This document shows positions 1 to 64,000 of a stretch of DNA of 64,000 bases, in pieces. The number at the start of each line of letters is the position of its first letter. Positions within the stretch are counted from its first letter, which is position 1. The notes beneath the pieces were generated by a model. It was given only the letters and a program-made list of their open reading frames with translations, had not been told where the DNA came from and did no database searches. The position numbers and the translations under genes are program-made. The DNA comes from Pelagimonas sp. (lineage in GTDB: Bacteria; Pseudomonadota; Alphaproteobacteria; Rhodobacterales; Rhodobacteraceae): positions 1-64,000 of the forward strand of contig JAOARQ010000030.1 in NCBI GenBank assembly GCA_025210455.1, read 5' to 3'.

Positions 1-15
1 CATGTATACGTCCTT

Positions 16-38
16 GATAAAAAGGCGCTTTTGCGCCA
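16..38 (-). terminator. Intrinsic terminator, minus strand
   Basis: Stem GGCGC/GCGCC (24-28 with 33-37) with an AAAA loop when read on the minus strand, followed there by TTTTTATC. It would end leftward transcripts, most simply the flgJ-flgN transcript about 170 bp upstream. The stretch 39-204 between it and the FlgN-like gene holds no gene I can support. Confidence 0.6.
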
Positions 39-204
39 GTTACATAGACCGCTTGCGCGGCGTCTCTGACGTCTTTCTGACTGTTACAGGCTACCGAGTT
101 CAGAACCTGCGCCACCCCCACAGGGCGCAAAACACAAACTGTCCTGTAATTCCTAACGTGTCCCTAACTCTTGCAGACGCACTACTGTGCATTTTCGCTA
201 AAGA

Positions 205-552
205 TCAGGCTCTTTTTTCCAGTTTTCGATCTATCGGGGCATCTATGGTGAACCTGCGGCCATAAGCATCATATGTATTCATGGATCGGCGAAGCTGGCG
301 AAGTTCATCGATACGGGCGGTAACATTGCGGATACCAGCCAGAGCCTGATCAAAAAGCTCTTGATTGCGGCGCATTCCATCTTTGATGGGAGAGAGCGCT
401 TCTTGCGGCAAGGTTTGTGTTTCGAGATCTTCTGCCAGTTCCTGCTTCTTTTCCATCAGCTTTTCGATCTGATCAAAATTACCATCCAGCAATGCTTGAC
501 GTTCTTGATCCAGCAGGTCTTCCAAACGTTGTTTTACATCGGTTTCAAACAT
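205..552 (-). CDS. FlgN-like flagellar protein
   Basis: Short acidic, helical protein of 115 residues resembling the FlgN family of flagellar export chaperones, which hold hook-filament junction proteins before secretion. Most of the sequence is charged helix with heptad-like leucines (residues about 5-85), as expected for the family. The start at 552 is chosen because AAGGAGC lies just upstream; a longer reading from 696 runs back through the FlgJ-like gene and is unlikely. It overlaps the end of the FlgJ-like gene by 8 bases, so the two are probably translationally coupled. The function is by family resemblance and position, and the protein is short, so it is moderately sure. Confidence 0.7.
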   Translation of the reverse strand: MFETDVKQRLEDLLDQERQALLDGNFDQIEKLMEKKQELAEDLETQTLPQEALSPIKDGMRRNQELFDQALAGIRNVTARIDELRQLRRSMNTYDAYGRRFTIDAPIDRKLEKRA

Positions 553-829
553 TGGAACGCTCCTTGAGTGCTTTGAACAGTGACTCTGCCAAACCGATTC
601 CTCCGGCTTCGGCCATTTTCTGAGCTTGCTCCTGGCGCATAAAGGATGCGAAATGCTCTTCACCGGCGCCGCCACCAAATTCCTTTGGGGTTTCACCGAC
701 GCGGGCCGCTTTTAGCATTTCCGCTAAAAATGTCGCTTCAAGCTCTTGTGCTGCTTCACGTAACATTTTGTCATTATTAGGTTTTTGAAGGGGTGCGTTC
801 GTAGACCCCGCACTAAATATTTCCATCAA
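545..829 (-). CDS. Rod-binding protein, FlgJ N-domain / CheL-like
   Basis: 94-residue protein matching the stand-alone FlgJ N-terminal (rod-binding) domain, called CheL in some alphaproteobacteria. Typical features are the LEATFLAEMLKAAR-like core (residues about 30-44), the glycine-rich GGGAGEEHF segment and the FMRQEQAQKMAEAGGIGLA segment before the C-terminus. It lacks the muramidase half of enterobacterial FlgJ, as is usual for alphaproteobacteria, so wall opening during rod assembly must be done by another enzyme. It is expected to act in the periplasm as a cap or scaffold for rod assembly. It is co-directional with the FlgN-like gene and divergent from fliK, leaving about 110 bp for promoters. 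Confidence 0.85.
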   Translation of the reverse strand: MMEIFSAGSTNAPLQKPNNDKMLREAAQELEATFLAEMLKAARVGETPKEFGGGAGEEHFASFMRQEQAQKMAEAGGIGLAESLFKALKERSNV

Positions 830-937
830 ATTTGCTCCACTTCGACTCAGTTCTATTCGATATGAAGCGATCTCGGTAAAGAAGCGGTAAGGATGTTCGA
901 GTTAATTGGGTCTCGTGGAAGAACTCCAGAGGCGATC

Positions 938-2740
938 ATGCTAACTCAAATTACCAGTCTTCTTGGGCTGCAAAGCGCAGTGCATAAGAATGAAGCAACC
1001 GGCGAAAAGCTGAAGGATGAATCCTTTGGAGATGTGTTTTCCGATTTAAGCGATCAGGCTGAAGCTGAGCTGCAGACCACTCAAACTGCTGAAGGTGCAG
1101 CTGATGATGCAGTCGTCGATGGCGAGGAAAATGCTGATGAGGTCAAACCTGCTTCCACTGACGGGGAGACGGAGGAGGCTCTCAGGCAGGGCGTAGATTC
1201 AGATTCACCACTACAAGCTGGGCAAGAAAGTACAAGGGGATTGGCAGCCAGTTCCGACCCCGTCGAAACAAAGACGCGGATTGATCAGCAGGCTTTGCAG
1301 CAACAAGTTTTAAAGTCACGGCAGAAGACGCCCGCACCTAAATCGGAAACGGAAGAGGTAGGTCAAAAGCCAGCGCCAGACGCACAGGCCTCGGCGTCAG
1401 CAAATGTGAAGCGGGCTATGATTCTGTTGTCGTCTTCCTCTGGAGCAAAAGCGGCTTCTGTGAAGGCAAGTGTTGCACCGAAGGTTGCAGAAGCTGAGAA
1501 GGCAACTGAAACACCGATTGCCAAGGGTGAATTTTCAGACTTGAAGTTGAACGCCGCAGCAGGTCTGCAAAAAGCAGATCGTATCGAAGCGTCGAATACC
1601 AAGGCACCAGAAGAGCACTCTCCGAAAATCGAGCTGGATCCGAAGCCCGAAGCTGTTTCTGTCTTGGCAGAGGAGCCACCAGCGGCATTGCCAACTGAAC
1701 AAATGGCAGAGGCCATTTCCTCTATTGAAGACGAAGAAACTGCGCAGACGGAACCAGTTTCTTCGAGTGTTTCGACAGACAGAGCCATAGAAGCCACGGA
1801 GCCGGTAAGTTCCCAGACTGTTTCAGCTAAAGCTGAGACCGAACCGCCTGTGCAAGGGCGTGAACCGGCGCAGGTTCCTTTGGGTTCAGATTCTGACACA
1901 AGTGAAGATAGTTTAGCAGATTTGGGTGAGATGCTAGCTCGGCTTGACGCTGCGCCTGTGACAAGTTCCAGACAAGTTGCCGAGGCACCGGCCGCAGGTA
2001 TGGCCGCCTCAGAGACTTTGGCTGTTGCAGCCTCAAGGGGAGGGATGCCGGATGCCAGCCGGCCGGGGCAGTCTGAGGCGGAGGTAGATGCCTGGAGTGG
2101 GGAAGAGTTTGATCTGAGGCTCGTAAAGCCTGACGGTGCACAGGTCACGAAAACTGCCGTCGTTCAAACCCAGCCTGCGGCGGGTCAGGCAAACCTGGGC
2201 TCAATGGCCTCTGATTCTCAGGCTCAGAGAGCGAACACCACGGCTGAATTTGATGGATTGGATTCAGGTGACGATAGGGTTGAAGTGATTGTCTCGGCAG
2301 CAAGTCAGCCAGGCAGGGCCGAGGCAACGCCGCAAACTATGGTTGCACAAGCCGCGCGGCCTGATGGGGCCGCAGTGATGCGACAAATTGCTGAAAACCT
2401 TCAGAAGATGTCTGATGGGCGCGTTGAAATCAGGCTTAGCCCAGAAGAACTTGGATCGGTTCGGTTACAGCTGCATCAGGGAGAGAGCGGCTTGACAGTG
2501 ACGGTGCAGGCTGAACGGCCGGAAACTCTGGATCTCATGCGGCGAAACATTGATCAACTGGCCCGTGACCTTGCAGATGCCGGTTACGGCGAGGCAAGTT
2601 TTTCCTTTGACCAACACGGGCAGGAGGGACAGGGCACCGCACATGATCCCAATTCCGAGCCGCTCGCTGATCTTGATGAAATGATCGCTTCTCAATCACA
2701 AATGGTGCCGCTCAGCGATGGGCTGGATATCCGCGTATAG
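938..2740 (+). CDS. fliK: Flagellar hook-length control protein FliK
   Basis: About 600 residues: a long, low-complexity, Ala/Glu/Ser-rich first 450 residues and a conserved C-terminal FliK domain. The latter has MRQIAENLQKM, the motif RLSPEELGSVRLQL and LMRRNIDQLARDLADAGY. FliK is a secreted ruler that sets hook length and switches the export gate to filament substrates; the variable linker is the ruler and the C-domain contacts FlhB. I prefer the ATG at 938 because AGAGG sits five bases upstream; an in-frame ATG at 893 has its only AAGG directly abutting the start. It reads into flgD after nine bases, so the two are an operon. Confidence 0.88.
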   Translation: MLTQITSLLGLQSAVHKNEATGEKLKDESFGDVFSDLSDQAEAELQTTQTAEGAADDAVVDGEENADEVKPASTDGETEEALRQGVDSDSPLQAGQESTRGLAASSDPVETKTRIDQQALQQQVLKSRQKTPAPKSETEEVGQKPAPDAQASASANVKRAMILLSSSSGAKAASVKASVAPKVAEAEKATETPIAKGEFSDLKLNAAAGLQKADRIEASNTKAPEEHSPKIELDPKPEAVSVLAEEPPAALPTEQMAEAISSIEDEETAQTEPVSSSVSTDRAIEATEPVSSQTVSAKAETEPPVQGREPAQVPLGSDSDTSEDSLADLGEMLARLDAAPVTSSRQVAEAPAAGMAASETLAVAASRGGMPDASRPGQSEAEVDAWSGEEFDLRLVKPDGAQVTKTAVVQTQPAAGQANLGSMASDSQAQRANTTAEFDGLDSGDDRVEVIVSAASQPGRAEATPQTMVAQAARPDGAAVMRQIAENLQKMSDGRVEIRLSPEELGSVRLQLHQGESGLTVTVQAERPETLDLMRRNIDQLARDLADAGYGEASFSFDQHGQEGQGTAHDPNSEPLADLDEMIASQSQMVPLSDGLDIRV

Positions 2741-2749
2741 GAAAAAAGC

Positions 2750-3451
2750 ATGGTAAATACAGCGACCAATACCCAGCCTTTGTACAGTAGCCAGTCGGCG
2801 CAGCAGAACAAAGATGTTGTTGATGGTAACTCGAACGAAGCAAAGACGAAGCTAAGCTCAGATTTTGAAACCTTTCTGAAAATGCTGACTGTTCAGGTGC
2901 AGAATCAGGATCCTCTCAATCCGGTTGATTCAACTGAATACGCCACACAGCTGGCGCAGTTCTCTTCTGTTGAACAACAGGTGCTGACCAACGATTTGAT
3001 CAAAGGTCTGAGTGACAAGCTGGGTGGTACGGTTCTGAAAGAATACGGAGATTGGCTTGGTCAAGAGGCATTGGTTCGCGCGCCGGCCAACTATGTTGGC
3101 AACCCTGTGACTCTGCGCCCTGATTACGCCAAGGACGCCACAAGCGCGAAGCTTATGGTGCGCAACTCGGCTGGGGATGTGGTGCAAAGTTTCGACCTGG
3201 AGGTTGGGCAGAAGTCTGTCGTCTGGGGGGGCTACAAAGATGATGGAACGCAGCTGCCGCTTGGTGTCTATAAATTCGAAGTAGAGAGCTACAAAGGTGA
3301 AAAGCTGCTCGAAAGCAAACAGGCGCAGATCTACACGCCGATTGTCGAAGTGCGCAGCAACGAGAAGGGTGAGCCCGTGATTCAACTCGCCGATGGTACA
3401 GAAACCAGCCCGACCCTAGTGAGCGGTCTGCGCGCGCAACCCAGCAGTTAA
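2750..3451 (+). CDS. flgD: Flagellar hook assembly protein FlgD
   Basis: 233 residues, the usual size. FlgD caps the growing hook and directs FlgE polymerisation outside the cell. Diagnostic is the N-terminal segment FLKMLTVQVQNQDPLNPVD (residues about 41-59) and TQLAQFSSVEQQ just after it, both conserved across FlgD. The C-terminal part (about 90-210) fits the FlgD Ig/tudor-like region. It follows fliK by nine bases. Its stop codon overlaps the stop region of ubiB, which converges from the other strand by four bases. Confidence 0.95.
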   Translation: MVNTATNTQPLYSSQSAQQNKDVVDGNSNEAKTKLSSDFETFLKMLTVQVQNQDPLNPVDSTEYATQLAQFSSVEQQVLTNDLIKGLSDKLGGTVLKEYGDWLGQEALVRAPANYVGNPVTLRPDYAKDATSAKLMVRNSAGDVVQSFDLEVGQKSVVWGGYKDDGTQLPLGVYKFEVESYKGEKLLESKQAQIYTPIVEVRSNEKGEPVIQLADGTETSPTLVSGLRAQPSS

Positions 3452-4980
3452 CCGACCACCAGCCAGGTCAACATCGCCACAGCTCCGGTGCCTGCACCAA
3501 TACTAAGCAGGATAAAACGCCGGAGCCATTTGGACGGTTTAGCAGGCGGTGGTGTCTGCGTTTGTTGCAGCAGGATGTTTTCAATCATGCCAGGCAGACG
3601 TGGACCAAATCGGGCCAGTACCATCGCAGTTTTTCGCAGATCATTTGCCATTGCACGTGGGCCGATCGAATCCTTGATGTAAGATTCGACAACAGGCTTG
3701 GCCACTGTCCAGATATTCATGTTCGGATCCAACGATCTGGCTACGCCTTCAACAACCACCATTGTGCGCTGCAAAAGGATCAGCTCGGTCCGGGTCTCCA
3801 TTCCAAATCTCTCTGTAACTTCAAAGAGATATGACAGAAGTTTGCCCATTGAAATATGGGCGGCATCCATTCCAAAGATGGGTTCACCCACCGCGCGCAG
3901 CGCGCGGGCAAATTCATCTACATCCTGAGTGGCTGGCACATATCCAGCTTCGAAATGCACCTGCGCCACGCGTTTGTAATCTCGGCGAATGAAGCCAAAC
4001 AGGATTTCTGCATAGACACGACGGGTGTATTCATCAATGTGCCCCATGATCCCGAAATCATAGGCGATGATGTCTCCGTTAGGGGCAACCTTCAGGTTTC
4101 CCTGATGCATATCCGCATGGAAAAATCCATCACGCAGAGCGTGGTTAAGGAACAGCTGCAATACGCGCTCGGATAGCACCTCGCGATCATGACCAGCGGT
4201 ATCAATGGCGTCATTGTCCCCCAGTGGAACACCTTCGGCCCAGCTCATGGTCATGACGCTACGGCCCGAAAAGCCCCATTTCACCTGCGGTAGCTGAAAG
4301 CCCTCGTCGTTTTCGGTGTTGGCTGCAAACTCGCTGGCCGCGGCAGATTCCAGACGTAGATCCAGCTCACCGTTAACCACGCCCTCAAAGTGTTGGATCA
4401 CATCATTTGGCCGCAAACGGCGAGAGGACGGCGAAAGCAGCTCGATCATGCCCGCTGCAAAATAGAAGGCGTCGATATCTTTCCTGAAGGCGCGTTCAAT
4501 GCCTGGGCGCAGCACCTTGACAGCGACCAGTTCATCGCTGCCCCGCAAGCGGGCCTTGTGGACCTGAGCGATTGACGCCGCGGCAACAGGTTCACTGAAC
4601 TCGGAAAAAATCGCCTCAACAGGCTGTTCCAATTCATGTGCAACCTGCGCCTTTGCGGTTTCGATATCGAAGGGCGGCAGGCTGTCTTGCAGAACACGAA
4701 GTTCTTGCGCCATATCGCTGCCCACCACATCGGGGCGGGTTGAAAGTATCTGACCAAACTTGATGTAGGCTGGGCCGAGCGCCTGCAACGCCCGCACAGC
4801 GGGTGGCAGATTTGGATCACCCTTTTCGCCCAACCATTTGAAAGGCCATCCTAAAATCCTTGCGGCAACCCGCAAAGGTGGTGGGGCATCCATCGCATCC
4901 AAGATAACCCGCATCGCGCCGGTGCGTTCAAAAGTGGCGCCCGTGCGGATCAACCGCCAGATATTATGAGGGCCGCGCAT
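3448..4980 (-). CDS. ubiB: UbiB, ABC1-family atypical kinase for ubiquinone synthesis
   Basis: 510 residues, full length for UbiB. The protein is a membrane-bound ABC1 kinase-like ATPase required for aerobic ubiquinone biosynthesis; its older label, 2-polyprenylphenol 6-hydroxylase, is not a demonstrated activity. Family marks are the KFGQ motif (K74-Q77), the alanine-rich loop in AAASIAQVHKA that replaces a P-loop, VAVKVLRPG with the catalytic lysine, FHADMHQGNL and YDFG. A C-terminal hydrophobic segment (about 488-508) is the expected membrane anchor. It begins one base after ubiE, so ubiE-ubiB form an operon running left. Confidence 0.95.
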   Translation of the reverse strand: MRGPHNIWRLIRTGATFERTGAMRVILDAMDAPPPLRVAARILGWPFKWLGEKGDPNLPPAVRALQALGPAYIKFGQILSTRPDVVGSDMAQELRVLQDSLPPFDIETAKAQVAHELEQPVEAIFSEFSEPVAAASIAQVHKARLRGSDELVAVKVLRPGIERAFRKDIDAFYFAAGMIELLSPSSRRLRPNDVIQHFEGVVNGELDLRLESAAASEFAANTENDEGFQLPQVKWGFSGRSVMTMSWAEGVPLGDNDAIDTAGHDREVLSERVLQLFLNHALRDGFFHADMHQGNLKVAPNGDIIAYDFGIMGHIDEYTRRVYAEILFGFIRRDYKRVAQVHFEAGYVPATQDVDEFARALRAVGEPIFGMDAAHISMGKLLSYLFEVTERFGMETRTELILLQRTMVVVEGVARSLDPNMNIWTVAKPVVESYIKDSIGPRAMANDLRKTAMVLARFGPRLPGMIENILLQQTQTPPPAKPSKWLRRFILLSIGAGTGAVAMLTWLVVG

Positions 4981-4981
4981 C

Positions 4982-5764
4982 TTAGATTTTCCAACCAGAA
5001 TGCAGGCAGGCGATGCCCATAGTCAGGTTGCGGTATTTCGCATTTTCAAACCCAGCCTGACGCACCATGCCAAGAAAGGTTTCCTGATCCGGGAACTGTC
5101 TAATGGATTCAACGAGGTATTGATAGCTATCTGCATCCCCGGCAATCATCTGACCCATCCTTGGGATCACATTGAAGGAATAGAGATCATAGGCCTTTTG
5201 CATCAGATCATTGGGGATCTGGCTGAATTCCAGCACCATCAAACGCCCGCCGGGTTTCAACACGCGGTAAGCTTCGTTCAGGGCCTCTTGCGGGCGGGTG
5301 ACGTTTCGGATGCCAAAAGAGATTGTGTAAACGTCAAAACTGTTATCGGCAAAGGGCAGTTTCATCGCATCGCCGACAACCCAATCCAGGCTTTCGCCTA
5401 GCGCGGCGGCCTCGGCGCGTTTGCGGCCTTCGACCAGCATGGATTCGGTCAGATCACAGACAGTGGCATGCCCGTGTCCGGCGCGTTTCAGGAAGCGAAA
5501 GGAAATATCGCCAGTGCCCCCCGCCAGATCCAGCAGCTTTTGCCCGGGACGCGGAGCCAGCCAATCCATCATCGCATCTTTCCAGATCCGGTGAATGCCC
5601 ATCGACATGGCATCATTCATTACGTCATATTTTGACGCAACCGACGTAAAAACCCCCTGAACCTTGCCAGCTTTTTCGCTTTCGGGGACATCGGTGAAAC
5701 CAAAATGGGTGGTTTTTTCGCTCTGATCCGTCATGGGGCTTGCCGTCCTGTTTTTCTCGGCCAC
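4982..5764 (-). CDS. ubiE: UbiE, C-methyltransferase of ubiquinone/menaquinone synthesis
   Basis: 260 residues. SAM-dependent methyltransferase that methylates the ring of the demethoxy-ubiquinol intermediate. Evidence is the UbiE/COQ5 signature near [14 protein letters not shown] (residues 39-51), the SAM loop LDLAGGTGD (78-86), and [13 protein letters not shown] further on. The start given is a GTG at 5764 with AAGG upstream; an ATG ten codons in (5734) is a reasonable alternative. It is the first gene of ubiE-ubiB and is divergent from mutM, with about 45 bp between the starts. Confidence 0.94.
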
Positions 5765-5809
5765 TTATAGAGAGCCTTGCCGCTGATACAATGTATAGGA
5801 AACATCGCC

Positions 5810-6679
5810 ATGCCCGAATTGCCAGAGGTCGAGACAGTCCGTCGCGGTTTGGCCCCATCCATGGAGGGGCAAATCATTACGCGCGCGCAGGTGGACCGCC
5901 CGGATCTGCGCTGGCCCTTTCCTGACAATATGGCAGACCGGTTGAATGGTCAGCGGGTCGAACAGCTGCGCAGGCGCTCCAAATACATTCTGGCAGATCT
6001 GTCCAGCGGGGAAACCCTTCTGATTCATTTGGGGATGTCAGGCCGCATGTTGGTGTCAGGGGATCCGCTGGGGCAGTTTGTGCATGATCACCCGGCCCCC
6101 GAAAAACACGATCACGTGGTTTTTGACATGGAAAATGGGGCACGGATTACGTTTAACGATCCGCGCAGATTTGGTGCGATGGATCTGCTGGACACAAAGA
6201 CCGCTGAAAGCCATCCACTTTTGGCCAAGATCGGGCCCGAGCCGCTGAGCAATGATTTCAGCGAATCCCACCTGATAGAGGCGCTGAAATCGCGCCGGAC
6301 TCCGATCAAAACGGCGCTTTTGGATCAGAAAACCGTCGCGGGACTTGGAAACATTTATGTCTGCGAGGTGCTATTTCGCGCGAAATTGCACCCGGCAACC
6401 AAGGCGGCGGAAATTTCTCAAAGACGGATTGCCGCACTTGTTCCGATCATCCGCGAGGTGCTGCAGCAGGCAATTGAGGCGGGTGGATCTTCCCTGAAAG
6501 ATTTCCGGCAAGCCGATGGGGAACTTGGATATTTTCAGCACAGCTTTGATGTTTACGGAAGGGAAGGTGAACCCTGCAAAACACCCGGCTGTTCAGCTTC
6601 GGTTGCGCGCATATCCCAGTCGGGTCGGTCGAGTTTCTTCTGCCCCTACTGCCAAAGAGAACTTGAAACAAATCTGTGA
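5810..6679 (+). CDS. mutM: Formamidopyrimidine-DNA glycosylase MutM/Fpg
   Basis: 289 residues. Bifunctional DNA glycosylase/AP lyase that removes 8-oxoguanine and ring-opened purines. The start at 5810 is forced by biology: the mature protein must begin P-E-L-P-E-V-E-T, where the proline is the catalytic nucleophile and the glutamate is the acid; an upstream in-frame ATG at 5777 would bury this. AGGA lies nine bases upstream. The C-terminus has the four-cysteine zinc finger (CKTPGC...CPYC), and LGLGNIY-type DNA-contact sequence appears as [11 protein letters not shown]. Confidence 0.97.
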
Positions 6680-6725
6680 AATGCTAAGGCTTGCGTCCTG
6701 ACAGAAACGGACGGAGCGAAAGCCC

Positions 6726-7502
6726 ATGGCGTATGAGACGATTATCGTCGAAATCGAAGATCACGTCGCTACGATCAAACTGAATCGCCCAGATGCACTG
6801 AACGCGTTGAACTCGCAGCTTCTTGGCGAACTGTCTCGGGCCCTCGTTGAGGCCGACCAGAACGAGAAAGTGCGCTGTATCATCATTACGGGTTCGGCCA
6901 AGGCCTTTGCCGCCGGTGCAGACATCAAGGAAATGTCGCAGCAGTCCTTTGTGGATATGTTCCTGTCGAACTATTTCGAAGCGGATACAGCCAGCATGGC
7001 GCGCACCCGCAAGCCGGTGATTGCTGCTGTCGCGGGCTACGCGCTGGGCGGGGGCTGCGAACTGGCGATGATGTGTGATTTCATCATTGCGGCGGATAAT
7101 GCAAAATTCGGCCAGCCTGAAATCAATCTGGGTGTCATCGCCGGGATTGGTGGCACGCAGCGTCTGACCCGCGCCATCGGCAAAGCCAAGGCAATGGATA
7201 TGAACCTGACAGGTCGCTTTATGGATGCCGAAGAGGCAGAGCGCTCGGGTCTGGTATCACGCGTTGTTCCAGCGAAAAGCCTGATGGAAGAAGCGCGCGG
7301 CGCGGCTGAAAAGATCGCTGAAAAGTCGATCATCAGTTCGATGGCCGCAAAGGAAGCGGTGAACCGCGCCTTTGAAACCACGCTTTCAGAAGGTCTGCTG
7401 TTTGAACGCCGCCTGTTCCATTCGCTTTTTGCGACTGAGGATCAGAAAGAAGGCATGGCAGCCTTCAGCGAAAAGCGTACCGCGCAGTTCCGCGACCGCT
7501 GA
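6726..7502 (+). CDS. Enoyl-CoA hydratase (crotonase family)
   Basis: 258 residues, usual for enoyl-CoA hydratase. It adds water to 2-trans-enoyl-CoA in fatty-acid beta-oxidation or related acyl-CoA breakdown. The oxyanion-hole segments [11 protein letters not shown] (60-70) and GGGCELAM (108-115) are present, with both catalytic glutamates, E112 and E132 (GCE and PEI). That pair distinguishes true hydratases from isomerases and other family members. The exact chain-length range cannot be read. A stem GGGCGCCT/AGGCGCCC follows the stop. Confidence 0.92.
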
Positions 7503-7517
7503 TATAAAAGACTTGCT

Positions 7518-7550
7518 GGGCGCCTGAAAAACCATTATAGGCGCCCTTCA
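7518..7550 (+). terminator. Probable terminator after enoyl-CoA hydratase gene
   Basis: Perfect 8-bp stem GGGCGCCT (7518-7525) with AGGCGCCC (7539-7546) and a 13-base loop, 15 bases after the stop. The T-run is poor (TTCATAC), so it may act weakly or only as an RNA-end stabiliser. Confidence 0.5.
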
Positions 7551-7655
7551 TACATGCGCGTGATGCCCGCTAAGGCAAGAATCGGTCCAACATCAATGGT
7601 TGGTTCTGTCAGGTGTCACGCACCGAGTAACAGATAGAAATCAGGATCGATCATC

Positions 7656-7919
7656 ATGGCAAATTCGCCCCAGGCAAAGAAACGCGCGCGTCAGAACGAA
7701 ACCCGCAATGCAGTCAACAAAGCGCGTCGTTCGCGCATCCGCACCAGCCTGCGCAAAGTTGAAGAAGCAATCGCATCGGGTGACAAAGACGCGGCAGCGG
7801 CAGCTCTGAAGGCGGCTCAGCCTGAACTGATGCGCGGCGTCAGCAAAGGCGTTTTCCACAAGAACACCGCATCGCGTAAGATGTCGCGTCTGGCTGCGCG
7901 CGTAAAAGCACTGGGCTAA
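7656..7919 (+). CDS. rpsT: 30S ribosomal protein S20
   Basis: 87 residues, very basic, with the typical S20 opening [15 protein letters not shown] and the [11 protein letters not shown] and [17 protein letters not shown] segments. It binds 16S rRNA early in small-subunit assembly. Its position just upstream of dnaA is a common arrangement in Rhodobacteraceae. It has its own leader of about 150 bp after the upstream stem-loop and its own strong terminator downstream. Confidence 0.98.
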
Positions 7920-7949
7920 AATGCAACCACGATTGTGTGGTTAGATTAG

Positions 7950-7985
7950 AAGGGCACCACTATATGTGGTGCCTTTTCGCTTTTT
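7950..7985 (+). terminator. Intrinsic terminator after rpsT
   Basis: Eleven-base-pair stem AAGGGCACCAC (7950-7960) with GTGGTGCCTTT (7966-7976, one G-U pair), loop TATAT, then TTTTCGCTTTTT. A textbook rho-independent terminator separating rpsT from the dnaA leader. Confidence 0.9.
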
Positions 7986-8099
7986 ATTCAATGTTTTGAA
8001 ACGTTAAGAGATTCTTTTTAGTGGAATCCCGAGTCAAGTCGTAAGTTCTGTTGAACGGGCTGTGGGAAGGTTGCTAATTTCATTCCAGCGAGTCACATC

Positions 8100-8310
8100 G
8101 CGGGGGGGACAGGCTGCCGGTTGCGCGTTCTGGGAAAACGCAAAACCATCCGAGCAGACCCTATGGGTTTGAACTTTGCAGGGGTAACCCTGGCCTTGTC
8201 CAATGCATAAACCAAGCCAGCCGGCTTACGTCTTCGGGGGGGGTCCGGGCGGTCGGCGGCCTTCAGGAGAAATCCTGTAACCGTGTTCGCAGGCACGGAA
8301 CGGTTTTTCT
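8100..8310 (+). ncRNA. Candidate structured RNA or dnaA leader
   Basis: No gene fits the 460 bp between rpsT and dnaA. Within it, closely spaced perfect small hairpins occur: TTGCG/CGCAA (8121-8143), ACCC-TAT-GGGT (8158-8168), CAGGG-GTAA-CCCTG (8179-8192), AAGCC-AGCC-GGCTT (8214-8227) and CAGGA-GAAA-TCCTG (8264-8277). Last comes CCGTG/CACGG (8281-8298) nested in AACCG/CGGTT (8279-8305), which runs into TTTTT (8304-8308). The last element looks like an intrinsic terminator. This could be a separate RNA of about 200 nt or a long folded 5' leader of dnaA. I did not recognise SRP RNA, RNase P or tmRNA hallmarks. The strand is assumed from the T-run. Confidence 0.4.
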
Positions 8311-8381
8311 GTGCCCAAAGTGTGATTAGCAGCCGGATTTTCCGGGGCAGGGACCACCTAAGACTAAGGAACTGGGGACAG

Positions 8382-9740
8382 ATGAATAAGGAACAATGGG
8401 GCGCGTTACAGCAGCAGATTCGCGACACCATCGGGCAGAATAACTACAAAACATGGATCGAACCCTTGGGGTATGCTGGGCTGGATGACGGTGTCGTCTC
8501 TCTGACCGCGCCGACAGGGTTTTTCGGAAACTATGTTGCGCAGAACTTTGGCGATATGCTGCTGGCGCAGATTTCGCTGATTGATCAGGATGTGCGCCGG
8601 ATTGCCTTTGAAGTAGAAGCCGCAAAAGTGGCCGCCAACAAACCAAAGGCAGCACCCAAGCCAGAGCCAAAAGCCGCCGATGCCGAAGCGCATGGCGATC
8701 TTCCCGGTGCCCCTTTGGATGCGCGTTTCACCTTTGATACTTTCATTGTCGGCAAACCAAACGAATTGGCCCATGCGGCCGCACGTCGTGTTGCCGAAGG
8801 TGGCCCCGTCACGTTTAACCCCCTGTTCCTGTACGGTGGCGTGGGCCTTGGTAAAACACACCTGATGCACGCGATTGCCTGGGAATTGCAAAACCGCAAT
8901 CCTGAACTCAGCGTGCTGTATCTGTCGGCTGAACAGTTCATGTACCGGTTTGTGCAATCCCTGCGCGAACGCAAGATGATGGACTTTAAACAGATGTTCC
9001 GCTCGGTTGATGTTCTTATGGTGGATGATGTTCAGTTCATCGCGGGCAAGGATTCGACTCAGGAAGAGTTCTTTCACACCTTCAACGCGCTGGTGGATCA
9101 GAACAAACAGATCATCATTTCGGCAGATCGCGCACCGGATGAAATCAAGGATCTGGAAAACCGCATTCGTTCGCGTCTGCAATCGGGCCTGGTGGTTGAT
9201 CTGCACCCCACCGACTATGAACTGCGTCTTGGCATTTTGCAGTCAAAGGTTGACGCCTACCGCGAAATGTATCCCGGCCTGATCATCGAAGATGGCGTGC
9301 TGGAATTCCTGGCGCATCGTATCAGCACCAATGTGCGCGTGCTTGAAGGTGCGCTGACCCGTCTGTTTGCTTTTGCATCTCTAGTGGGCAAGCCGATCAA
9401 CATGGATCTGGTTCAAGACAGTCTGGCCGATGTACTGCGCGCTTCGGAACGCAAGATTTCGATCGACGAAATTCAACGTCGCGTGGCCGAGCACTACAAC
9501 ATCCGCCTGTCGGATATGATTGGTCCGAAGCGTGTACGCACTTTTGCGCGTCCGCGCCAGATTGCGATGTACCTGTGTAAACAGCTGACATCACGGTCTC
9601 TGCCGGAAATTGGTCGCCGCTTTGGCGGGCGTGATCATACCACAGTTATGCATGGCGTGCGCCGCATCGAAGAGCTGCGCCTGCAAGACGGTCAGATCGA
9701 CGAAGACGTGGAAATGCTGCGTCGCGCACTGGAAGCCTGA
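8382..9740 (+). CDS. dnaA: Chromosomal replication initiator DnaA
   Basis: 452 residues. AAA+ ATPase that binds DnaA boxes and opens the origin. Domain I is at 1-75 (MNKEQWGALQQQI...), a variable Ala/Pro/Lys linker at about 82-110, the AAA+ core has Walker A GGVGLGKTH (152-160) and Walker B MVDD (213-216), and the C-terminal DNA-binding domain carries DHTTVMHG. The start at 8382 gives the conserved N-terminus; an in-frame upstream ATG at 8283 would add 33 unrelated residues and lies in the structured leader. It is followed by dnaN after about 155 bp. Confidence 0.98.
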   Translation: MNKEQWGALQQQIRDTIGQNNYKTWIEPLGYAGLDDGVVSLTAPTGFFGNYVAQNFGDMLLAQISLIDQDVRRIAFEVEAAKVAANKPKAAPKPEPKAADAEAHGDLPGAPLDARFTFDTFIVGKPNELAHAAARRVAEGGPVTFNPLFLYGGVGLGKTHLMHAIAWELQNRNPELSVLYLSAEQFMYRFVQSLRERKMMDFKQMFRSVDVLMVDDVQFIAGKDSTQEEFFHTFNALVDQNKQIIISADRAPDEIKDLENRIRSRLQSGLVVDLHPTDYELRLGILQSKVDAYREMYPGLIIEDGVLEFLAHRISTNVRVLEGALTRLFAFASLVGKPINMDLVQDSLADVLRASERKISIDEIQRRVAEHYNIRLSDMIGPKRVRTFARPRQIAMYLCKQLTSRSLPEIGRRFGGRDHTTVMHGVRRIEELRLQDGQIDEDVEMLRRALEA

Positions 9741-9894
9741 GTCAAAGGCACAACACAATGGCAGGTGGCACCCTTTGGGGTGTCTCTATGCCTTGACGGG
9801 CAGGCAAATCCACAGGACAACTGGGAAAAACGGGGTTGGAGCGCGTTCAGTCACGCGTTACTGTGGCCGTCCGATATTCGGAGAGGGTTAGTCA

Positions 9895-11013
9895 ATGAAG
9901 ATCAGCATTGAACGGGCGACACTTTTGCGCGCCGTCGCACAGGCACAATCGGTAGTAGAGCGTCGCAACACGATCCCGATTTTGGCGAATGTGCTGATCG
10001 AGGCGGAAGGCAATGATGTCATTTTCCGCGCCACGGATCTGGATATCGAAGTTCTGGACAAAGCGCCCGCACAGGTTGAACGTGCTGGTGGCACCACGGT
10101 GTCAGCGGTGACACTGCATGAAATCGTGCGAAAACTGCCTGATGGTGCTTTGGTTGAACTGACCGAAGACAGCGCTGCCGGTCGTCTGACCGTGGCTGCG
10201 GGCCGTTCGAACTTTTCGCTGGCGACGCTGCCCAAAGAAGATTTCCCGGTTATGGCGAGCTCAGAGTACAGCTCGAACTTCTCGATCAAAGCCGCAGTTT
10301 TGCGCCGGCTGTTCGATAAGTCGAAGTTTGCGATTTCAACCGAAGAAACCCGTTACTATCTGAACGGCGTTTATATGCACGTGTCAGATGCGGATGGTGC
10401 GCGTGTGCTGCGCTGTGTGGCAACCGATGGTCACCGTCTGGCGCGCATTGATGCGGATCTGCCAGATGATGCCAGCGATATGCCCGGCGTGATCGTGCCG
10501 CGCAAAACCGTAGGTGAGCTTCGCAAGCTGCTGGATGACGATGATATGGACATCGCAGTTTCGGTTTCGGAAACCAAAGTGCGCTTTGCCACGCCGGATA
10601 TCACTCTGACCTCCAAGGTTATTGATGGCACCTTCCCGGATTACACCCGCGTTATTCCTCAGGGGAATTCGCGCAAACTGGAAGTTGATGCCAGCGAGTT
10701 CGCCAAAGCGGTTGACCGTGTGGCCACCGTATCTTCGGAACGTTCGCGCGCAGTGAAACTGCAGTTGGACGAAGATCGCCTGATCCTGTCGGTCAACGCC
10801 CCGGACAGTGGCGCCGCCGAGGAAGAGCTGGCTGTGGCTTACGGTGATGAGCGGCTGGAAATTGGCTTTAACGCCAAGTACCTGCTGGAAATTGCCAGCC
10901 AGGTAGATCGCGAAAATGCGGTGTTTATGTTTAACTCATCCGGTGATCCCACCCTGATGCGCGAAGGCACAGACACCACAGCGGTTTACGTTGTCATGCC
11001 GATGCGGGTGTGA
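9895..11013 (+). CDS. dnaN: DNA polymerase III beta sliding clamp
   Basis: 372 residues, usual length, three repeated clamp domains. It encircles DNA and tethers polymerase III and other partners. The opening MKISIERATLL, PILANVLIEA, the FPDYTRVIP segment in the middle domain and the C-terminal YVVMPMRV are typical. The last residues (VMPMR) build part of the peptide-binding pocket used by polymerase and repair proteins. It is in the conserved dnaA-dnaN-recF-gyrB order. Confidence 0.98.
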   Translation: MKISIERATLLRAVAQAQSVVERRNTIPILANVLIEAEGNDVIFRATDLDIEVLDKAPAQVERAGGTTVSAVTLHEIVRKLPDGALVELTEDSAAGRLTVAAGRSNFSLATLPKEDFPVMASSEYSSNFSIKAAVLRRLFDKSKFAISTEETRYYLNGVYMHVSDADGARVLRCVATDGHRLARIDADLPDDASDMPGVIVPRKTVGELRKLLDDDDMDIAVSVSETKVRFATPDITLTSKVIDGTFPDYTRVIPQGNSRKLEVDASEFAKAVDRVATVSSERSRAVKLQLDEDRLILSVNAPDSGAAEEELAVAYGDERLEIGFNAKYLLEIASQVDRENAVFMFNSSGDPTLMREGTDTTAVYVVMPMRV

Positions 11014-11075
11014 TGGCTTTTGCCGGATCAACCCCCGCTTAGGGATAATTCTACGATGATACAGGTGAGGGCGCT

Positions 11076-14691
<3,616 letters not shown>

Positions 14692-14705
14692 TCCGTTGTA
14701 GGATT

Positions 14706-14761
14706 CCCCATAGCACTGCGGATACCCCATAGTTTTGCGGTATCCGCCCATAGTTCTGCGG
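14706..14761. repeat. Three short tandem repeats after gyrB
   Basis: Three near-copies of CCCCATAGTTYTGCGG begin at 14706, 14725 and about 14746 (spacing 19 and 21 bases), the first with CACTG in place of TTYTG. They lie just after the gyrB stop and before its terminator. The last 13 bases of copy three (14749-14761) recur inverted at 24478-24490 near the far end of the accessory region. Confidence 0.7.
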
Positions 14762-14796
14762 TCCGTGTTTTGAGCCCTTGTTGGTTTTTGGTTATG

Positions 14797-14827
14797 ATGC
14801 CCCGCCGGCAGTTGCGGGGCATTTTCT
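14797..14827 (+). terminator. Intrinsic terminator after gyrB
   Basis: Stem TGCCCCGC (14798-14805) with GCGGGGCA (14814-14821), loop CGGCAGTT, then TTTTCTTGT. It probably ends the gyrB transcript. The rest of 14692-15012, up to hsdM, holds the repeats described separately and no gene I can support. Confidence 0.85.
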
Positions 14828-15012
14828 TGTAGGCAGTCTATTCAGTAAGCTCGGTCGCGCCCGGAATGAGTAAACCTGCCAGGCAGAAAACGTGGGAAGC
14901 TTCATATTACGTTTGCCATGGTAGCCGGGCTCCCAGGGTATGTCTGAAAACTTGGTTTCAATCCAATCGACTGCTGGTAGAACCTTTGTAAGATCTATGA
15001 GGAACCAGCAGC

Positions 15013-16509
15013 GTGACTGACGAACAGAAGAAGAAGCTTGAGCAAAAGCTCTGGGATATTGCGAATGTTCTCCGGGGGCGGATGGATGCTGATGGGTTCC
15101 GCGACTACATCCTGGGTTTCATCTTCTACAAGTACCTGTCGGAACGCTTGAACCTCTATGCCGACAAGATCCTCAAAGCCGACGGCCTGACCTTTGCAAG
15201 CCTTGATGAGAATGATGCTGTTCATAGTGGCATTCTCAAAGCGGTCGAGGAGAACACAATCGAAGCGCTGGGATACTTCCTGAAGCCTTCCGAACTGTTC
15301 AGCGCCATCGCGGCCAAGGGCGCTGAGCCAAATACATTCATCCTCTCTGATCTGGACAAGATCCTGAACAACATACAGAAATCCACCATGGGCACGGAGT
15401 CCGAGGATGATTTCGACAACCTGTTTGAAGACCTGGATCTGAGTTCCAGCAAGCTTGGCCGCACTGAAGAAGCCAAGAATACGGTTATCGCCAAGGTGTT
15501 GGGGCACCTTGATGCAATCGACTTCCAGCTTGATGATGCTAAGTCTGACGTCCTGGGCGACGCCTACGAATATCTCATTGGGCAGTTCGCCAGTGGGGCG
15601 GGCAAGAAAGCAGGGGAGTTCTATACACCTCAGCAGGTTTCGACCATCCTGGCCCGGATCGTGACCACGGGCAAAACCCGCCTTCGATCCGTTTACGACC
15701 CCACTTGCGGATCCGGGTCACTGTTGTTGCGCGTGGCCCGCGAAGTTGAGCACGTGGGGGATTTCTTTGGCCAGGAATTGAACCGGACCACCTACAACCT
15801 CGCGCGGATGAACATGATCCTGCATGGGGTGCATTACCGGAACTTCGATATCCGGCAAGAAGATACGCTGGAACATCCCCAGCATGATGGGCTGCTGTCC
15901 GAGGCCATCGTGGCAAATCCGCCGTTTTCCGCGAAATGGTCGGCCAGCAAGATTTTTGAAAGCGACGACCGTTTCTCGGAATACGGCAAGCTCGCGCCCA
16001 GTTCCAAGGCGGACTTCGCCTTTGTCCAGCACATGCTGCACCATCTGGACGAAGACGGTACAATGGCAGTGGTGCTGCCGCATGGGGTGCTGTTCCGGGG
16101 TGGGGCCGAAGGGGCGATCCGCGAATTCTTGGTGGGGACCAAGAACTGGCTGGATGCGGTGATAGGCCTGCCGGCAAATATCTTTTTCGGCACCAGCATC
16201 CCGACCTGCCTACTGGTCTTCAAGAAATGCAAGGAACAGGAGGACGTGCTATTCATCGACGCCTCGACTTGTTTCGAAAAGGGTAAAAACCAGAATAACC
16301 TGCGCGACGAGGATGTGGACCGGATTGTCGAGGCTTTCCGTGTGCGGGCTGAAGAAGAGCGGTTCTGCCGCCGCGCCAGTTTGGATGAAATCCGCGAGAA
16401 TGACTTCAACCTGAACATCCCCCGTTATGTGGACACGTTCGAACCGGAGCCGGAGGTGGACCTTGAGGCCGTCACGGCGCGCATCCATGATTTGAATGTG
16501 GAGATGTAG
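15013..16509 (+). CDS. hsdM: Type I restriction-modification methylase HsdM, apparently 3'-truncated
   Basis: 498 residues. N6-adenine methyltransferase subunit of a type I system. The HsdM N-terminal helical domain is seen at about 5-130 (KLWDIANVLRG...FIFYKYLSERL), SAM motif I DPTCGSGS at 229-236 and the catalytic NPPF at 302-305. It starts at a GTG with GAGGA upstream. The stop is odd: reading on past the TAG (16507) gives 19 more codons, ending ...AFCAELGLEAPV, at a TGA that forms an ATGA junction with hsdS. That tail looks like a normal HsdM C-terminus, so the TAG is probably a nonsense mutation removing it. Methylase activity may survive, but assembly with HsdS could be affected. Confidence 0.9.
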   Translation: MTDEQKKKLEQKLWDIANVLRGRMDADGFRDYILGFIFYKYLSERLNLYADKILKADGLTFASLDENDAVHSGILKAVEENTIEALGYFLKPSELFSAIAAKGAEPNTFILSDLDKILNNIQKSTMGTESEDDFDNLFEDLDLSSSKLGRTEEAKNTVIAKVLGHLDAIDFQLDDAKSDVLGDAYEYLIGQFASGAGKKAGEFYTPQQVSTILARIVTTGKTRLRSVYDPTCGSGSLLLRVAREVEHVGDFFGQELNRTTYNLARMNMILHGVHYRNFDIRQEDTLEHPQHDGLLSEAIVANPPFSAKWSASKIFESDDRFSEYGKLAPSSKADFAFVQHMLHHLDEDGTMAVVLPHGVLFRGGAEGAIREFLVGTKNWLDAVIGLPANIFFGTSIPTCLLVFKKCKEQEDVLFIDASTCFEKGKNQNNLRDEDVDRIVEAFRVRAEEERFCRRASLDEIRENDFNLNIPRYVDTFEPEPEVDLEAVTARIHDLNVEM

Positions 16510-16565
16510 GAGGTGGACGAGACCCTCCGGGCGTTTTGTGCCGAACTCGGGCTGGAGGCGCCGGT

Positions 16566-17804
16566 ATGAATGGGGCACTGGTGCCGGAACTGCGGTTTCC
16601 GGAATTTGAGGGGGCGTGGACCAAGTCTCACGTTGAAGACGTTTCAGAATTTGTGACGAGCGGATCAAGGGATTGGGCGCAGTATTACGCCGAGAAGGGC
16701 GCAAAGTTCATTCGGATGACCAATGTTCCAAGAGTCGGAACGACCCTATTGCTCGACGATATGCGTTACGTTTCCTTGCCCGGGAGCGGGGCCGATGGGA
16801 AGCGTACATCGTTGGCTCCCGGAGATATTCTCATTTCCATCACTGCAGAATTGGGAAAGGTAGGGTTGGTGCCAGACGGGCTGGGCGAGGCCTATATCAA
16901 CCAGCACAATGCTCTGGTGCGGCCAAGAAAAGAAACCGTGGCATCCAGTTTTCTGGCGACCCTTCTATCTACCTCACAGTCCCGGCGTAGCTTAAACAGA
17001 TTAAATGACGCTGGCGCAAAATCTGCTTTGAATTTGCCTACGGTGCGACGTTTTCCAATTGTCGTTCCCGAAAAAACCGAACAGCAAAAAGTTGCGTCCT
17101 TCCTTGATGTTGTCTCACGCAAGCTCGACCTTCTCACCGGGAAGAAAGCCGCACTGGAGGAGTACAAGCGCGGGGTGATGCAGCGTTTGTTCAGCCGCGC
17201 ACTGCGCTTTGCCCGAGACGATGGCTCCGCCTTCCCAGATTGGGGGGAGAGGAAGTTGGGTGAGATTGCTCAACGAAGCACGGCCAAGAATTCCGATATG
17301 GCGCTTACAAGAGTTTTGACGAACTCCGCAACTCAAGGTGTGATTGATCAGGGGGACTATTTTGACAAAGATATCGCAAACGCAGCCAACATCGGCGGAT
17401 ACTACATCGTGCGTCGTGGCGACTTTGTTTACAATCCACGCATTTCGGTTTCGGCCCCTGTGGGGCCAATAAAAAAAAACAATCTTTCTGATGGGGTGAT
17501 GTCCCCGCTTTACAATGTCTTCAGGTTCAAATCTGAAGATACTGATTTCTACGCTCATTTTTTTGAAACAAGTGTTTGGCATAGATACATGCATAGTGTT
17601 GCGAACTTCGGTGCCCGACATGACCGTATGGCGATCACAACAGGGGACTTCATGGCAATGCCAATCCCGTATCCCCATCCCGAAGAGCAACGCAAAATCG
17701 CCGATTTCCTTTCCGCCATCGGCGCCAAAATCGCCGCTGTGTCTACCCAGATTTCCGCAATGGAGACCTTCAAGAAGGGTCTCCTGCAAAAGATGTTTGT
17801 CTGA
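16566..17804 (+). CDS. hsdS: Type I restriction-modification specificity subunit HsdS
   Basis: 412 residues. It supplies DNA recognition for both methylation and cleavage. Two variable target-recognition domains are visible (about 10-175 and 220-375). Each is followed by a conserved helical spacer: LDVVSRKLDLLTGKKAALEE with KRGVMQRLFS in the middle, and IGAKIAAVSTQISAMETFKK with GLLQKMFV at the end. The ATG at 16566 has GGAGG eight bases upstream and overlaps the ancestral hsdM stop as ATGA. A run of nine A (17471-17479) lies in the second recognition domain. It is intact here. Codon use is more AT-rich than the flanking core genes, as expected for a recognition subunit. Confidence 0.92.
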   Translation: MNGALVPELRFPEFEGAWTKSHVEDVSEFVTSGSRDWAQYYAEKGAKFIRMTNVPRVGTTLLLDDMRYVSLPGSGADGKRTSLAPGDILISITAELGKVGLVPDGLGEAYINQHNALVRPRKETVASSFLATLLSTSQSRRSLNRLNDAGAKSALNLPTVRRFPIVVPEKTEQQKVASFLDVVSRKLDLLTGKKAALEEYKRGVMQRLFSRALRFARDDGSAFPDWGERKLGEIAQRSTAKNSDMALTRVLTNSATQGVIDQGDYFDKDIANAANIGGYYIVRRGDFVYNPRISVSAPVGPIKKNNLSDGVMSPLYNVFRFKSEDTDFYAHFFETSVWHRYMHSVANFGARHDRMAITTGDFMAMPIPYPHPEEQRKIADFLSAIGAKIAAVSTQISAMETFKKGLLQKMFV

Positions 17805-17828
17805 TTTTATTCCTCAAAAGGATATTTC

Positions 17829-20688
17829 ATGTCCGTTCAGTCCGAAGCCCAGCTCGAAGCCGCCCTTGTCAAACGCCTCAAGGGGTTGGGCTGGCAGGCC
17901 GTCTCAATTCCTGACAGCGCGGCCCTCGCATCCAACCTGCAAACTCAGCTGGAAGCGCATAATGGCCTGAAGTTCTCCCCTGGTGAATTCCGCACCATCC
18001 TGAACCATCTGGAGAAGGGCAACGTTTTCGACAAGGCCAAGACGCTGCGCGATCGCTTTGCCTTGCAGCGGGATGATGGCACCACGGCCTGGGTGGAGTT
18101 CTTCAACAAGACGGAATGGTGCCGCAACCGGTACCAGGTCACGACGCAAGTGACCCAGGAAGGGGCCTACAAGAACCGCTACGACGTGACGCTGCTGGTG
18201 AACGGCCTACCGCTGATCCAGATCGAGCTGAAACGCCGTGGCATTGAACTGCGTGAAGCCTTCAACCAGATCAACCGATACCAGCGGCACAGCTTTGGGG
18301 CCGGCAACGCCCTGTTTCAATATGTGCAGCTGTTCGTGATCTCGAATGGCGTGAACACCAAGTATTACGCCAACAACCGGCATCAGGATTTCAAGCAGAC
18401 CTTTTATTGGGCTGAGGAAGACAACGAACCGATCAAGAGCCTAGACAAGTTTGCAGACGGTTTCCTGGAAAAGTGCTTTCTCTCGAAGATGATCGCCAAA
18501 TACATCGTTCTACATGAGAGCGACAAGATCCTCATGGTGCTGCGCCCCTATCAGTACTACGCGGTCGAGCGGATCCTGGATCGTGTCATGAAGGGGCGGA
18601 AGAACGGCTATATTTGGCACACGACCGGGTCGGGTAAAACACTGACGAGCTTCAAGGCTGCCCAAGTGGTGATTGAGAATCCCAAGGTGGACAAGGTTGT
18701 CTTTGTCGTGGATCGGGCGGATCTGGATTATCAGACGACGAAGGGGTTCAACTTCTTCTCACCTGGATCAGTGGATGGCACAGACAACACCAATCAACTG
18801 GTCAGGAAGCTCTCTGGTGAAACCAAGCTGATTGTCACGACGATCCAGAAGCTGAACACGGCCATCACCAGAGAACGCCATGAAAAGGCCCTCCAGGGCG
18901 TGAAAGATCAGCGAGTGGTCTTCATCTTCGATGAGTGTCATCGCTCTCAATTCGGAGACACCCACAGGAACATAGTCGCATTCTTCACCAAGGCTCAGCT
19001 GTTTGGCTTCACCGGCACGCCGATTCTCAAAGAGAACGCTGTGGGCAAGCAAACCACGAGAAAGCTCTTTGATGAACCACTCCACAAATATGTCATCACC
19101 GACGCGATCAGAGACGAGAATGTCCTGCGGTTCTCGGTTGAGTACTGGGGCAAGCTTCGGCGCAAGGATGGATCTCTGATCGGCGACGAGGAGGTTGCAA
19201 GCCTTGATCTGAAAGGCTTCTTCGAAGACGAAAGGCGGATTGGCAACGTTGTCGACTGGGTGATCCAGAACCACGACAGGAAGACACACCAGCGCCAGTT
19301 CAGCGCCATCATGTGCGTTGGGTCCGTAGAGGCCCTGACCAAATACTATGAAGCGTTCAAGAGCAGGAAGGAAGCAGGCCTGCATGATTTGAAGGTCGCC
19401 ACCATCTTCACGTTCGCTGCGAATGAAGAGGATGCTGAAGCTAACGGTCTGATTGGTGAAGCAGACGTGACTGGCGGCCCGGTCAACATGCAGACCCAGC
19501 ATAGCCGGGATAAGCTGGCCTCCTGTGTCTCCGACTACAATGCCATGTTCGGCACCAACAATAGCGTCAAAGATGGCAAGGCCTTTTACGTCTAAAGGCT
19601 TGGCCAAGCGCATGAAATGGCGGGATAAGAAGGACTTTGTGCCCGAGAAGGGCATCGATATCCTGTTGGTCGTCAACATGTTCCTGACCGGCTTCGACGC
19701 CAAGACTTGCAACACTCTCTATGTGGACAAGAACCTGAGATACCATGGTCTGATCCAGGCGTTCTCGCGTACTAATCGCATTCTTGGGCAGGTGAAATCA
19801 CAGGGCAATGTTGTCTGTTTCCGGAACCTGAAGGAAAAGGTCGATGACGCCATCGCGCTTTTCTCAAACCGGGATGCAAGTGACCAGATCCTGATCGAGC
19901 CGTATCAAGTACATGTCGATCAGTTCAACAAAGCGGCTATGGATCTCTTCCAGATTGCGGCTACACCGAATGCTGTCGACAAGTTGGAATCCGAAGAGGA
20001 CATCCTTGCTTTTGTAAGGACCTTTCGTGAGCTCATGCGGATCCGGAACGTCCTGTCGACGTTCGCTGAGTTCTCGGCAGAGGACCTGGTTCTCGATCCG
20101 CAAGGGTTCGAGGACTATAAGAGCAAATACTTGGACATACATGATCGTGTGAAGGCCAACAAAGATGACGATCAAAAGGCGTCGATAGTCGATGAAGTCG
20201 ATTTTGAACTCGAGTTGATCCGGCGCGACAACATCAACGTCGCCTACATTCTCGCTCTTTTGGCATCGATGTCGTCCGAGGATGCGGATGATGCAGAAGA
20301 CGCTGAAGCCAAACAGCAAGTTGTTCTCGACCTGCTTGGGTCGGAGCCGCGCTTGCGAAGCAAACGCGAACTGATCGAGGAGTTTATCTCATCCTATCTT
20401 CCCAAGTCGAAGTCGGAGGAAGAGACCATCGAAACCTTTTGGCAGTTCTGGAAACAGAAGCAGACTGAAGCCTTCGAAACGCTGTGCTCCGAGGAGGATT
20501 TGGACCCGGATCGTTTCAATGGGCTGTTGGAAGCATTTCAGTTTTCGAACAAAGCTCCCCTCACTGACGAAGTTCTACAGGCGGTGCGCACTCAGCCAGG
20601 AATTCTGACGCGAAAGTCAGTAGCCGAGCGCATCATCGCAAAGATGGTCAGTTTCCTCGAGAGGTTTCAGGAAGGGTTGGGTGAATAG
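17829..20688 (+). pseudogene. hsdR: Type I restriction endonuclease HsdR, frameshifted
   Basis: Two overlapping frames together cover a whole HsdR of about 955 residues. The first (17829-19595) carries the nuclease domain (LIQIELKRRG, a PD-(D/E)xK core), Walker A TTGSGKT (265-271), the DECH box (368-371) and GFTGTP. It ends in ...KAFYV and a TAA. The second frame continues with the next conserved stretch: LAKRMKWRDKKDF, VVNMFLTGFDAKT and QAFSRTNRILG (helicase motifs V/VI), then the C-terminal helical domain. Comparing the junction (19590-19612) with the usual YYKDLAKRMK sequence suggests a net loss of five bases. Without a functional motor domain, cleavage should be lost. Whether it is decay or a sequence error cannot be told from one read. 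Confidence 0.88.
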
Positions 20689-20947
20689 GGTTAGCAGCGG
20701 AATCACCTGCCATGACACCGCCGAATCGCCTCTGAATTCGTAGGCGAGAGCCATCGTATTGGGTCAAAGGCGGTTAAAACATGGCACACCTTTCAGAAGA
20801 ATAAATGTAATCTTATGCAACCTTATACGTATAGTCGGAAAAAACTTCAGAGCAAATTTCCGAGTTTTGCCTTTCGTAGGTCGCTGATTCAAAAAAGTTT
20901 TTTGATGCCCTTGATTCTGGTTCGGTTTTGAGTACCGAACATGGTCC
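20689..20947. other. AT-rich intergenic stretch, possible transposon end
   Basis: No gene. It is clearly more AT-rich than its surroundings and lies directly before a TnsA-like gene, the usual place of the left end of a Tn7-like element. An imperfect palindrome, GTTCGGT...ACCGAAC (about 20920-20940), is visible. I could not identify a clean terminal repeat set. Confidence 0.3.
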
Positions 20948-21424
20948 ATGAAACTGGACAAAGAAGCCCACCCTACCGCGCGCCGGGTTCATCGGCGCGG
21001 CACGATCAAAAAAGCGAACTGGCTTGCCGGCCCCAAAGTCGCAGGCTTGATTTCAACAGAGAGCGTTCTGGAATCAAATTTGGCGTACTGCGCCATGATT
21101 GACCCATGCGTTAAGTCGATTGAACCTCAGCCGGTGACTTTCGATCTTTTGTCCGGCAAGCAGTAAAAATCGAAGGCCGCGCTTCTGCGAGCCCATTTTG
21201 GGGGTGGCTATCAGCCGAAACCCTCCACTCCAGACTTTCGTGTTCAGCTTCATTGCGGGGGGGGGAGCGATTCCTGGAGGCCAAGCATCAGCGCTTCCTT
21301 GAGGAGAAACCCGAGTATCTGACTTACCCCGGCATCTTCCTGGAACTTGGACTAAAGCTTGTTCTCGTAACCGATGAGTTGCTGTGGGGACCTTTGGAAC
21401 ACAATGCCCGGATGCTTCATAGGT
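20948..21424 (+). pseudogene. TnsA-like transposon endonuclease remnant
   Basis: The first frame (20948-21166) reads ARRVHRRGTIKKANW...LISTESVLESNLAYCAMIDP and PQPVTF, resembling the N-terminal domain of TnsA, the endonuclease of Tn7-like elements that cuts 5' transposon ends. A TAA follows at 21164. The same frame carries on as family-like sequence (KAALL...PSTPDFRVQ) to a run of nine G (21257-21265). There a one-base change of frame restores ERFLEAKHQRFLEEKPEYLTYPGIFLELGLKLVLVTDELL. So one stop and one frameshift break it. No TnsB, TnsC or TniQ partner lies nearby. The end is put at about 21424, where similarity fades. Assignment is by pattern memory, not a search. Confidence 0.55.
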
Positions 21425-21549
21425 GGACCCGGTATCATCCTTGCCGGCTGCAACCGACGTGTATTCATCCGGGGCATGAAGTACTTCCGGCCTTCGTGCC
21501 AGCCGCTCACAACCGTCTTTTTTGTCGTGGTTTCCGTTTTCTCAGACAT
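21352..21549 (-). CDS. Unknown small protein, probably truncated by an insertion junction
   Basis: 65 residues starting MSEKTETTTKKTVVSGWHE. The start is well supported: AGGAGG lies seven bases upstream, and it follows the metallo-hydrolase gene by 68 bases on the same strand, so it looks like its operon partner. I do not recognise the family. The last 20-25 residues are read from DNA that on the other strand encodes the end of the TnsA-like remnant, so the natural gene was probably longer and was cut when that element inserted. The truncation is inferred. Confidence 0.45.
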   Translation of the reverse strand: MSEKTETTTKKTVVSGWHEGRKYFMPRMNTRRLQPARMIPGPPMKHPGIVFQRSPQQLIGYENKL

Positions 21550-21617
21550 GGTACGCCTCCTGAAATCCGGGGTTTGCAATATGGGGCGGGCGGCAGGTGC
21601 CGCCCGCGCGCCGGGTG

Positions 21618-22475
21618 TTACTGACCGTGCCAAATCGAATAAGCCATGCGTTCCACATGCGCGGGCAGGTTTTGTTCGTACATGAACCAGTGGCTGAACG
21701 CGGGCAGCTTGACTGTCTCCTTCAGCTCTTCGACCGATTGGTCGGCCTGCATCCCGTCCCAGACCGCCTTGAAAAGCGCTTCGTTGAAAGCGAGGTCCTC
21801 GGCCAGCTGTTCCGGTGAAGAGGATGGCATGTGGCCCGAGATGACTGTGTCAAAGTCCAGTTCGGCCGTGACCCGACGTAGGGTGTTGAGCGAGCAGACG
21901 TAGTCATGGGTGTTCAGACGTCCTGGCATGTTCACAAAGCCCTGCAGATGCCAGTCCACTGCCATCAGCACCTTGTCCTCGGGCATGTAGATGGCGCTGT
22001 TGCACTGGCCATCGTTGGCACCGTAATAGCGCATCTCGACGACCTTTCCGCCCAGTTCGATCCGATATTCGTCGCCCTCGTAGGTAACATCCGGCTGCAC
22101 CACCCGTTTCTCCAGGTCACGAGCCAGCAACTCCGTGCAGCCCGCGTGGGTGATGAATTCGGCCCCTTCGTCTTTGAAGATCTGCCCGCCGCGGGAGTGG
22201 TCGAAATGCGGATGCGAGTAAAGTACTTTAACCACCGGCTGATCGGTCAGCCTGGCGATTTCGGCCCGCATCGCTTCGGCGCGGAATTCATGGTTCGGAT
22301 CGACGACCAGAACACCCTCATCCGTAATCACAACCAGGCTGGAATAATGCGCCATTTGGAACTGATAGGCCCCGTCTTTCAGCTCGGTCATGACCGGTTT
22401 CATGTCGTCCTCAGCGGCGAGAGATGCCCCGGCGAAGCCGACTGAGAGGGCCAAGGCTGTCAGAAATCGTTTCAT
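21618..22475 (-). CDS. Secreted metallo-beta-lactamase-fold hydrolase
   Basis: 285 residues. MBL-fold metal-dependent hydrolase, probably exported: a clear signal peptide MKRFLTALALSVGFAGASLA precedes the mature part. The zinc motif appears as SHPHFDH (HxHxDH), with further metal ligands in HAGC..., the AVDWH loop and VISGHMPSS. The family covers lactamases, quinoprotein-relay hydrolases, sulfatases and others, so the substrate is unknown. The start at 22475 has AGAGG upstream; a longer frame to 22697 would bury the signal peptide. It is divergent from a LysR gene, which would be its natural regulator. Confidence 0.85.
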   Translation of the reverse strand: MKRFLTALALSVGFAGASLAAEDDMKPVMTELKDGAYQFQMAHYSSLVVITDEGVLVVDPNHEFRAEAMRAEIARLTDQPVVKVLYSHPHFDHSRGGQIFKDEGAEFITHAGCTELLARDLEKRVVQPDVTYEGDEYRIELGGKVVEMRYYGANDGQCNSAIYMPEDKVLMAVDWHLQGFVNMPGRLNTHDYVCSLNTLRRVTAELDFDTVISGHMPSSSPEQLAEDLAFNEALFKAVWDGMQADQSVEELKETVKLPAFSHWFMYEQNLPAHVERMAYSIWHGQ

Positions 22476-22571
22476 GGCATGTGCCTCTTTTGCTTTGGAA
22501 GACAATGTATTGATGATATGTGATGAGATAATAGAAGCCGAAATCTCCACTGAAGTTACCAAAGGTATCGA

Positions 22572-23470
22572 ATGGACAAGCTGAAGAAGATGGCGGTCTT
22601 TGCCCGGTGGTGGAGCTTGGCAGTTTTGCTGCCGCCGCTGCAGACCTGAATGTGACCCCGGCGATTGTCGGGCGGCATGTTGCGGATCTTGAGTCACTGC
22701 TGGACTTGCGCCTGATCAACCGCACCACTCGGTCGATGGAGGTGCCAGAGGCTGGATTGCGTTACTATCAGGGCAGTAAATCCATGCTGGAACATATCGC
22801 TGCGCTGGAGCAGGAGATTTCTGACCCGCAGGGCGCGCGGCTGTCAGGCGTGATCCGGATCGCCGCGCCTGAGGGGATCGGCGCCCCGCTGTTGCTGGAC
22901 GCTGTTGAGAGCTTTCAGGCCAGCCACCCCGAGGTGTTGTTCGACCTGGTGTTTCAAAACGAACAAACCGACTTTGTGAGCACCGGGGTAGACCTTGCGA
23001 TCCGTTTTGCCAATTCGCTTGACGACAGCTCGCTGATTGTCAGCAAGCTGGCCGAAACCAGGTTGGCGCTGTTCGCCGCGTCGGCCTATCTGCAAACGCA
23101 TGGGGCGCCCGCGACGATCGCAGAGCTTGAGGCGCACAGCTGCATCGCCTTTGGCGGCTCGCGTTTCGGAAACAGCTGGCCCATGGTCACTGAAACGGGC
23201 GTTCAGAAAATACGGTTCTCTTGGCGTCTGGTGATGAACCAGACCCACACCTACCGCGAAGCTTTGGTCCGGGGAATGGGCATCGGGTTGTTGCCGGAAA
23301 TTATGGCCACCGACCTGGTCGAAGGCGGGCAGCTTGTCCCGATTGCTCTGGAGGGGCGCTTTCCGGAGGTCGGCGTCTATGCAGTATATCCAGACAAGTC
23401 GTTCCAGCCACATCGAGTTCGCAAGTTTCTGGATCACTTGCGTCAGCGCATACAGAGCCGGAGCCAATGA
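22572..23470 (+). pseudogene. LysR-family regulator with a frameshift near the start
   Basis: The natural start appears to be the ATG at 22572 (MDKLKKMAVFAR...), but this frame soon stops. The rest (from 22607) reads VVELGSFAAAAADLNVTPAIVGRHVADLE, a LysR winged-helix, then the substrate-binding domain (ARLSGVIRIAAPEGIG...) to 23470. Joining the two needs one more G at about 22606 (CGGTGGTGG where CGGGTGGTGG is expected). As it stands, translation could start only at a GTG at 22607 and would lack the first helix of the DNA-binding domain, so it is probably inactive. It is divergent from the metallo-hydrolase gene and would normally control it. Confidence 0.8.
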
Positions 23471-23693
23471 AGGTTGGGGTTCATTTTTGGTGCCGTGTGG
23501 TGACCGAGGAGGCGATTTTCGAAACCCGTGCTCCAATGGACACGCCAGTGCCGTCGCCCACTGTTCGCCGCAAGTTCGTGGATGTCCGCGTGCAAATCTT
23601 CCAGGAATGGTGCTGTATCGCTTCTGCAAAACCCATTACCCAGAATTGTCCTGATGATATAGTTCGCGTGGGTTTAGTGGAGAGAGATGAGTC

Positions 23694-23921
23694 ATGGATG
23701 ATAGAGCGCGGATTTACGAAATTAACAAGATTCTGAATATGCACGGTCTTGATCACGGCAAGCGAGAGGCAGCTTTTGGCCTCCTCTGGATCGCATTGCA
23801 CCCAAAGTCCAAATCGACATTAACCAAGACCATGTGTGACGATGGAAGCGTCCGCAGATTTCAGCGCTGGACACTGTCTAACAATGGACGCAACAACGAA
23901 ATGAAAGTCGAACTCACATGA
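23694..23921 (+). CDS. Hypothetical small protein
   Basis: 75 residues, MDDRARIYEINKILNMHG..., basic C-terminal half. A purine-rich GGAGAGAGATGAG lies just upstream of the ATG, which supports translation. No family recognised, no signal peptide or membrane segment. It sits alone in the sparse accessory stretch, so it could be a remnant or a chance frame. Confidence 0.35.
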   Translation: MDDRARIYEINKILNMHGLDHGKREAAFGLLWIALHPKSKSTLTKTMCDDGSVRRFQRWTLSNNGRNNEMKVELT

Positions 23922-24039
23922 CCTGTCCCCCCCGCGAAATCCCTCAGCAAGATGTAGAGTCTGCCCACCCCTGAAAACCTGATATGCTCATTCTGCAAAG
24001 TGTTGTGCTGATGCATGGTTACAGAGAGCGAGGTGAAAG

Positions 24040-24219
24040 GTGACATTTTTTCAGAATGTGAGCTACGTGGATTTGGCAATCATCGTCGCAATGGTCGCTG
24101 CAACCCTGGTTAGCCTTGCGGTCCTGCGTAACGTGCTGAAGACAACAGGAAGGGATTTCAACGACGACCCGGCGCTGGCTGAGCGGTTTCGTCGAGATGC
24201 TCCTTACCATCTTCTGTAG
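24040..24219 (+). CDS. Small single-pass membrane protein, unknown
   Basis: 59 residues from a GTG with GAGG five bases upstream. After a short N-terminus (VTFFQNVSYVD) it has one strong hydrophobic segment (LAIIVAMVAATLVSLAVL, residues 12-29). A charged tail with RNVLKTTGRDF and DDPALAERFRRDAP follows. The design, one helix then a soluble basic/acidic tail, is typical of genuine small inner-membrane proteins. No family recognised. Neighbours give no clue. Confidence 0.45.
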   Translation: MTFFQNVSYVDLAIIVAMVAATLVSLAVLRNVLKTTGRDFNDDPALAERFRRDAPYHLL

Positions 24220-24855
24220 GACGTGATGACGCCGGACGAGGCGTAGTCATTTGGTTTGGTGGTTGTACAAATGGAGTTCAGCTGATCCGCTGAAATTCCG
24301 CCGGCCAGCCCAACCTCAAACAGGTCTGGTATGCCTGGAGGCAACGAATGCACAAACTTTAGAAGATTGGCCAAATCGCTCTTTTCCAAAGGAAAAAAAT
24401 GTGGTTTGAATCAGATATAGGGCAGAATCTTGCCCACTGCGGGACGTGACAGGTGTCCGCAATACATCAGGGATGAACCGCAGAACTATGCGCAGATTTG
24501 GCGCAAAGCTTTGGGCGGCAAATGCTGGATTTTCTCTTGCGAATGAATAAGGGCCCCGCAGCGCTTCGGGCGGCCCTACATCGCTTGTAGGTGCGCGCAT
24601 AGTCGTTCGTATTCGTGAATTTCAGCGATTTTCGGTGTAGGTACGAAAATGCCCCGAAAATCGCTGACATTTTTGAACTGGCAGAATTGAACGTCAGTTC
24701 TGCTGACATCCCCAATACTTATTTTGCCGTTGATTGAAGCGCGTTTTAGCTATTTGAGAGTGATTTTCGGTTCGGAAATGGGTACCAGCCTAGCCCACAG
24801 GGGCCTTCTTTTTTCCAAACAGAAGCCGTAGGGTGATCATTCGCCTTTCGAGCCA
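24220..24855. other. Gene-poor stretch with inverted repeats
   Basis: No gene I trust. It contains the inverted 13-mer copy of the post-gyrB repeat (24478-24490), a GC hairpin AGGGCC...GGCCCT (about 24549-24576) and a perfect 14-bp inverted repeat (24622-24667). Open frames on the minus strand here lack ribosome sites and family features. The whole reads like a non-coding repeat element or the scar of a mobile element. Confidence 0.4.
24622..24667. repeat. Perfect 14-bp inverted repeat
   Basis: TCAGCGATTTTCGG (24622-24635) and its exact reverse complement (24654-24667) are separated by 18 bases. No open frame depends on it. It could be a hairpin in RNA, a protein-binding palindrome or the end of a small mobile element. 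Confidence 0.75.
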
Positions 24856-25512
24856 TTACTCCGCTGCAGTCTTTAAGATCGCCATCAAGCTGTGGAATTT
24901 CTCTCCCTGGATGGCCACGTGGCTGCGGAGCGCGTTGGCTGCCGTCTCGGAATCCCCTTGTTCAAGGGCCTCTACGATGGCCTCGTGCTCGCTCATGGAT
25001 TGCGCCATGCGCCCGCGCAATCTCAGTTGCTGACGGCGGAATGGCTGGAGACGCCGGTGCAGGTTTCCGGTTTCGGTTTCCAGAAAGCCATTCCCTGATT
25101 CTCGGTAGATGATTTTGTGAAAACGCTCGTTTTCAGAGTAGTAGGTATCAGGGTCCTGTGCCTCGACGGCTGCCTGACATTTAACATTTGCATCATGCAA
25201 TTCCGTCAGGGCTTCGTCTGAAATGCGTTTTGCCGCCAGCCGTCCGCAAACAGCTTCAATCTCGGCCATCACTTCGAACATTTCCATGAGCTCAACAGGG
25301 CCTGGCTGTCTCACAAATGCTCCGCGTCTTGGGATCAGTTCTACCAATCCTGAGCGGGCAAGCCTTTGTAATGCCTCTCTTAACGGGGTTCGGGAAACGC
25401 CAAATTGCGCTGCAAGGCGAACCTCATCCAGGCGATCGCCATTTGTGTGTGTCCCGTCAAATATCCGCTCTTCGAGCTGATCTGCTATGATATCCGAGCG
25501 TCGTTTCTCCAT
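24856..25512 (-). CDS. matR: GntR/FCD-family regulator, MatR-like
   Basis: 218 residues. An N-terminal GntR winged helix (EVRLAAQFGVSRTPLREALQRL, about 30-51) is followed by an all-helical FCD ligand domain with spaced histidines and acidic residues (E87, ERFHKI, SEHEAIVEAL, LRSHV). GntR/FCD proteins are usually repressors released by a small acid. It is divergent from the malonate TRAP genes with a TTGTATACAA palindrome between, matching the operator type reported for MatR in Rhizobium malonate use. The gene name is inferred from this context. Confidence 0.85.
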   Translation of the reverse strand: MEKRRSDIIADQLEERIFDGTHTNGDRLDEVRLAAQFGVSRTPLREALQRLARSGLVELIPRRGAFVRQPGPVELMEMFEVMAEIEAVCGRLAAKRISDEALTELHDANVKCQAAVEAQDPDTYYSENERFHKIIYRESGNGFLETETGNLHRRLQPFRRQQLRLRGRMAQSMSEHEAIVEALEQGDSETAANALRSHVAIQGEKFHSLMAILKTAAE

Positions 25513-25557
25513 GTGCCTACATTACTAAACTCGCTGAAAAACTCAATAACTCAATTA

Positions 25558-25567
25558 TTGTATACAA
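25558..25567. promoter_or_regulatory. Candidate MatR/GntR operator
   Basis: Perfect palindrome TTGTATACAA midway between the divergent GntR gene and the TRAP dctP gene, 46 bp and 81 bp from the two starts. It fits the TNGTNNACNA pattern of GntR/FadR-type sites and resembles the half-sites TCTTGTA/TACACGA known for rhizobial MatR. Confidence 0.7.
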
Positions 25568-25647
25568 GATCGTTGCTAATAAAACATGACATGCTTATCG
25601 TGAGACCAGCCCGGTATCTGCCGAGCTGGATTCTATGGGAGGAAAAC

Positions 25648-26634
25648 ATGAAATCTATTCTGAAGTCTGCAGTGGCCGCATTGGCGCTTGCCTCTGCTGG
25701 CACATTGGCCAGCGCAACAGAACTTCGCCTGTCGCATCAGTGGTCGAACAAAGATATCCGCCATCAGGTTGCCCAGATTGTCGCTGACGAAGTCGCAGCT
25801 GCCGATGTCGACCTGAACATTAAAATCTTTGGATCTAAGTCGCTGTTCAAGCCGCGCGAGCAATATAAACCCCTCAGCCGCGGGCAGCTCGACATGTCGG
25901 TTCTGCCCTTGTCATATGCTGGTGGTCAGCAGCCTGCCTATAACCTGACGCTCATGCCGGGGCTCGTCAAAAACCACGATCATGCTGCCCGCCTGTCAAG
26001 CTCGCCTTTCATGGAGGCGCTAGAGACTAAGATGGCCGACGACGATGTGATGGTGCTGGTGCACGGGTATCTGGCGGGGGGCTTTGCTGGTAAGGATCGG
26101 TGCATTACCAACCCGGAAGATATCAAGGGTCTGCAAACCCGCGCAGCGGGTAAGTCGTTTGAGCAGATGCTTGCTGGCGCAGGCGCGTCGATCGCCTCGA
26201 TGGCTTCGTCCGAGATTTACAATGCAATGCAGACCGGCGTTTTGCAGGCGGCGAACACCTCATCTTCGTCATTTGTGAGCTATCGCATTTATGAGCAGGT
26301 CAGCTGCTATACCCCGGCGGGTGACGTTGCACTGTGGTTCATGTATCAGCCGTTGTTGATGAACAAGAGCACCTTTGAAGGTCTCAGCGACGCACAGCAA
26401 AAGGCGCTTATGGCGGCGGCAGAGAAAGCAGAAGCATACTATCTGGAAGAAGCCAAAAAGCAGGATGCCGCGTCGACAAAGGTCTTTGCGGATGCGGGCG
26501 TAGAAATCGCTGAAATGTCGTCAGAGGATTTCCAGGCCTGGCGCCAGCTGGCGATGGAAACCTCTTATAAGAAGTTCGTCGAAGAAGTGCAGGATGGGCA
26601 GGCGCTGCTTGATCTGGCCCTGGCTGTCGAATGA
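25648..26634 (+). CDS. matP: TRAP transporter substrate-binding protein (DctP), probably malonate
   Basis: 328 residues. Periplasmic receptor of a TRAP transporter. A signal peptide occupies about 1-23 (MKSILKSAVAALALASAGTLASA), then the DctP fold: LRLSHQWSNKDIRHQVA, PREQYKPLSRGQLDMSVLP, and the central IKGLQTRAAGKSF segment that carries the conserved arginine pairing with the carboxylate ligand. GGAGG lies five bases before the ATG. It is the first gene of an operon that ends in malonyl-CoA decarboxylase and synthetase, so malonate is the likely ligand; malonate TRAP systems (MatPQM) are known in rhizobia. Confidence 0.88.
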   Translation: MKSILKSAVAALALASAGTLASATELRLSHQWSNKDIRHQVAQIVADEVAAADVDLNIKIFGSKSLFKPREQYKPLSRGQLDMSVLPLSYAGGQQPAYNLTLMPGLVKNHDHAARLSSSPFMEALETKMADDDVMVLVHGYLAGGFAGKDRCITNPEDIKGLQTRAAGKSFEQMLAGAGASIASMASSEIYNAMQTGVLQAANTSSSSFVSYRIYEQVSCYTPAGDVALWFMYQPLLMNKSTFEGLSDAQQKALMAAAEKAEAYYLEEAKKQDAASTKVFADAGVEIAEMSSEDFQAWRQLAMETSYKKFVEEVQDGQALLDLALAVE

Positions 26635-26702
26635 TCGCTCGGCGTGGCGGGTGTTCGTCCGTCACGCCAATCCTTTGGACCTTTAAACAACAGGAGGCGC
26701 AG

Positions 26703-27251
26703 ATGGCTGGCCATAGCTCTGCCGTTGCTTCTCATACCGGGAACAACCCCTTTTTGCGCATCGTTGCCGCACTTTCGACGTTGGCTGGCTGGTGCTCGGC
26801 CGGGATGATTGTCGCAGCGGTTGCTATTACCTGCCAGATGATCACCGTGCGCTTTGTCCTGAACGGTTCGACCGTCTGGCAGACCGAAGCCGTCATCTAT
26901 CTGGTTATTGCTGCTACTCTGGTCGGCCTACCTTATGTGCAGCGCCTGAGAGGGCACGTAAACGTAGATCTGATCCCGATTTCTTTGCCCGCTCGTCCAC
27001 GGTTTTTCCTGGCGCTGCTGACCTCGGTTCTTTCAATCGTCATCGTTTCGATCATGCTTTTTTATGGCTACGAATACTGGCATTTCGCCTGGGATCGCGG
27101 CTGGCGGTCAGACACCATCTGGGGTGTACGTCTTTGGATCCCCTATCTGGCGATCCCTGTGGGCTTTGGTCTGCTTCTTCTTCAACTGATCGCTGATCTG
27201 GTTGCCGTTTTGCTGGGCATCGACAAGCCCTTTGGCCTGGAGGATAACTGA
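26703..27251 (+). CDS. matQ: TRAP transporter small membrane subunit (DctQ)
   Basis: 182 residues, four predicted membrane segments (about 22-45, 58-78, 98-120, 145-170), the usual DctQ layout. It pairs with the large subunit to form the sodium-coupled permease. AGGAGG lies six bases upstream of the ATG. Its TGA overlaps the ATG of the large subunit (TGATG at 27249-27253), so the two are translationally coupled. A specific role in malonate uptake is inferred from the operon. Confidence 0.9.
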   Translation: MAGHSSAVASHTGNNPFLRIVAALSTLAGWCSAGMIVAAVAITCQMITVRFVLNGSTVWQTEAVIYLVIAATLVGLPYVQRLRGHVNVDLIPISLPARPRFFLALLTSVLSIVIVSIMLFYGYEYWHFAWDRGWRSDTIWGVRLWIPYLAIPVGFGLLLLQLIADLVAVLLGIDKPFGLEDN

Positions 27252-28567
27252 TGGACCCGCTTCTGCTTGGTGGAATCGTAGCAATTGCCACCATTCTGGT
27301 GCTCTTTTCTGGCGTATCCGTGGCAATTGGCCTGTTGATCGTCTCTGCAGGATTCCTTTTGATCTTTGATGGCCCCCGGTCACTGGAGTTGATGCCCGAA
27401 ATTCTGTTTGGCAAGCTTGATAACTTTGCCCTGCTTTCGATCCCGATGTTCATTATCATGGGGGCCTCTATTGCCTCGACCCGAGCCGGGGCTGACCTCT
27501 ACGAAGCCCTTGAACGCTGGCTGACCCGAATTCCCGGGGGGCTGGTGGTTTCCAATCTTGGTGCCTGTGCGCTATTTGCGGCCATGTCCGGCTCTTCGCC
27601 CGCAACCTGCGCCGCAATTGGCAAGATGGGCATTCCCGAGATGCGCAAACGTGGCTATCCTGACGGCGTCGCCGCAGGGTCTATCGCCGCAGGTGGAACG
27701 CTGGGCATCCTGATTCCTCCGTCGGTCACGATGATTGTCTATGGCATTGCCACGGAAACCTCGATTGGTCGCCTGTTTCTGGCAGGTGTGATCCCCGGGC
27801 TGATGCTGGTGGGGCTGTTCATGGTGTGGTCGCTGTACTCGACCTGGAAATCAGGTGACGCAACCCGTCTTGGGTCGGGAAGCTATACCTGGGCTGAGCG
27901 TTTTGAAATCCTGCCCAGGGTTTTGCCCTTCCTCGGTATCATCCTGGGGGTGCTCTACGCCATGTATGGCGGGATTGCGACTCCTTCGGAAACCGCCGCT
28001 GTCGGCGCGTTGCTTTGCTTGCTGATCGCTATGATCATCTACAAGCTGTGGCACCCGCGCGCGATTTGGGTTGTTCTGCGTGACAGCACCAAGGAAAGCG
28101 TGATGATCCTCTTCATCATCGCTGCGGCGGGTGTTTTCTCTTATATGCTCAGTTCACTGTTCATCACCCAATCAATCGCGGAATGGATCGGCACGTTGGA
28201 TGTGAACCGCTGGGTTCTGATGGGCGCGGTAAATGTGTTCCTGCTGATCGCTGGTTTCTTCCTGCCCCCTGTTGCCGTGATCCTGATGGCGGCCCCGATC
28301 CTGCTGCCGATTATCACCACGGCAGGCTTTGATCCGATTTGGTTTGCGGTCGTATTGACGATCAACATGGAAATCGGCCTGATTTCACCTCCGGTTGGTC
28401 TGAACCTCTATGTGATCAATGGCATTGCGCCTGACATCTCGCTGAAAACCATCCTGACAGGATCTCTGCCCTTTGTGGCCTGTATGGTACTGGCAATCAT
28501 CCTGCTTTGCCTGTTTCCGGGTCTCGCAACCTGGTTGCCCAATCTGGTGATGGGAACAGCGGTATGA
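27251..28567 (+). CDS. matM: TRAP transporter large membrane subunit (DctM)
   Basis: 438 residues, about 12 hydrophobic segments, matching the DctM permease subunit. Conserved stretches are LLSIPMFIIMG, AAMSGSSPATCAAIGKMGIPEM, GGTLGILIPPSV and INMEIGLISPPVGLNLYV. It forms the elevator-type transport channel for the acid delivered by DctP. Its stop overlaps the start of the malonyl-CoA decarboxylase gene as ATGA (28564-28567), which ties uptake tightly to breakdown. Confidence 0.92.
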   Translation: MDPLLLGGIVAIATILVLFSGVSVAIGLLIVSAGFLLIFDGPRSLELMPEILFGKLDNFALLSIPMFIIMGASIASTRAGADLYEALERWLTRIPGGLVVSNLGACALFAAMSGSSPATCAAIGKMGIPEMRKRGYPDGVAAGSIAAGGTLGILIPPSVTMIVYGIATETSIGRLFLAGVIPGLMLVGLFMVWSLYSTWKSGDATRLGSGSYTWAERFEILPRVLPFLGIILGVLYAMYGGIATPSETAAVGALLCLLIAMIIYKLWHPRAIWVVLRDSTKESVMILFIIAAAGVFSYMLSSLFITQSIAEWIGTLDVNRWVLMGAVNVFLLIAGFFLPPVAVILMAAPILLPIITTAGFDPIWFAVVLTINMEIGLISPPVGLNLYVINGIAPDISLKTILTGSLPFVACMVLAIILLCLFPGLATWLPNLVMGTAV

Positions 28568-29823
28568 CCCTGCTTGCTGATCTTCTTTCTACGGTCTTTG
28601 AGCGACGGTATCGCCGTGAGACGCCGGAGGTGGCCGCAGATGGCCGCCCGCTGATCGAAATGGCCACTGCCCTTGTGGGATCGGCGGGTGAAACTTCGGG
28701 GCTGGCCTTGGCGCGAGAGATCCTGTCGCGCTATGCCGAACTGGACGACGCGGCCAAGCTTGTGTTCTTTCGAGAGATTGCAACCTCTATGAACCTTGAT
28801 CCAGAGGCCGTGCGCAGCACACTGGACGCCTATGAACGCAGTCCTTCAAAGGTGTCTTACCGCGCCTTTGCCGCCGCTGCAGAACCCACCCGGCAAGAGT
28901 TTGTGCGCCGCCTGAACCGGGTGCCAGGTGCGACGGGTGCTTTGGTCAAGATGCGTTCGGATCTCTTGCGATTGGGCCGGGAAAACCCCGAACTTCAGGC
29001 GCTTGATCTGGATTTCCGCCATCTATTTGCGTCGTGGTTCAATCGGGGGTTTCTTGTGCTGCGTCCGATCAGCTGGGAAAGCCCCGCGCATATTCTGGAC
29101 AAGATCATCACCTATGAAGCTGTCCATGCCATCGACAGTTGGGACGACTTGCGCCGCCGTCTCGAACCTTCCGATCGTCGGTGTTTTGCGTTTTTTCACC
29201 CGTCGATGCCTGATGAACCGCTGATCTTTGTTGAGGTTGCTCTGACCAAGGGAATTCCCGGGTCAGTGCAGGCACTGTTGGCCGAAGACCGCAATGCAAT
29301 GCCAGCGGCAGACGCAGACACCGCAGTGTTTTATTCGATCTCCAATTGTCAGAGCGGTCTGGCTAGCATTTCCTTTGGGAACTCGCTGATCAAGCAGGTT
29401 GCGGCCGACCTGTCTGCCGAGCTTGAAGGGTTGGAAACCTTTGTTACCCTGTCGCCCATTCCAAGTCTGACCACCTGGTTGCAACAGACTGGTCTCTCCT
29501 TGGATGCAGGTGAGCCCGAAAATATGCGCGCATTGGCGGCCCATTATCTATTGAATGCCAAGACCCATGGCGAGCTGCCATTCGATCCTGTTGCGCGGTT
29601 CCATCTGGGCAATGGCGCCATTGTCCATGCGGTGCATGCCGAAGCTGACATTTCCGAAAAGGGCCGGAGCCAATCTGGCGGGGCCATGGTGAACTATCTC
29701 TATGATCTTTCGACTGTTGCTCAAAACCACGAAAATTTCGCCATTACGCGTGAGGTTGCCGCCTCTGCCCAAGTCAAAGCCCTGGCGGATCTGATCGCTC
29801 TCCCTTCAACCGAAGAAAGGTAA
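28564..29823 (+). CDS. matA: Malonyl-CoA decarboxylase
   Basis: 419 residues, one domain of the MCD family (PF05292 type). It converts malonyl-CoA to acetyl-CoA and CO2. Characteristic are a helical N-terminal domain (about 10-120) and a GNAT-like catalytic domain with HAIDSWDDLRRRLEPSDRRCFAFFHP in pieces, ISNCQSGLASISFGNSLIKQ, and LSPIPSLTTWL. The catalytic Ser/His pair is expected in the HPSMP and HLGNGA segments. ATGA-coupled to the upstream TRAP gene and five bases from matB, it completes malonate to acetyl-CoA conversion. Confidence 0.93.
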   Translation: MTLLADLLSTVFERRYRRETPEVAADGRPLIEMATALVGSAGETSGLALAREILSRYAELDDAAKLVFFREIATSMNLDPEAVRSTLDAYERSPSKVSYRAFAAAAEPTRQEFVRRLNRVPGATGALVKMRSDLLRLGRENPELQALDLDFRHLFASWFNRGFLVLRPISWESPAHILDKIITYEAVHAIDSWDDLRRRLEPSDRRCFAFFHPSMPDEPLIFVEVALTKGIPGSVQALLAEDRNAMPAADADTAVFYSISNCQSGLASISFGNSLIKQVAADLSAELEGLETFVTLSPIPSLTTWLQQTGLSLDAGEPENMRALAAHYLLNAKTHGELPFDPVARFHLGNGAIVHAVHAEADISEKGRSQSGGAMVNYLYDLSTVAQNHENFAITREVAASAQVKALADLIALPSTEER

Positions 29824-29827
29824 CCTC

Positions 29828-31342
29828 ATGGCAAATCCTCTTTACGATGGTCTCTTCGGTATTCATGCCGGAAAGACCACGCCCTTCCTGCATCTTGTTG
29901 ATGGCCAGGTGATCACCTATCAGGATTTTCTGACCACAAGCGCGCAGATTGCCAATGTGACGGCGCAACTTGATCTAAATCCCGGCGATCGCGTGGCTGT
30001 TCAGGTTGAAAAATCCCATGAAGCTTTGGCGCTGTATGCCGCCTGTGCCCAGGCTGGGCTGGTCTTTCTTCCCCTGAACACCGCCTATACTGTCGATGAA
30101 CTCAGCTATTTTATCGAAAACAGTGGTGCGTCTCTGATCGTCTGCGATGGCAAGAGCGAGGCAGAGCTGAGCGCGGTTGCCGAGGAGCTCGGCGCGCAGA
30201 TCAAAACGTTGAATGCAGATGGAAGCGGAACCCTGATGGCGCAGGCCCGCACAATGCCAAAGAGCTTTTCAACAGTTGAACGTCAGGGCGAAGATCTGGC
30301 AGCCTTTTTGTACACCTCTGGTACCACCGGTCGGTCCAAGGGGGCCATGCTGACCCAAAACAATCTGCTGTCGAACGCGCAGACACTTGTGAAAGAATGG
30401 CGGTTCAATGCGGACGATGTGCTTTTGCACGCCCTGCCGATATTTCATACGCATGGGCTGTTTGTTGCGAGCAATATTATGCTTGCAGTGGGCGGAAGTA
30501 TGATTTTCGTGCCCAAGTTTGACCTAGACCAGATTATTGACTGGATGCCCAAAGCAACAAGTATGATGGGGGTTCCTACCTTCTATACCCGGCTTTTGGG
30601 CGATAGCCGCTTCACCCGAGAACTGGCAGAACATATGCGTTTGTTCGTGTCCGGTTCCGCGCCACTGTTGGCGGAAACTCATGCCCAGTTCGAAAAGCGT
30701 ACAGGCCATCGCATTCTGGAACGGTATGGCATGACGGAAACCAACATGAACACGTCGAACCCCTATGACGGAGAGCGGCGGGCTGGCACGGTGGGTTTCG
30801 CCCTGCCGGGTGTTGAGCTGAAAATCACCCACCCAGACACTGGCGAAACCCTGCCAGATGGCGAGGTTGGTCAGATCGAAGTGCGTGGCCCGAATGTCTT
30901 CAAGGGCTATTGGCAGATGCCAGAAAAAACCGCGGCGGAACTGCGCGAGAATGGCTTCTTTATTACCGGCGATTTGGGGAAGATTGACGAAGATGGTTAT
31001 GTGCACATTGTTGGTCGAAACAAAGACTTAATTATATCAGGCGGTTACAACATATACCCTAAAGAAATCGAGCTCGTGCTTGATGATCAGCCGGGGGTTC
31101 TAGAAAGCGCTGTTATCGGTGTGCCGCACCCTGATTTTGGTGAAACGGTTTTGGGTATTATTGTTCCTGAAAACCGCGTAGCGCCAGACGTGGATGCCAC
31201 GATGGAGGCCGTGCGCCAATCTCTCGCCCGCTTCAAACACCCTCGAAAACTTGTTATTCTGGACGAACTCCCGCGCAACACAATGGGCAAGGTGCAAAAA
31301 AACATCCTGCGAGAGCAATACAAAGGGATGTTCGCATCCTGA
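29828..31342 (+). CDS. matB: Malonyl-CoA synthetase (AMP-forming)
   Basis: 504 residues. ANL-superfamily adenylating enzyme activating malonate to malonyl-CoA. Motifs: the P-loop YTSGTTGRSKGAM (about 157-169), YGMTETNMNTS, and the C-terminal hinge ITGDLGKIDEDGYV and NKDLIISGGYNIYPKEIE with catalytic lysine in RNTMGKVQKN. Its placement directly after malonyl-CoA decarboxylase and a TRAP transporter makes MatB the best assignment rather than a generic acyl-CoA ligase. A possible stem (TGGCGGGC...GTCCGCCA, about 31352-31382) follows the stop. Confidence 0.93.
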   Translation: MANPLYDGLFGIHAGKTTPFLHLVDGQVITYQDFLTTSAQIANVTAQLDLNPGDRVAVQVEKSHEALALYAACAQAGLVFLPLNTAYTVDELSYFIENSGASLIVCDGKSEAELSAVAEELGAQIKTLNADGSGTLMAQARTMPKSFSTVERQGEDLAAFLYTSGTTGRSKGAMLTQNNLLSNAQTLVKEWRFNADDVLLHALPIFHTHGLFVASNIMLAVGGSMIFVPKFDLDQIIDWMPKATSMMGVPTFYTRLLGDSRFTRELAEHMRLFVSGSAPLLAETHAQFEKRTGHRILERYGMTETNMNTSNPYDGERRAGTVGFALPGVELKITHPDTGETLPDGEVGQIEVRGPNVFKGYWQMPEKTAAELRENGFFITGDLGKIDEDGYVHIVGRNKDLIISGGYNIYPKEIELVLDDQPGVLESAVIGVPHPDFGETVLGIIVPENRVAPDVDATMEAVRQSLARFKHPRKLVILDELPRNTMGKVQKNILREQYKGMFAS

Positions 31343-31493
31343 TCACTTAGACTGGCGGGCGTTCCATGTTGGATGTCCGCCAATTGATTGTGGGTGGTCA
31401 ACAAGTGATTTTGGTGAAGTCGATACACCTAGTGTCGTGCATTTTTCATGCTGAGCATTGCAAATGAAGGGGTGCTGACCCTAGGTTTAGGCC

Positions 31494-32252
31494 ATGCCTG
31501 ATGTCATCTCGAACAAGACCAGATTGCCAGCTGGAGGGGGAGACTTTGAACTTCCCACTTTGTCTGTGGGCATTTTTCTGAATGATCAGCCAACGCATCA
31601 TCTGGCGCTTGGCACCAGCCGTCCGAACCACAGGCCGCTTACAAAAAATCAGGGATGGATTCTGCCCGCTGGCAGCAGTGGTGCCTGTGAATATGAGGAT
31701 GATCTTGAATTTGTGATGGTCAATCTGGATCAGACCATTTTGGGTGAATTTGGCATTGACGAAGGGCTCGAGTTTGAACCGATCATCGGCGACATTCACC
31801 CGCTTCTATTGAATCTCGGTTTGACCACCAGTACCGCTTTGGGGGGTGGTCTGCTTTATCAGGAAACCATGCAGCGCGCGCTGGCCGCGCAAATTGTTGA
31901 AATCATCCACCCCACCCCAAAGTGGCGCGAAGTTATCGCGGATAAACGGTTGCATCGTGTTCTGGATTTCATCCACGACAATCTGGGTGAAGATCTTTCA
32001 CTTGCGCAAATGGCAGGACTGGCTGCGATGAGTGCGACGCATTTCGCAAAGGCATTCAAAGCGGCGACAGGCTCCTCTCCTTTGCAATATGTGATTGCGG
32101 CGCGCTTGGAAATGGCTTCGGTTCTGTTGAAAACCAGCACACTGACCGTGGCAGAAATTGCTTTTCGTGTTGGCTATCAGGATCTCAGCCGGTTCGGGCA
32201 GCACTTCAAACGTAAGTACGGGGCATCGCCCGCAGTATTTCGGGCGGGGTAA
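31494..32252 (+). CDS. AraC-family transcription regulator
   Basis: 252 residues. A C-terminal double helix-turn-helix (about 150-250) shows the AraC signature: LHRVLDFIHDNLGEDLSLAQMA, ATHFAKAFKAATGSSPLQYV and VAEIAFRVGYQDLSRFGQHFKRKYG. The N-terminal 140 residues are of no clear ligand-binding class. The ribosome site is weak (TTTAGG just before the ATG). It follows the malonate operon by about 150 bp of apparently empty DNA and is divergent from nothing, so its targets are unknown; the neighbouring secreted hydrolase converges on it. Confidence 0.9.
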   Translation: MPDVISNKTRLPAGGGDFELPTLSVGIFLNDQPTHHLALGTSRPNHRPLTKNQGWILPAGSSGACEYEDDLEFVMVNLDQTILGEFGIDEGLEFEPIIGDIHPLLLNLGLTTSTALGGGLLYQETMQRALAAQIVEIIHPTPKWREVIADKRLHRVLDFIHDNLGEDLSLAQMAGLAAMSATHFAKAFKAATGSSPLQYVIAARLEMASVLLKTSTLTVAEIAFRVGYQDLSRFGQHFKRKYGASPAVFRAG

Positions 32253-32372
32253 CCCCGGCCATTGCGTGAACTGAGATGCCCGCCTTGATCCGAGATCAGA
32301 GCCTTCCTAAAGCGCAGCCACTCTCTAAAGCCATGGGCAAACCTGTTGAAGATTGCGCGCAGTAAGGTGTTT

Positions 32373-32400
32373 GGTGCGGGCGCATTCGCCCGCGCCGTTT
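32373..32400. terminator. Terminator-like hairpin between convergent genes
   Basis: Ten-base-pair stem GGTGCGGGCG (32373-32382) with CGCCCGCGCC (32387-32396, one G-U pair) and loop CATT, followed on the plus strand by GTTTGATC. It sits between the AraC gene and the converging hydrolase gene and could serve both. Confidence 0.55.
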
Positions 32401-32402
32401 GA

Positions 32403-33353
32403 TCAGCTTTCAGATCCAGCGCGGAAATGGTCGGCCATTGTGTTAGCGGCGCGGGTCACATCCTCTGGGTTGTCGTAGAAATCGAACTGAGTCACCCCTT
32501 CCAGCCATTGCGCGGTGGCGTCGCCAGCAAACCCATTCAGAAAGGTTTTTACCCCCTGCGGAATCGCGGCGCTTTCTGAATGAACAATGGCAAGCGGTTT
32601 GTTCAGACGCTGGGGATTGTCAGCCGGATGATAGGTCAGCCAGCCTTCCCAACCTGCGTTATTCCATTTGTCGTCATACTCTGGGATGCCGCCGCGATCC
32701 GCTTCGTAGTAATATCCGCCAATGGGCATCAGCACACCCTCTGCGCCTTCAGGGCCTGCCGCCGGAATGATCTGGCCACCAGCGGCATCTGCTGCCTGCG
32801 AAACCTCAATCAGGCCGGCAACCCCTTCGGCGCCACCATAGACAGCTTCAACGATTTCGCTGTTTTGCAGCCAGGGGGCGACCAGGCCAATTCGGTTAAC
32901 AAGATCGTTTCCAGCCACAGCATCCACCATATATCCAGCCGAGGCACAGATCCCCAAGCCATTGATCTGATTGCCATCTACCTCGGGAAGTGTGGCAATA
33001 AATTCAAAGGCTGCCTTGATATCAGAGGTCTTGGCAGCGGGGTCTTCTTTGAAACGCACAGATTGGGGCAGATCACCGGATTTTCCCCAGCCGCGAAAAT
33101 CAAAGGTAAAAGCGGCAAAGCCCCGTTCTGCCATTTCTCTGGCATAGTTCGCAGGCATTTGTTCTTGGACCGAAGTCCATGCACCTGTCACCACCACGGT
33201 CGGAAGCGGGCTGTTGTCATGTCCTTCAGGAAGATAAAGCGTGCCCGATAGCGAAACGCCTTCGTTTTCGAAACTGACGATGCGGGTTTCAATGTCGGCC
33301 AGTGCGGTGGTCGCCATCAAAGTGGCGGTGGTAGCGAGTGTTGGCAATTTCAT
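32403..33353 (-). CDS. Exported alpha/beta hydrolase
   Basis: 316 residues. A signal peptide (MKLPTLATTATLMATTALA) precedes an alpha/beta-hydrolase fold of the dienelactone-hydrolase/YcjY type. The nucleophile region reads GLGICASAGYM, where the usual GxSxG is replaced by G-I-C-A-S-A-G, so the nucleophile could be the serine or cysteine of this loop. The FDFRGWGKSG segment and a late His (MADHF) fit the fold. Substrate unknown. The ATG at 33353 has GGAGAG upstream; the longer frame adds 17 unlikely residues. It is divergent from luxI, with about 290 bp between. Confidence 0.82.
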   Translation of the reverse strand: MKLPTLATTATLMATTALADIETRIVSFENEGVSLSGTLYLPEGHDNSPLPTVVVTGAWTSVQEQMPANYAREMAERGFAAFTFDFRGWGKSGDLPQSVRFKEDPAAKTSDIKAAFEFIATLPEVDGNQINGLGICASAGYMVDAVAGNDLVNRIGLVAPWLQNSEIVEAVYGGAEGVAGLIEVSQAADAAGGQIIPAAGPEGAEGVLMPIGGYYYEADRGGIPEYDDKWNNAGWEGWLTYHPADNPQRLNKPLAIVHSESAAIPQGVKTFLNGFAGDATAQWLEGVTQFDFYDNPEDVTRAANTMADHFRAGSES

Positions 33354-33640
33354 GGGTCTCTCCATCAATGGACCATCAGGTTTGTGATGCAGCAAAGATG
33401 ACATTCAGCGAACCATTTGAGAGGCGCGAAACCAGTCAATCACTATGCGATTCTTGTCATAGCTCCCAAAGACCACACTGTATTTGGAGCAAGATCTTAA
33501 TGGGCCTTAATTCGGTGTTTCGGAATAGATAGGGATTTTGATCATTGAAACAAAAATAGAACAAAATCCGATTTAGAGTAATGTTCTGTCAAGAGTCTCC
33601 GATATAAGTGTTTGATATCAGTAAAATAACGGTGATGTTT
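33354..33640. other. Intergenic region upstream of luxI
   Basis: About 290 bp between the divergent hydrolase gene and luxI. It is AT-rich from 33530 on, consistent with a promoter for luxI. I looked for a lux-box-like 20-bp palindrome and saw none that is convincing. Confidence 0.5.
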
Positions 33641-34270
33641 ATGATTCGTTTCGTAACGGCAGAAAACCTAAGTACACGCCCGATGCTCCGGGCGACTATG
33701 TTCCGAGATCGTGCAGATCAATTCTTCCATAGATTGCGCTGGGATATCTCAATCAACGAAAGCGGCGAAGAGATTGATCAATATGATGCGCTGGGCCCAA
33801 TCTATGTCATGGCGGAAACTGCGCTTGGCCGTCATGAGGGATCTATGCGCTTTTTGCCAACGCTAGGACAGACGATGGTCAATGACTACTTTCAAGATTT
33901 GACGGGCCAGCGCATCGAAAGCCGGTTCATTTGGGAATGTACCCGATTTTGTCTGGGGCCACATGCAACCCGCCAAACCGCGCCGAAACTGTTGGCAGCG
34001 GGTGGCAAGTTGATGGAAGAACGCGGCGTGCGCAATTTCGTCGGCGTCTTTGACGAACATACCGAACGGGTTTATCGCATCGTTGGGGCTAAGCCGGAGC
34101 TATTGGGTAAAAAAGATACCCCCTATGGCGTCATCGGTGTGGGCCTCTGGGAATTCGACGATGAAACCTATGATCAGCTGCTCAGGAAGGCCGGTATTTC
34201 CGCTGAAATGATGGATATCTTTTATCGTGAAAGCACCGGTACCCCAGATCAGGTTGCGCTATCCGCTTAG
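33641..34270 (+). CDS. LuxI-type acyl-homoserine-lactone synthase
   Basis: 209 residues. It makes an AHL signal from SAM and an acyl carrier. All invariant LuxI residues appear in order: R24, F28, W34 (FRDRADQFFHRLRW), D46 and D49, R70 (MRFLPT), E99 and R102 (WECTRF). The ATG at 33641 gives the usual N-terminus (MIRFVTAENL) with GGTGA upstream; a GTG at 33608 is in frame but less likely. No luxR gene lies next to it, so the receptor is elsewhere or the synthase is solo. It converges with the RpiR gene, their ends overlapping by four bases. Acyl chain length cannot be read. Confidence 0.93.
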   Translation: MIRFVTAENLSTRPMLRATMFRDRADQFFHRLRWDISINESGEEIDQYDALGPIYVMAETALGRHEGSMRFLPTLGQTMVNDYFQDLTGQRIESRFIWECTRFCLGPHATRQTAPKLLAAGGKLMEERGVRNFVGVFDEHTERVYRIVGAKPELLGKKDTPYGVIGVGLWEFDDETYDQLLRKAGISAEMMDIFYRESTGTPDQVALSA

Positions 34271-35139
34271 GCCCCCCGGAAAATGTTGGTTTCCCCAATG
34301 ACTTCCTCCAGCGCCCGGATGCGATCCGCGCTGGAAGACCGGCTTTGGATTTCGGCGACCAAGGCTTCTACCAGAAAGTTCAGCGCCAGTGTTGAATCCC
34401 AGCTGGAGGGGGCTTCGACCATCGCGCGGAAACAGTGGTTGGCGCATTGCTCAATGGGTGATCCCCACTGATCGGTGAACAGCACAATGCTACCACCCTG
34501 CGCCACCACCTGCCGTGCCAACCGTTCCAGTTGTTTTTCATAGCGGCGGATATCAAACACCACCAAAGTCGATTCCTGCCCCATATCCAACAAAGATTGG
34601 GGCCAGACGCTGGGGGAGGAATCCAGCAAATTCACTCCCGGTCTAATGATCTGTAGATGGTTAAAGAAATAATGCGCATTGGATCGGGTGATGCGCCCGC
34701 CCAGCAGATATATATTGCGATCAAGATCCGACAAAAGCGCCGCCGCCGCATCAAATTCAGCCAGATCCAAACGATTCAGTGTCTCATTTATGTTACCTGA
34801 CATCGCGCGTGCAAAGCGGCTGACAATGTGATCAGCGCTATCTGCATGGTCTGACGTTTCCAGTTTCGCCAGCGGTTGCTTGACGCGCGCGGCCACCTCT
34901 TCACGCATGGCATCCTGAAAATCCGAAAACCCCTCATAGCCCAGTTTTCGCGCCAAACGTACCACAGAAGCTGTTGAAACATCAGAATTTTCCGCAAGCT
35001 TTGTGATCGACTGTAGCCCTGCAACAAGTGAATCGTTCAATAAAACTGCCGCCAGCCTTCGTTCGGCAGCGGTAAAGCTGGCCTGATTTTCCTTGAGCTG
35101 GTCCCGCACAAGTGCGGTGTTCTTTGGCAGTTCGGACAT
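34267..35139 (-). CDS. RpiR/MurR-family regulator with SIS domain
   Basis: 290 residues. An N-terminal helix-turn-helix of the RpiR type (AERRLAAVLLND, SITKLAENSDVSTASVVRLARKLGYEGFSDFQ) is followed by a sugar-isomerase (SIS) domain (about 120-260, NIYLLGGRITRSNAHYF). Such proteins usually sense a phosphorylated sugar or related small molecule. It is divergent from the amidohydrolase-TRAP operon, about 95 bp apart, and is the obvious candidate for its regulator. The ligand is unknown; sensing of a gamma-glutamyl intermediate would be a new role and is only a guess. Confidence 0.9.
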   Translation of the reverse strand: MSELPKNTALVRDQLKENQASFTAAERRLAAVLLNDSLVAGLQSITKLAENSDVSTASVVRLARKLGYEGFSDFQDAMREEVAARVKQPLAKLETSDHADSADHIVSRFARAMSGNINETLNRLDLAEFDAAAALLSDLDRNIYLLGGRITRSNAHYFFNHLQIIRPGVNLLDSSPSVWPQSLLDMGQESTLVVFDIRRYEKQLERLARQVVAQGGSIVLFTDQWGSPIEQCANHCFRAMVEAPSSWDSTLALNFLVEALVAEIQSRSSSADRIRALEEVIGETNIFRGA

Positions 35140-35234
35140 GAAAATTTCCTGACTCAGAGTTAGGAGCGAAAAAATATTGACATAGAGGTGCGCTCTGTAG
35201 TGATCTTTACATCAACTTGTCTGGGGAACAAGAT

Positions 35235-35999
35235 ATGGAAGATCTACACTGGCCCTCGGTGGCATCATTCACTTTATCGGGGCAATCGAACATTGTCCTG
35301 ATTTGTGAACATGCTTCGGCTGATATTCCGCCCGATCTGCAGGATCTGGGGTTGGATCAGGTGTCGCGTCATTCTCATGCGGCATGGGATATCGGTGCGT
35401 TAGAGGTGGCGAAACGTCTAAGCAGCCAGTTGGATGCGCCTTTGGTGGCGGGGCAGGTTTCCCGGCTTGTCTATGACTGCAATCGCCCGCTTGACGCCCC
35501 AGACTGCATCCCGGCCAAAAGCGAAGTGCATGAGATACCGGGCAATCGCGCGTTGGATGCGCAGGCGCGGCAAATCCGCTTTGACCGGGTGCACAGCCCC
35601 TTTCATGCGGAAGTTTCGCGGGTGATTGAAGCGCAGGAAGCGCGCTGTCAAAATCCGCTTTGCATTGTGACGATCCACAGTTTCACCCCTGTCTTTCATG
35701 GTAAAATCCGTGAAATCGAACTGGGGCTTCTGTTTCATGAAAACGTTGCGCTGACCAAGGCGACCCTTGCTCAGGCGCAGGCCAAAGGCCAAATGAAAAC
35801 CGCGATCAATGAGCCTTATTCAGCGAGGGACGGGGTGACTTACAGCCTGCAAAAACACGCCGAAGCGCGCGGGCTGCATTCGCTGATGATCGAGATCCGC
35901 AATGACCTGATCGACACCCCAGCCAAGGCGGAGGGTGTCGCGGATCATCTGGCAGAGCTGCTGACCAAAGCGGTCGCCACACTGGGGGAAAACGCATGA
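35235..35999 (+). CDS. N-formylglutamate amidohydrolase-family hydrolase
   Basis: 254 residues. The family (HutG-like deformylases, aspartoacylase-type zinc fold) hydrolyses N-acyl bonds on glutamate. Family marks are CEHASADIPP (about 28-37), the HSHAAWDIGALEVAKRL segment, SRLVYDCNR and TIHSFTPVFHG. It opens the operon with a TRAP transporter (ATGA overlap with the next gene at 35996-35999) and is close to a glutamine-synthetase-like ligase, not to hut genes. So it more likely releases glutamate from a gamma-glutamyl or N-acyl intermediate than acts in histidine breakdown. That role is inferred. Confidence 0.8.
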   Translation: MEDLHWPSVASFTLSGQSNIVLICEHASADIPPDLQDLGLDQVSRHSHAAWDIGALEVAKRLSSQLDAPLVAGQVSRLVYDCNRPLDAPDCIPAKSEVHEIPGNRALDAQARQIRFDRVHSPFHAEVSRVIEAQEARCQNPLCIVTIHSFTPVFHGKIREIELGLLFHENVALTKATLAQAQAKGQMKTAINEPYSARDGVTYSLQKHAEARGLHSLMIEIRNDLIDTPAKAEGVADHLAELLTKAVATLGENA

Positions 36000-36574
36000 G
36001 CCTGTTGCGCAGATATATCGAATTTGTCGATGGTCTGAACCGCCGCATCGGACGCGTGACCATGTACGGGATCTTTGTGATCATGGCGATTTTGCTGTGG
36101 TCGTCGATTTCAAAAACCTTCTTCAATCCTTCGCTTTGGACACTGGAAATGGCGCAGTTTGCCATGGTGGCCTACTATATCTTGGGTGGTCCCTATTCGA
36201 TCCAGATGGGATCGAATGTGCGGATGGATCTGTTTTACGGTGAATGGAGCACGCGTCGCAAAGCAGCGGTCGACAGCATTACGGTGCTGTTTTTGATGTT
36301 TTATCTGGGCGTGCTGTTTTACGGCGGGCTAAGCTCTACCGCCTATTCGCTGGGGTATTGGGGCCAGGATCCGATTGCCTTTTTCACCGGGCTTTTGACC
36401 GGACAAGAGCAGATCGGCCGCCTTGAGCGTTCGCCCACCGCCTGGCGGCCTTACATTTGGCCGATCAAAGCTGTGATGCTGCTCGGTGTGTTTTTGATGC
36501 TACTTCAGGCAGTTTCGGAACTGTTCAAAGACATTCTGCGCCTTCGCGGAGAGGAGATCGCCGATGTCCTATGA
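35996..36574 (+). CDS. TRAP transporter small membrane subunit (DctQ)
   Basis: 192 residues with four hydrophobic segments (about 20-42, 55-75, 93-115, 155-178), the DctQ pattern. It overlaps the amidohydrolase gene by four bases (ATGA) and the large subunit gene by 11 bases, so the three are co-translated. A longer loop between the third and fourth segments (about 120-150, LTGQEQIGRLERSPTAWRPY) is a difference from the malonate-type subunit in this window. Substrate unknown. Confidence 0.9.
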   Translation: MSLLRRYIEFVDGLNRRIGRVTMYGIFVIMAILLWSSISKTFFNPSLWTLEMAQFAMVAYYILGGPYSIQMGSNVRMDLFYGEWSTRRKAAVDSITVLFLMFYLGVLFYGGLSSTAYSLGYWGQDPIAFFTGLLTGQEQIGRLERSPTAWRPYIWPIKAVMLLGVFLMLLQAVSELFKDILRLRGEEIADVL

Positions 36575-37889
36575 AATGATCGCCATTTTTATGTTTGCCA
36601 CCATGATGGCAATGCTGATGACAGGTCAGCGCGTGTTTGGTGCCATTGGTCTGGTCGCAGTTGTTGCGGCGCTGGTCCTATGGGGGGATCGCGGCGGCTA
36701 TGACATTGCGTTTTCCAGCGCGATGAAGCTGATGAAATGGTATCCGCTGTTGACGCTGCCCATGTTCATTTTCATGGGGTACGTGCTGTCGGAATCAAAG
36801 ATTGCCGACGATTTGTATAAAATGTTCCACGTCTGGATGGGCGGTGTGCAAGGCGGTTTGGCCATCGGAACAATTGGCCTGATGGTGTTGATTTCAGCGA
36901 TGAATGGCCTGTCAGTCGCGGGCATGGCGATTGGTGCCACGATTGCTTTGCCAGAGCTTCTGAAACGCAACTACGACAAGAGAATGGTCACCGGCGTTAT
37001 TCAGGCGGGCTCTAGCCTTGGGATTTTGGTTCCACCATCGGTTGTGTTGGTTCTCTATGCGATGATCGCCCGTCAACCCGTTGGGCAGCTTTGGCTGGCC
37101 GGGGTGCTTCCGGGGCTGATGATGGCGGCGATGTTCATTATTTACATCGTCATCCGCTGTCGCCTGAACCCCGATCTTGGCCCGGTTCTGCCCAAAGAAG
37201 AGCGCGACCTGCCCATGTCGGAAAAGCTGGCGCTGTTGCGGGCCGGTCTGCTACCGATCGTGATTTTTGCCACCATGATGGTGCCTTTTGTGAATGGCTG
37301 GACATCGCTGGTGGAAAGTTCAGCGATTGGCGCAATCACCGCTTTTGCTGCGGCTGTTCTGAAAGGGCGGATGACCCGCGAGGTCTTTGAGACATCGGTC
37401 AAACAGACGCTGGGGATTTCCTGCATGTTCATGTGGATTATCCTTGCAGCGCTTGCCTTTGGCGCGGTGTTTGATGGTCTGGGCGCAGTCAAGGCGATTG
37501 AAAGCCTCTTCACCGAAAAGCTGGGCCTAAGCCCCTGGATGATCCTGATTTTGATGCAGCTCAGTTTTATCATCATGGGGACATTTCTGGACGATACTGC
37601 CATGCTGGTGATCGTCGCGCCGCTTTATGTTCCGCTGGTTCAGGCGCTGGGCTTTGATCTGATCTGGTACGGGGTTCTCTACACGATCACGACCCAGATT
37701 GCCTATATGACGCCGCCTTTCGGCTACAACCTGTTTCTCATGCGCGCCATGGCCCCCAAGGAAATCACGCTGAAAGACATTTATGGTTCTATCCTGCCTT
37801 TCGTTTTGGTGATGGTCTTTGCCCTGACGCTGGTCATGGCCTTTCCCGGCATCGCCACATGGCTACCGGATTACGTGTACGGAAAATGA
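36564..37889 (+). CDS. TRAP transporter large membrane subunit (DctM)
   Basis: 441 residues, about 12 membrane segments. DctM signatures: LLTLPMFIFMGYVLSESKIADDLY, ISAMNGLSVAGMAIGATIALPELL, QAGSSLGILVPPSVVLVLYAMIARQPV and MTPPFGYNLFLM near the C-terminus. It belongs to the branch with the SxLGxLVPPS loop common in solute carriers for 2-oxo acids and other organic acids, but the substrate cannot be assigned. The DctP receptor gene follows 52 bases later. Confidence 0.92.
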   Translation: MSYEMIAIFMFATMMAMLMTGQRVFGAIGLVAVVAALVLWGDRGGYDIAFSSAMKLMKWYPLLTLPMFIFMGYVLSESKIADDLYKMFHVWMGGVQGGLAIGTIGLMVLISAMNGLSVAGMAIGATIALPELLKRNYDKRMVTGVIQAGSSLGILVPPSVVLVLYAMIARQPVGQLWLAGVLPGLMMAAMFIIYIVIRCRLNPDLGPVLPKEERDLPMSEKLALLRAGLLPIVIFATMMVPFVNGWTSLVESSAIGAITAFAAAVLKGRMTREVFETSVKQTLGISCMFMWIILAALAFGAVFDGLGAVKAIESLFTEKLGLSPWMILILMQLSFIIMGTFLDDTAMLVIVAPLYVPLVQALGFDLIWYGVLYTITTQIAYMTPPFGYNLFLMRAMAPKEITLKDIYGSILPFVLVMVFALTLVMAFPGIATWLPDYVYGK

Positions 37890-37941
37890 CGCAACAAGAC
37901 CCGCACAACCGGGCGTAACTGAAACCAACTAGGAGAGTGTT

Positions 37942-38976
37942 ATGACGACAAGACGTAAGTTTCTGGCCGGAGCCGGTGTGGGCGCATTGGCTGCCCCGCT
38001 GGCAACCCCGGCGATTGCAAATGGTCAGATCAAATGGCGCATGCAGACCTATGCGGGTGCTGCGCTGGCGGAACATGTGGTAAAACCCGCGATAGATATG
38101 TTCAACAAGATCGCAGGCGACCGCATGCAGATCGAACTGTTTTATGCGGATCAGCTGGTGCCAACAGGTGAGCTGTTTCAGGCCATGCAGCGCGGCACCA
38201 TCGACGCTGTACAGTCAGACGACGATTCAATGGCATCACCCACTGATGTCACGGTGTTTGGTGGCTATTTCCCATTTGCATCGCGCTATTCTCTGGATGT
38301 GCCGGTGCTGTTTAACCAGTACGGTCTGAATGAAATCTGGGATGCCGAGTACTCCGCTGTGGGCGTCAAGCACATCAGTGCAGGCGCCTGGGATCCTTGC
38401 CATTTCGCCACCAAAGACCCGATCCGCTCGCTGGCGGATCTCAAGGGCAAGCGCGTCTTTACCTTCCCGACAGCGGGCCGTTTCCTAAGCCAGTTTGGCG
38501 TGGTGCCTGTCACCCTGCCATGGGAAGACATCGAAGTTGCGGTTCAGACAGGTGAACTGGACGGTATCGCCTGGTCAGGCATCACCGAAGATTACACCGT
38601 GGGTTGGGCCGATGTGACCAACTATTTCCTGACCAACAATATCTCGGGCGCATGGGCCGGGTCGTTCTTTGCCAATATGGGCAGCTGGGAAGGCCTGCCC
38701 GAAGATCTGCAAACGCTGTTCCGCGTATGCTGTGACCAATCACATTACTACCGCCAGTGGTGGTACTGGGGTGGCGAAGCCAACCTGCGTGTGAATGGCA
38801 CCAAGATGCAGCTGACGTCGATTCCGGATGCGGAATGGGCACAGGTAGAAGAAGCTGCGCTGAAATTCTGGGATGAAATCGCCTCTGAAAGCCCGACCAA
38901 GGCCAAGGTTGTCGAGATCTTCAAGAAATACAACGCCGATATGCAAAAAGCAGGCCGTCCGTATCGTTACGGCTAA
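37942..38976 (+). CDS. TRAP transporter substrate-binding protein (DctP), Tat-exported
   Basis: 344 residues. A twin-arginine signal (TTRRKFLAGAGVGALAAPLATPAIA) precedes a TakP-like DctP domain: WRMQTYAGAALAEHVV, LVPTGELFQAMQRGTIDAVQS, LADLKGKRVFTFPTAGRFL with the ligand-binding arginine, and LDGIAWSG. Tat export, unlike the Sec signal on the malonate receptor, is common in this subfamily. AGGAGAG lies just upstream of the ATG. The ligand is unknown; its operon suggests a compound handled by gamma-glutamylation. Confidence 0.9.
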   Translation: MTTRRKFLAGAGVGALAAPLATPAIANGQIKWRMQTYAGAALAEHVVKPAIDMFNKIAGDRMQIELFYADQLVPTGELFQAMQRGTIDAVQSDDDSMASPTDVTVFGGYFPFASRYSLDVPVLFNQYGLNEIWDAEYSAVGVKHISAGAWDPCHFATKDPIRSLADLKGKRVFTFPTAGRFLSQFGVVPVTLPWEDIEVAVQTGELDGIAWSGITEDYTVGWADVTNYFLTNNISGAWAGSFFANMGSWEGLPEDLQTLFRVCCDQSHYYRQWWYWGGEANLRVNGTKMQLTSIPDAEWAQVEEAALKFWDEIASESPTKAKVVEIFKKYNADMQKAGRPYRYG

Positions 38977-38983
38977 ACCATCT

Positions 38984-39017
38984 GATCTGGCCCGTCATCG
39001 GATGGGCCAGATCTTTG
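38984..39017 (+). terminator. Hairpin between TRAP receptor and ligase genes
   Basis: Perfect 10-bp stem GATCTGGCCC (38984-38993) with GGGCCAGATC (39004-39013), ten-base loop, then TTTGC. It may partly terminate the transcript or protect the highly expressed receptor mRNA, setting lower expression of the downstream enzymes. Confidence 0.7.
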
Positions 39018-39060
39018 CAAGGAAATCCCGCGCACGGGCGCAAAATCAAAAGGTCGCAAA

Positions 39061-40413
39061 ATGCTGACATTCGAGGATCTGAAATCGCAGGTGGCTGCGG
39101 GGGATGTGGACACGGTTCTTGTGTGTCTGGTGGATATGCAGGGGCGTTTGATGGGCAAGCGCTTTCATGCGGGGCATTTTGTGGCCGGGGCCTATGAGGA
39201 AACCCACTGCTGCAACTATCTGCTGGCGACGGATCTGATGATGGGCACTCCGGATGGCTATGCCGCCACCTCTTGGGAAGGGGGTTATGGCGATTATGTC
39301 ATGAAGCCGGATCTGAGCACATTGCGCCCTGTGCCCTGGTTGGATGGCACGGTGATGGTGCTGTGCGATGTTCTGGATCACCACACCCACGAAGAGGTGC
39401 CCCATTCGCCCCGTGCCATGCTGAAAAAGCAGGTGGCCCGTCTGGAGGCCATGGGCTTTGATCCCAAAATGGCGACCGAGCTGGAGTTCTTTTTGTTCGA
39501 AAAGAGCTTTGATGAAATCCGCAAATCTGGCTTTCGCGATCTGGCACCGATTTCAGGGTATAATGAAGACTATCACATCCTTCAGACATCGCGCGAAGAA
39601 CATGTGATGCGCCCTGTGCGCAACCACCTGTGGAACGCAGGCATTCCGGTCGAGAACTCAAAAGGCGAGGCTGAGACTGGTCAGGAAGAGCTGAACATAA
39701 AATATGCCAGCGCAATGGATACGGCCGCCTATCACACCATCGCAAAACACGCGGTGAAGGAAATCGCCTGGCAACAGGGGCACGCGGTGACGTTTTTGCC
39801 AAAATGGCATCACGAAAAGGTGGGATCATCGTCACATGTGCATCAGTCGCTGTGGAAAGACGGGCAGAATGCGTTTTTCGATGCGGGTGACGCGCTGGGC
39901 ATGTCTGAGCTGATGAAAAACTATATGGCGGGCCTGCTGAAATATGCGCCGGATTACACCTATTTCATGGCACCTTACATCAACTCGTACAAACGCTTTA
40001 TGAAGGGCACCTTTGCGCCAACGCGGATTATCTGGTCGGTGGACAATCGGACTGCGGGCTATCGTCTGTGTGGGGATGGCACAAAAGCCGTGCGCGTGGA
40101 ATGCCGTGTCCCCGGATCAGACATGAACCCCTATCTGGCGATGGCTGCAATGCTAGCTGCGGGCATCGCAGGGATCGAAGAAGGGCTAGAGCTGCAGGCG
40201 CCAACGCAGGGTGATGTATATCAGGGCGACACCGGGCTGATCCCCGGCAATCTGAAGGATGCGGGTGAGGCATTGAAGGCCTCGTCGATGTTGCGCGCTG
40301 CGCTGGGGGATGTCGTAGTGGACCACTATGTCCGCGCGGCGGAGGTGGAAATCGAAGAATTTGAACGCGTGGTCACTGACTGGGAAGTTGCCCGGGGGTT
40401 TGAACTGGCGTGA
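39061..40413 (+). CDS. Glutamine-synthetase-like gamma-glutamyl ligase
   Basis: 450 residues, glutamine-synthetase fold of the PuuA/GlnA-like branch that joins glutamate to amines rather than ammonia. Visible motifs: N-terminal beta-grasp region (LVCLVDMQGRLMGKR), metal site TELEFFLFE (about 139-147), GSSSHVHQSLW, the flexible loop NRTAGYRL and the C-terminal RVECRVPGSDMNPYLA. No adenylylation-site tyrosine region typical of housekeeping GlnA was seen. It is followed by an aldehyde dehydrogenase and an iron alcohol dehydrogenase. So the amine substrate may carry an alcohol group, as in the known gamma-glutamylethanolamide synthetases. Substrate is inferred only. Confidence 0.88.
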   Translation: MLTFEDLKSQVAAGDVDTVLVCLVDMQGRLMGKRFHAGHFVAGAYEETHCCNYLLATDLMMGTPDGYAATSWEGGYGDYVMKPDLSTLRPVPWLDGTVMVLCDVLDHHTHEEVPHSPRAMLKKQVARLEAMGFDPKMATELEFFLFEKSFDEIRKSGFRDLAPISGYNEDYHILQTSREEHVMRPVRNHLWNAGIPVENSKGEAETGQEELNIKYASAMDTAAYHTIAKHAVKEIAWQQGHAVTFLPKWHHEKVGSSSHVHQSLWKDGQNAFFDAGDALGMSELMKNYMAGLLKYAPDYTYFMAPYINSYKRFMKGTFAPTRIIWSVDNRTAGYRLCGDGTKAVRVECRVPGSDMNPYLAMAAMLAAGIAGIEEGLELQAPTQGDVYQGDTGLIPGNLKDAGEALKASSMLRAALGDVVVDHYVRAAEVEIEEFERVVTDWEVARGFELA

Positions 40414-40527
40414 TCGGAAAGGGCTTGTTTCCTTACCAGCTGGGTATCCAGTGGCGGGGACGGCGTTTAGGTATTTTTGGACCAGAGAAGCGGGCAGGGT
40501 GCCCGTATTCAGAAGTGGAGCATTGGC

Positions 40528-41910
40528 ATGGGCCAGGTGTTGAAATGTGTTTCGCCGATTGATGGATCGGTGTTTGCAGAGCGGGAAGTGCTAACAAAGG
40601 AGGCGGCCTTTGGTGCTGCTGAAAAAGCGCGCGCGGCGCAGAAGGACTGGGCTGCGCTTCCGCTGTCCGAGCGGGCTGAGCTGGTGATGGCTGGTGTGGC
40701 GGCTGTTGGGGCGATGAACGATGAAATTGTGCCTGAGCTGGCGCATATGATGGGCCGTCCGGTGCGGTATGGCGGTGAATTTGGTGGCTTTAACGAGCGT
40801 GCAAGCCATATGGCCAGCATCGCCGAAGAGGCGCTGGCAGAGATCCAGGTGGGTGAAGACGAGACGTTCAAACGCTATATCAAACGTATCCCCCATGGCG
40901 TTGTCTTTGTCGTCGCCCCCTGGAACTATCCCTATATGACAGCGATTAACACCGTGGCCCCTGCCCTGATTGCGGGCAACACAGTGGTGCTGAAACATGC
41001 CACACAGACATTGTTGGTCGGGGAACGCATGGCCAAAGCGTTTCATGCGGCGGGTGTGCCTGAGGATGTTTTTCAGAATGTCTTTCTGTCGCATGAGGTG
41101 ACCAATGACTTGATTTCAGGGAATGCCTTTGATTTCGTGAACTTCACTGGCTCAGTTGGCGGCGGCCAAGCGATGGAGCGGGCGGCTGCGGGTACCTTTA
41201 CGGGGGTTGGGACTGAGCTGGGCGGTAAAGATCCGGGCTATGTCATGGAAGATGCGGATCTGGAGGCTGCAGTGGACACGTTGATTGACGGGGCCATGTT
41301 CAATTCCGGGCAGTGCTGCTGTGGTATTGAACGGATTTATGTGCACGAAAGTCTTTTCGACGTGTTTGTTGAAAAGGCTGCGGCGATTGTGAATGGCTAC
41401 AAGCTGGGCAATCCGTTGGAGGAAAGCACCACGCTGGGCCCAATGGCCAATGTGCGCTTTGCCCAAGAGGTGCGGGCGCAGATTGACGAAGCGGTTGCAG
41501 CTGGCGCCACCGCGCATATAGATCTCTTTGCCGAGGACGATGGCGGCGCCTATGTGACGCCGCAGATTCTGACCAATGTCACCCATGACATGCGCGTCAT
41601 GCGCGATGAAAGCTTTGGCCCGGTGGTTGGCATCATGAAGGTTTCTTCGGATGAGGAAGCGATTTCTTTGATGAACGACAGTGAATTTGGTTTGACGGCG
41701 TCGCTTTGGACCAAGGATCTGGACCGCGCCGCGTGGGTTGGTGATCAGATTGAAACCGGAACTGTCTTTATGAACCGTGCTGACTATCTTGATCCGGGCC
41801 TGTGCTGGACGGGGTGCAAAAACACCGGGCGCGGTGGCGGGCTTTCGGTGATTGGCTATCACAATCTGACCCGGCCCAAATCCTATCATTTGCGCAAAGT
41901 GACAGCCTGA
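40528..41910 (+). CDS. NAD(P)-dependent aldehyde dehydrogenase
   Basis: 460 residues. ALDH superfamily enzyme that oxidises an aldehyde to an acid. The general base is in TELGGKDPGYV and the catalytic cysteine in FNSGQCCCG; NFTGSVGGG is the coenzyme-binding turn, and PWNYPYM and ESFGPVVGIM are conserved. The ATG at 40528 has GGAG upstream; the longer frame adds 17 residues without family match. In this cluster it would oxidise a gamma-glutamyl aldehyde made by the adjacent alcohol dehydrogenase. It is shorter than PuuC-type enzymes, closer to the NAD-dependent succinate-semialdehyde group. Confidence 0.92.
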   Translation: MGQVLKCVSPIDGSVFAEREVLTKEAAFGAAEKARAAQKDWAALPLSERAELVMAGVAAVGAMNDEIVPELAHMMGRPVRYGGEFGGFNERASHMASIAEEALAEIQVGEDETFKRYIKRIPHGVVFVVAPWNYPYMTAINTVAPALIAGNTVVLKHATQTLLVGERMAKAFHAAGVPEDVFQNVFLSHEVTNDLISGNAFDFVNFTGSVGGGQAMERAAAGTFTGVGTELGGKDPGYVMEDADLEAAVDTLIDGAMFNSGQCCCGIERIYVHESLFDVFVEKAAAIVNGYKLGNPLEESTTLGPMANVRFAQEVRAQIDEAVAAGATAHIDLFAEDDGGAYVTPQILTNVTHDMRVMRDESFGPVVGIMKVSSDEEAISLMNDSEFGLTASLWTKDLDRAAWVGDQIETGTVFMNRADYLDPGLCWTGCKNTGRGGGLSVIGYHNLTRPKSYHLRKVTA

Positions 41911-42001
41911 GCCCTTTCGTCTTGCCAGAAAAACACCGGGGGAATTGGCCATAGGCCAAGGGCACAGTGCCCCGCCCCGCATTCATCATAGGAAACAACG
42001 C

Positions 42002-43147
42002 ATGACACTTGTTGGAAACTGGTCTTACCCGACAGCGGTAAAATTCGGCGCGGGCCGGATTAAGGAACTGGCCGAGGCCTGTGCACAGGCTGGAATGACG
42101 CGCCCATTGCTGGTGACGGATAAGGGCCTCGCAGATCTGCCGATCACCAAGCAGACGCTGGATATCATGGAGGCCGCGGGCCTTGGGCGTGGCATGTTCT
42201 CAGAGGTTGATCCGAACCCCTCTGAGATTAATCTGCACGCTGGTGTTGCGGCTTACAAAGCTGGGGATCATGATGGTGTGATTGCCTTTGGTGGCGGATC
42301 GGGCCTTGATCTGGGGAAGATGGTCGCCTTTTACGCCGGTCAGACCCGCCCGATCTGGGATTTTGAAGATATCGGGGATTGGTGGACGCGTGCGGATGCC
42401 GATGCCATCGCGCCGATCATTGCAGTGCCAACCACCGCGGGAACGGGTTCAGAAGTTGGGCGGGCATCTGTACTGACCAATTCTGAAACCCACGAAAAGA
42501 AGATCATTTTCCACCCCAAAGTGCTGCCAGCCGTTGTGATCTGTGATCCGGAGCTGACTGTTGGCATGCCTAAATTCATCACGGCTGGAACGGGGCTTGA
42601 TGCTTTTGCGCATTGCGTTGAGGCGTTTTCCAGCCCGCATTATCACCCGATGTCGCAGGGGATTGCGCTGGAAGGGATGCGTCTGGTGATCGACAACCTG
42701 CCGCGCGCCTATGCTGATGGCACTGATATTGAAGCGCGGGCGCATATGATGAGCGCCGCCGCCATGGGGGCCACTGCTTTCCAGAAGGGGCTGGGGGCGA
42801 TCCATGCGATGTCGCATCCGATTGGTGCGATCTTCAACACACATCACGGCACCACTAATGCGGTTTGCATGCCGGCTGTGCTGGAGTTCAACGCCAGCGC
42901 TATTGCAGATCGCTTTGATCGCGCGGCTGGCTATCTTGGGATCGAAGGTGGTTTCAAAGGCTTCCAAAGCTTTGTGCAGGAATTCAACGACAGCTTTGCC
43001 ATTCCGCACAAACTGTCAGACATGGGCGTGTCATCGGATAGGCTGGATGATCTGGTGGCAGGCGCGATCAAAGATCCATCCTGCGGCGGTAATCCGATTG
43101 AGCTGACCGAATCCAACCTGCGCCAGTTGTTCCAGGCCTCGATCTAA
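42002..43147 (+). CDS. Iron-containing alcohol dehydrogenase (group III)
   Basis: 381 residues. NAD(P)-dependent metal alcohol dehydrogenase. The nucleotide motif GGGSGLD (about 96-102) is present, and the iron ligands fit D/H...H...H: GTGLDAFAHCVEA, then HAMSHPIGAIFNTHHG. AGGA lies eight bases before the ATG at 42002. It ends the cluster; a hairpin GGGA..GCCCC/GGGGC..TCCC (43155-43179) follows. In context it would convert an alcohol intermediate to the aldehyde used by the preceding ALDH. Confidence 0.93.
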   Translation: MTLVGNWSYPTAVKFGAGRIKELAEACAQAGMTRPLLVTDKGLADLPITKQTLDIMEAAGLGRGMFSEVDPNPSEINLHAGVAAYKAGDHDGVIAFGGGSGLDLGKMVAFYAGQTRPIWDFEDIGDWWTRADADAIAPIIAVPTTAGTGSEVGRASVLTNSETHEKKIIFHPKVLPAVVICDPELTVGMPKFITAGTGLDAFAHCVEAFSSPHYHPMSQGIALEGMRLVIDNLPRAYADGTDIEARAHMMSAAAMGATAFQKGLGAIHAMSHPIGAIFNTHHGTTNAVCMPAVLEFNASAIADRFDRAAGYLGIEGGFKGFQSFVQEFNDSFAIPHKLSDMGVSSDRLDDLVAGAIKDPSCGGNPIELTESNLRQLFQASI

Positions 43148-43228
43148 CATTTTCGGGATGGCCCCTTTGGGGCTGTCCCCCTTCGCCTTCTGGGGGTAGT
43201 CTTTGCCAAACGGCAGGATGAGGCGCAG

Positions 43229-43981
43229 TTGGGTTTTCTTCGGATATTTTTGGTTTCTCTGTGTCTCGCAAGCGGGGCTTTTGCGGATTCGGTGACGGTG
43301 TTTGCTGCTGCCAGTCTGAAAACAGCACTTGATGAGGTGGCCGAGACTTTTGAACATGAGACCGGCCATAAGGTGGTGCTGTCTTTTGCCGGATCGTCGG
43401 CTTTGGCGCGGCAAATCCAATATGGGGCACCGGCAAATCTGTTTATTTCCGCCAATTCAAACTGGATGGATCACATCGAAGATCAGCAGCTGACGGTGCC
43501 AGAAAGCCGCGTGGCGTTGCTGTCAAATCAGCTGGTTCTGATTGGTCACGGGCAGGCCAGTGATGCGAATGTGACGTTTGAAACCCCTTTGAGACAGATG
43601 CTGGGCCAAGGGCGTCTGGCCATGGCAATGGTGCAATCCGTGCCTGCCGGGATCTATGGGCGCGAGGCCCTGAAGGGGCTTTCGCTGTGGGGACAAGTAG
43701 CTGATCAGGTGGCGCAAACCGATAATGTGCGGGCTGCGCTGGCCTTGGTTGCCTTGGGCGAGGCCCCATTGGGTATTGTCTATGCCTCTGACGCGCTGGC
43801 CGAGCCGCGCGTAGAGATTCTGGGTCGTTTTCCTGCACAAAGCCATAGCCCTATCCGCTATCCTGCCGCCCTGATTGCCTCTGGGGCGACACCTGCGGCG
43901 CAGGAATTGCTGGACTTTCTGCAAAGCGACGATGCCAGAGAGATCTTCCTGAACCATGGTTTTCAGGACCCTCAGAAATGA
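43229..43981 (+). CDS. modA: Molybdate-binding protein ModA
   Basis: 250 residues. Periplasmic receptor of the ModABC molybdate importer. The signal peptide (LRIFLVSLCLASGAFA) is followed by VTVFAAASLKTALDEVA, FAGSSALARQIQYGAPANLFISAN (oxyanion-binding serines) and VPAGIYGREAL. The start is a TTG at 43229 with GAGG six bases upstream; the ATG at 43218 is out of frame. The ModA and ModB genes share an ATGA. No ModE gene is nearby. Confidence 0.94.
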   Translation: MGFLRIFLVSLCLASGAFADSVTVFAAASLKTALDEVAETFEHETGHKVVLSFAGSSALARQIQYGAPANLFISANSNWMDHIEDQQLTVPESRVALLSNQLVLIGHGQASDANVTFETPLRQMLGQGRLAMAMVQSVPAGIYGREALKGLSLWGQVADQVAQTDNVRAALALVALGEAPLGIVYASDALAEPRVEILGRFPAQSHSPIRYPAALIASGATPAAQELLDFLQSDDAREIFLNHGFQDPQK

Positions 43982-44673
43982 CCGAGTGGTTGTCGCCCGA
44001 AGAATGGCAGGCGGTGGGGTTGTCACTGCGGGTCTCCTTTTGGGCGACACTGGTTGCGCTGCCCTTGGGCCTGTTTACCGCCTATGTTCTGGCCCGGTGG
44101 GAGTTTCCGGGCAAGCAGCTGCTGAATGGTCTGGTGCATTTGCCGTTGATCCTGCCGCCGGTGGTGACGGGATACTTGCTGTTGCTGACGCTGGGCACGC
44201 GGGCGCCGCTGGGCTCAGCGCTGCAGGCAATTGGCATTACCTTTGCTTTTCGCTGGACGGGCGCGGCACTGGCGGCGGGGACCATGGGCTTTCCCTTGAT
44301 GGTGCGTGCGATGCGCTTGTCAATCGAAGCGGTTGATCCAAAGCTTGAACAGGCTGCCGCGACATTGGGGGCCTCGCGCTTTTGGGTGTTTGCCACTGTC
44401 ACCTTGCCGCTGATCCTGCCCGGTGTTCTGGCGGGCGCGGTGCTGTGTTTCGCCAAAGCCATGGGGGAATTTGGCGCGACCATTACCTTTGTGTCCAATA
44501 TTCCCGGCCAGACACAGACGCTGCCTTCAGCGATCTATGCCTTTTTGCAGATCCCGGGCGGAGAGGGTTCAGCCCTGCGGTTGGTTGTGGTGTCGGTTGT
44601 GGTGGCGATGTCGGCGCTGTTGCTGTCTGAATGGCTGGCGCGGCGCGCGGTGAAACGGGTGGGCAGCGCATGA
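43978..44673 (+). CDS. modB: Molybdate ABC permease ModB
   Basis: 231 residues, five membrane segments, of the binding-protein-dependent permease family. The cytoplasmic EAA loop is visible as EQAAATLGASRFWVFATVTLPLILPG. Conserved are the N-terminal WLSPEEWQAVGLSLRVSFWAT and GEFGATITFVSNIPGQTQTLP. Both ends are ATGA-coupled, to modA upstream and modC downstream, so the three subunits are made in fixed ratio. Confidence 0.95.
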   Translation: MTEWLSPEEWQAVGLSLRVSFWATLVALPLGLFTAYVLARWEFPGKQLLNGLVHLPLILPPVVTGYLLLLTLGTRAPLGSALQAIGITFAFRWTGAALAAGTMGFPLMVRAMRLSIEAVDPKLEQAAATLGASRFWVFATVTLPLILPGVLAGAVLCFAKAMGEFGATITFVSNIPGQTQTLPSAIYAFLQIPGGEGSALRLVVVSVVVAMSALLLSEWLARRAVKRVGSA

Positions 44674-45752
44674 GCCTGAAAGTCTCGCTTCGCCATGCTC
44701 ACCCCGGATTTGCGCTGGACGTCAGATTTCACACGCCGCCCGGTCTGACGGTGCTGTTTGGGCGTTCCGGGTCGGGCAAGACGACAATTGTGAATGCAGT
44801 GGCGGGGCTGACCCGCCCGGATTTTGCGCAGATACAGGTCAATAACCGTGTGCTATGTGATACGGATCAACGGATCTGCCTGCCCACCCATCGCCGCAGG
44901 CTGGGCTATGTCTTTCAGGAATCACGGCTTTTTCCGCATCTGACCGTGCGACGCAATTTGCGCTATGGGCGGTTCTTTGCGCCAAACTCTGCGCCAAAGG
45001 CTGATGAGGATCGCATCATTGATCTGCTGGGGATCGGCGGGCTGCTGGATCGCCGCCCAGGTGATCTGTCGGGTGGGGAAAAGCAGCGGGTGGCATTGGG
45101 GCGGGCGCTGCTGGCCTCGCCCGAGTTGATTTTGGCGGATGAACCGTTGGCAGCGCTGGATGAGGCGCGCAAAGCTGAAATTCTGCCCTATTTTGAAACC
45201 CTGCGCGATGAGGCGCAGATTCCCATTCTCTACGTGACGCATTCCCCGGCAGAAGTCGCCCGTCTGGCCACCACAGTGGTGGTGCTGCAAGAGGGCAAAG
45301 TGCTGCGTCAGGGCAGCGCCGCCGAGGTGCTGAGCGATCCTGCAGTGACTCCGGCCGGTGTGCGTGGCGCGGGCGCGGTGCTTGAGGCGCAGGTTGCCCG
45401 TCACCACGAGGACGGGCTGACCGAATTGAGCGCAGGCGGCATTGCGATTTTTTTGCCTAAGATCCGCAAGGCGACTGGCCAGAAGGTGCGGATCCGTATC
45501 GCGGCGCAGGATGTGATGCTGGCGCGGGTGCCGCCCGTGGGGCTTTCGGCGCTGAACATCCTGCCCGGTAGGATTGAAACTATCCGCGCAGGCGATGGGC
45601 CGGGCGCGATGGTATCGCTGAACACAAAGGCAGGCCGGGTGCTGATCCGGGTCACAGGCAGATCGCTGAAGGCGCTTGATCTGCATACGGGCGACACCGC
45701 CTATGCGGTGATCAAAACCGTTTCTGTCGCGCCGCAGGATGTGGGCGGTTAA
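44670..45752 (+). CDS. modC: Molybdate ABC ATP-binding protein ModC
   Basis: 360 residues. Walker A FGRSGSGKTT (about 30-39), LSGGEKQRVALGRALLASPE signature and Walker B LILADEPLAALDE. The C-terminal TOBE/MOP-type molybdate-binding domain (about 290-355) is present. The start at 44670 gives an ATGA overlap with modB. It ends five bases before the converging MORN-repeat gene. Confidence 0.95.
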   Translation: MSLKVSLRHAHPGFALDVRFHTPPGLTVLFGRSGSGKTTIVNAVAGLTRPDFAQIQVNNRVLCDTDQRICLPTHRRRLGYVFQESRLFPHLTVRRNLRYGRFFAPNSAPKADEDRIIDLLGIGGLLDRRPGDLSGGEKQRVALGRALLASPELILADEPLAALDEARKAEILPYFETLRDEAQIPILYVTHSPAEVARLATTVVVLQEGKVLRQGSAAEVLSDPAVTPAGVRGAGAVLEAQVARHHEDGLTELSAGGIAIFLPKIRKATGQKVRIRIAAQDVMLARVPPVGLSALNILPGRIETIRAGDGPGAMVSLNTKAGRVLIRVTGRSLKALDLHTGDTAYAVIKTVSVAPQDVGG

Positions 45753-45757
45753 ATGCC

Positions 45758-47203
45758 CTAGTTGCCAGAAGCCTCTGGCAATTCGGGCGCGGCTGTTTCT
45801 TCGGCTGGGGCGGGGCGGCTGGCCATGGCACCACTGATCCACTGGCCCGTCAGCACTTCGCCACTGGCGTAGGTCATTGTGCCTTCGCCCTGCCGTTTGC
45901 CGTCCACAAATTGCCCGGTGTAGACATCCCCATTTGCATAGGTCGCAATGCCTTCACCGTTGATTTCGCCGTTTTCCCAGGCACCATCATAGCGAAACCC
46001 GGTGGGCATCACCATCATGCCTTCGCCGTGGCGCTGACCGTCGCGAAACTGCCCCTCATAGACCGAGCCATCCACATAGGTGAACGTGCCCTTGCCGTGG
46101 CGCTGATCGTTTGACCAGTCACCCTCGTAGCGGCCCCCATCAGCAAAAACCATCACACCATAGCCATTGTAACGGGCATTGCTGAAGGCCCCGGTGTAGA
46201 TCAGCCCATTGGGATAGCCTGCTTCACCACGCCCTTCGATGACACCTTCGACCCAATCGCCATTATAGGTCGCACCACTGGGATAGGTGATCTGCCCCTT
46301 GCCATGGGCAAGCCCATCTTTAAACGCGCCTTCATAGACCGAGCCATCCGGATAAGTCAGCTGCCCTTGCCCTTCGATCTGACCTGAAACCCAGTTGCCC
46401 GCGTAAACATAACCATCTTTGCCGGAAAACGTGCCCTGACCATGGCGCTGATCATTGTCGAAATTGCCTTCGTAGATATCGCCGTTTGTATAGGTCAGCT
46501 TGCCCTGACCTTCGCGGCGGCCATCTTTCAACTGGCCTTCGTAGATATCGCCATTTGGCTGGGTGAGCATGCCGCGCCCATCCATCTGACCTTCGCGCCA
46601 GCTGCCTTCATAGCTCATGCCATCGGGCATCGTCATTTTGCCGATCCCGTCCATTTCACCATTGGCAACACGGCCTACATACAAGGTGCCATCCGGCGCG
46701 GTGATCTTGCCGCTGCCTTCCATCACGCCATTGACCCACTGCCCATCAAAGACATAGCCCTTGGGCGTCGTCATCACCCCTTTGCCATGATAAAGCGCAT
46801 TGCGGAATGATCCCTCATAGCGGGTGCCATCCGCGTAGATCCAAACCCCTTCACCGGTGATCTTGCCATCCAGCCAGGTGCCTTCATAGATCCCGCCATC
46901 GGCATAGACGATCTTGCCCACACCTTCCGGTTTCCCCTTGGCGAACTGCCCCTGATAGACCGATCCATTGGGAAACCGCGCCACACCTCTGCCGCGGATT
47001 TCGCCCTGAAACCACGCACCGTTATATTCATAGCCATTGGGCAGGCGATAGACACCGATGCCATGTTGCAGCCCATCCAGAAACTCACCTTCATAGACGC
47101 CACCGTCGTCATATTGTTTGGTGGTTACCTCGGTCTGCTGTGCAAACCCCGGTGTGGCCAGAGCAGCAAAGGTAACAAGGGTGGCGATGCCCGTGAATTT
47201 CAT
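45758..47203 (-). CDS. Exported 19-repeat MORN protein
   Basis: 481 residues. A signal peptide (MKFTGIATLVTFAALATPGFA, cut near 22) is followed by eighteen full and one partial 23-residue MORN units (for example DGGVYEGEFLDGLQHGIGVY, residues about 32-51). The units repeat the pattern G-x-x-Y-x-G-x-W/F-x-x-G-x-x-H/E-G-x-G. A low-complexity, Ala/Pro/Glu-rich C-terminal tail follows (about 462-481). MORN sheets in bacteria usually bind lipids or act as scaffolds or in wall or surface patterning. It is divergent from nadE, and its function is unknown. Confidence 0.9.
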   Translation of the reverse strand: MKFTGIATLVTFAALATPGFAQQTEVTTKQYDDGGVYEGEFLDGLQHGIGVYRLPNGYEYNGAWFQGEIRGRGVARFPNGSVYQGQFAKGKPEGVGKIVYADGGIYEGTWLDGKITGEGVWIYADGTRYEGSFRNALYHGKGVMTTPKGYVFDGQWVNGVMEGSGKITAPDGTLYVGRVANGEMDGIGKMTMPDGMSYEGSWREGQMDGRGMLTQPNGDIYEGQLKDGRREGQGKLTYTNGDIYEGNFDNDQRHGQGTFSGKDGYVYAGNWVSGQIEGQGQLTYPDGSVYEGAFKDGLAHGKGQITYPSGATYNGDWVEGVIEGRGEAGYPNGLIYTGAFSNARYNGYGVMVFADGGRYEGDWSNDQRHGKGTFTYVDGSVYEGQFRDGQRHGEGMMVMPTGFRYDGAWENGEINGEGIATYANGDVYTGQFVDGKRQGEGTMTYASGEVLTGQWISGAMASRPAPAEETAAPELPEASGN

Positions 47204-47348
47204 AGGTAAGTTGTCCCGTTCCCGAAGGGTGTGATGCGGCTGAAATCTAGTGCAGCGGCAGTGCAGGGGCAATCTCTTTTGCCGGGATGCTTTCCCTTTG
47301 GCGCGCATCGGCTTATGTCAGGGGCAGACGACAGGAAAGAGATAGGCA

Positions 47349-49004
47349 ATGCGCGATACCTTTCGCCTGACACTGGCACAGCTGAACCCAACCGTTGGCG
47401 ATCTGCAAGGCAACGCCGCCAAGGCGCATGCCGCCTGGCAGGAGGGCAAAGCGGCAGGGGCCCAGATGGTGGCTCTGCCCGAGATGTTCATCACCGGCTA
47501 TAATACCCAGGATCTGATCATGAAACCTGCCTTTCATAAGGCGGCAATTGAGGCGGTGCAGGCGCTGGCGGCACAATGCGCCGATGGACCGGCGCTGGCG
47601 ATTGGCTCGCCTTGGGTGCAGGACGGCAAGCTTTTCAACGCCTATCTGATCTGTCAGGGCGGTAAGATTTCGGCGCAGGTGCTGAAACACCATCTGCCCA
47701 ATGAAACCGTCTTTGATGAGGTCCGCCTGTATACCAGCGCTGATATGCAGGGGCCTTATTCCATTGAGGGCGTGCGCATCGGCAGCCCGATCTGCGAAGA
47801 CAGCTGGCACGAAGATGTTTCGGAAACCCTTGAGGAAACCGGGGCAGAATTCCTGTTGGTGCCCAATGGATCGCCTTACTATCGCGGCAAACATGATGTG
47901 CGGCTGGGTCACATGGTGGCCCGTGTGGTCGAAACCGGACTGCCGCTGATCTATCTGAATATGGTGGGTGGTCAGGATGATCAGGTGTTTGACGGGGCGA
48001 CCTTTGGCCTGAACCCCGGCGGGCAACTGGCCTTTCAGATGAAGCAGTTCGACAGCGAAATTCAGCATATTGATCTGCAACGCGGTGATGATGGCTGGCA
48101 AATCCAGCCCGCCAAGGTTCATGTTCATCCGGATGAGTGGGAACAGGATTACCGTTGCATGGTGGAATCGCTGCGGGATTACTGCGGTAAAACCGGATTT
48201 GGCAAGGTATTGCTGGGCATGTCTGGCGGGATCGATTCCGCGCTGGTCGCAACAATTGCCGTAGATGCGCTGGGCGCGGAAAATGTGCGCTGTGTGATGC
48301 TGCCCTCTGAGTACACCAGTCAGGAGTCGCTGGAAGACGCCAAAGAATGCGCCACTGCGCTGGGCGCGCGCTATGATTTCGTGCCAATTGCTGAAGGGCG
48401 TGCAGCCATTACCAATACCCTTGCCCCGCTGTTCGAAGGCACCAGCCCCGATATCACCGAAGAAAATATCCAGTCCCGCCTGCGCGGGTTGCTCTTGATG
48501 GCGCTCTCGAACAAGTTCGGCTCAATCTTGCTGACCACAGGCAATAAATCCGAGGTCGCAGTGGGCTATGCCACGATCTATGGGGATATGTCTGGTGGCT
48601 ATAATCCGATCAAGGATCTTTACAAAACCCGCGTCTTTGAGACCTGCCGCTGGCGGAATGCCAATCACCGCGACTGGATGGCTGGGCCGGATGGCGAAGT
48701 GATCCCGGATCGCATCATCACCAAACCCCCTTCGGCTGAACTGCGCGAAGATCAAAAAGACAGCGACAGCCTGCCGGATTACCCGGTGCTGGATGGCATC
48801 CTGACCATGCTGGTCGATGACGAGGCATCGGTCGCAGATTGCATCGCAGCGGGCTATGCCGAGGCCGATGTCAAACGGGTGCAGCATCTGCTGTATATCA
48901 GCGAATACAAACGCTTTCAGTCCGCACCGGGCTGCCGCTTGACCAAACGCGCCTTCTGGCTTGATCGCCGCTATCCCATCGTAAACCGCTGGCGGGATGG
49001 CTAG
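47349..49004 (+). CDS. nadE: NAD synthase, glutamine-hydrolysing
   Basis: 551 residues. Two-domain NadE: an N-terminal nitrilase-type glutaminase (catalytic Glu in LPEMFITGYN, Lys in HLPNETVFDE region, Cys in PICEDSWHED) and a C-terminal ATP-pyrophosphatase synthetase with P-loop MSGGIDSALVA. Ammonia passes between the domains to adenylated nicotinate dinucleotide, giving NAD. TTGNKSEVAVGYATIYGDMSGGYNPIKDLYKT is conserved in the synthetase half. It runs against the PfkB-family gene, with about 70 bases between the two ends. Confidence 0.96.
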   Translation: MRDTFRLTLAQLNPTVGDLQGNAAKAHAAWQEGKAAGAQMVALPEMFITGYNTQDLIMKPAFHKAAIEAVQALAAQCADGPALAIGSPWVQDGKLFNAYLICQGGKISAQVLKHHLPNETVFDEVRLYTSADMQGPYSIEGVRIGSPICEDSWHEDVSETLEETGAEFLLVPNGSPYYRGKHDVRLGHMVARVVETGLPLIYLNMVGGQDDQVFDGATFGLNPGGQLAFQMKQFDSEIQHIDLQRGDDGWQIQPAKVHVHPDEWEQDYRCMVESLRDYCGKTGFGKVLLGMSGGIDSALVATIAVDALGAENVRCVMLPSEYTSQESLEDAKECATALGARYDFVPIAEGRAAITNTLAPLFEGTSPDITEENIQSRLRGLLLMALSNKFGSILLTTGNKSEVAVGYATIYGDMSGGYNPIKDLYKTRVFETCRWRNANHRDWMAGPDGEVIPDRIITKPPSAELREDQKDSDSLPDYPVLDGILTMLVDDEASVADCIAAGYAEADVKRVQHLLYISEYKRFQSAPGCRLTKRAFWLDRRYPIVNRWRDG

Positions 49005-49071
49005 GCGTAAGATTAATGCATCCTGACCCTAAGCCGCGAAAAGGGATCGTCAGAGACCGATGAGCGCCCCT

Positions 49072-50007
49072 CTAAAGGCGCATCAGGGTGGTCAGGGGCA
49101 GCAGGCGTATGAAATCATCGGGAAGGCACAGTTCAGTGCCTTCTGACAGGCAGGCGGCCGAGGCGGCGGCAGCGCCGTGCCGCAGGGCCTCGGATGCTGT
49201 CATCTCTTTCGCCAATGCGTTGACGAAACCACCGACAAAACTATCCCCCGCGCCTACTGCGCTGACCACGTGGTCGTTGGCGGCATTCACATGCCACAGC
49301 CCCGCGCCATCCGCCATTACCGATCCATCTTTGCCACGGGCAATGATAACGATCTGCGCAGCCCCTGCCCGGCGCAGCTGATCCGCAAACCCGGCGCTTT
49401 CTGTTTGTGTGGTCAGCTCGCGCCCAGCCAATTCGTTGGCTTCATGGCTGTCCATGCGTAAAACGTAGGGCGCGGTGTCATGCCCTTTGGCCACCGCCGC
49501 CAGATGGGCGCCCGATGTATCAATCACCACCCGTCGCCCTTGCAGCGTGGCGCAGGCCTGCGTCAGAAATCCGGTATCAGCCCCGGGCGGCATTGATCCT
49601 GAGAAGACAATAAAATCGCCCAAACTCCCGCAGCGCGACACCTTTTGCAGCATCTCTTCCAGTTGGGAAACCGTCCATGCCGCCCCCGGCAGGACAAAAC
49701 GATACTGCTCACCGGTGCTATCATCCGTCACCGTCAGGCTGTGGCGTGTTTCACCCGGCGCATCGATGGCAATCAGATCCAGCCCATGCAGCAGGCCCTT
49801 CATGACCTCACCGGTTGGCCCGCCCAAGGCCACCATAGACTGCGCCTGCCCGCCCAGCAGCCCCACCGCGCGGGCAACATTCACACCACCGCCACCGGGT
49901 TCCGATCGCTCAGGCCCGCAGCGCAGCTTGGGGCCGGGGCGGACAAATGGCGCGCTGGTGGCCAGATCCAGCGCTGGATTCAATGTAATCGTCAGAATTT
50001 TTGCCAT
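49072..50007 (-). CDS. PfkB-family phosphosugar kinase
   Basis: 311 residues. Ribokinase/PfkB fold of the LacC/1-phosphofructokinase branch: substrate lid GGGGVNVARAVGLLGG (about 40-55) and the C-terminal anion hole with catalytic Asp in VSAVGAGDSFVGGF. It should phosphorylate fructose-1-phosphate, fructose-6-phosphate or tagatose-6-phosphate; which one cannot be told. AAGGTG lies five bases before the ATG at 50007. It is divergent from gltX. Confidence 0.88.
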   Translation of the reverse strand: MAKILTITLNPALDLATSAPFVRPGPKLRCGPERSEPGGGGVNVARAVGLLGGQAQSMVALGGPTGEVMKGLLHGLDLIAIDAPGETRHSLTVTDDSTGEQYRFVLPGAAWTVSQLEEMLQKVSRCGSLGDFIVFSGSMPPGADTGFLTQACATLQGRRVVIDTSGAHLAAVAKGHDTAPYVLRMDSHEANELAGRELTTQTESAGFADQLRRAGAAQIVIIARGKDGSVMADGAGLWHVNAANDHVVSAVGAGDSFVGGFVNALAKEMTASEALRHGAAAASAACLSEGTELCLPDDFIRLLPLTTLMRL

Positions 50008-50120
50008 GATGCACCTTTTGTTAGCGCCACAGTTGCAAGAGAAACATGACAAAATAAACCGAAAACTGGACAAATCGCGCCGCCTGTGAAAGGAGGCCAT
50101 CTGATCAGGAGGCACGCCCA

Positions 50121-51446
50121 ATGACCGTTACCCGTTTTGCACCTTCGCCCACCGGCTATATCCATGTGGGCAATCTGCGCACCGCATTGTTCAACCATCT
50201 TATTGCCCGCAAAACCGGCGGCACCTTTGTTCTGCGCATCGACGACACCGATCCCGAACGCAGCAAAGAAGAATATGTCGACGCGATCAAACAGGATCTG
50301 GAGTGGCTCGGCATCACCTGGGATAAGGTGGAGCGCCAGTCTTCCCGTCTTGAGCGTTATAAACAGGCCGCGCAGGAACTGCGGGATATGGGCCGTTTCT
50401 ATGAGGCCTGGGAAACCCCGACAGAACTGGATCTCAAGCGCAAAAAGCTGCTGAACATGGGCAAACCCCCGGTCTATGACCGTGCGGCGCTGGCCCTGTC
50501 TGATGAGGAAAAGGCCGCCTTGCGCGCGGAACGCGGCGATGGTGTGTGGCGGTTCAGGCTTGATCATGAACGCATCAGCTGGGCTGACGGCATTCTGGGG
50601 GATGTGTCGATTGATGCGGCTTCGGTTTCGGATCCGGTGCTGATCCGCGCGGATGGGCAGTTTCTCTATACGCTGGCGTCGGTCTGTGACGATATCGACA
50701 TGGGCATCACCCATGTTGTGCGCGGCAATGACCACGTGACCAACACCGCCACACAGATCCAGATGATCAAGGCGCTGGGCGGCACTCCGCCGGAATTTGC
50801 GCACCACTCACTGCTGACCGGCCCACAGGGTGAAGCGCTGTCAAAACGTCTGGGCACGCTGGCGCTGCGCGATCTGCGCGAAGCTGGTGTCGAACCCGAG
50901 GCGCTGATCAGCCTGATGGCGCGTCTGGGATCCAGCCAGCCGGTTGAACTGCGCATGACCATGGAAGAGATTGCCGATGGTTTTGATCTGAACACCTTCG
51001 GATCGGCGCCGACCAAGTTCGACGAACAGGATCTTTATCCGCTGACTGCCAAAAAGCTGCACGAACTGCCCTTTGCCGAGGTGGCAGATCAGGTGGCGGA
51101 AATCGGTGTTCCTGCCGATAAGGCTGAGCTGTTCTGGAAAGTCACCCGCGAAAACATCACCACCCGCAAAGATCTGTCGGGCTGGTGGACCCTGTTCCGC
51201 GATGGGGCAGAGCCAATGATTGCCGATGAAGATCAAGAGTTCATCGCTCAGGCAATCGCGATGCTGCCCGATGGCCCCTATGATGCGGACAGCTGGGGCA
51301 GTTGGACCAAAGCCGTGAAAGAGGCCACAGGCCGCAAAGGCAAAGGTCTGTTCATGCCGCTGCGCAAAGCTGTCACCGGTCAGGAACGCGGCCCAGATAT
51401 GTCGGATGTCATGCAGCTGATGCAGGTCATTCGTGCCAAAGGCTGA
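50121..51446 (+). CDS. gltX: Glutamyl-tRNA synthetase
   Basis: 441 residues, class Ib. HIGH motif as HVGN in APSPTGYIHVGNLRTALFN, the GluRS landmark RIDDTDPERSKEEY, KMSKS motif as ALSKRLG, and VVRGNDHVTNTATQIQM. Many alphaproteobacteria carry two GluRS genes, one charging tRNA-Gln for the amidotransferase; which one this is cannot be decided here. A long GC hairpin ends the gene (51470-51488). Confidence 0.94.
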   Translation: MTVTRFAPSPTGYIHVGNLRTALFNHLIARKTGGTFVLRIDDTDPERSKEEYVDAIKQDLEWLGITWDKVERQSSRLERYKQAAQELRDMGRFYEAWETPTELDLKRKKLLNMGKPPVYDRAALALSDEEKAALRAERGDGVWRFRLDHERISWADGILGDVSIDAASVSDPVLIRADGQFLYTLASVCDDIDMGITHVVRGNDHVTNTATQIQMIKALGGTPPEFAHHSLLTGPQGEALSKRLGTLALRDLREAGVEPEALISLMARLGSSQPVELRMTMEEIADGFDLNTFGSAPTKFDEQDLYPLTAKKLHELPFAEVADQVAEIGVPADKAELFWKVTRENITTRKDLSGWWTLFRDGAEPMIADEDQEFIAQAIAMLPDGPYDADSWGSWTKAVKEATGRKGKGLFMPLRKAVTGQERGPDMSDVMQLMQVIRAKG

Positions 51447-51469
51447 ATGCAGTCAGATACAGTTTAAAG

Positions 51470-51497
51470 CGGGGGGCCTGGCCCCCCGTTTCTATTT
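51470..51497. terminator. Terminator between gltX and the GGCT-like gene
   Basis: CGGGGGGCC (51470-51478) can pair with GGCCCCCCG (51480-51488), then TTTCTATTTG on the plus strand. On the minus strand it would lie just after the GGCT-like stop and is followed by CTTTAAA, so it may act in both directions. Confidence 0.75.
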
Positions 51498-52052
51498 GAA
51501 GATCTGGCTGCCAACGCGCGCCAGCATGTCATCCACCATGCCGCGTTCGTCATCGTTCAGCACACGCGCGCGCGGATAGATCGGATTTTCCCGATCGTTC
51601 AGAACCGGAGCATGCCAGCCATCGGTTGTTTCAGCGAAATGCGTGACACCCTCAGGCCCGAAAACCTTCAGGTAGCCCTGTATCACCACATCCAGATAAC
51701 TTAGCAGGATCGGGTGATCCTGCGTCGGGCGCGCCATCCGTGCCGGATCAATGGCATAGATCGCAATTTCCGAGGCCTCGGCTTCATGGGTGATTTCATG
51801 CGCGGCTGCATGGCGTTCATAGGCGCGTTCACGGTGATCCAGATCTTCCCAATTGTCATCTGGAACAGGGGCGATCAGCCCGTCAATTTCAGCGCTGTCG
51901 TCGCGAATCGCAGTCAGATAGGCCACCTTGCGATCAGGGGTATAGCGCCACCCACGCCGCCAGCCTTTGGCCTTGGCGGTGAAAACCGGGGTGAAATCAT
52001 GGGTCGTGGCGTTCACCAATGACCCGTATCCAAAGAAATATGCGTGTTTCAT
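51492..52052 (-). CDS. Gamma-glutamylcyclotransferase-like protein (ChaC/GGCT fold)
   Basis: 186 residues. The GGCT family signature YFFGYGSL at the N-terminus (residues 5-12) is followed by AYLTAIRDDSAEIDG (catalytic region) and LDHRERAYERH, where a glutamate acts as acid/base. Members degrade glutathione or gamma-glutamyl peptides to 5-oxoproline. It is divergent from the NsrR-like gene across a perfect Fnr-type box, so its expression may respond to oxygen or NO. The exact substrate is unknown. Confidence 0.8.
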   Translation of the reverse strand: MKHAYFFGYGSLVNATTHDFTPVFTAKAKGWRRGWRYTPDRKVAYLTAIRDDSAEIDGLIAPVPDDNWEDLDHRERAYERHAAAHEITHEAEASEIAIYAIDPARMARPTQDHPILLSYLDVVIQGYLKVFGPEGVTHFAETTDGWHAPVLNDRENPIYPRARVLNDDERGMVDDMLARVGSQIFK

Positions 52053-52073
52053 AGGGGCAGTGATAAATCACAA

Positions 52074-52087
52074 TTGATGCACATCAA
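52074..52087. promoter_or_regulatory. Fnr-type box
   Basis: TTGATGCACATCAA is a perfect TTGAT-N4-ATCAA palindrome, the binding site of Fnr/FnrL/DnrD-type regulators. It lies 22 bp from the GGCT-like start and 67 bp from the Rrf2 start and could control either divergent gene. Confidence 0.75.
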
Positions 52088-52093
52088 ATGCAT
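52077..52093. promoter_or_regulatory. Second palindrome overlapping the Fnr box
   Basis: ATGCA (52077-52081) and TGCAT (52089-52093) form a 5-7-5 inverted repeat overlapping the Fnr box. Its size is like that of Rrf2-family operators, so it might be an autoregulatory site of the adjacent regulator. Confidence 0.35.
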
Positions 52094-52153
52094 GAACAGG
52101 ATTTTGTGCATTATAGCGTCAGGAAAAATCTGCTTGCTTTGCAGGAGGCCATT

Positions 52154-52639
52154 ATGCGGGTAACCAAACGTACCAATATTGCCATGCGTGTGTTGATGTA
52201 CTGTGCGGCCAATCCGGGCCGGCTTGTTACTAAGCATGAAATTGCGAAACGGTGTAATGCCTCTGAAAACCATCTGGCGCAGGTGATCAACCAGCTTGCG
52301 CAACTTGGATTTTTAAACACTCAGCGCGGCCGCAATGGCGGGCTTGAGCTGGGGCGCTCTGCGGATCAGATCATCATTGGCGATATCTTTCGCGCGCTTG
52401 AGGCGCCGGTGCCGCTGGCTGAGTGCTTTGCCGATGTTGATAACACTTGCCCACTGACGGATGCCTGCCGCCTGCGCACCGCGCTGACAGATGCGGCAAA
52501 TGCCTTTTACGAAACCCTGGATCCGATCACGCTGGACGCCTTGGTTTGCGACAATATGGATCTGATCAATATCATGTCGCCAACCGGCGGTTGCGCCAAT
52601 TCCGTGCGGTCCGGCCAGCTTGCAAAAACCGACGCCTAA
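52154..52639 (+). CDS. NsrR-like Rrf2-family regulator
   Basis: 161 residues. Rrf2 winged helix (RTNIAMRVLMYCAANPG, ASENHLAQVINQLAQLGFL, GRNGGLELGR). Then come three cysteines in CFADVDNTCPLTDAC, the spacing used for an Fe-S cluster in NsrR, the nitric-oxide sensor. The ATG at 52154 has AGGAGG upstream. An Fnr-type box lies ahead. NsrR rather than IscR is suggested by the LAECF context; a search would confirm. It is followed by the glycine riboswitch of gcvT. Confidence 0.85.
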   Translation: MRVTKRTNIAMRVLMYCAANPGRLVTKHEIAKRCNASENHLAQVINQLAQLGFLNTQRGRNGGLELGRSADQIIIGDIFRALEAPVPLAECFADVDNTCPLTDACRLRTALTDAANAFYETLDPITLDALVCDNMDLINIMSPTGGCANSVRSGQLAKTDA

Positions 52640-52652
52640 GTTTAACTTTCCG

Positions 52653-52805
52653 ACACCATGATGGGAGAACCGGTATCATCCGGTGCCGAAGGCGCAACCG
52701 CCCCGGAAACGCTCAGGCTTCAGGACCACCATGGTGTAAAACTCTGGAGAGAGGCGTATTTGCGCCCGCCGAAGGGATAGCGATCTCAGGCACAAGGACA
52801 GAAGG
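52653..52805 (+). ncRNA. Tandem glycine riboswitch (gcvT)
   Basis: Two aptamers in series. Aptamer 1 closes with ACACCATG (52653-52660) and CATGGTGT (52730-52737) and contains GGGAGAAC, GCCGAAGGCGCAA and GCTCAGGCTTCAGGAC. Aptamer 2 starts at 52741 with CTCTGGAGAGAGGC and contains GCCGAAGGGATAGCG and ATCTCAGGCACAAGGACAGA. These are the hallmarks of the gcvT-type glycine sensor. It should switch on the glycine-cleavage genes when glycine is high. Strong call by sequence pattern. Confidence 0.95.
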
Positions 52806-52861
52806 GGCAGTCAGGGCGCGGCAGCAGACCGCGCTGTAACTGCCCGCATTCATCTTGCGGG
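52805..52861 (+). promoter_or_regulatory. Expression platform of the glycine riboswitch
   Basis: GGGCAGT (52805-52811) pairs with ACTGCCC (52839-52845) around an inner GCGCGG/CCGCGC hairpin. A second stem, CCCGCA (52843-52848) with TGCGGG (52856-52861), overlaps the first at 52843-52845, so the two are mutually exclusive. No T-run follows, which suggests control of translation of gcvT rather than termination. Confidence 0.65.
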
Positions 52862-52881
52862 TTCAAACCGGGGATAGATGC

Positions 52882-54003
52882 GTGACTGACGATCTCAAAC
52901 ATACCGTGCTAAATGGCCTGCATCGCGAGATGGGCGCAAAGATGGTGCCCTTTGCGGGCTATGAGATGCCCGTGCAATACAAAGCGGGGGTGATGAAGGA
53001 ACACCAGCACACCCGCGAACAGGTCGGATTGTTTGATGTCAGCCATATGGGGCAGGTGATTTTGCGCGGGCCCGACGTGGCGCTGGCGCTTGAAACGCTG
53101 GTGCCTGTCAGTATCGCGGGGCTTGCTGAGGGGCGGCAACGCTATGCTCTGTTCACCAATGAAGCAGGCGGGATCGAAGATGATCTGATGGTGGCCAATC
53201 GTAGGGATCATCTGTTTGTGGTGGTCAACGCGGCCTGTAAGGGGGCAGATATCGCACGGATGCGTGCTGCGCTGGAACCGCGGGGAATTGCGGTTGAGCC
53301 CATCGAAGATCGCGCCTTGCTGGCGTTGCAGGGGCCAAAGTCCGAGGCGGTGCTGTCAAAACTAAATGCTCAGGCCGCTGATATGACATTTTTGGATGTG
53401 GCGACGCTGACATTAAACGGGGCAGAGTGCTGGGTTTCACGTTCGGGCTATACCGGTGAAGATGGCTATGAAATTTCAGTGCCCAACGACGCCGCCGAAA
53501 AACTGGCCCGCGTCCTTTTGGCGGATGAGGCTGTGGAATTCATCGGCCTTGGCGCGCGCGACAGCCTGCGGCTTGAGGCCGGTCTGTGCCTGTATGGCCA
53601 TGATATCGATGCGGCGACCACACCCGCCGAGGCCAATCTGGCCTGGGCAATCCAGAAAGTGCGCCGCAGCGGCGGGGATCGCGCAGGCGGCTTTCCCGGT
53701 GCAGATGTGATTTTGCCCCAGCTTTCCGAAGGTGCTTCTAAGCAACGTGTGGGCCTGAAACCCCAGACGCGCGCACCGATGCGCGAAGGGGTGCAGCTGT
53801 TTGCATCAGAAACACAGACACAGCCGGTGGGTCAGGTGACCTCTGGCGGATTTGGCCCAACGGTGGGTGGCCCGGTTGCAATGGGCTATGTGCCCAGTGA
53901 TCTGGCCGCGCCCGGCACAGAATTATTCGGGGATGTGCGCGGCAAACGCCTGCCGGTTTCGGTGGTCACACTGCCCTTCGTCCCCGCTGGTTTCAAAAGA
54001 TAA
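52882..54003 (+). CDS. gcvT: Aminomethyltransferase GcvT (glycine cleavage T protein)
   Basis: 373 residues. It transfers the methylene group from the H protein to tetrahydrofolate, releasing ammonia. Conserved are [20 protein letters not shown] with folate-site aspartate, [13 protein letters not shown] and the C-terminal [18 protein letters not shown]. The start is a GTG at 52882 with GGGGAT upstream; the ATG four bases before it is out of frame and stops at once. It is controlled by the glycine riboswitch ahead and followed 18 bases later by gcvH. Confidence 0.95.
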
Positions 54004-54020
54004 ACGACAGGAGAGGTGTC

Positions 54021-54380
54021 ATGAAATTCACAGAAGAGCACGAATGGTTGCTGGTCGAAGGCGATCTGGTTGTTGTGGGCATCACCGCCCATGCGGCCGA
54101 GCAACTGGGCGATGTGGTGTTCGTCGAACTGCCCGAGGCCGGCACAGAAGTGGCCAAAGACGACGAAGTTGTGGTGATTGAGTCGGTCAAAGCCGCATCC
54201 GACATTCTGGCGCCGCTGGACGGCGAAATCGTTGAGGTCAACGAACCGCTGGCAGATGATCCGGGCAAGGTGAATGAAGATCCCGAAGGCGGTGCCTGGT
54301 TCTTTAAGATGAAAGTCGAAGACCTGTCTGCCATGGACGATATGATGGATGAAGCTGCCTACAAAGACTTCATCGGCTAA
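54021..54380 (+). CDS. gcvH: Glycine cleavage H protein
   Basis: 119 residues. Lipoyl-carrier protein of the glycine-cleavage complex. The lipoylated lysine lies in ESVKAASDI (near 60), and the opening [10 protein letters not shown] and [18 protein letters not shown] are family typical. AGGAGAGG lies upstream of the ATG. An intrinsic terminator separates it from gcvP. Confidence 0.97.
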
Positions 54381-54386
54381 TGTGCG

Positions 54387-54416
54387 AAGGGCGGGGAATA
54401 TCCCGCCCTTTTTGTT
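54387..54416 (+). terminator. Intrinsic terminator between gcvH and gcvP
   Basis: AAGGGCGGG (54387-54395) pairs with CCCGCCCTT (54402-54410), loop GAATAT, then TTTTTGTTT. Strong rho-independent structure inside the operon; gcvP then depends on readthrough or its own promoter (54417-54488). Confidence 0.88.
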
Positions 54417-54488
54417 TCTGATGTGGTCAGGTTTCGACCAAACAATCTTTGCAATTCCAAGAACCCCTGACTTCAGGGAGAGGCTGAC

Positions 54489-57332
54489 ATGAGCTACGAA
54501 CCGATCGACTATTTGCCCTATGATTTTGCCAACCGGCGGCACATTGGCCCATCCCCGGATGAAATGGCCGCGATGTTCCAAGAGCTTGGGGTGGATGATC
54601 TGGATGCGCTGATCGACCAGACAATCCCAGAGGCGATCCGTCAGACCGCCGCGCTGGATTTCGGTAGACCGCTGTCTGAACGCGAGCTGCTGTATCGGAT
54701 GCGCAAGGTGGCGGAAAAGAACACTGTGCTGACCTCGCTGATTGGCCAAGGGTATCATGGGACAGTGACGCCGCCCGCCATTCAGCGCAATATTCTGGAA
54801 AATCCGGCGTGGTACACGGCCTATACCCCCTATCAGCCCGAGATTTCTCAGGGCCGTCTAGAAGCGCTGCTGAATTATCAGACCATGGTTTGCGACCTGA
54901 CCGGGCTGGATATTGCCAATGCCTCGCTGCTGGACGAAGCGACCGCCTGCGCCGAAGCCATGACCATGGCAGAGCGCGCGTCGAAATCAAAAGCCAAGGC
55001 GTTTTTCGTCGATGAAAACTGTCACCCGCAGAATATCGCTGTGATGAAAACCCGCGCCGAACCGCTGGGGATCGAGGTGATTGTTGGAAATCCGGATGAT
55101 CTGGAAGCAGACAAAGTGTTCGGTGCGATCTTTCAGTATCCGGGCACCTATGGCCATGTACGTGATTTCACCGGTGAAATCGCAGAACTGCATGAAAACA
55201 AAGCCCTGGGTGTTATCAGCGCGGATCCGATGGCGCTTTGCCTGCTGAAAGAGCCGGGGCAGATGGGCGCGGATATCGCGGTGGGTTCAACCCAGCGTTT
55301 CGGGGTGCCGCTGGGCTATGGTGGGCCACATGCGGCCTATATGGCCTGCAAAGACGCCTATAAACGCGCCATGCCGGGCCGGATTGTCGGGATCTCAATC
55401 GACAGCCATGGAAACCGGGCTTATCGCCTGTCGTTGCAGGCCCGTGAACAGCATATCCGCCGCGAAAAGGCGACGTCGAATGTCTGTACCGCGCAGGCTT
55501 TGCTGGCGGTGATGGCTGGATTCTACGCGGTGTTCCATGGCCCGAAGGGGCTGCGCGCCATTGCAGAGCGTATTCACCGCAAGACTGTGCGGCTGGCCAA
55601 AGGGCTGGAAGACGCCGGTTTCGAAGTACAGCCTGACAGCTATTTTGACACCATCACCGTCGAGGTGGGGCTGTTGCAACGTGGTGTGTTGCAGGCGGCG
55701 GTGCGTGAAGGGGTAAACCTGCGCCGCGTTGGCAAGACCAAAGTGGGAATCACACTGGATGAAATGACCCGCTCGCAGACGATTGAAAAAGTCTGGCGTG
55801 CCTTTGGCCTGCTGCGCGAAGATGATGAATACGCGCCCGAATATAACCTGCCCGAAGATATGATCCGCCAGACCGAATATCTTCAGCACGATGTGTTCCA
55901 CATGAACCGCGCCGAAACCGAAATGATGCGCTATATGCGGCGTCTTGCGGATCGCGATCTGGCATTGGACCGCGCCATGATTCCACTAGGGTCGTGCACG
56001 ATGAAATTGAATTCAGCTGCGGAAATGATGCCGATCAGCTGGCGCGAGTTCTCTGCTATTCACCCCTATGTGCCCAAGGATCAGGCGCAGGGCTATGCTG
56101 AAATGATCGAAGATCTGAGCCAGAAGCTTTGTGATATTACAGGTTATGACGCCTTTTCCATGCAGCCGAATTCAGGGGCGCAGGGCGAATATGCTGGCCT
56201 GCTGACAATCCGTGACTGGCAGGCGGCGCGCGGTGAAGGCCACCGCAATGTCTGCCTGATCCCGGTCAACGCCCATGGCACCAACCCTGCGTCGGCGCAT
56301 ATGGTTGACTGGAAAGTTGTTCCGGTGATCTGTGATGAAAATGGGTCGATTGATATTGATGATTTCCGGGCCAAGGCTGAAAAGCACTCTGCAAACCTTG
56401 CGGCCTGCATGATCACCTATCCCAGCACCCATGGGGTGTTTGAAGAGACGGTGAAGGAAATCTGCGAGATTACCCATGATCATGGGGGGCAGGTCTATAT
56501 TGATGGTGCCAATATGAACGCCATGGTTGGGTTGTCGCGCCCCGGTGATCTGGGCGGGGATGTCAGCCACCTGAACCTGCACAAAACCTTTTGCATCCCG
56601 CATGGCGGCGGCGGCCCCGGCATGGGGCCAATTGGTGTAAAGGCCCATCTGGCGCAGCATCTGCCCGGTGATCCGCTAAGCTATGACGGGGCAGGGCCAG
56701 TCAGCGCTGCGGCGTTTGGGTCGCCTTCACTGCTGCCGATCTCATGGGCTTATATCCTGATGATGGGTGGCGATGGTCTGACACAGGCAACGCGTGTGGC
56801 GATTTTGAACGCAAATTACATCGCAAAGCGGCTGGAAGGGGCCTATGAGGTGCTTTATCGCGGGGGGCAGGGGCGTGTGGCGCATGAATGTATCATCGAC
56901 ACCCGTCCATTTGCCGAAAGCGCTGGCGTTACAGTGGAAGACATTGCCAAGCGCCTGATTGACAGCGGGTTTCACGCGCCAACCATGAGCTGGCCGGTGG
57001 CGGGTACGCTGATGATTGAACCCACTGAATCCGAAACCAAGGCCGAGCTGGATCGTTTTTGTGATGCGATGCTGTCAATTCGCGAAGAAATTCGCGCGAT
57101 TGAAGAGGGTCAGGCAGACCCAGAGGTGAACCCGCTGAAGATGGCACCGCACACCATGGAGGATCTGGTCAAAGACTGGGATCGCCCCTATGCGCGGGAA
57201 CAGGGGTGTTTTCCGCCCGGTGCCTTCCGCGTGGATAAATATTGGCCTCCGGTAAACCGGGTCGACAATGCCTATGGTGATCGCCATCTGGTCTGCACCT
57301 GCCCCCCGATGAGCGACTATGAAGAGAGTTAA
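54489..57332 (+). CDS. gcvP: Glycine dehydrogenase (decarboxylating), P protein
   Basis: 947 residues, the single-chain GcvP of about 950. PLP-dependent decarboxylation of glycine onto the lipoyl arm of GcvH. The N-terminal half carries [18 protein letters not shown] and the active-site-like [19 protein letters not shown]; the C-terminal half the PLP lysine in [22 protein letters not shown] and [24 protein letters not shown] lies just before the ATG. A GC hairpin follows the stop. Confidence 0.97.
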
Positions 57333-57338
57333 AGGAAA

Positions 57339-57356
57339 GGGCCCCGGCTGGGGCCC
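57339..57356. terminator. Hairpin between convergent gcvP and IMPase-like gene
   Basis: GGGCCCC (57339-57345) pairs with GGGGCCC (57350-57356), loop GGCT. On the minus strand it is followed by TTTCCTTT; on the plus strand by TCATCC. Probably shared by the two converging genes. Confidence 0.65.
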
Positions 57357-57365
57357 TCATCCGCC

Positions 57366-58286
57366 CTATTGGGCGTCTTCGGTTGTTTGTGCCGCATCCG
57401 CTGGCGCAGGATCGTCTTGCGGCTGATCCAGCAGGAATGAAAAGGCATCTCGCAGCTTGTTCCAGAGCGCTTCATTCGCGGCCATCAGCAGATATCCATC
57501 ACGCATATCTGCGCGATAGTCCGAGCCATCCAGCATCGCCACATGGCCACCGGCCTGCATCACGGCAATTGCACCCGGGGCGTTATCCCATGGGGTAAGC
57601 TTGGCAAACAGTGCGAAATCAGCGCTGCCCTGCGCCAGCATCCTCGCCTCGTGGCAGGCGCAGCGCAGAGACAGCACCCGACCAATGCTTGGATAGGTCG
57701 CCGCCATATCGGCGCGTTTGTCTTCGGGCAGCATGTAGAGCGGTACATAGCCCGTCACATCTTGCAGCTCACCCCCCTTTGAGGTGCTGAGTGTACGCAG
57801 CCCCCGGCGTGGCATGATCTGCTGGGTCTGGCTTTCGGTATCGGCGATGACGAAATCATTCGATACCGGATCATACAGCAGCCCGAACACTGGAATTCCA
57901 AAGCGCAGGATCGAAATCAGAACGCCAAACACAGGCAGTTCATTGGCGTAGTTCCAAGTGCCATCCACCGGATCAATGGTAAAGCACAGCTCGGCTTCCG
58001 GGATCTTTTTGACCAGTTCGGGATTATCCGAGACGTTTTCTTCACCGATGATCAGCGCGTTGGGGAACATGCTTAGGATGCCCCGGGTCAGCATGGCTTC
58101 GGCGGTTTTGTCGACAACCGTCACCAGATCCTGCGCATTGGTTTTATGGCTGACCTGACCCCGGTGCAGCTGTTTGAAATGCGGCATGATTTCAGATTTC
58201 GCCACACGGCGCACCAGATTGATCAATTGTGCGCGCTGGGCTTTGCTAAGCGGCGCGGTCACGGCGATGGGCAGAGAATCACTCAT
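57366..58286 (-). CDS. Inositol-monophosphatase-family phosphatase
   Basis: 306 residues. Metal-dependent phosphatase of the IMPase/CysQ superfamily: metal-site motifs GEENVSDN (about 92-99), DPVDGTWNYANELP (about 116-129) and LTPWDNAPGAIAVMQAGG. Members act on inositol phosphates, histidinol phosphate or PAP; the VLISILRFG and CHEARMLAQGSADF context does not settle which. The ATG at 58286 has GGAC upstream; a longer frame back to 58409 overlaps ybbP and is unlikely. An acidic Ala/Asp/Pro-rich tail (about 290-306) is unusual. Confidence 0.86.
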   Translation of the reverse strand: MSDSLPIAVTAPLSKAQRAQLINLVRRVAKSEIMPHFKQLHRGQVSHKTNAQDLVTVVDKTAEAMLTRGILSMFPNALIIGEENVSDNPELVKKIPEAELCFTIDPVDGTWNYANELPVFGVLISILRFGIPVFGLLYDPVSNDFVIADTESQTQQIMPRRGLRTLSTSKGGELQDVTGYVPLYMLPEDKRADMAATYPSIGRVLSLRCACHEARMLAQGSADFALFAKLTPWDNAPGAIAVMQAGGHVAMLDGSDYRADMRDGYLLMAANEALWNKLRDAFSFLLDQPQDDPAPADAAQTTEDAQ

Positions 58287-58353
58287 GGGAATCGTCCGAA
58301 ATTGCTGCGGTTGCGAAACGGTTTGGCAGGCTCGCCCCTTTGTTTCAAGGTGA

Positions 58354-60870
58354 CTATTCGCGCGAGCGAAGCACATTTGCCGGACGGGCGGAAAGTGGCC
58401 GCCATGCAAACAGCAACCCGGCCAGCAATGTGGCCAGCACGCCCCCTAGTACGATGACAACCGCATTGCCCCAGTCGACGTAGAAATCGCTTTCCATCAC
58501 AAAGGTCATGATGGCCCAGCCGCCTGCAACCCCTGCAAACAGGGCGACACTCCCTGCGCCAGCGCCCAAAAGCGCGGCTCGAAGTGCAAAACTGCGCAGA
58601 ATACGCGCGCGGCTTGCCCCTAGGGTTTTCAGCACTGCGGATTCAAATGTGCGCGCCCCTTCGCCCGCTGCCGCTGCCCCAATAAGCACCAGAAAACCGG
58701 TCAGCAAAGTGGCCGCAGCCCCCCAGCGGATCGCGCCTGCAATGCCGCCCAATAGGTCGGATACCCGATCAATGGCATCCCGCACGCGGATCGCAGTGAT
58801 ATTGGGATAGGTATTGGCAAGGTCACGCAAGATCTGTGCCTCTGCAGCTTCTTCCGCGTAGACGGTTGAAATAAAGGTATGTGGCGCACCGGATAAGGCT
58901 GAGGGGTTCATTGATAGGACAAAGCCAATGCCAGCCGTGGAAAAATCCACCTCGCGGAAGCTGGTGATGGTGCCGGTGATGTCGCGGCCCAGCACATTGA
59001 TTGTCATCGTATCGCCTATGTTCAGACCCATCTCTTCGGCTTCAATAGCGGAAAAGCTGATCTGTGGCGGTCCGCTATAATCTTGGGGCCACCATTCCCC
59101 GGCGGTGACGCGGGTGCGCCCGTCTGGCTCTTCCGAATAGGTGACCCCGCGGTCACCCTGGATGACCCAGTGGTCACCCACCACCTCAGCGGCGGGCCTG
59201 TCATTCACGCGGGTGATGATGCCGCGCAGCATCGGCGCACTATCAATGCGGGAAACGGCGGGGTCATTTTCCAGGCGCTCCAGATAGCCCTGCATTTGAT
59301 CTTTTTGAATGTCGACAAAGAAATAGCTGGGGGCAACATCGGGCAGATCGCGGGCGATTGCCCCACGCAGATTGCTGTCAATCTGGCCAACAGCGGCCAG
59401 AACAGACAGCCCAAGACCCAAAGACAGGACAACCGCGCCGGCGCTTTCGCCGGGGCCACCAATTGCTGACAGGGCCCAGCGTAAAATCGGACGCCCGCGC
59501 GCCATTTTAGTGCTGCGCCGTGCCAGCCAGCGAATGCCCTGCGCGGTCAGTGCCAAAAGAACCAGCGCGAAAAGGATGCCACCAGCTGTCCAAAGCGTCA
59601 GGGTTGTGCTGCCTGAAAAGACTGCGGCGGTGCCCACCAAGAGCGTAAGCAGCGCCGCCGTTGCCAGAAGATATCGCAGGGCAGGCAAGCCGCTGGCCCC
59701 TTCCAGAGCATCGCGAAACAAAGTCGCGGCGCGCACTTCCTCGGCGCGGGCCAATGGCCAGAGCGTGAACACCAGCGCGGTAAGCACACCGTAAAGCGCA
59801 GCCTCGCCCAAGGGGCCGGGATAGAGAGTGAACTCTGCCGGGATCGGCAGCGCAGCATTCATCAGCGGGCCAAAAAGAATGGGAATTCCGCCGCCCAGAA
59901 TAAGACCAAGAACAATCCCCACAAGCGACAGAGCGCCGATTTGTAGAAAATAGGTCTGAAAGATCACCTGTCGGGTTGCACCCAATGTGCGCAGTGTAGC
60001 GATAACAGAAGTCTTGCGCGCCAGATAAGCCCGCACCGCCGATGAGACACCAATCCCGCCAACTGCAAGGCCAGAGAGGCCAACAAGCACAAGGAAGGCC
60101 CCCAGCCGTTCCACAAATCGCGAAATTCCGGGTGCGCCATTGCGGGCGTCGCGCCAGCTTAGGCCGGAATGTTCAAACTGCGCTTCGGCCTGTTTTGATA
60201 GTGTTTCAAGGTCCGCGCCCAATGGCAGATCCATGCGGTATTGCGTTTCAAACAGCGATCCGGGGGCCAGCAGGCCTGAGCCTTCCAGATCCTTTGTCAG
60301 AACAATGGTTCGGGGCCCAAGGCCAAAGCCATCACCGGCGTCGTCAGGTTCAACCTGAAGCACAGCGCGCAGGGTGAAATCCTGTGTGCCCAGCCGGAAA
60401 GTATCACCGGGTTTCAGCCCCAGCCGATCGGCCAGAACCGGGGCCATTACGCTGCCTTGATTCGCTAAAGCCTGACCTAATGGCATGGGCGGATCCAGCA
60501 CCACCTTACCCAACAGGGGATAAGCGCCATCAACGGATTTCACCTGTGTCAGGCCGCGTTCTGCCTGACCGTCGCGGGTGACAGTGGCCATTGAGCGAAA
60601 GTCGGTGACTTCGGAGACGCGCTCTGAAATCCCTTCCAGCCAGGCGCGTTCTTCTTCGGTGGCAAAGCGATAGGTGAACTCTGCCTGCGCATCACCACCC
60701 AAGAGCACGGCGCCCTGTTCTTCCAATCCTGCCTGAATAGCCGATCGCACAGATCCAACACCAGCTATGGCCGCAACCCCAAGCGCCAGACAGGCGATAA
60801 AGATGCGAAAGCCATTCAGCCCCCCACGCAGTTCGCGGCGGGCAAAGCGGCCAGCGATGCCCCAGCTCAT
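58354..60870 (-). CDS. ybbP: ABC transporter permease, YbbP-like
   Basis: 838 residues. FtsX/MacB-type permease with an N-terminal membrane helix, a large extracytoplasmic domain, and two clusters of three helices (about 250-400 and 700-830), the YbbP/LolCE layout with duplicated FtsX domains. The pattern RARILRSFALRAALLGAGAGSVALFAG is a typical cytoplasmic coupling region. It overlaps the start of ybbA by four bases and lies opposite tesA, the same trio as tesA-ybbA-ybbP in Escherichia coli. The transported substrate is unknown. Confidence 0.9.
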   Translation of the reverse strand: MSWGIAGRFARRELRGGLNGFRIFIACLALGVAAIAGVGSVRSAIQAGLEEQGAVLLGGDAQAEFTYRFATEEERAWLEGISERVSEVTDFRSMATVTRDGQAERGLTQVKSVDGAYPLLGKVVLDPPMPLGQALANQGSVMAPVLADRLGLKPGDTFRLGTQDFTLRAVLQVEPDDAGDGFGLGPRTIVLTKDLEGSGLLAPGSLFETQYRMDLPLGADLETLSKQAEAQFEHSGLSWRDARNGAPGISRFVERLGAFLVLVGLSGLAVGGIGVSSAVRAYLARKTSVIATLRTLGATRQVIFQTYFLQIGALSLVGIVLGLILGGGIPILFGPLMNAALPIPAEFTLYPGPLGEAALYGVLTALVFTLWPLARAEEVRAATLFRDALEGASGLPALRYLLATAALLTLLVGTAAVFSGSTTLTLWTAGGILFALVLLALTAQGIRWLARRSTKMARGRPILRWALSAIGGPGESAGAVVLSLGLGLSVLAAVGQIDSNLRGAIARDLPDVAPSYFFVDIQKDQMQGYLERLENDPAVSRIDSAPMLRGIITRVNDRPAAEVVGDHWVIQGDRGVTYSEEPDGRTRVTAGEWWPQDYSGPPQISFSAIEAEEMGLNIGDTMTINVLGRDITGTITSFREVDFSTAGIGFVLSMNPSALSGAPHTFISTVYAEEAAEAQILRDLANTYPNITAIRVRDAIDRVSDLLGGIAGAIRWGAAATLLTGFLVLIGAAAAGEGARTFESAVLKTLGASRARILRSFALRAALLGAGAGSVALFAGVAGGWAIMTFVMESDFYVDWGNAVVIVLGGVLATLLAGLLFAWRPLSARPANVLRSRE

Positions 60871-61556
60871 TGTGCGGCCTCGGCCAGGGTATCAATCTGC
60901 CCGTCACGCAGACGCACAACGCGATCACAGCGGGCCGCCAGATCTGGGGAATGGGTGACCATCACCAGCGTTGCACCTTGCTTTTCCGAAAGGCCAAACA
61001 GCAGATCAATGATGGCCTCGCCATTGGTGCCATCCAGATTGCCTGTGGGTTCATCAGCCAGCAGGATATCCGGGCGCGGTGCCAAAGCCCGTGCCAGCGC
61101 CACACGCTGCTGTTCACCACCTGACATCTGCGCAGGGTAGTGATCCGCGCGATGCCCCAATCCCACGGCGTCCAGTTCCGCCTGAGCTTTGGCAAATGCA
61201 TCGCGATCCCCTGCCAGTTCCAGCGGGGTCGCGACATTTTCCAGCGCGGTCATCGTGGGGATCAGGTGAAAGGATTGAAACACCACGCCCATGTGATCGC
61301 GACGAAAGCGGGCCAGCGCATCTTCGTCCATGGCGGTCAGATCCCGCCCCAGCGCGGCGACTGTTCCGCCTGTGGCCTGCTCAAGCCCGCCCATAACCAT
61401 CAGCAGCGATGATTTCCCCGACCCAGAGGGCCCGATGAGGCCCAGTGTTTCACCCTTTTGCACATCAAGCGAGATGCCATGCAGGATTTCCACCATCCCG
61501 GCATTGCCTTTCAGCGCGAGAGTGACTTTGTTCAGGGAAAGGACGGGGTCAGACAT
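60867..61556 (-). CDS. ybbA: ABC transporter ATP-binding protein, YbbA-like
   Basis: 229 residues. MacB/LolD-type ATPase: Walker A GPSGSGKSS (about 42-50), signature MSGGEQQRVALARALA, Walker B ILLADEPTGNLD, H-loop VTHSPDLA. It drives the YbbP permease encoded just downstream with a four-base overlap. Divergent from tesA, whose start lies 18 bases away; shared promoter region. Confidence 0.93.
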   Translation of the reverse strand: MSDPVLSLNKVTLALKGNAGMVEILHGISLDVQKGETLGLIGPSGSGKSSLLMVMGGLEQATGGTVAALGRDLTAMDEDALARFRRDHMGVVFQSFHLIPTMTALENVATPLELAGDRDAFAKAQAELDAVGLGHRADHYPAQMSGGEQQRVALARALAPRPDILLADEPTGNLDGTNGEAIIDLLFGLSEKQGATLVMVTHSPDLAARCDRVVRLRDGQIDTLAEAAQ

Positions 61557-61574
61557 GAGAAAGGTCCGGGACTA

Positions 61575-62243
61575 ATGCGTTTGTTCAGATATGGGCTGAA
61601 TCGCCTGCGCGGCAAGATGCTGGCAGCACTGATTTTTGTCGGGTTTAGCCCGGCATATGCGGAAGAGGTTAACATTCTCGCGTTGGGGGATAGCCTGACG
61701 CAGGGCTATGGGCTGCTGGAACAGGATGGGTTTGTTCCGCAACTGCGCAACTGGTTGGCTGACAAAGGCCATGATGTGCGTGTGGTGAATGGCGGTGTCT
61801 CTGGTGATACCACCGCTGGCGGGCTGGCGCGGGTTGAGTGGTCGCTCAGCCCTGAAATCAACGGGATGATTGTGACGCTTGGCGGCAATGACCTGCTGCG
61901 CGGCATCGATCCTGCAGTGTCACGTGCCAATCTTCAGGGAATTCTGGAAATAGCCGAAGAACGGGGCATCGAAGTGCTTCTTATCGGGATGCAAGCCCCC
62001 GGAAACTATGGCTTTAGCTACAAAAAGCAGTTTGATGCGATTTACCCTGAGCTGTCAGAAACCTATGCCACGCTCTACATGGAGAGCTTTTTCGAAGGCC
62101 TCACTGAAATGGGGCAAACGCCCGCTGAACTGGGGGCCTTCATGCAGCCCGACGGCATCCACCCGAATGCCGAAGGGGTCAAACGTATCGTCGAGAAAGT
62201 CGGTCCCAACGTAGAGCTGTTGATTGAACGGCTGTCTCGATAG
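61575..62243 (+). CDS. tesA: GDSL-type esterase/thioesterase, TesA-like
   Basis: 222 residues. A basic N-terminus and hydrophobic segment (about 14-30, ending ...SPAYA) suggest a signal peptide, then block I LALGDSLTQGYG, block II GGVSGDTTAGGL, block III GGNDLLRG and block V DGIHPNAEG, the SGNH Ser-Asn-Asp-His set. Periplasmic esterase/thioesterase/lysophospholipase. The ATG at 61575 gives this N-terminus. It is divergent from ybbA, and faces the small membrane protein gene nine bases downstream on the other strand. Confidence 0.93.
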   Translation: MRLFRYGLNRLRGKMLAALIFVGFSPAYAEEVNILALGDSLTQGYGLLEQDGFVPQLRNWLADKGHDVRVVNGGVSGDTTAGGLARVEWSLSPEINGMIVTLGGNDLLRGIDPAVSRANLQGILEIAEERGIEVLLIGMQAPGNYGFSYKKQFDAIYPELSETYATLYMESFFEGLTEMGQTPAELGAFMQPDGIHPNAEGVKRIVEKVGPNVELLIERLSR

Positions 62244-62252
62244 GGCAATGCG

Positions 62253-62459
62253 TCAGGCTTTGACAGCCTGTGCGGGGGCTTCTTGTTTTGGTTCTCTGAA
62301 TTTTTGCAGATAGCTGGAGACGCAGATCACTGCGCAGCCAAGGCTGGCCACAAGGTAAAAGCTGAACGCACCCAGCAATGTGAGATCGCCGATGATCAGA
62401 CCGTAAAACGCGCCACCTAAACCAATGATACTGCACACGAGAATCGCAATAATCGCCAT
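62253..62459 (-). CDS. Small two-helix membrane protein, unknown
   Basis: 68 residues with two hydrophobic segments (about 2-24 and 28-49) and a basic C-terminal tail (LQKFREPKQEAPAQAVKA). GGAGG lies five to six bases before the ATG, so it is very likely translated. No family recognised. It sits tail to tail with tesA. Confidence 0.7.
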   Translation of the reverse strand: MAIIAILVCSIIGLGGAFYGLIIGDLTLLGAFSFYLVASLGCAVICVSSYLQKFREPKQEAPAQAVKA

Positions 62460-62610
62460 TCTGTCCTCCGATACTTTAGTTTTTGACGCTTTCTGCGCCT
62501 GACGATGATTTAGCGGTTTGATTCGGGCGTGAGTAAGGCGCGGCTCGGGCCTGTTCTGGAGAGTTTTGACATATTGTTAACGAAATCAGAAAATCTGATG
62601 CGATATAGAT

Positions 62611-62636
62611 AAAAGGCCGCCCAAATGGACGGCCCA
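62611..62636 (-). terminator. Intrinsic terminator after the L,D-transpeptidase gene
   Basis: On the minus strand GGCCG and CGGCC (62634-62630 with 62619-62615) enclose a ten-base loop, then TTTTATC. It lies 36 bases after the L,D-transpeptidase stop. Nothing else is seen between it and the small membrane gene at 62459. Confidence 0.8.
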
Positions 62637-62671
62637 AGGTGCTTGCAGCACATTTCGATGGTCTGCCTATG

Positions 62672-63229
62672 TCAGAGCACGGTGACAGTGCTGCCCATCG
62701 GAACGCGATCATACAGATCAATCACATGGTCGTTGATCATGCGAATGCAGCCGTTGGAAACCGAGCGCCCGATCGACCGGGGCGCGGTGGTACCATGGAT
62801 GCGGAAATAGGTGTCGCGACCATTTTGGAACAGATATAGCGCGCGCGCGCCCAGCGGGTTACCGGGGCCTCCCGGCTGCACATACTCATTGTCGACAAAC
62901 TTTGAGTAGGCTTTCGGATCGCGTTTGATCATTTCATTGGTGGGGCGCCATGTGGGCCATTCTTTTTTGGCACCAATTTTGGCTGTGCCTGTGAACTCCA
63001 GCCCGGCCTTACCGACACCAACACCATAGCGACGGGCTTTGCCCACGTCTTCGATGTAGTACAGGAAATGGGCCTTGGGCAGAACCAGCAGCTGCCCCGG
63101 TGCCAGATCCTTTTTGATCCGAACTTCTTGCGGCACAAAAATCGGATCGACTTTGAACGCCGCCAGAGCGGGCATGGGCAATGTGGACGCTGCCGCAGCG
63201 GCGGCAACAAATTTACGGCGAGAGATCAT
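62672..63229 (-). CDS. L,D-transpeptidase (YkuD family), exported
   Basis: 185 residues. A Tat-like signal (MISRRKFVAAAAAASTLPMPALA) precedes a YkuD domain with the catalytic histidine/cysteine box: HGTTAPRSIG then SNGCIRM (C162 by count). It cross-links peptidoglycan through meso-DAP or attaches proteins to it. FLYYIEDVGKARRY and GVGVGKAG form the start of the domain. It stands alone between the small membrane gene and trxC. Confidence 0.92.
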   Translation of the reverse strand: MISRRKFVAAAAAASTLPMPALAAFKVDPIFVPQEVRIKKDLAPGQLLVLPKAHFLYYIEDVGKARRYGVGVGKAGLEFTGTAKIGAKKEWPTWRPTNEMIKRDPKAYSKFVDNEYVQPGGPGNPLGARALYLFQNGRDTYFRIHGTTAPRSIGRSVSNGCIRMINDHVIDLYDRVPMGSTVTVL

Positions 63230-63369
63230 GGCAGCACTCTATTCAAAAAATAGTATTCAGGAGCATTTTGCGTATGGGCACTCGAAAATCAATCCCGGTT
63301 TCGGGACAAGCTTGTAACGATGGTGTGTAGACAACATATACCGTTAACAGGATGTGAAAGAGGGGAAAA

Positions 63370-63807
63370 ATGGCGGGTTTGAAACTGGTCTGTCTGCACT
63401 GCGCGCAAACCAACCGTGTGCCAGAGGAAAAATTGCGATCTGGCGCAAAGTGCGGCACCTGTGGTGTGGCGCTGATTTCAGGCAAAGCGGTAGAGATCGA
63501 CGCTGCGACATTCGCCAAAGCCGCCCGCACCGACGAAGTGCCTTTGCTGGTGGATTTCTGGGCCCCCTGGTGCGGGCCCTGTCGGATGATGGCACCGGAA
63601 TTTTCCAAGGCTGCCGGGCAGTTGAAAGGTTTGGTGCGTTTGGCCAAGGTCAACACACAGGACCATCAGCAGGTCAGCCAGAAACAGGGGATTCGCGGCA
63701 TTCCAACCATGATTGGCTATGTGAAAGGGCGCGAAAAAGGACGTCAGGCGGGGGCAATGCAGGCCGCGCAGATCGAAGCCTTTGCCGCCCAGACATTCCG
63801 CCGATGA
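63370..63807 (+). CDS. trxC: Thioredoxin 2 (TrxC)
   Basis: 145 residues. An N-terminal zinc-type ribbon with two CxxC pairs (CLHC, about 9-12, and CGTC, about 29-32) precedes a thioredoxin domain with the active site WCGPC (about 67-71), the TrxC layout. It reduces protein disulfides, often under oxidative stress. Starts with MAGLKLVCLHCA; no other ATG is more convincing. Confidence 0.95.
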   Translation: MAGLKLVCLHCAQTNRVPEEKLRSGAKCGTCGVALISGKAVEIDAATFAKAARTDEVPLLVDFWAPWCGPCRMMAPEFSKAAGQLKGLVRLAKVNTQDHQQVSQKQGIRGIPTMIGYVKGREKGRQAGAMQAAQIEAFAAQTFRR

Positions 63808-63842
63808 TCTTCAGGGCCTGAGGACGTCCGGGGGATCTCCTC

Positions 63843-63862
63843 AAGCCCTGACGGGCTTTCCT
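63843..63862 (+). terminator. Weak hairpin after trxC
   Basis: AAGCCC (63843-63848) pairs with GGGCTT (63853-63858), loop TGAC, then TCCTC. Short and without a T-run, lying between the converging trxC and TlpA-like genes. Confidence 0.45.
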
Positions 63863-63865
63863 CGA

Positions 63866-64000
63866 TTATTCTTGCATCAAAGTCTTGAGAACCTCGACAG
63901 CATTGTCAGAGGCCCAGTCGGCATCCCCCAGCAGGCGCGCGACTTCTTTGCCTTCGGGATTGAGAATCACTGTTACCGGCAGGCCCAGTACCGCCATCTG
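63866..64000 (-). CDS. TlpA/thioredoxin-like protein, 3' part only
   Basis: The last 44 residues of a gene whose 5' part lies beyond the window: ...AVLGLPVTVILNPEGKEVARLLGDADW...LKTLMQE. The cis-proline strand LPVTVILNPEGKEV and the following helix are typical of TlpA/ResA-type thioredoxins, often membrane-tethered and in the periplasm. The active site is not in view, so the assignment is by the C-terminal half alone. Next to trxC, it suggests a redox pair. Confidence 0.65.
   Translation of the reverse strand, partial: QMAVLGLPVTVILNPEGKEVARLLGDADWASDNAVEVLKTLMQE

Follow-up and report, generated by a model that had tools for sequence, protein, structure and literature searches.

Which compound is imported and degraded by the products of a compact gene block at positions 35235-43147 of a Pelagimonas genome segment (the window, a stretch of 64,000 nt)? 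The original prediction read this block, which combines a TRAP transporter with a glutamine synthetase (GS)-like ligase, two dehydrogenases and a hydrolase, as a gamma-glutamyl pathway for an amine or amino alcohol of unknown identity.

Gene order and published counterpart

Analysis of the open reading frames and Pfam domains across the 64,000-nt window recovered all eight genes named in that prediction, in the order claimed:

34267..35139, minus strand: RpiR-family regulator, counterpart of MED193_10021 (Pfam HTH_6 and SIS)
35235..35999, plus strand: FGase-family hydrolase, predicted gamma-glutamylglycine amidohydrolase (GGAH; PF05013, E 4e-41)
35996..36574, plus strand: EtoV, TRAP small permease (DctQ; PF04290)
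36564..37889, plus strand: EtoW, TRAP large permease (DctM; PF06808)
37942..38976, plus strand: EtoX, predicted TRAP ethanolamine-binding protein (DctP; Tat-type 'TRRKFL' start; 91% identical to MED193 EtoX)
39061..40413, plus strand: predicted ethanolamine gamma-glutamylase (ETAGA), GS-like (PF00120)
40528..41910, ATG start, plus strand: ALDH, predicted to convert gamma-glutamylacetaldehyde to gamma-glutamylglycine (GAADDH; PF00171)
42002..43147, ATG start, plus strand: iron-containing ADH, predicted gamma-glutamylethanolamide dehydrogenase (GETADH; PF00465/PF25137)

The proposed overlaps of ATGA or longer among the first three genes were found between the FGase and DctQ genes (4 bases, ATGA) and between the DctQ and DctM genes (11 bases), and the RpiR gene is not involved; from DctM onward, the genes are separated by 52 to 114 bases. 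The placement of RpiR within the block likewise holds only in part, as the gene is adjacent but divergent from the operon and lies beyond its start, outside 35235-43147, with 95 bases between the RpiR and FGase genes.

An identical arrangement of these eight genes, orientation included, forms the eto operon (MED193_10021-10056) of Phaeobacter (Roseobacter) sp. MED193, described as RpiR, GGAH, EtoV, EtoW, EtoX, ETAGA, GAADDH and GETADH (Westermann et al. 2023, PMC10132767), five proteins of which were induced on phosphorylethanolamine (PMC10132767). The MED193 contig was recovered in our genome scan as locus L015 and served as the reference for identities. Alignment of the window proteins with this locus gave 91% for DctP, 84% each for the ligase and ALDH, 85% for Fe-ADH, 66% for DctM (gapped alignment) and 64% for DctQ. 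The FGase (45%) and RpiR (39%) are far less like their MED193 counterparts than the other parts, which is a point against an eto identity, and MED193 also carries another palindrome type after a shared TTGACA. Overall, we consider it almost certain that the block is the known eto operon, through which ethanolamine is taken up and degraded by way of gamma-glutamylation.

Pathway and substrate are already published, and the system is not new. The view that the substrate is unknown is overturned by the published MED193 operon of identical gene order, whose EtoX binds ethanolamine, and the combination of a TRAP importer with an FGase-family hydrolase, regarded at the outset as unrecognised, already occurs there. 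In turn, the proposed sequence of TRAP import, gamma-glutamyl ligation, oxidation of the alcohol and then of the aldehyde, and FGase-like release of glutamate agrees with the published ethanolamine pathway (PMC10132767, PMC6529630, PMC9397018). The available part of one account cites a 2015 precedent from C. salexigens and A. tumefaciens C58 (PMC10132767), and in that of another the C. salexigens pathway is described as an in-silico prediction (PMC6529630). Proteins from these two organisms are 84% (EtoX, 4uab), 74% (ligase, 5dm3) and 45% (hydrolase, Atu2144/2odf) identical to those of the window.

Binding protein, ligase and accompanying enzymes

A sequence search among solved structures returned 4uab as the best match of the window DctP (E 2e-191; next match 1e-18), which we take to be the ethanolamine-bound Csal_0678 of Chromohalobacter salexigens. 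The mature part of the window protein is 84% identical to 4uab, and with 91% identity to MED193_10041 and 84% to 4uab/Csal_0678, the window EtoX falls within the ethanolamine-binding clade. The usual position of the carboxylate-binding Arg is occupied by Phe173, as it is by Phe in 4uab; a DctP paralogue in the same genome (L082) keeps the Arg. Carboxylates are the ligands of most TRAP binding proteins, and Csal_0678, in which the usual Arg is absent, was reported to bind ethanolamine (PMC4646407). The MED193 EtoX binds ethanolamine with a Kd of 7.9 uM and did not bind PE, PC, G1P or G3P (PMC10132767).

In the alignment of the ligase, Phe318 replaces the catalytic Glu327 of true glutamine synthetases, and this loss of the ammonia-site Glu favours a putative amine substrate. 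Conservation is likewise lacking at the D50 site, in a region where the alignment is uncertain. The ligase is 74% identical to 5dm3, presumably also from C. salexigens, and missed the cut-off of every NCBIfam GS model by a wide margin. An ordinary ammonia-type GlnA was rejected on 251 bits versus a cut-off of 429 together with Phe318 in place of Glu327. The PuuABCD putrescine pathway likewise proceeds through gamma-glutamylation, oxidation and hydrolysis; there, however, the amine end is oxidised and a PuuD-type hydrolase is used. A putrescine-type pathway was rejected for the window, the gamma-glutamylputrescine synthetase model scoring 197 bits versus a cut-off of 650.

A similar ligase is found in Streptomyces coelicolor, where, according to the available part of the published account, the GlnA4 pathway combines a GS-like gamma-glutamylethanolamide synthetase with two predicted dehydrogenases and a hydrolase of the FGase family (PMC6529630). 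As in the window ligase, Phe replaces Glu327 in GlnA4 (F331 for E327), an assayed gamma-glutamylethanolamide synthetase in which the ammonium-site D50 is lost and which has been shown to form gamma-glutamylethanolamide in Streptomyces (PMC6529630). The S. coelicolor system differs in its regulator, EpuRI, and a TRAP importer is absent from the description in the available part of that account (PMC6529630).

The remaining enzymes carry their expected motifs, with the catalytic Cys motif SGQCC (260-264) and Glu230 conserved in the ALDH, and the metal-ligand pattern D200, H204, H272 and H282 of the Fe-ADH kept by 97% or more of 72 sequences. The FGase is 45% identical to Atu2144 (PDB 2odf); its assignment as the N-formylglutamate deformylase HutG was rejected, as it reached 27 bits versus the hutG equivalog cut-off of 279. 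In the available parts of the published pathway accounts, the dehydrogenase and hydrolase steps stand as predictions (PMC10132767, PMC6529630).

Conservation among relatives and a predicted operator

For comparison across relatives, 80 loci were picked by closest EtoX similarity, of which 69 had enough flanking sequence on both sides. The full eight-gene order and orientation was intact in 63 of these 69, so the gene neighbourhood is conserved far beyond chance, although the loci were selected on EtoX similarity and the fraction thus describes how closely the genes are linked to EtoX rather than how common the operon is in the group. Separation of the genes in relatives had been named in the original prediction as grounds against it; the check did not refute the prediction. 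The RpiR gene is divergent from the operon in 63/69 loci as well. In a family sample of 198 genomes scanned for close EtoX relatives, 107 carried one, and at most related loci examined EtoX lies inside the same operon.

The EtoX identities in the family form two groups, at about 71-95% and about 61-67%. The second class (about 64% identical) is accompanied by a complete operon in 6/7 fetched loci (L095-L100; EtoX near position 9000), in which the ligase, ALDH and ADH retain 68-89% identity. In most second-class EtoX proteins, AGQDPCN replaces GAWDPCH, and a Tyr stands at the former Arg position. This second EtoX class in otherwise matching operons is one of two small points that look new, the other being a predicted RpiR operator.

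The window RpiR shows 39% identity to the MED193 copy, compared with 73-74% to the copies of five other relatives (L016, L041, L055, L056, L065). Upstream of the FGase gene, two elements were located:

35177..35182, plus strand: TTGACA, -35-like element (sequence motif)
35196..35211, plus strand: predicted RpiR operator TGTAGTGATCTTTACA over the -10 region (palindrome, 13 bases after TTGACA)

The pattern TGTARTGATNNTTACA occurs a single time in the 4.5-Mb genome and a looser form has a chance expectation of 0.01 in the window, with the motif derived from the same sequences in which occurrences were counted. The arrangement of TTGACA, 13 bases and the palindrome is present in 5/5 relatives with an RpiR at least 70% identical (the five named above), and, apart from the window's own, the combination of TTGACA and palindrome was absent from all other fetched loci. 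Loci with an RpiR of about 50% identity carry TGTA-N8-TACA palindromes that differ in composition. In MED193-type loci (about 40%), the same TTGACA is in most cases directly followed by a TGGAAA/TTTCCA-like or TGAAGAA/TTCA-like palindrome. As the palindrome type covaries with the RpiR subtype across relatives, these few sequences suggest that the palindrome at 35196-35211 is the operator of the window RpiR. An inverted repeat of 9 bases, containing a single mismatch, starts at 35147.

Several neighbouring genes were noted in addition. A LuxI-like autoinducer synthase gene (PF00765; 33608-34270) is convergent with RpiR and lies beside a hydrolase gene (32403-33404, minus strand), a possible lactonase weakly similar to UilS, an AHL lactonase, while modABC molybdate transporter genes (43229-45752) directly follow the operon. 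All 80 related loci lack both the LuxI-like gene and modA, and for this reason the LuxI-like and molybdate genes are not counted as part of the eto unit. Further along, 45758-47308 (minus strand) encodes a 516-residue protein consisting largely of MORN repeats (PF02493), and at 26631-29823 a malonyl-CoA decarboxylase gene follows a further pair of TRAP permease genes, a set that may be a cluster for malonate uptake and use.

Alternative readings, proposed route and product fate

Two other explanations of the block were weighed. An ammonia-assimilating glutamine synthetase could stand with unrelated dehydrogenases beside an organic-acid TRAP importer, with no gamma-glutamyl pathway at all; the ligase does score against glutamine synthetase models, and carboxylates are what most TRAP binding proteins take. 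However, all NCBIfam GS models were widely missed, a separate GlnA-like protein elsewhere in the genome (L089) has intact Glu327 ('PGFEAP') and Asp50 motifs, the carboxylate-binding Arg is absent from the DctP, and the gene set is conserved as one unit. This explanation is already largely refuted and we assign it next to no probability.

Closer to the published pathway, the same chemistry might serve a different or wider range of small amino alcohols, for example 1-amino-2-propanol or 2-amino-1-propanol, with a product other than glycine. The ligase and dehydrogenases could conceivably tolerate a methyl group, and the related operons with a distinct EtoX (about 64% identical) are changed around the presumed binding-site region. 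Against this, the identities of the window EtoX to the MED193 protein (91%) and 4uab (84%) place it in the class for which ethanolamine binding has been measured, and we regard this reading as very unlikely. That the range of the operon extends to other small amino alcohols, and that the two EtoX classes mark a substrate difference, seems improbable, if somewhat less so.

For the ethanolamine pathway, each step in the Pelagimonas genome is predicted from sequence and gene order. The Tat-exported EtoX would capture ethanolamine outside the cytoplasm for import by the EtoVW permease, and the GS-like ligase would combine it with glutamate and ATP to give gamma-glutamylethanolamide. Oxidation to the aldehyde by the iron ADH and on to gamma-glutamylglycine by the ALDH would be followed by hydrolysis through the FGase-family enzyme, yielding glycine and glutamate, the latter being recycled. 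The divergent RpiR probably represses the operon from the palindrome over its promoter.

Glycine from the operon could enter glycine cleavage, since the genome contains gcvP twice (window 54489-57332; the other copy on contig C26) and gcvT in the window (52855-54003); the product thus appears usable, with no shared regulation claimed. EutB (PF06751) was not found in the genome, an assembly estimated to be 99% complete, while the E. coli positive control matched; the classical eut pathway therefore appears absent, and a eut-type ethanolamine ammonia-lyase elsewhere in the genome was rejected.

Ethanolamine from membrane lipids is a marine source of nitrogen and carbon, and etoX was reported to be widely expressed in the sea (PMC10132767). 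The amino-alcohol reading, if true, would mean that the known pathway is not confined to ethanolamine. The window itself adds one more genome with an eto operon, and its usable addition is the prediction of an RpiR operator.
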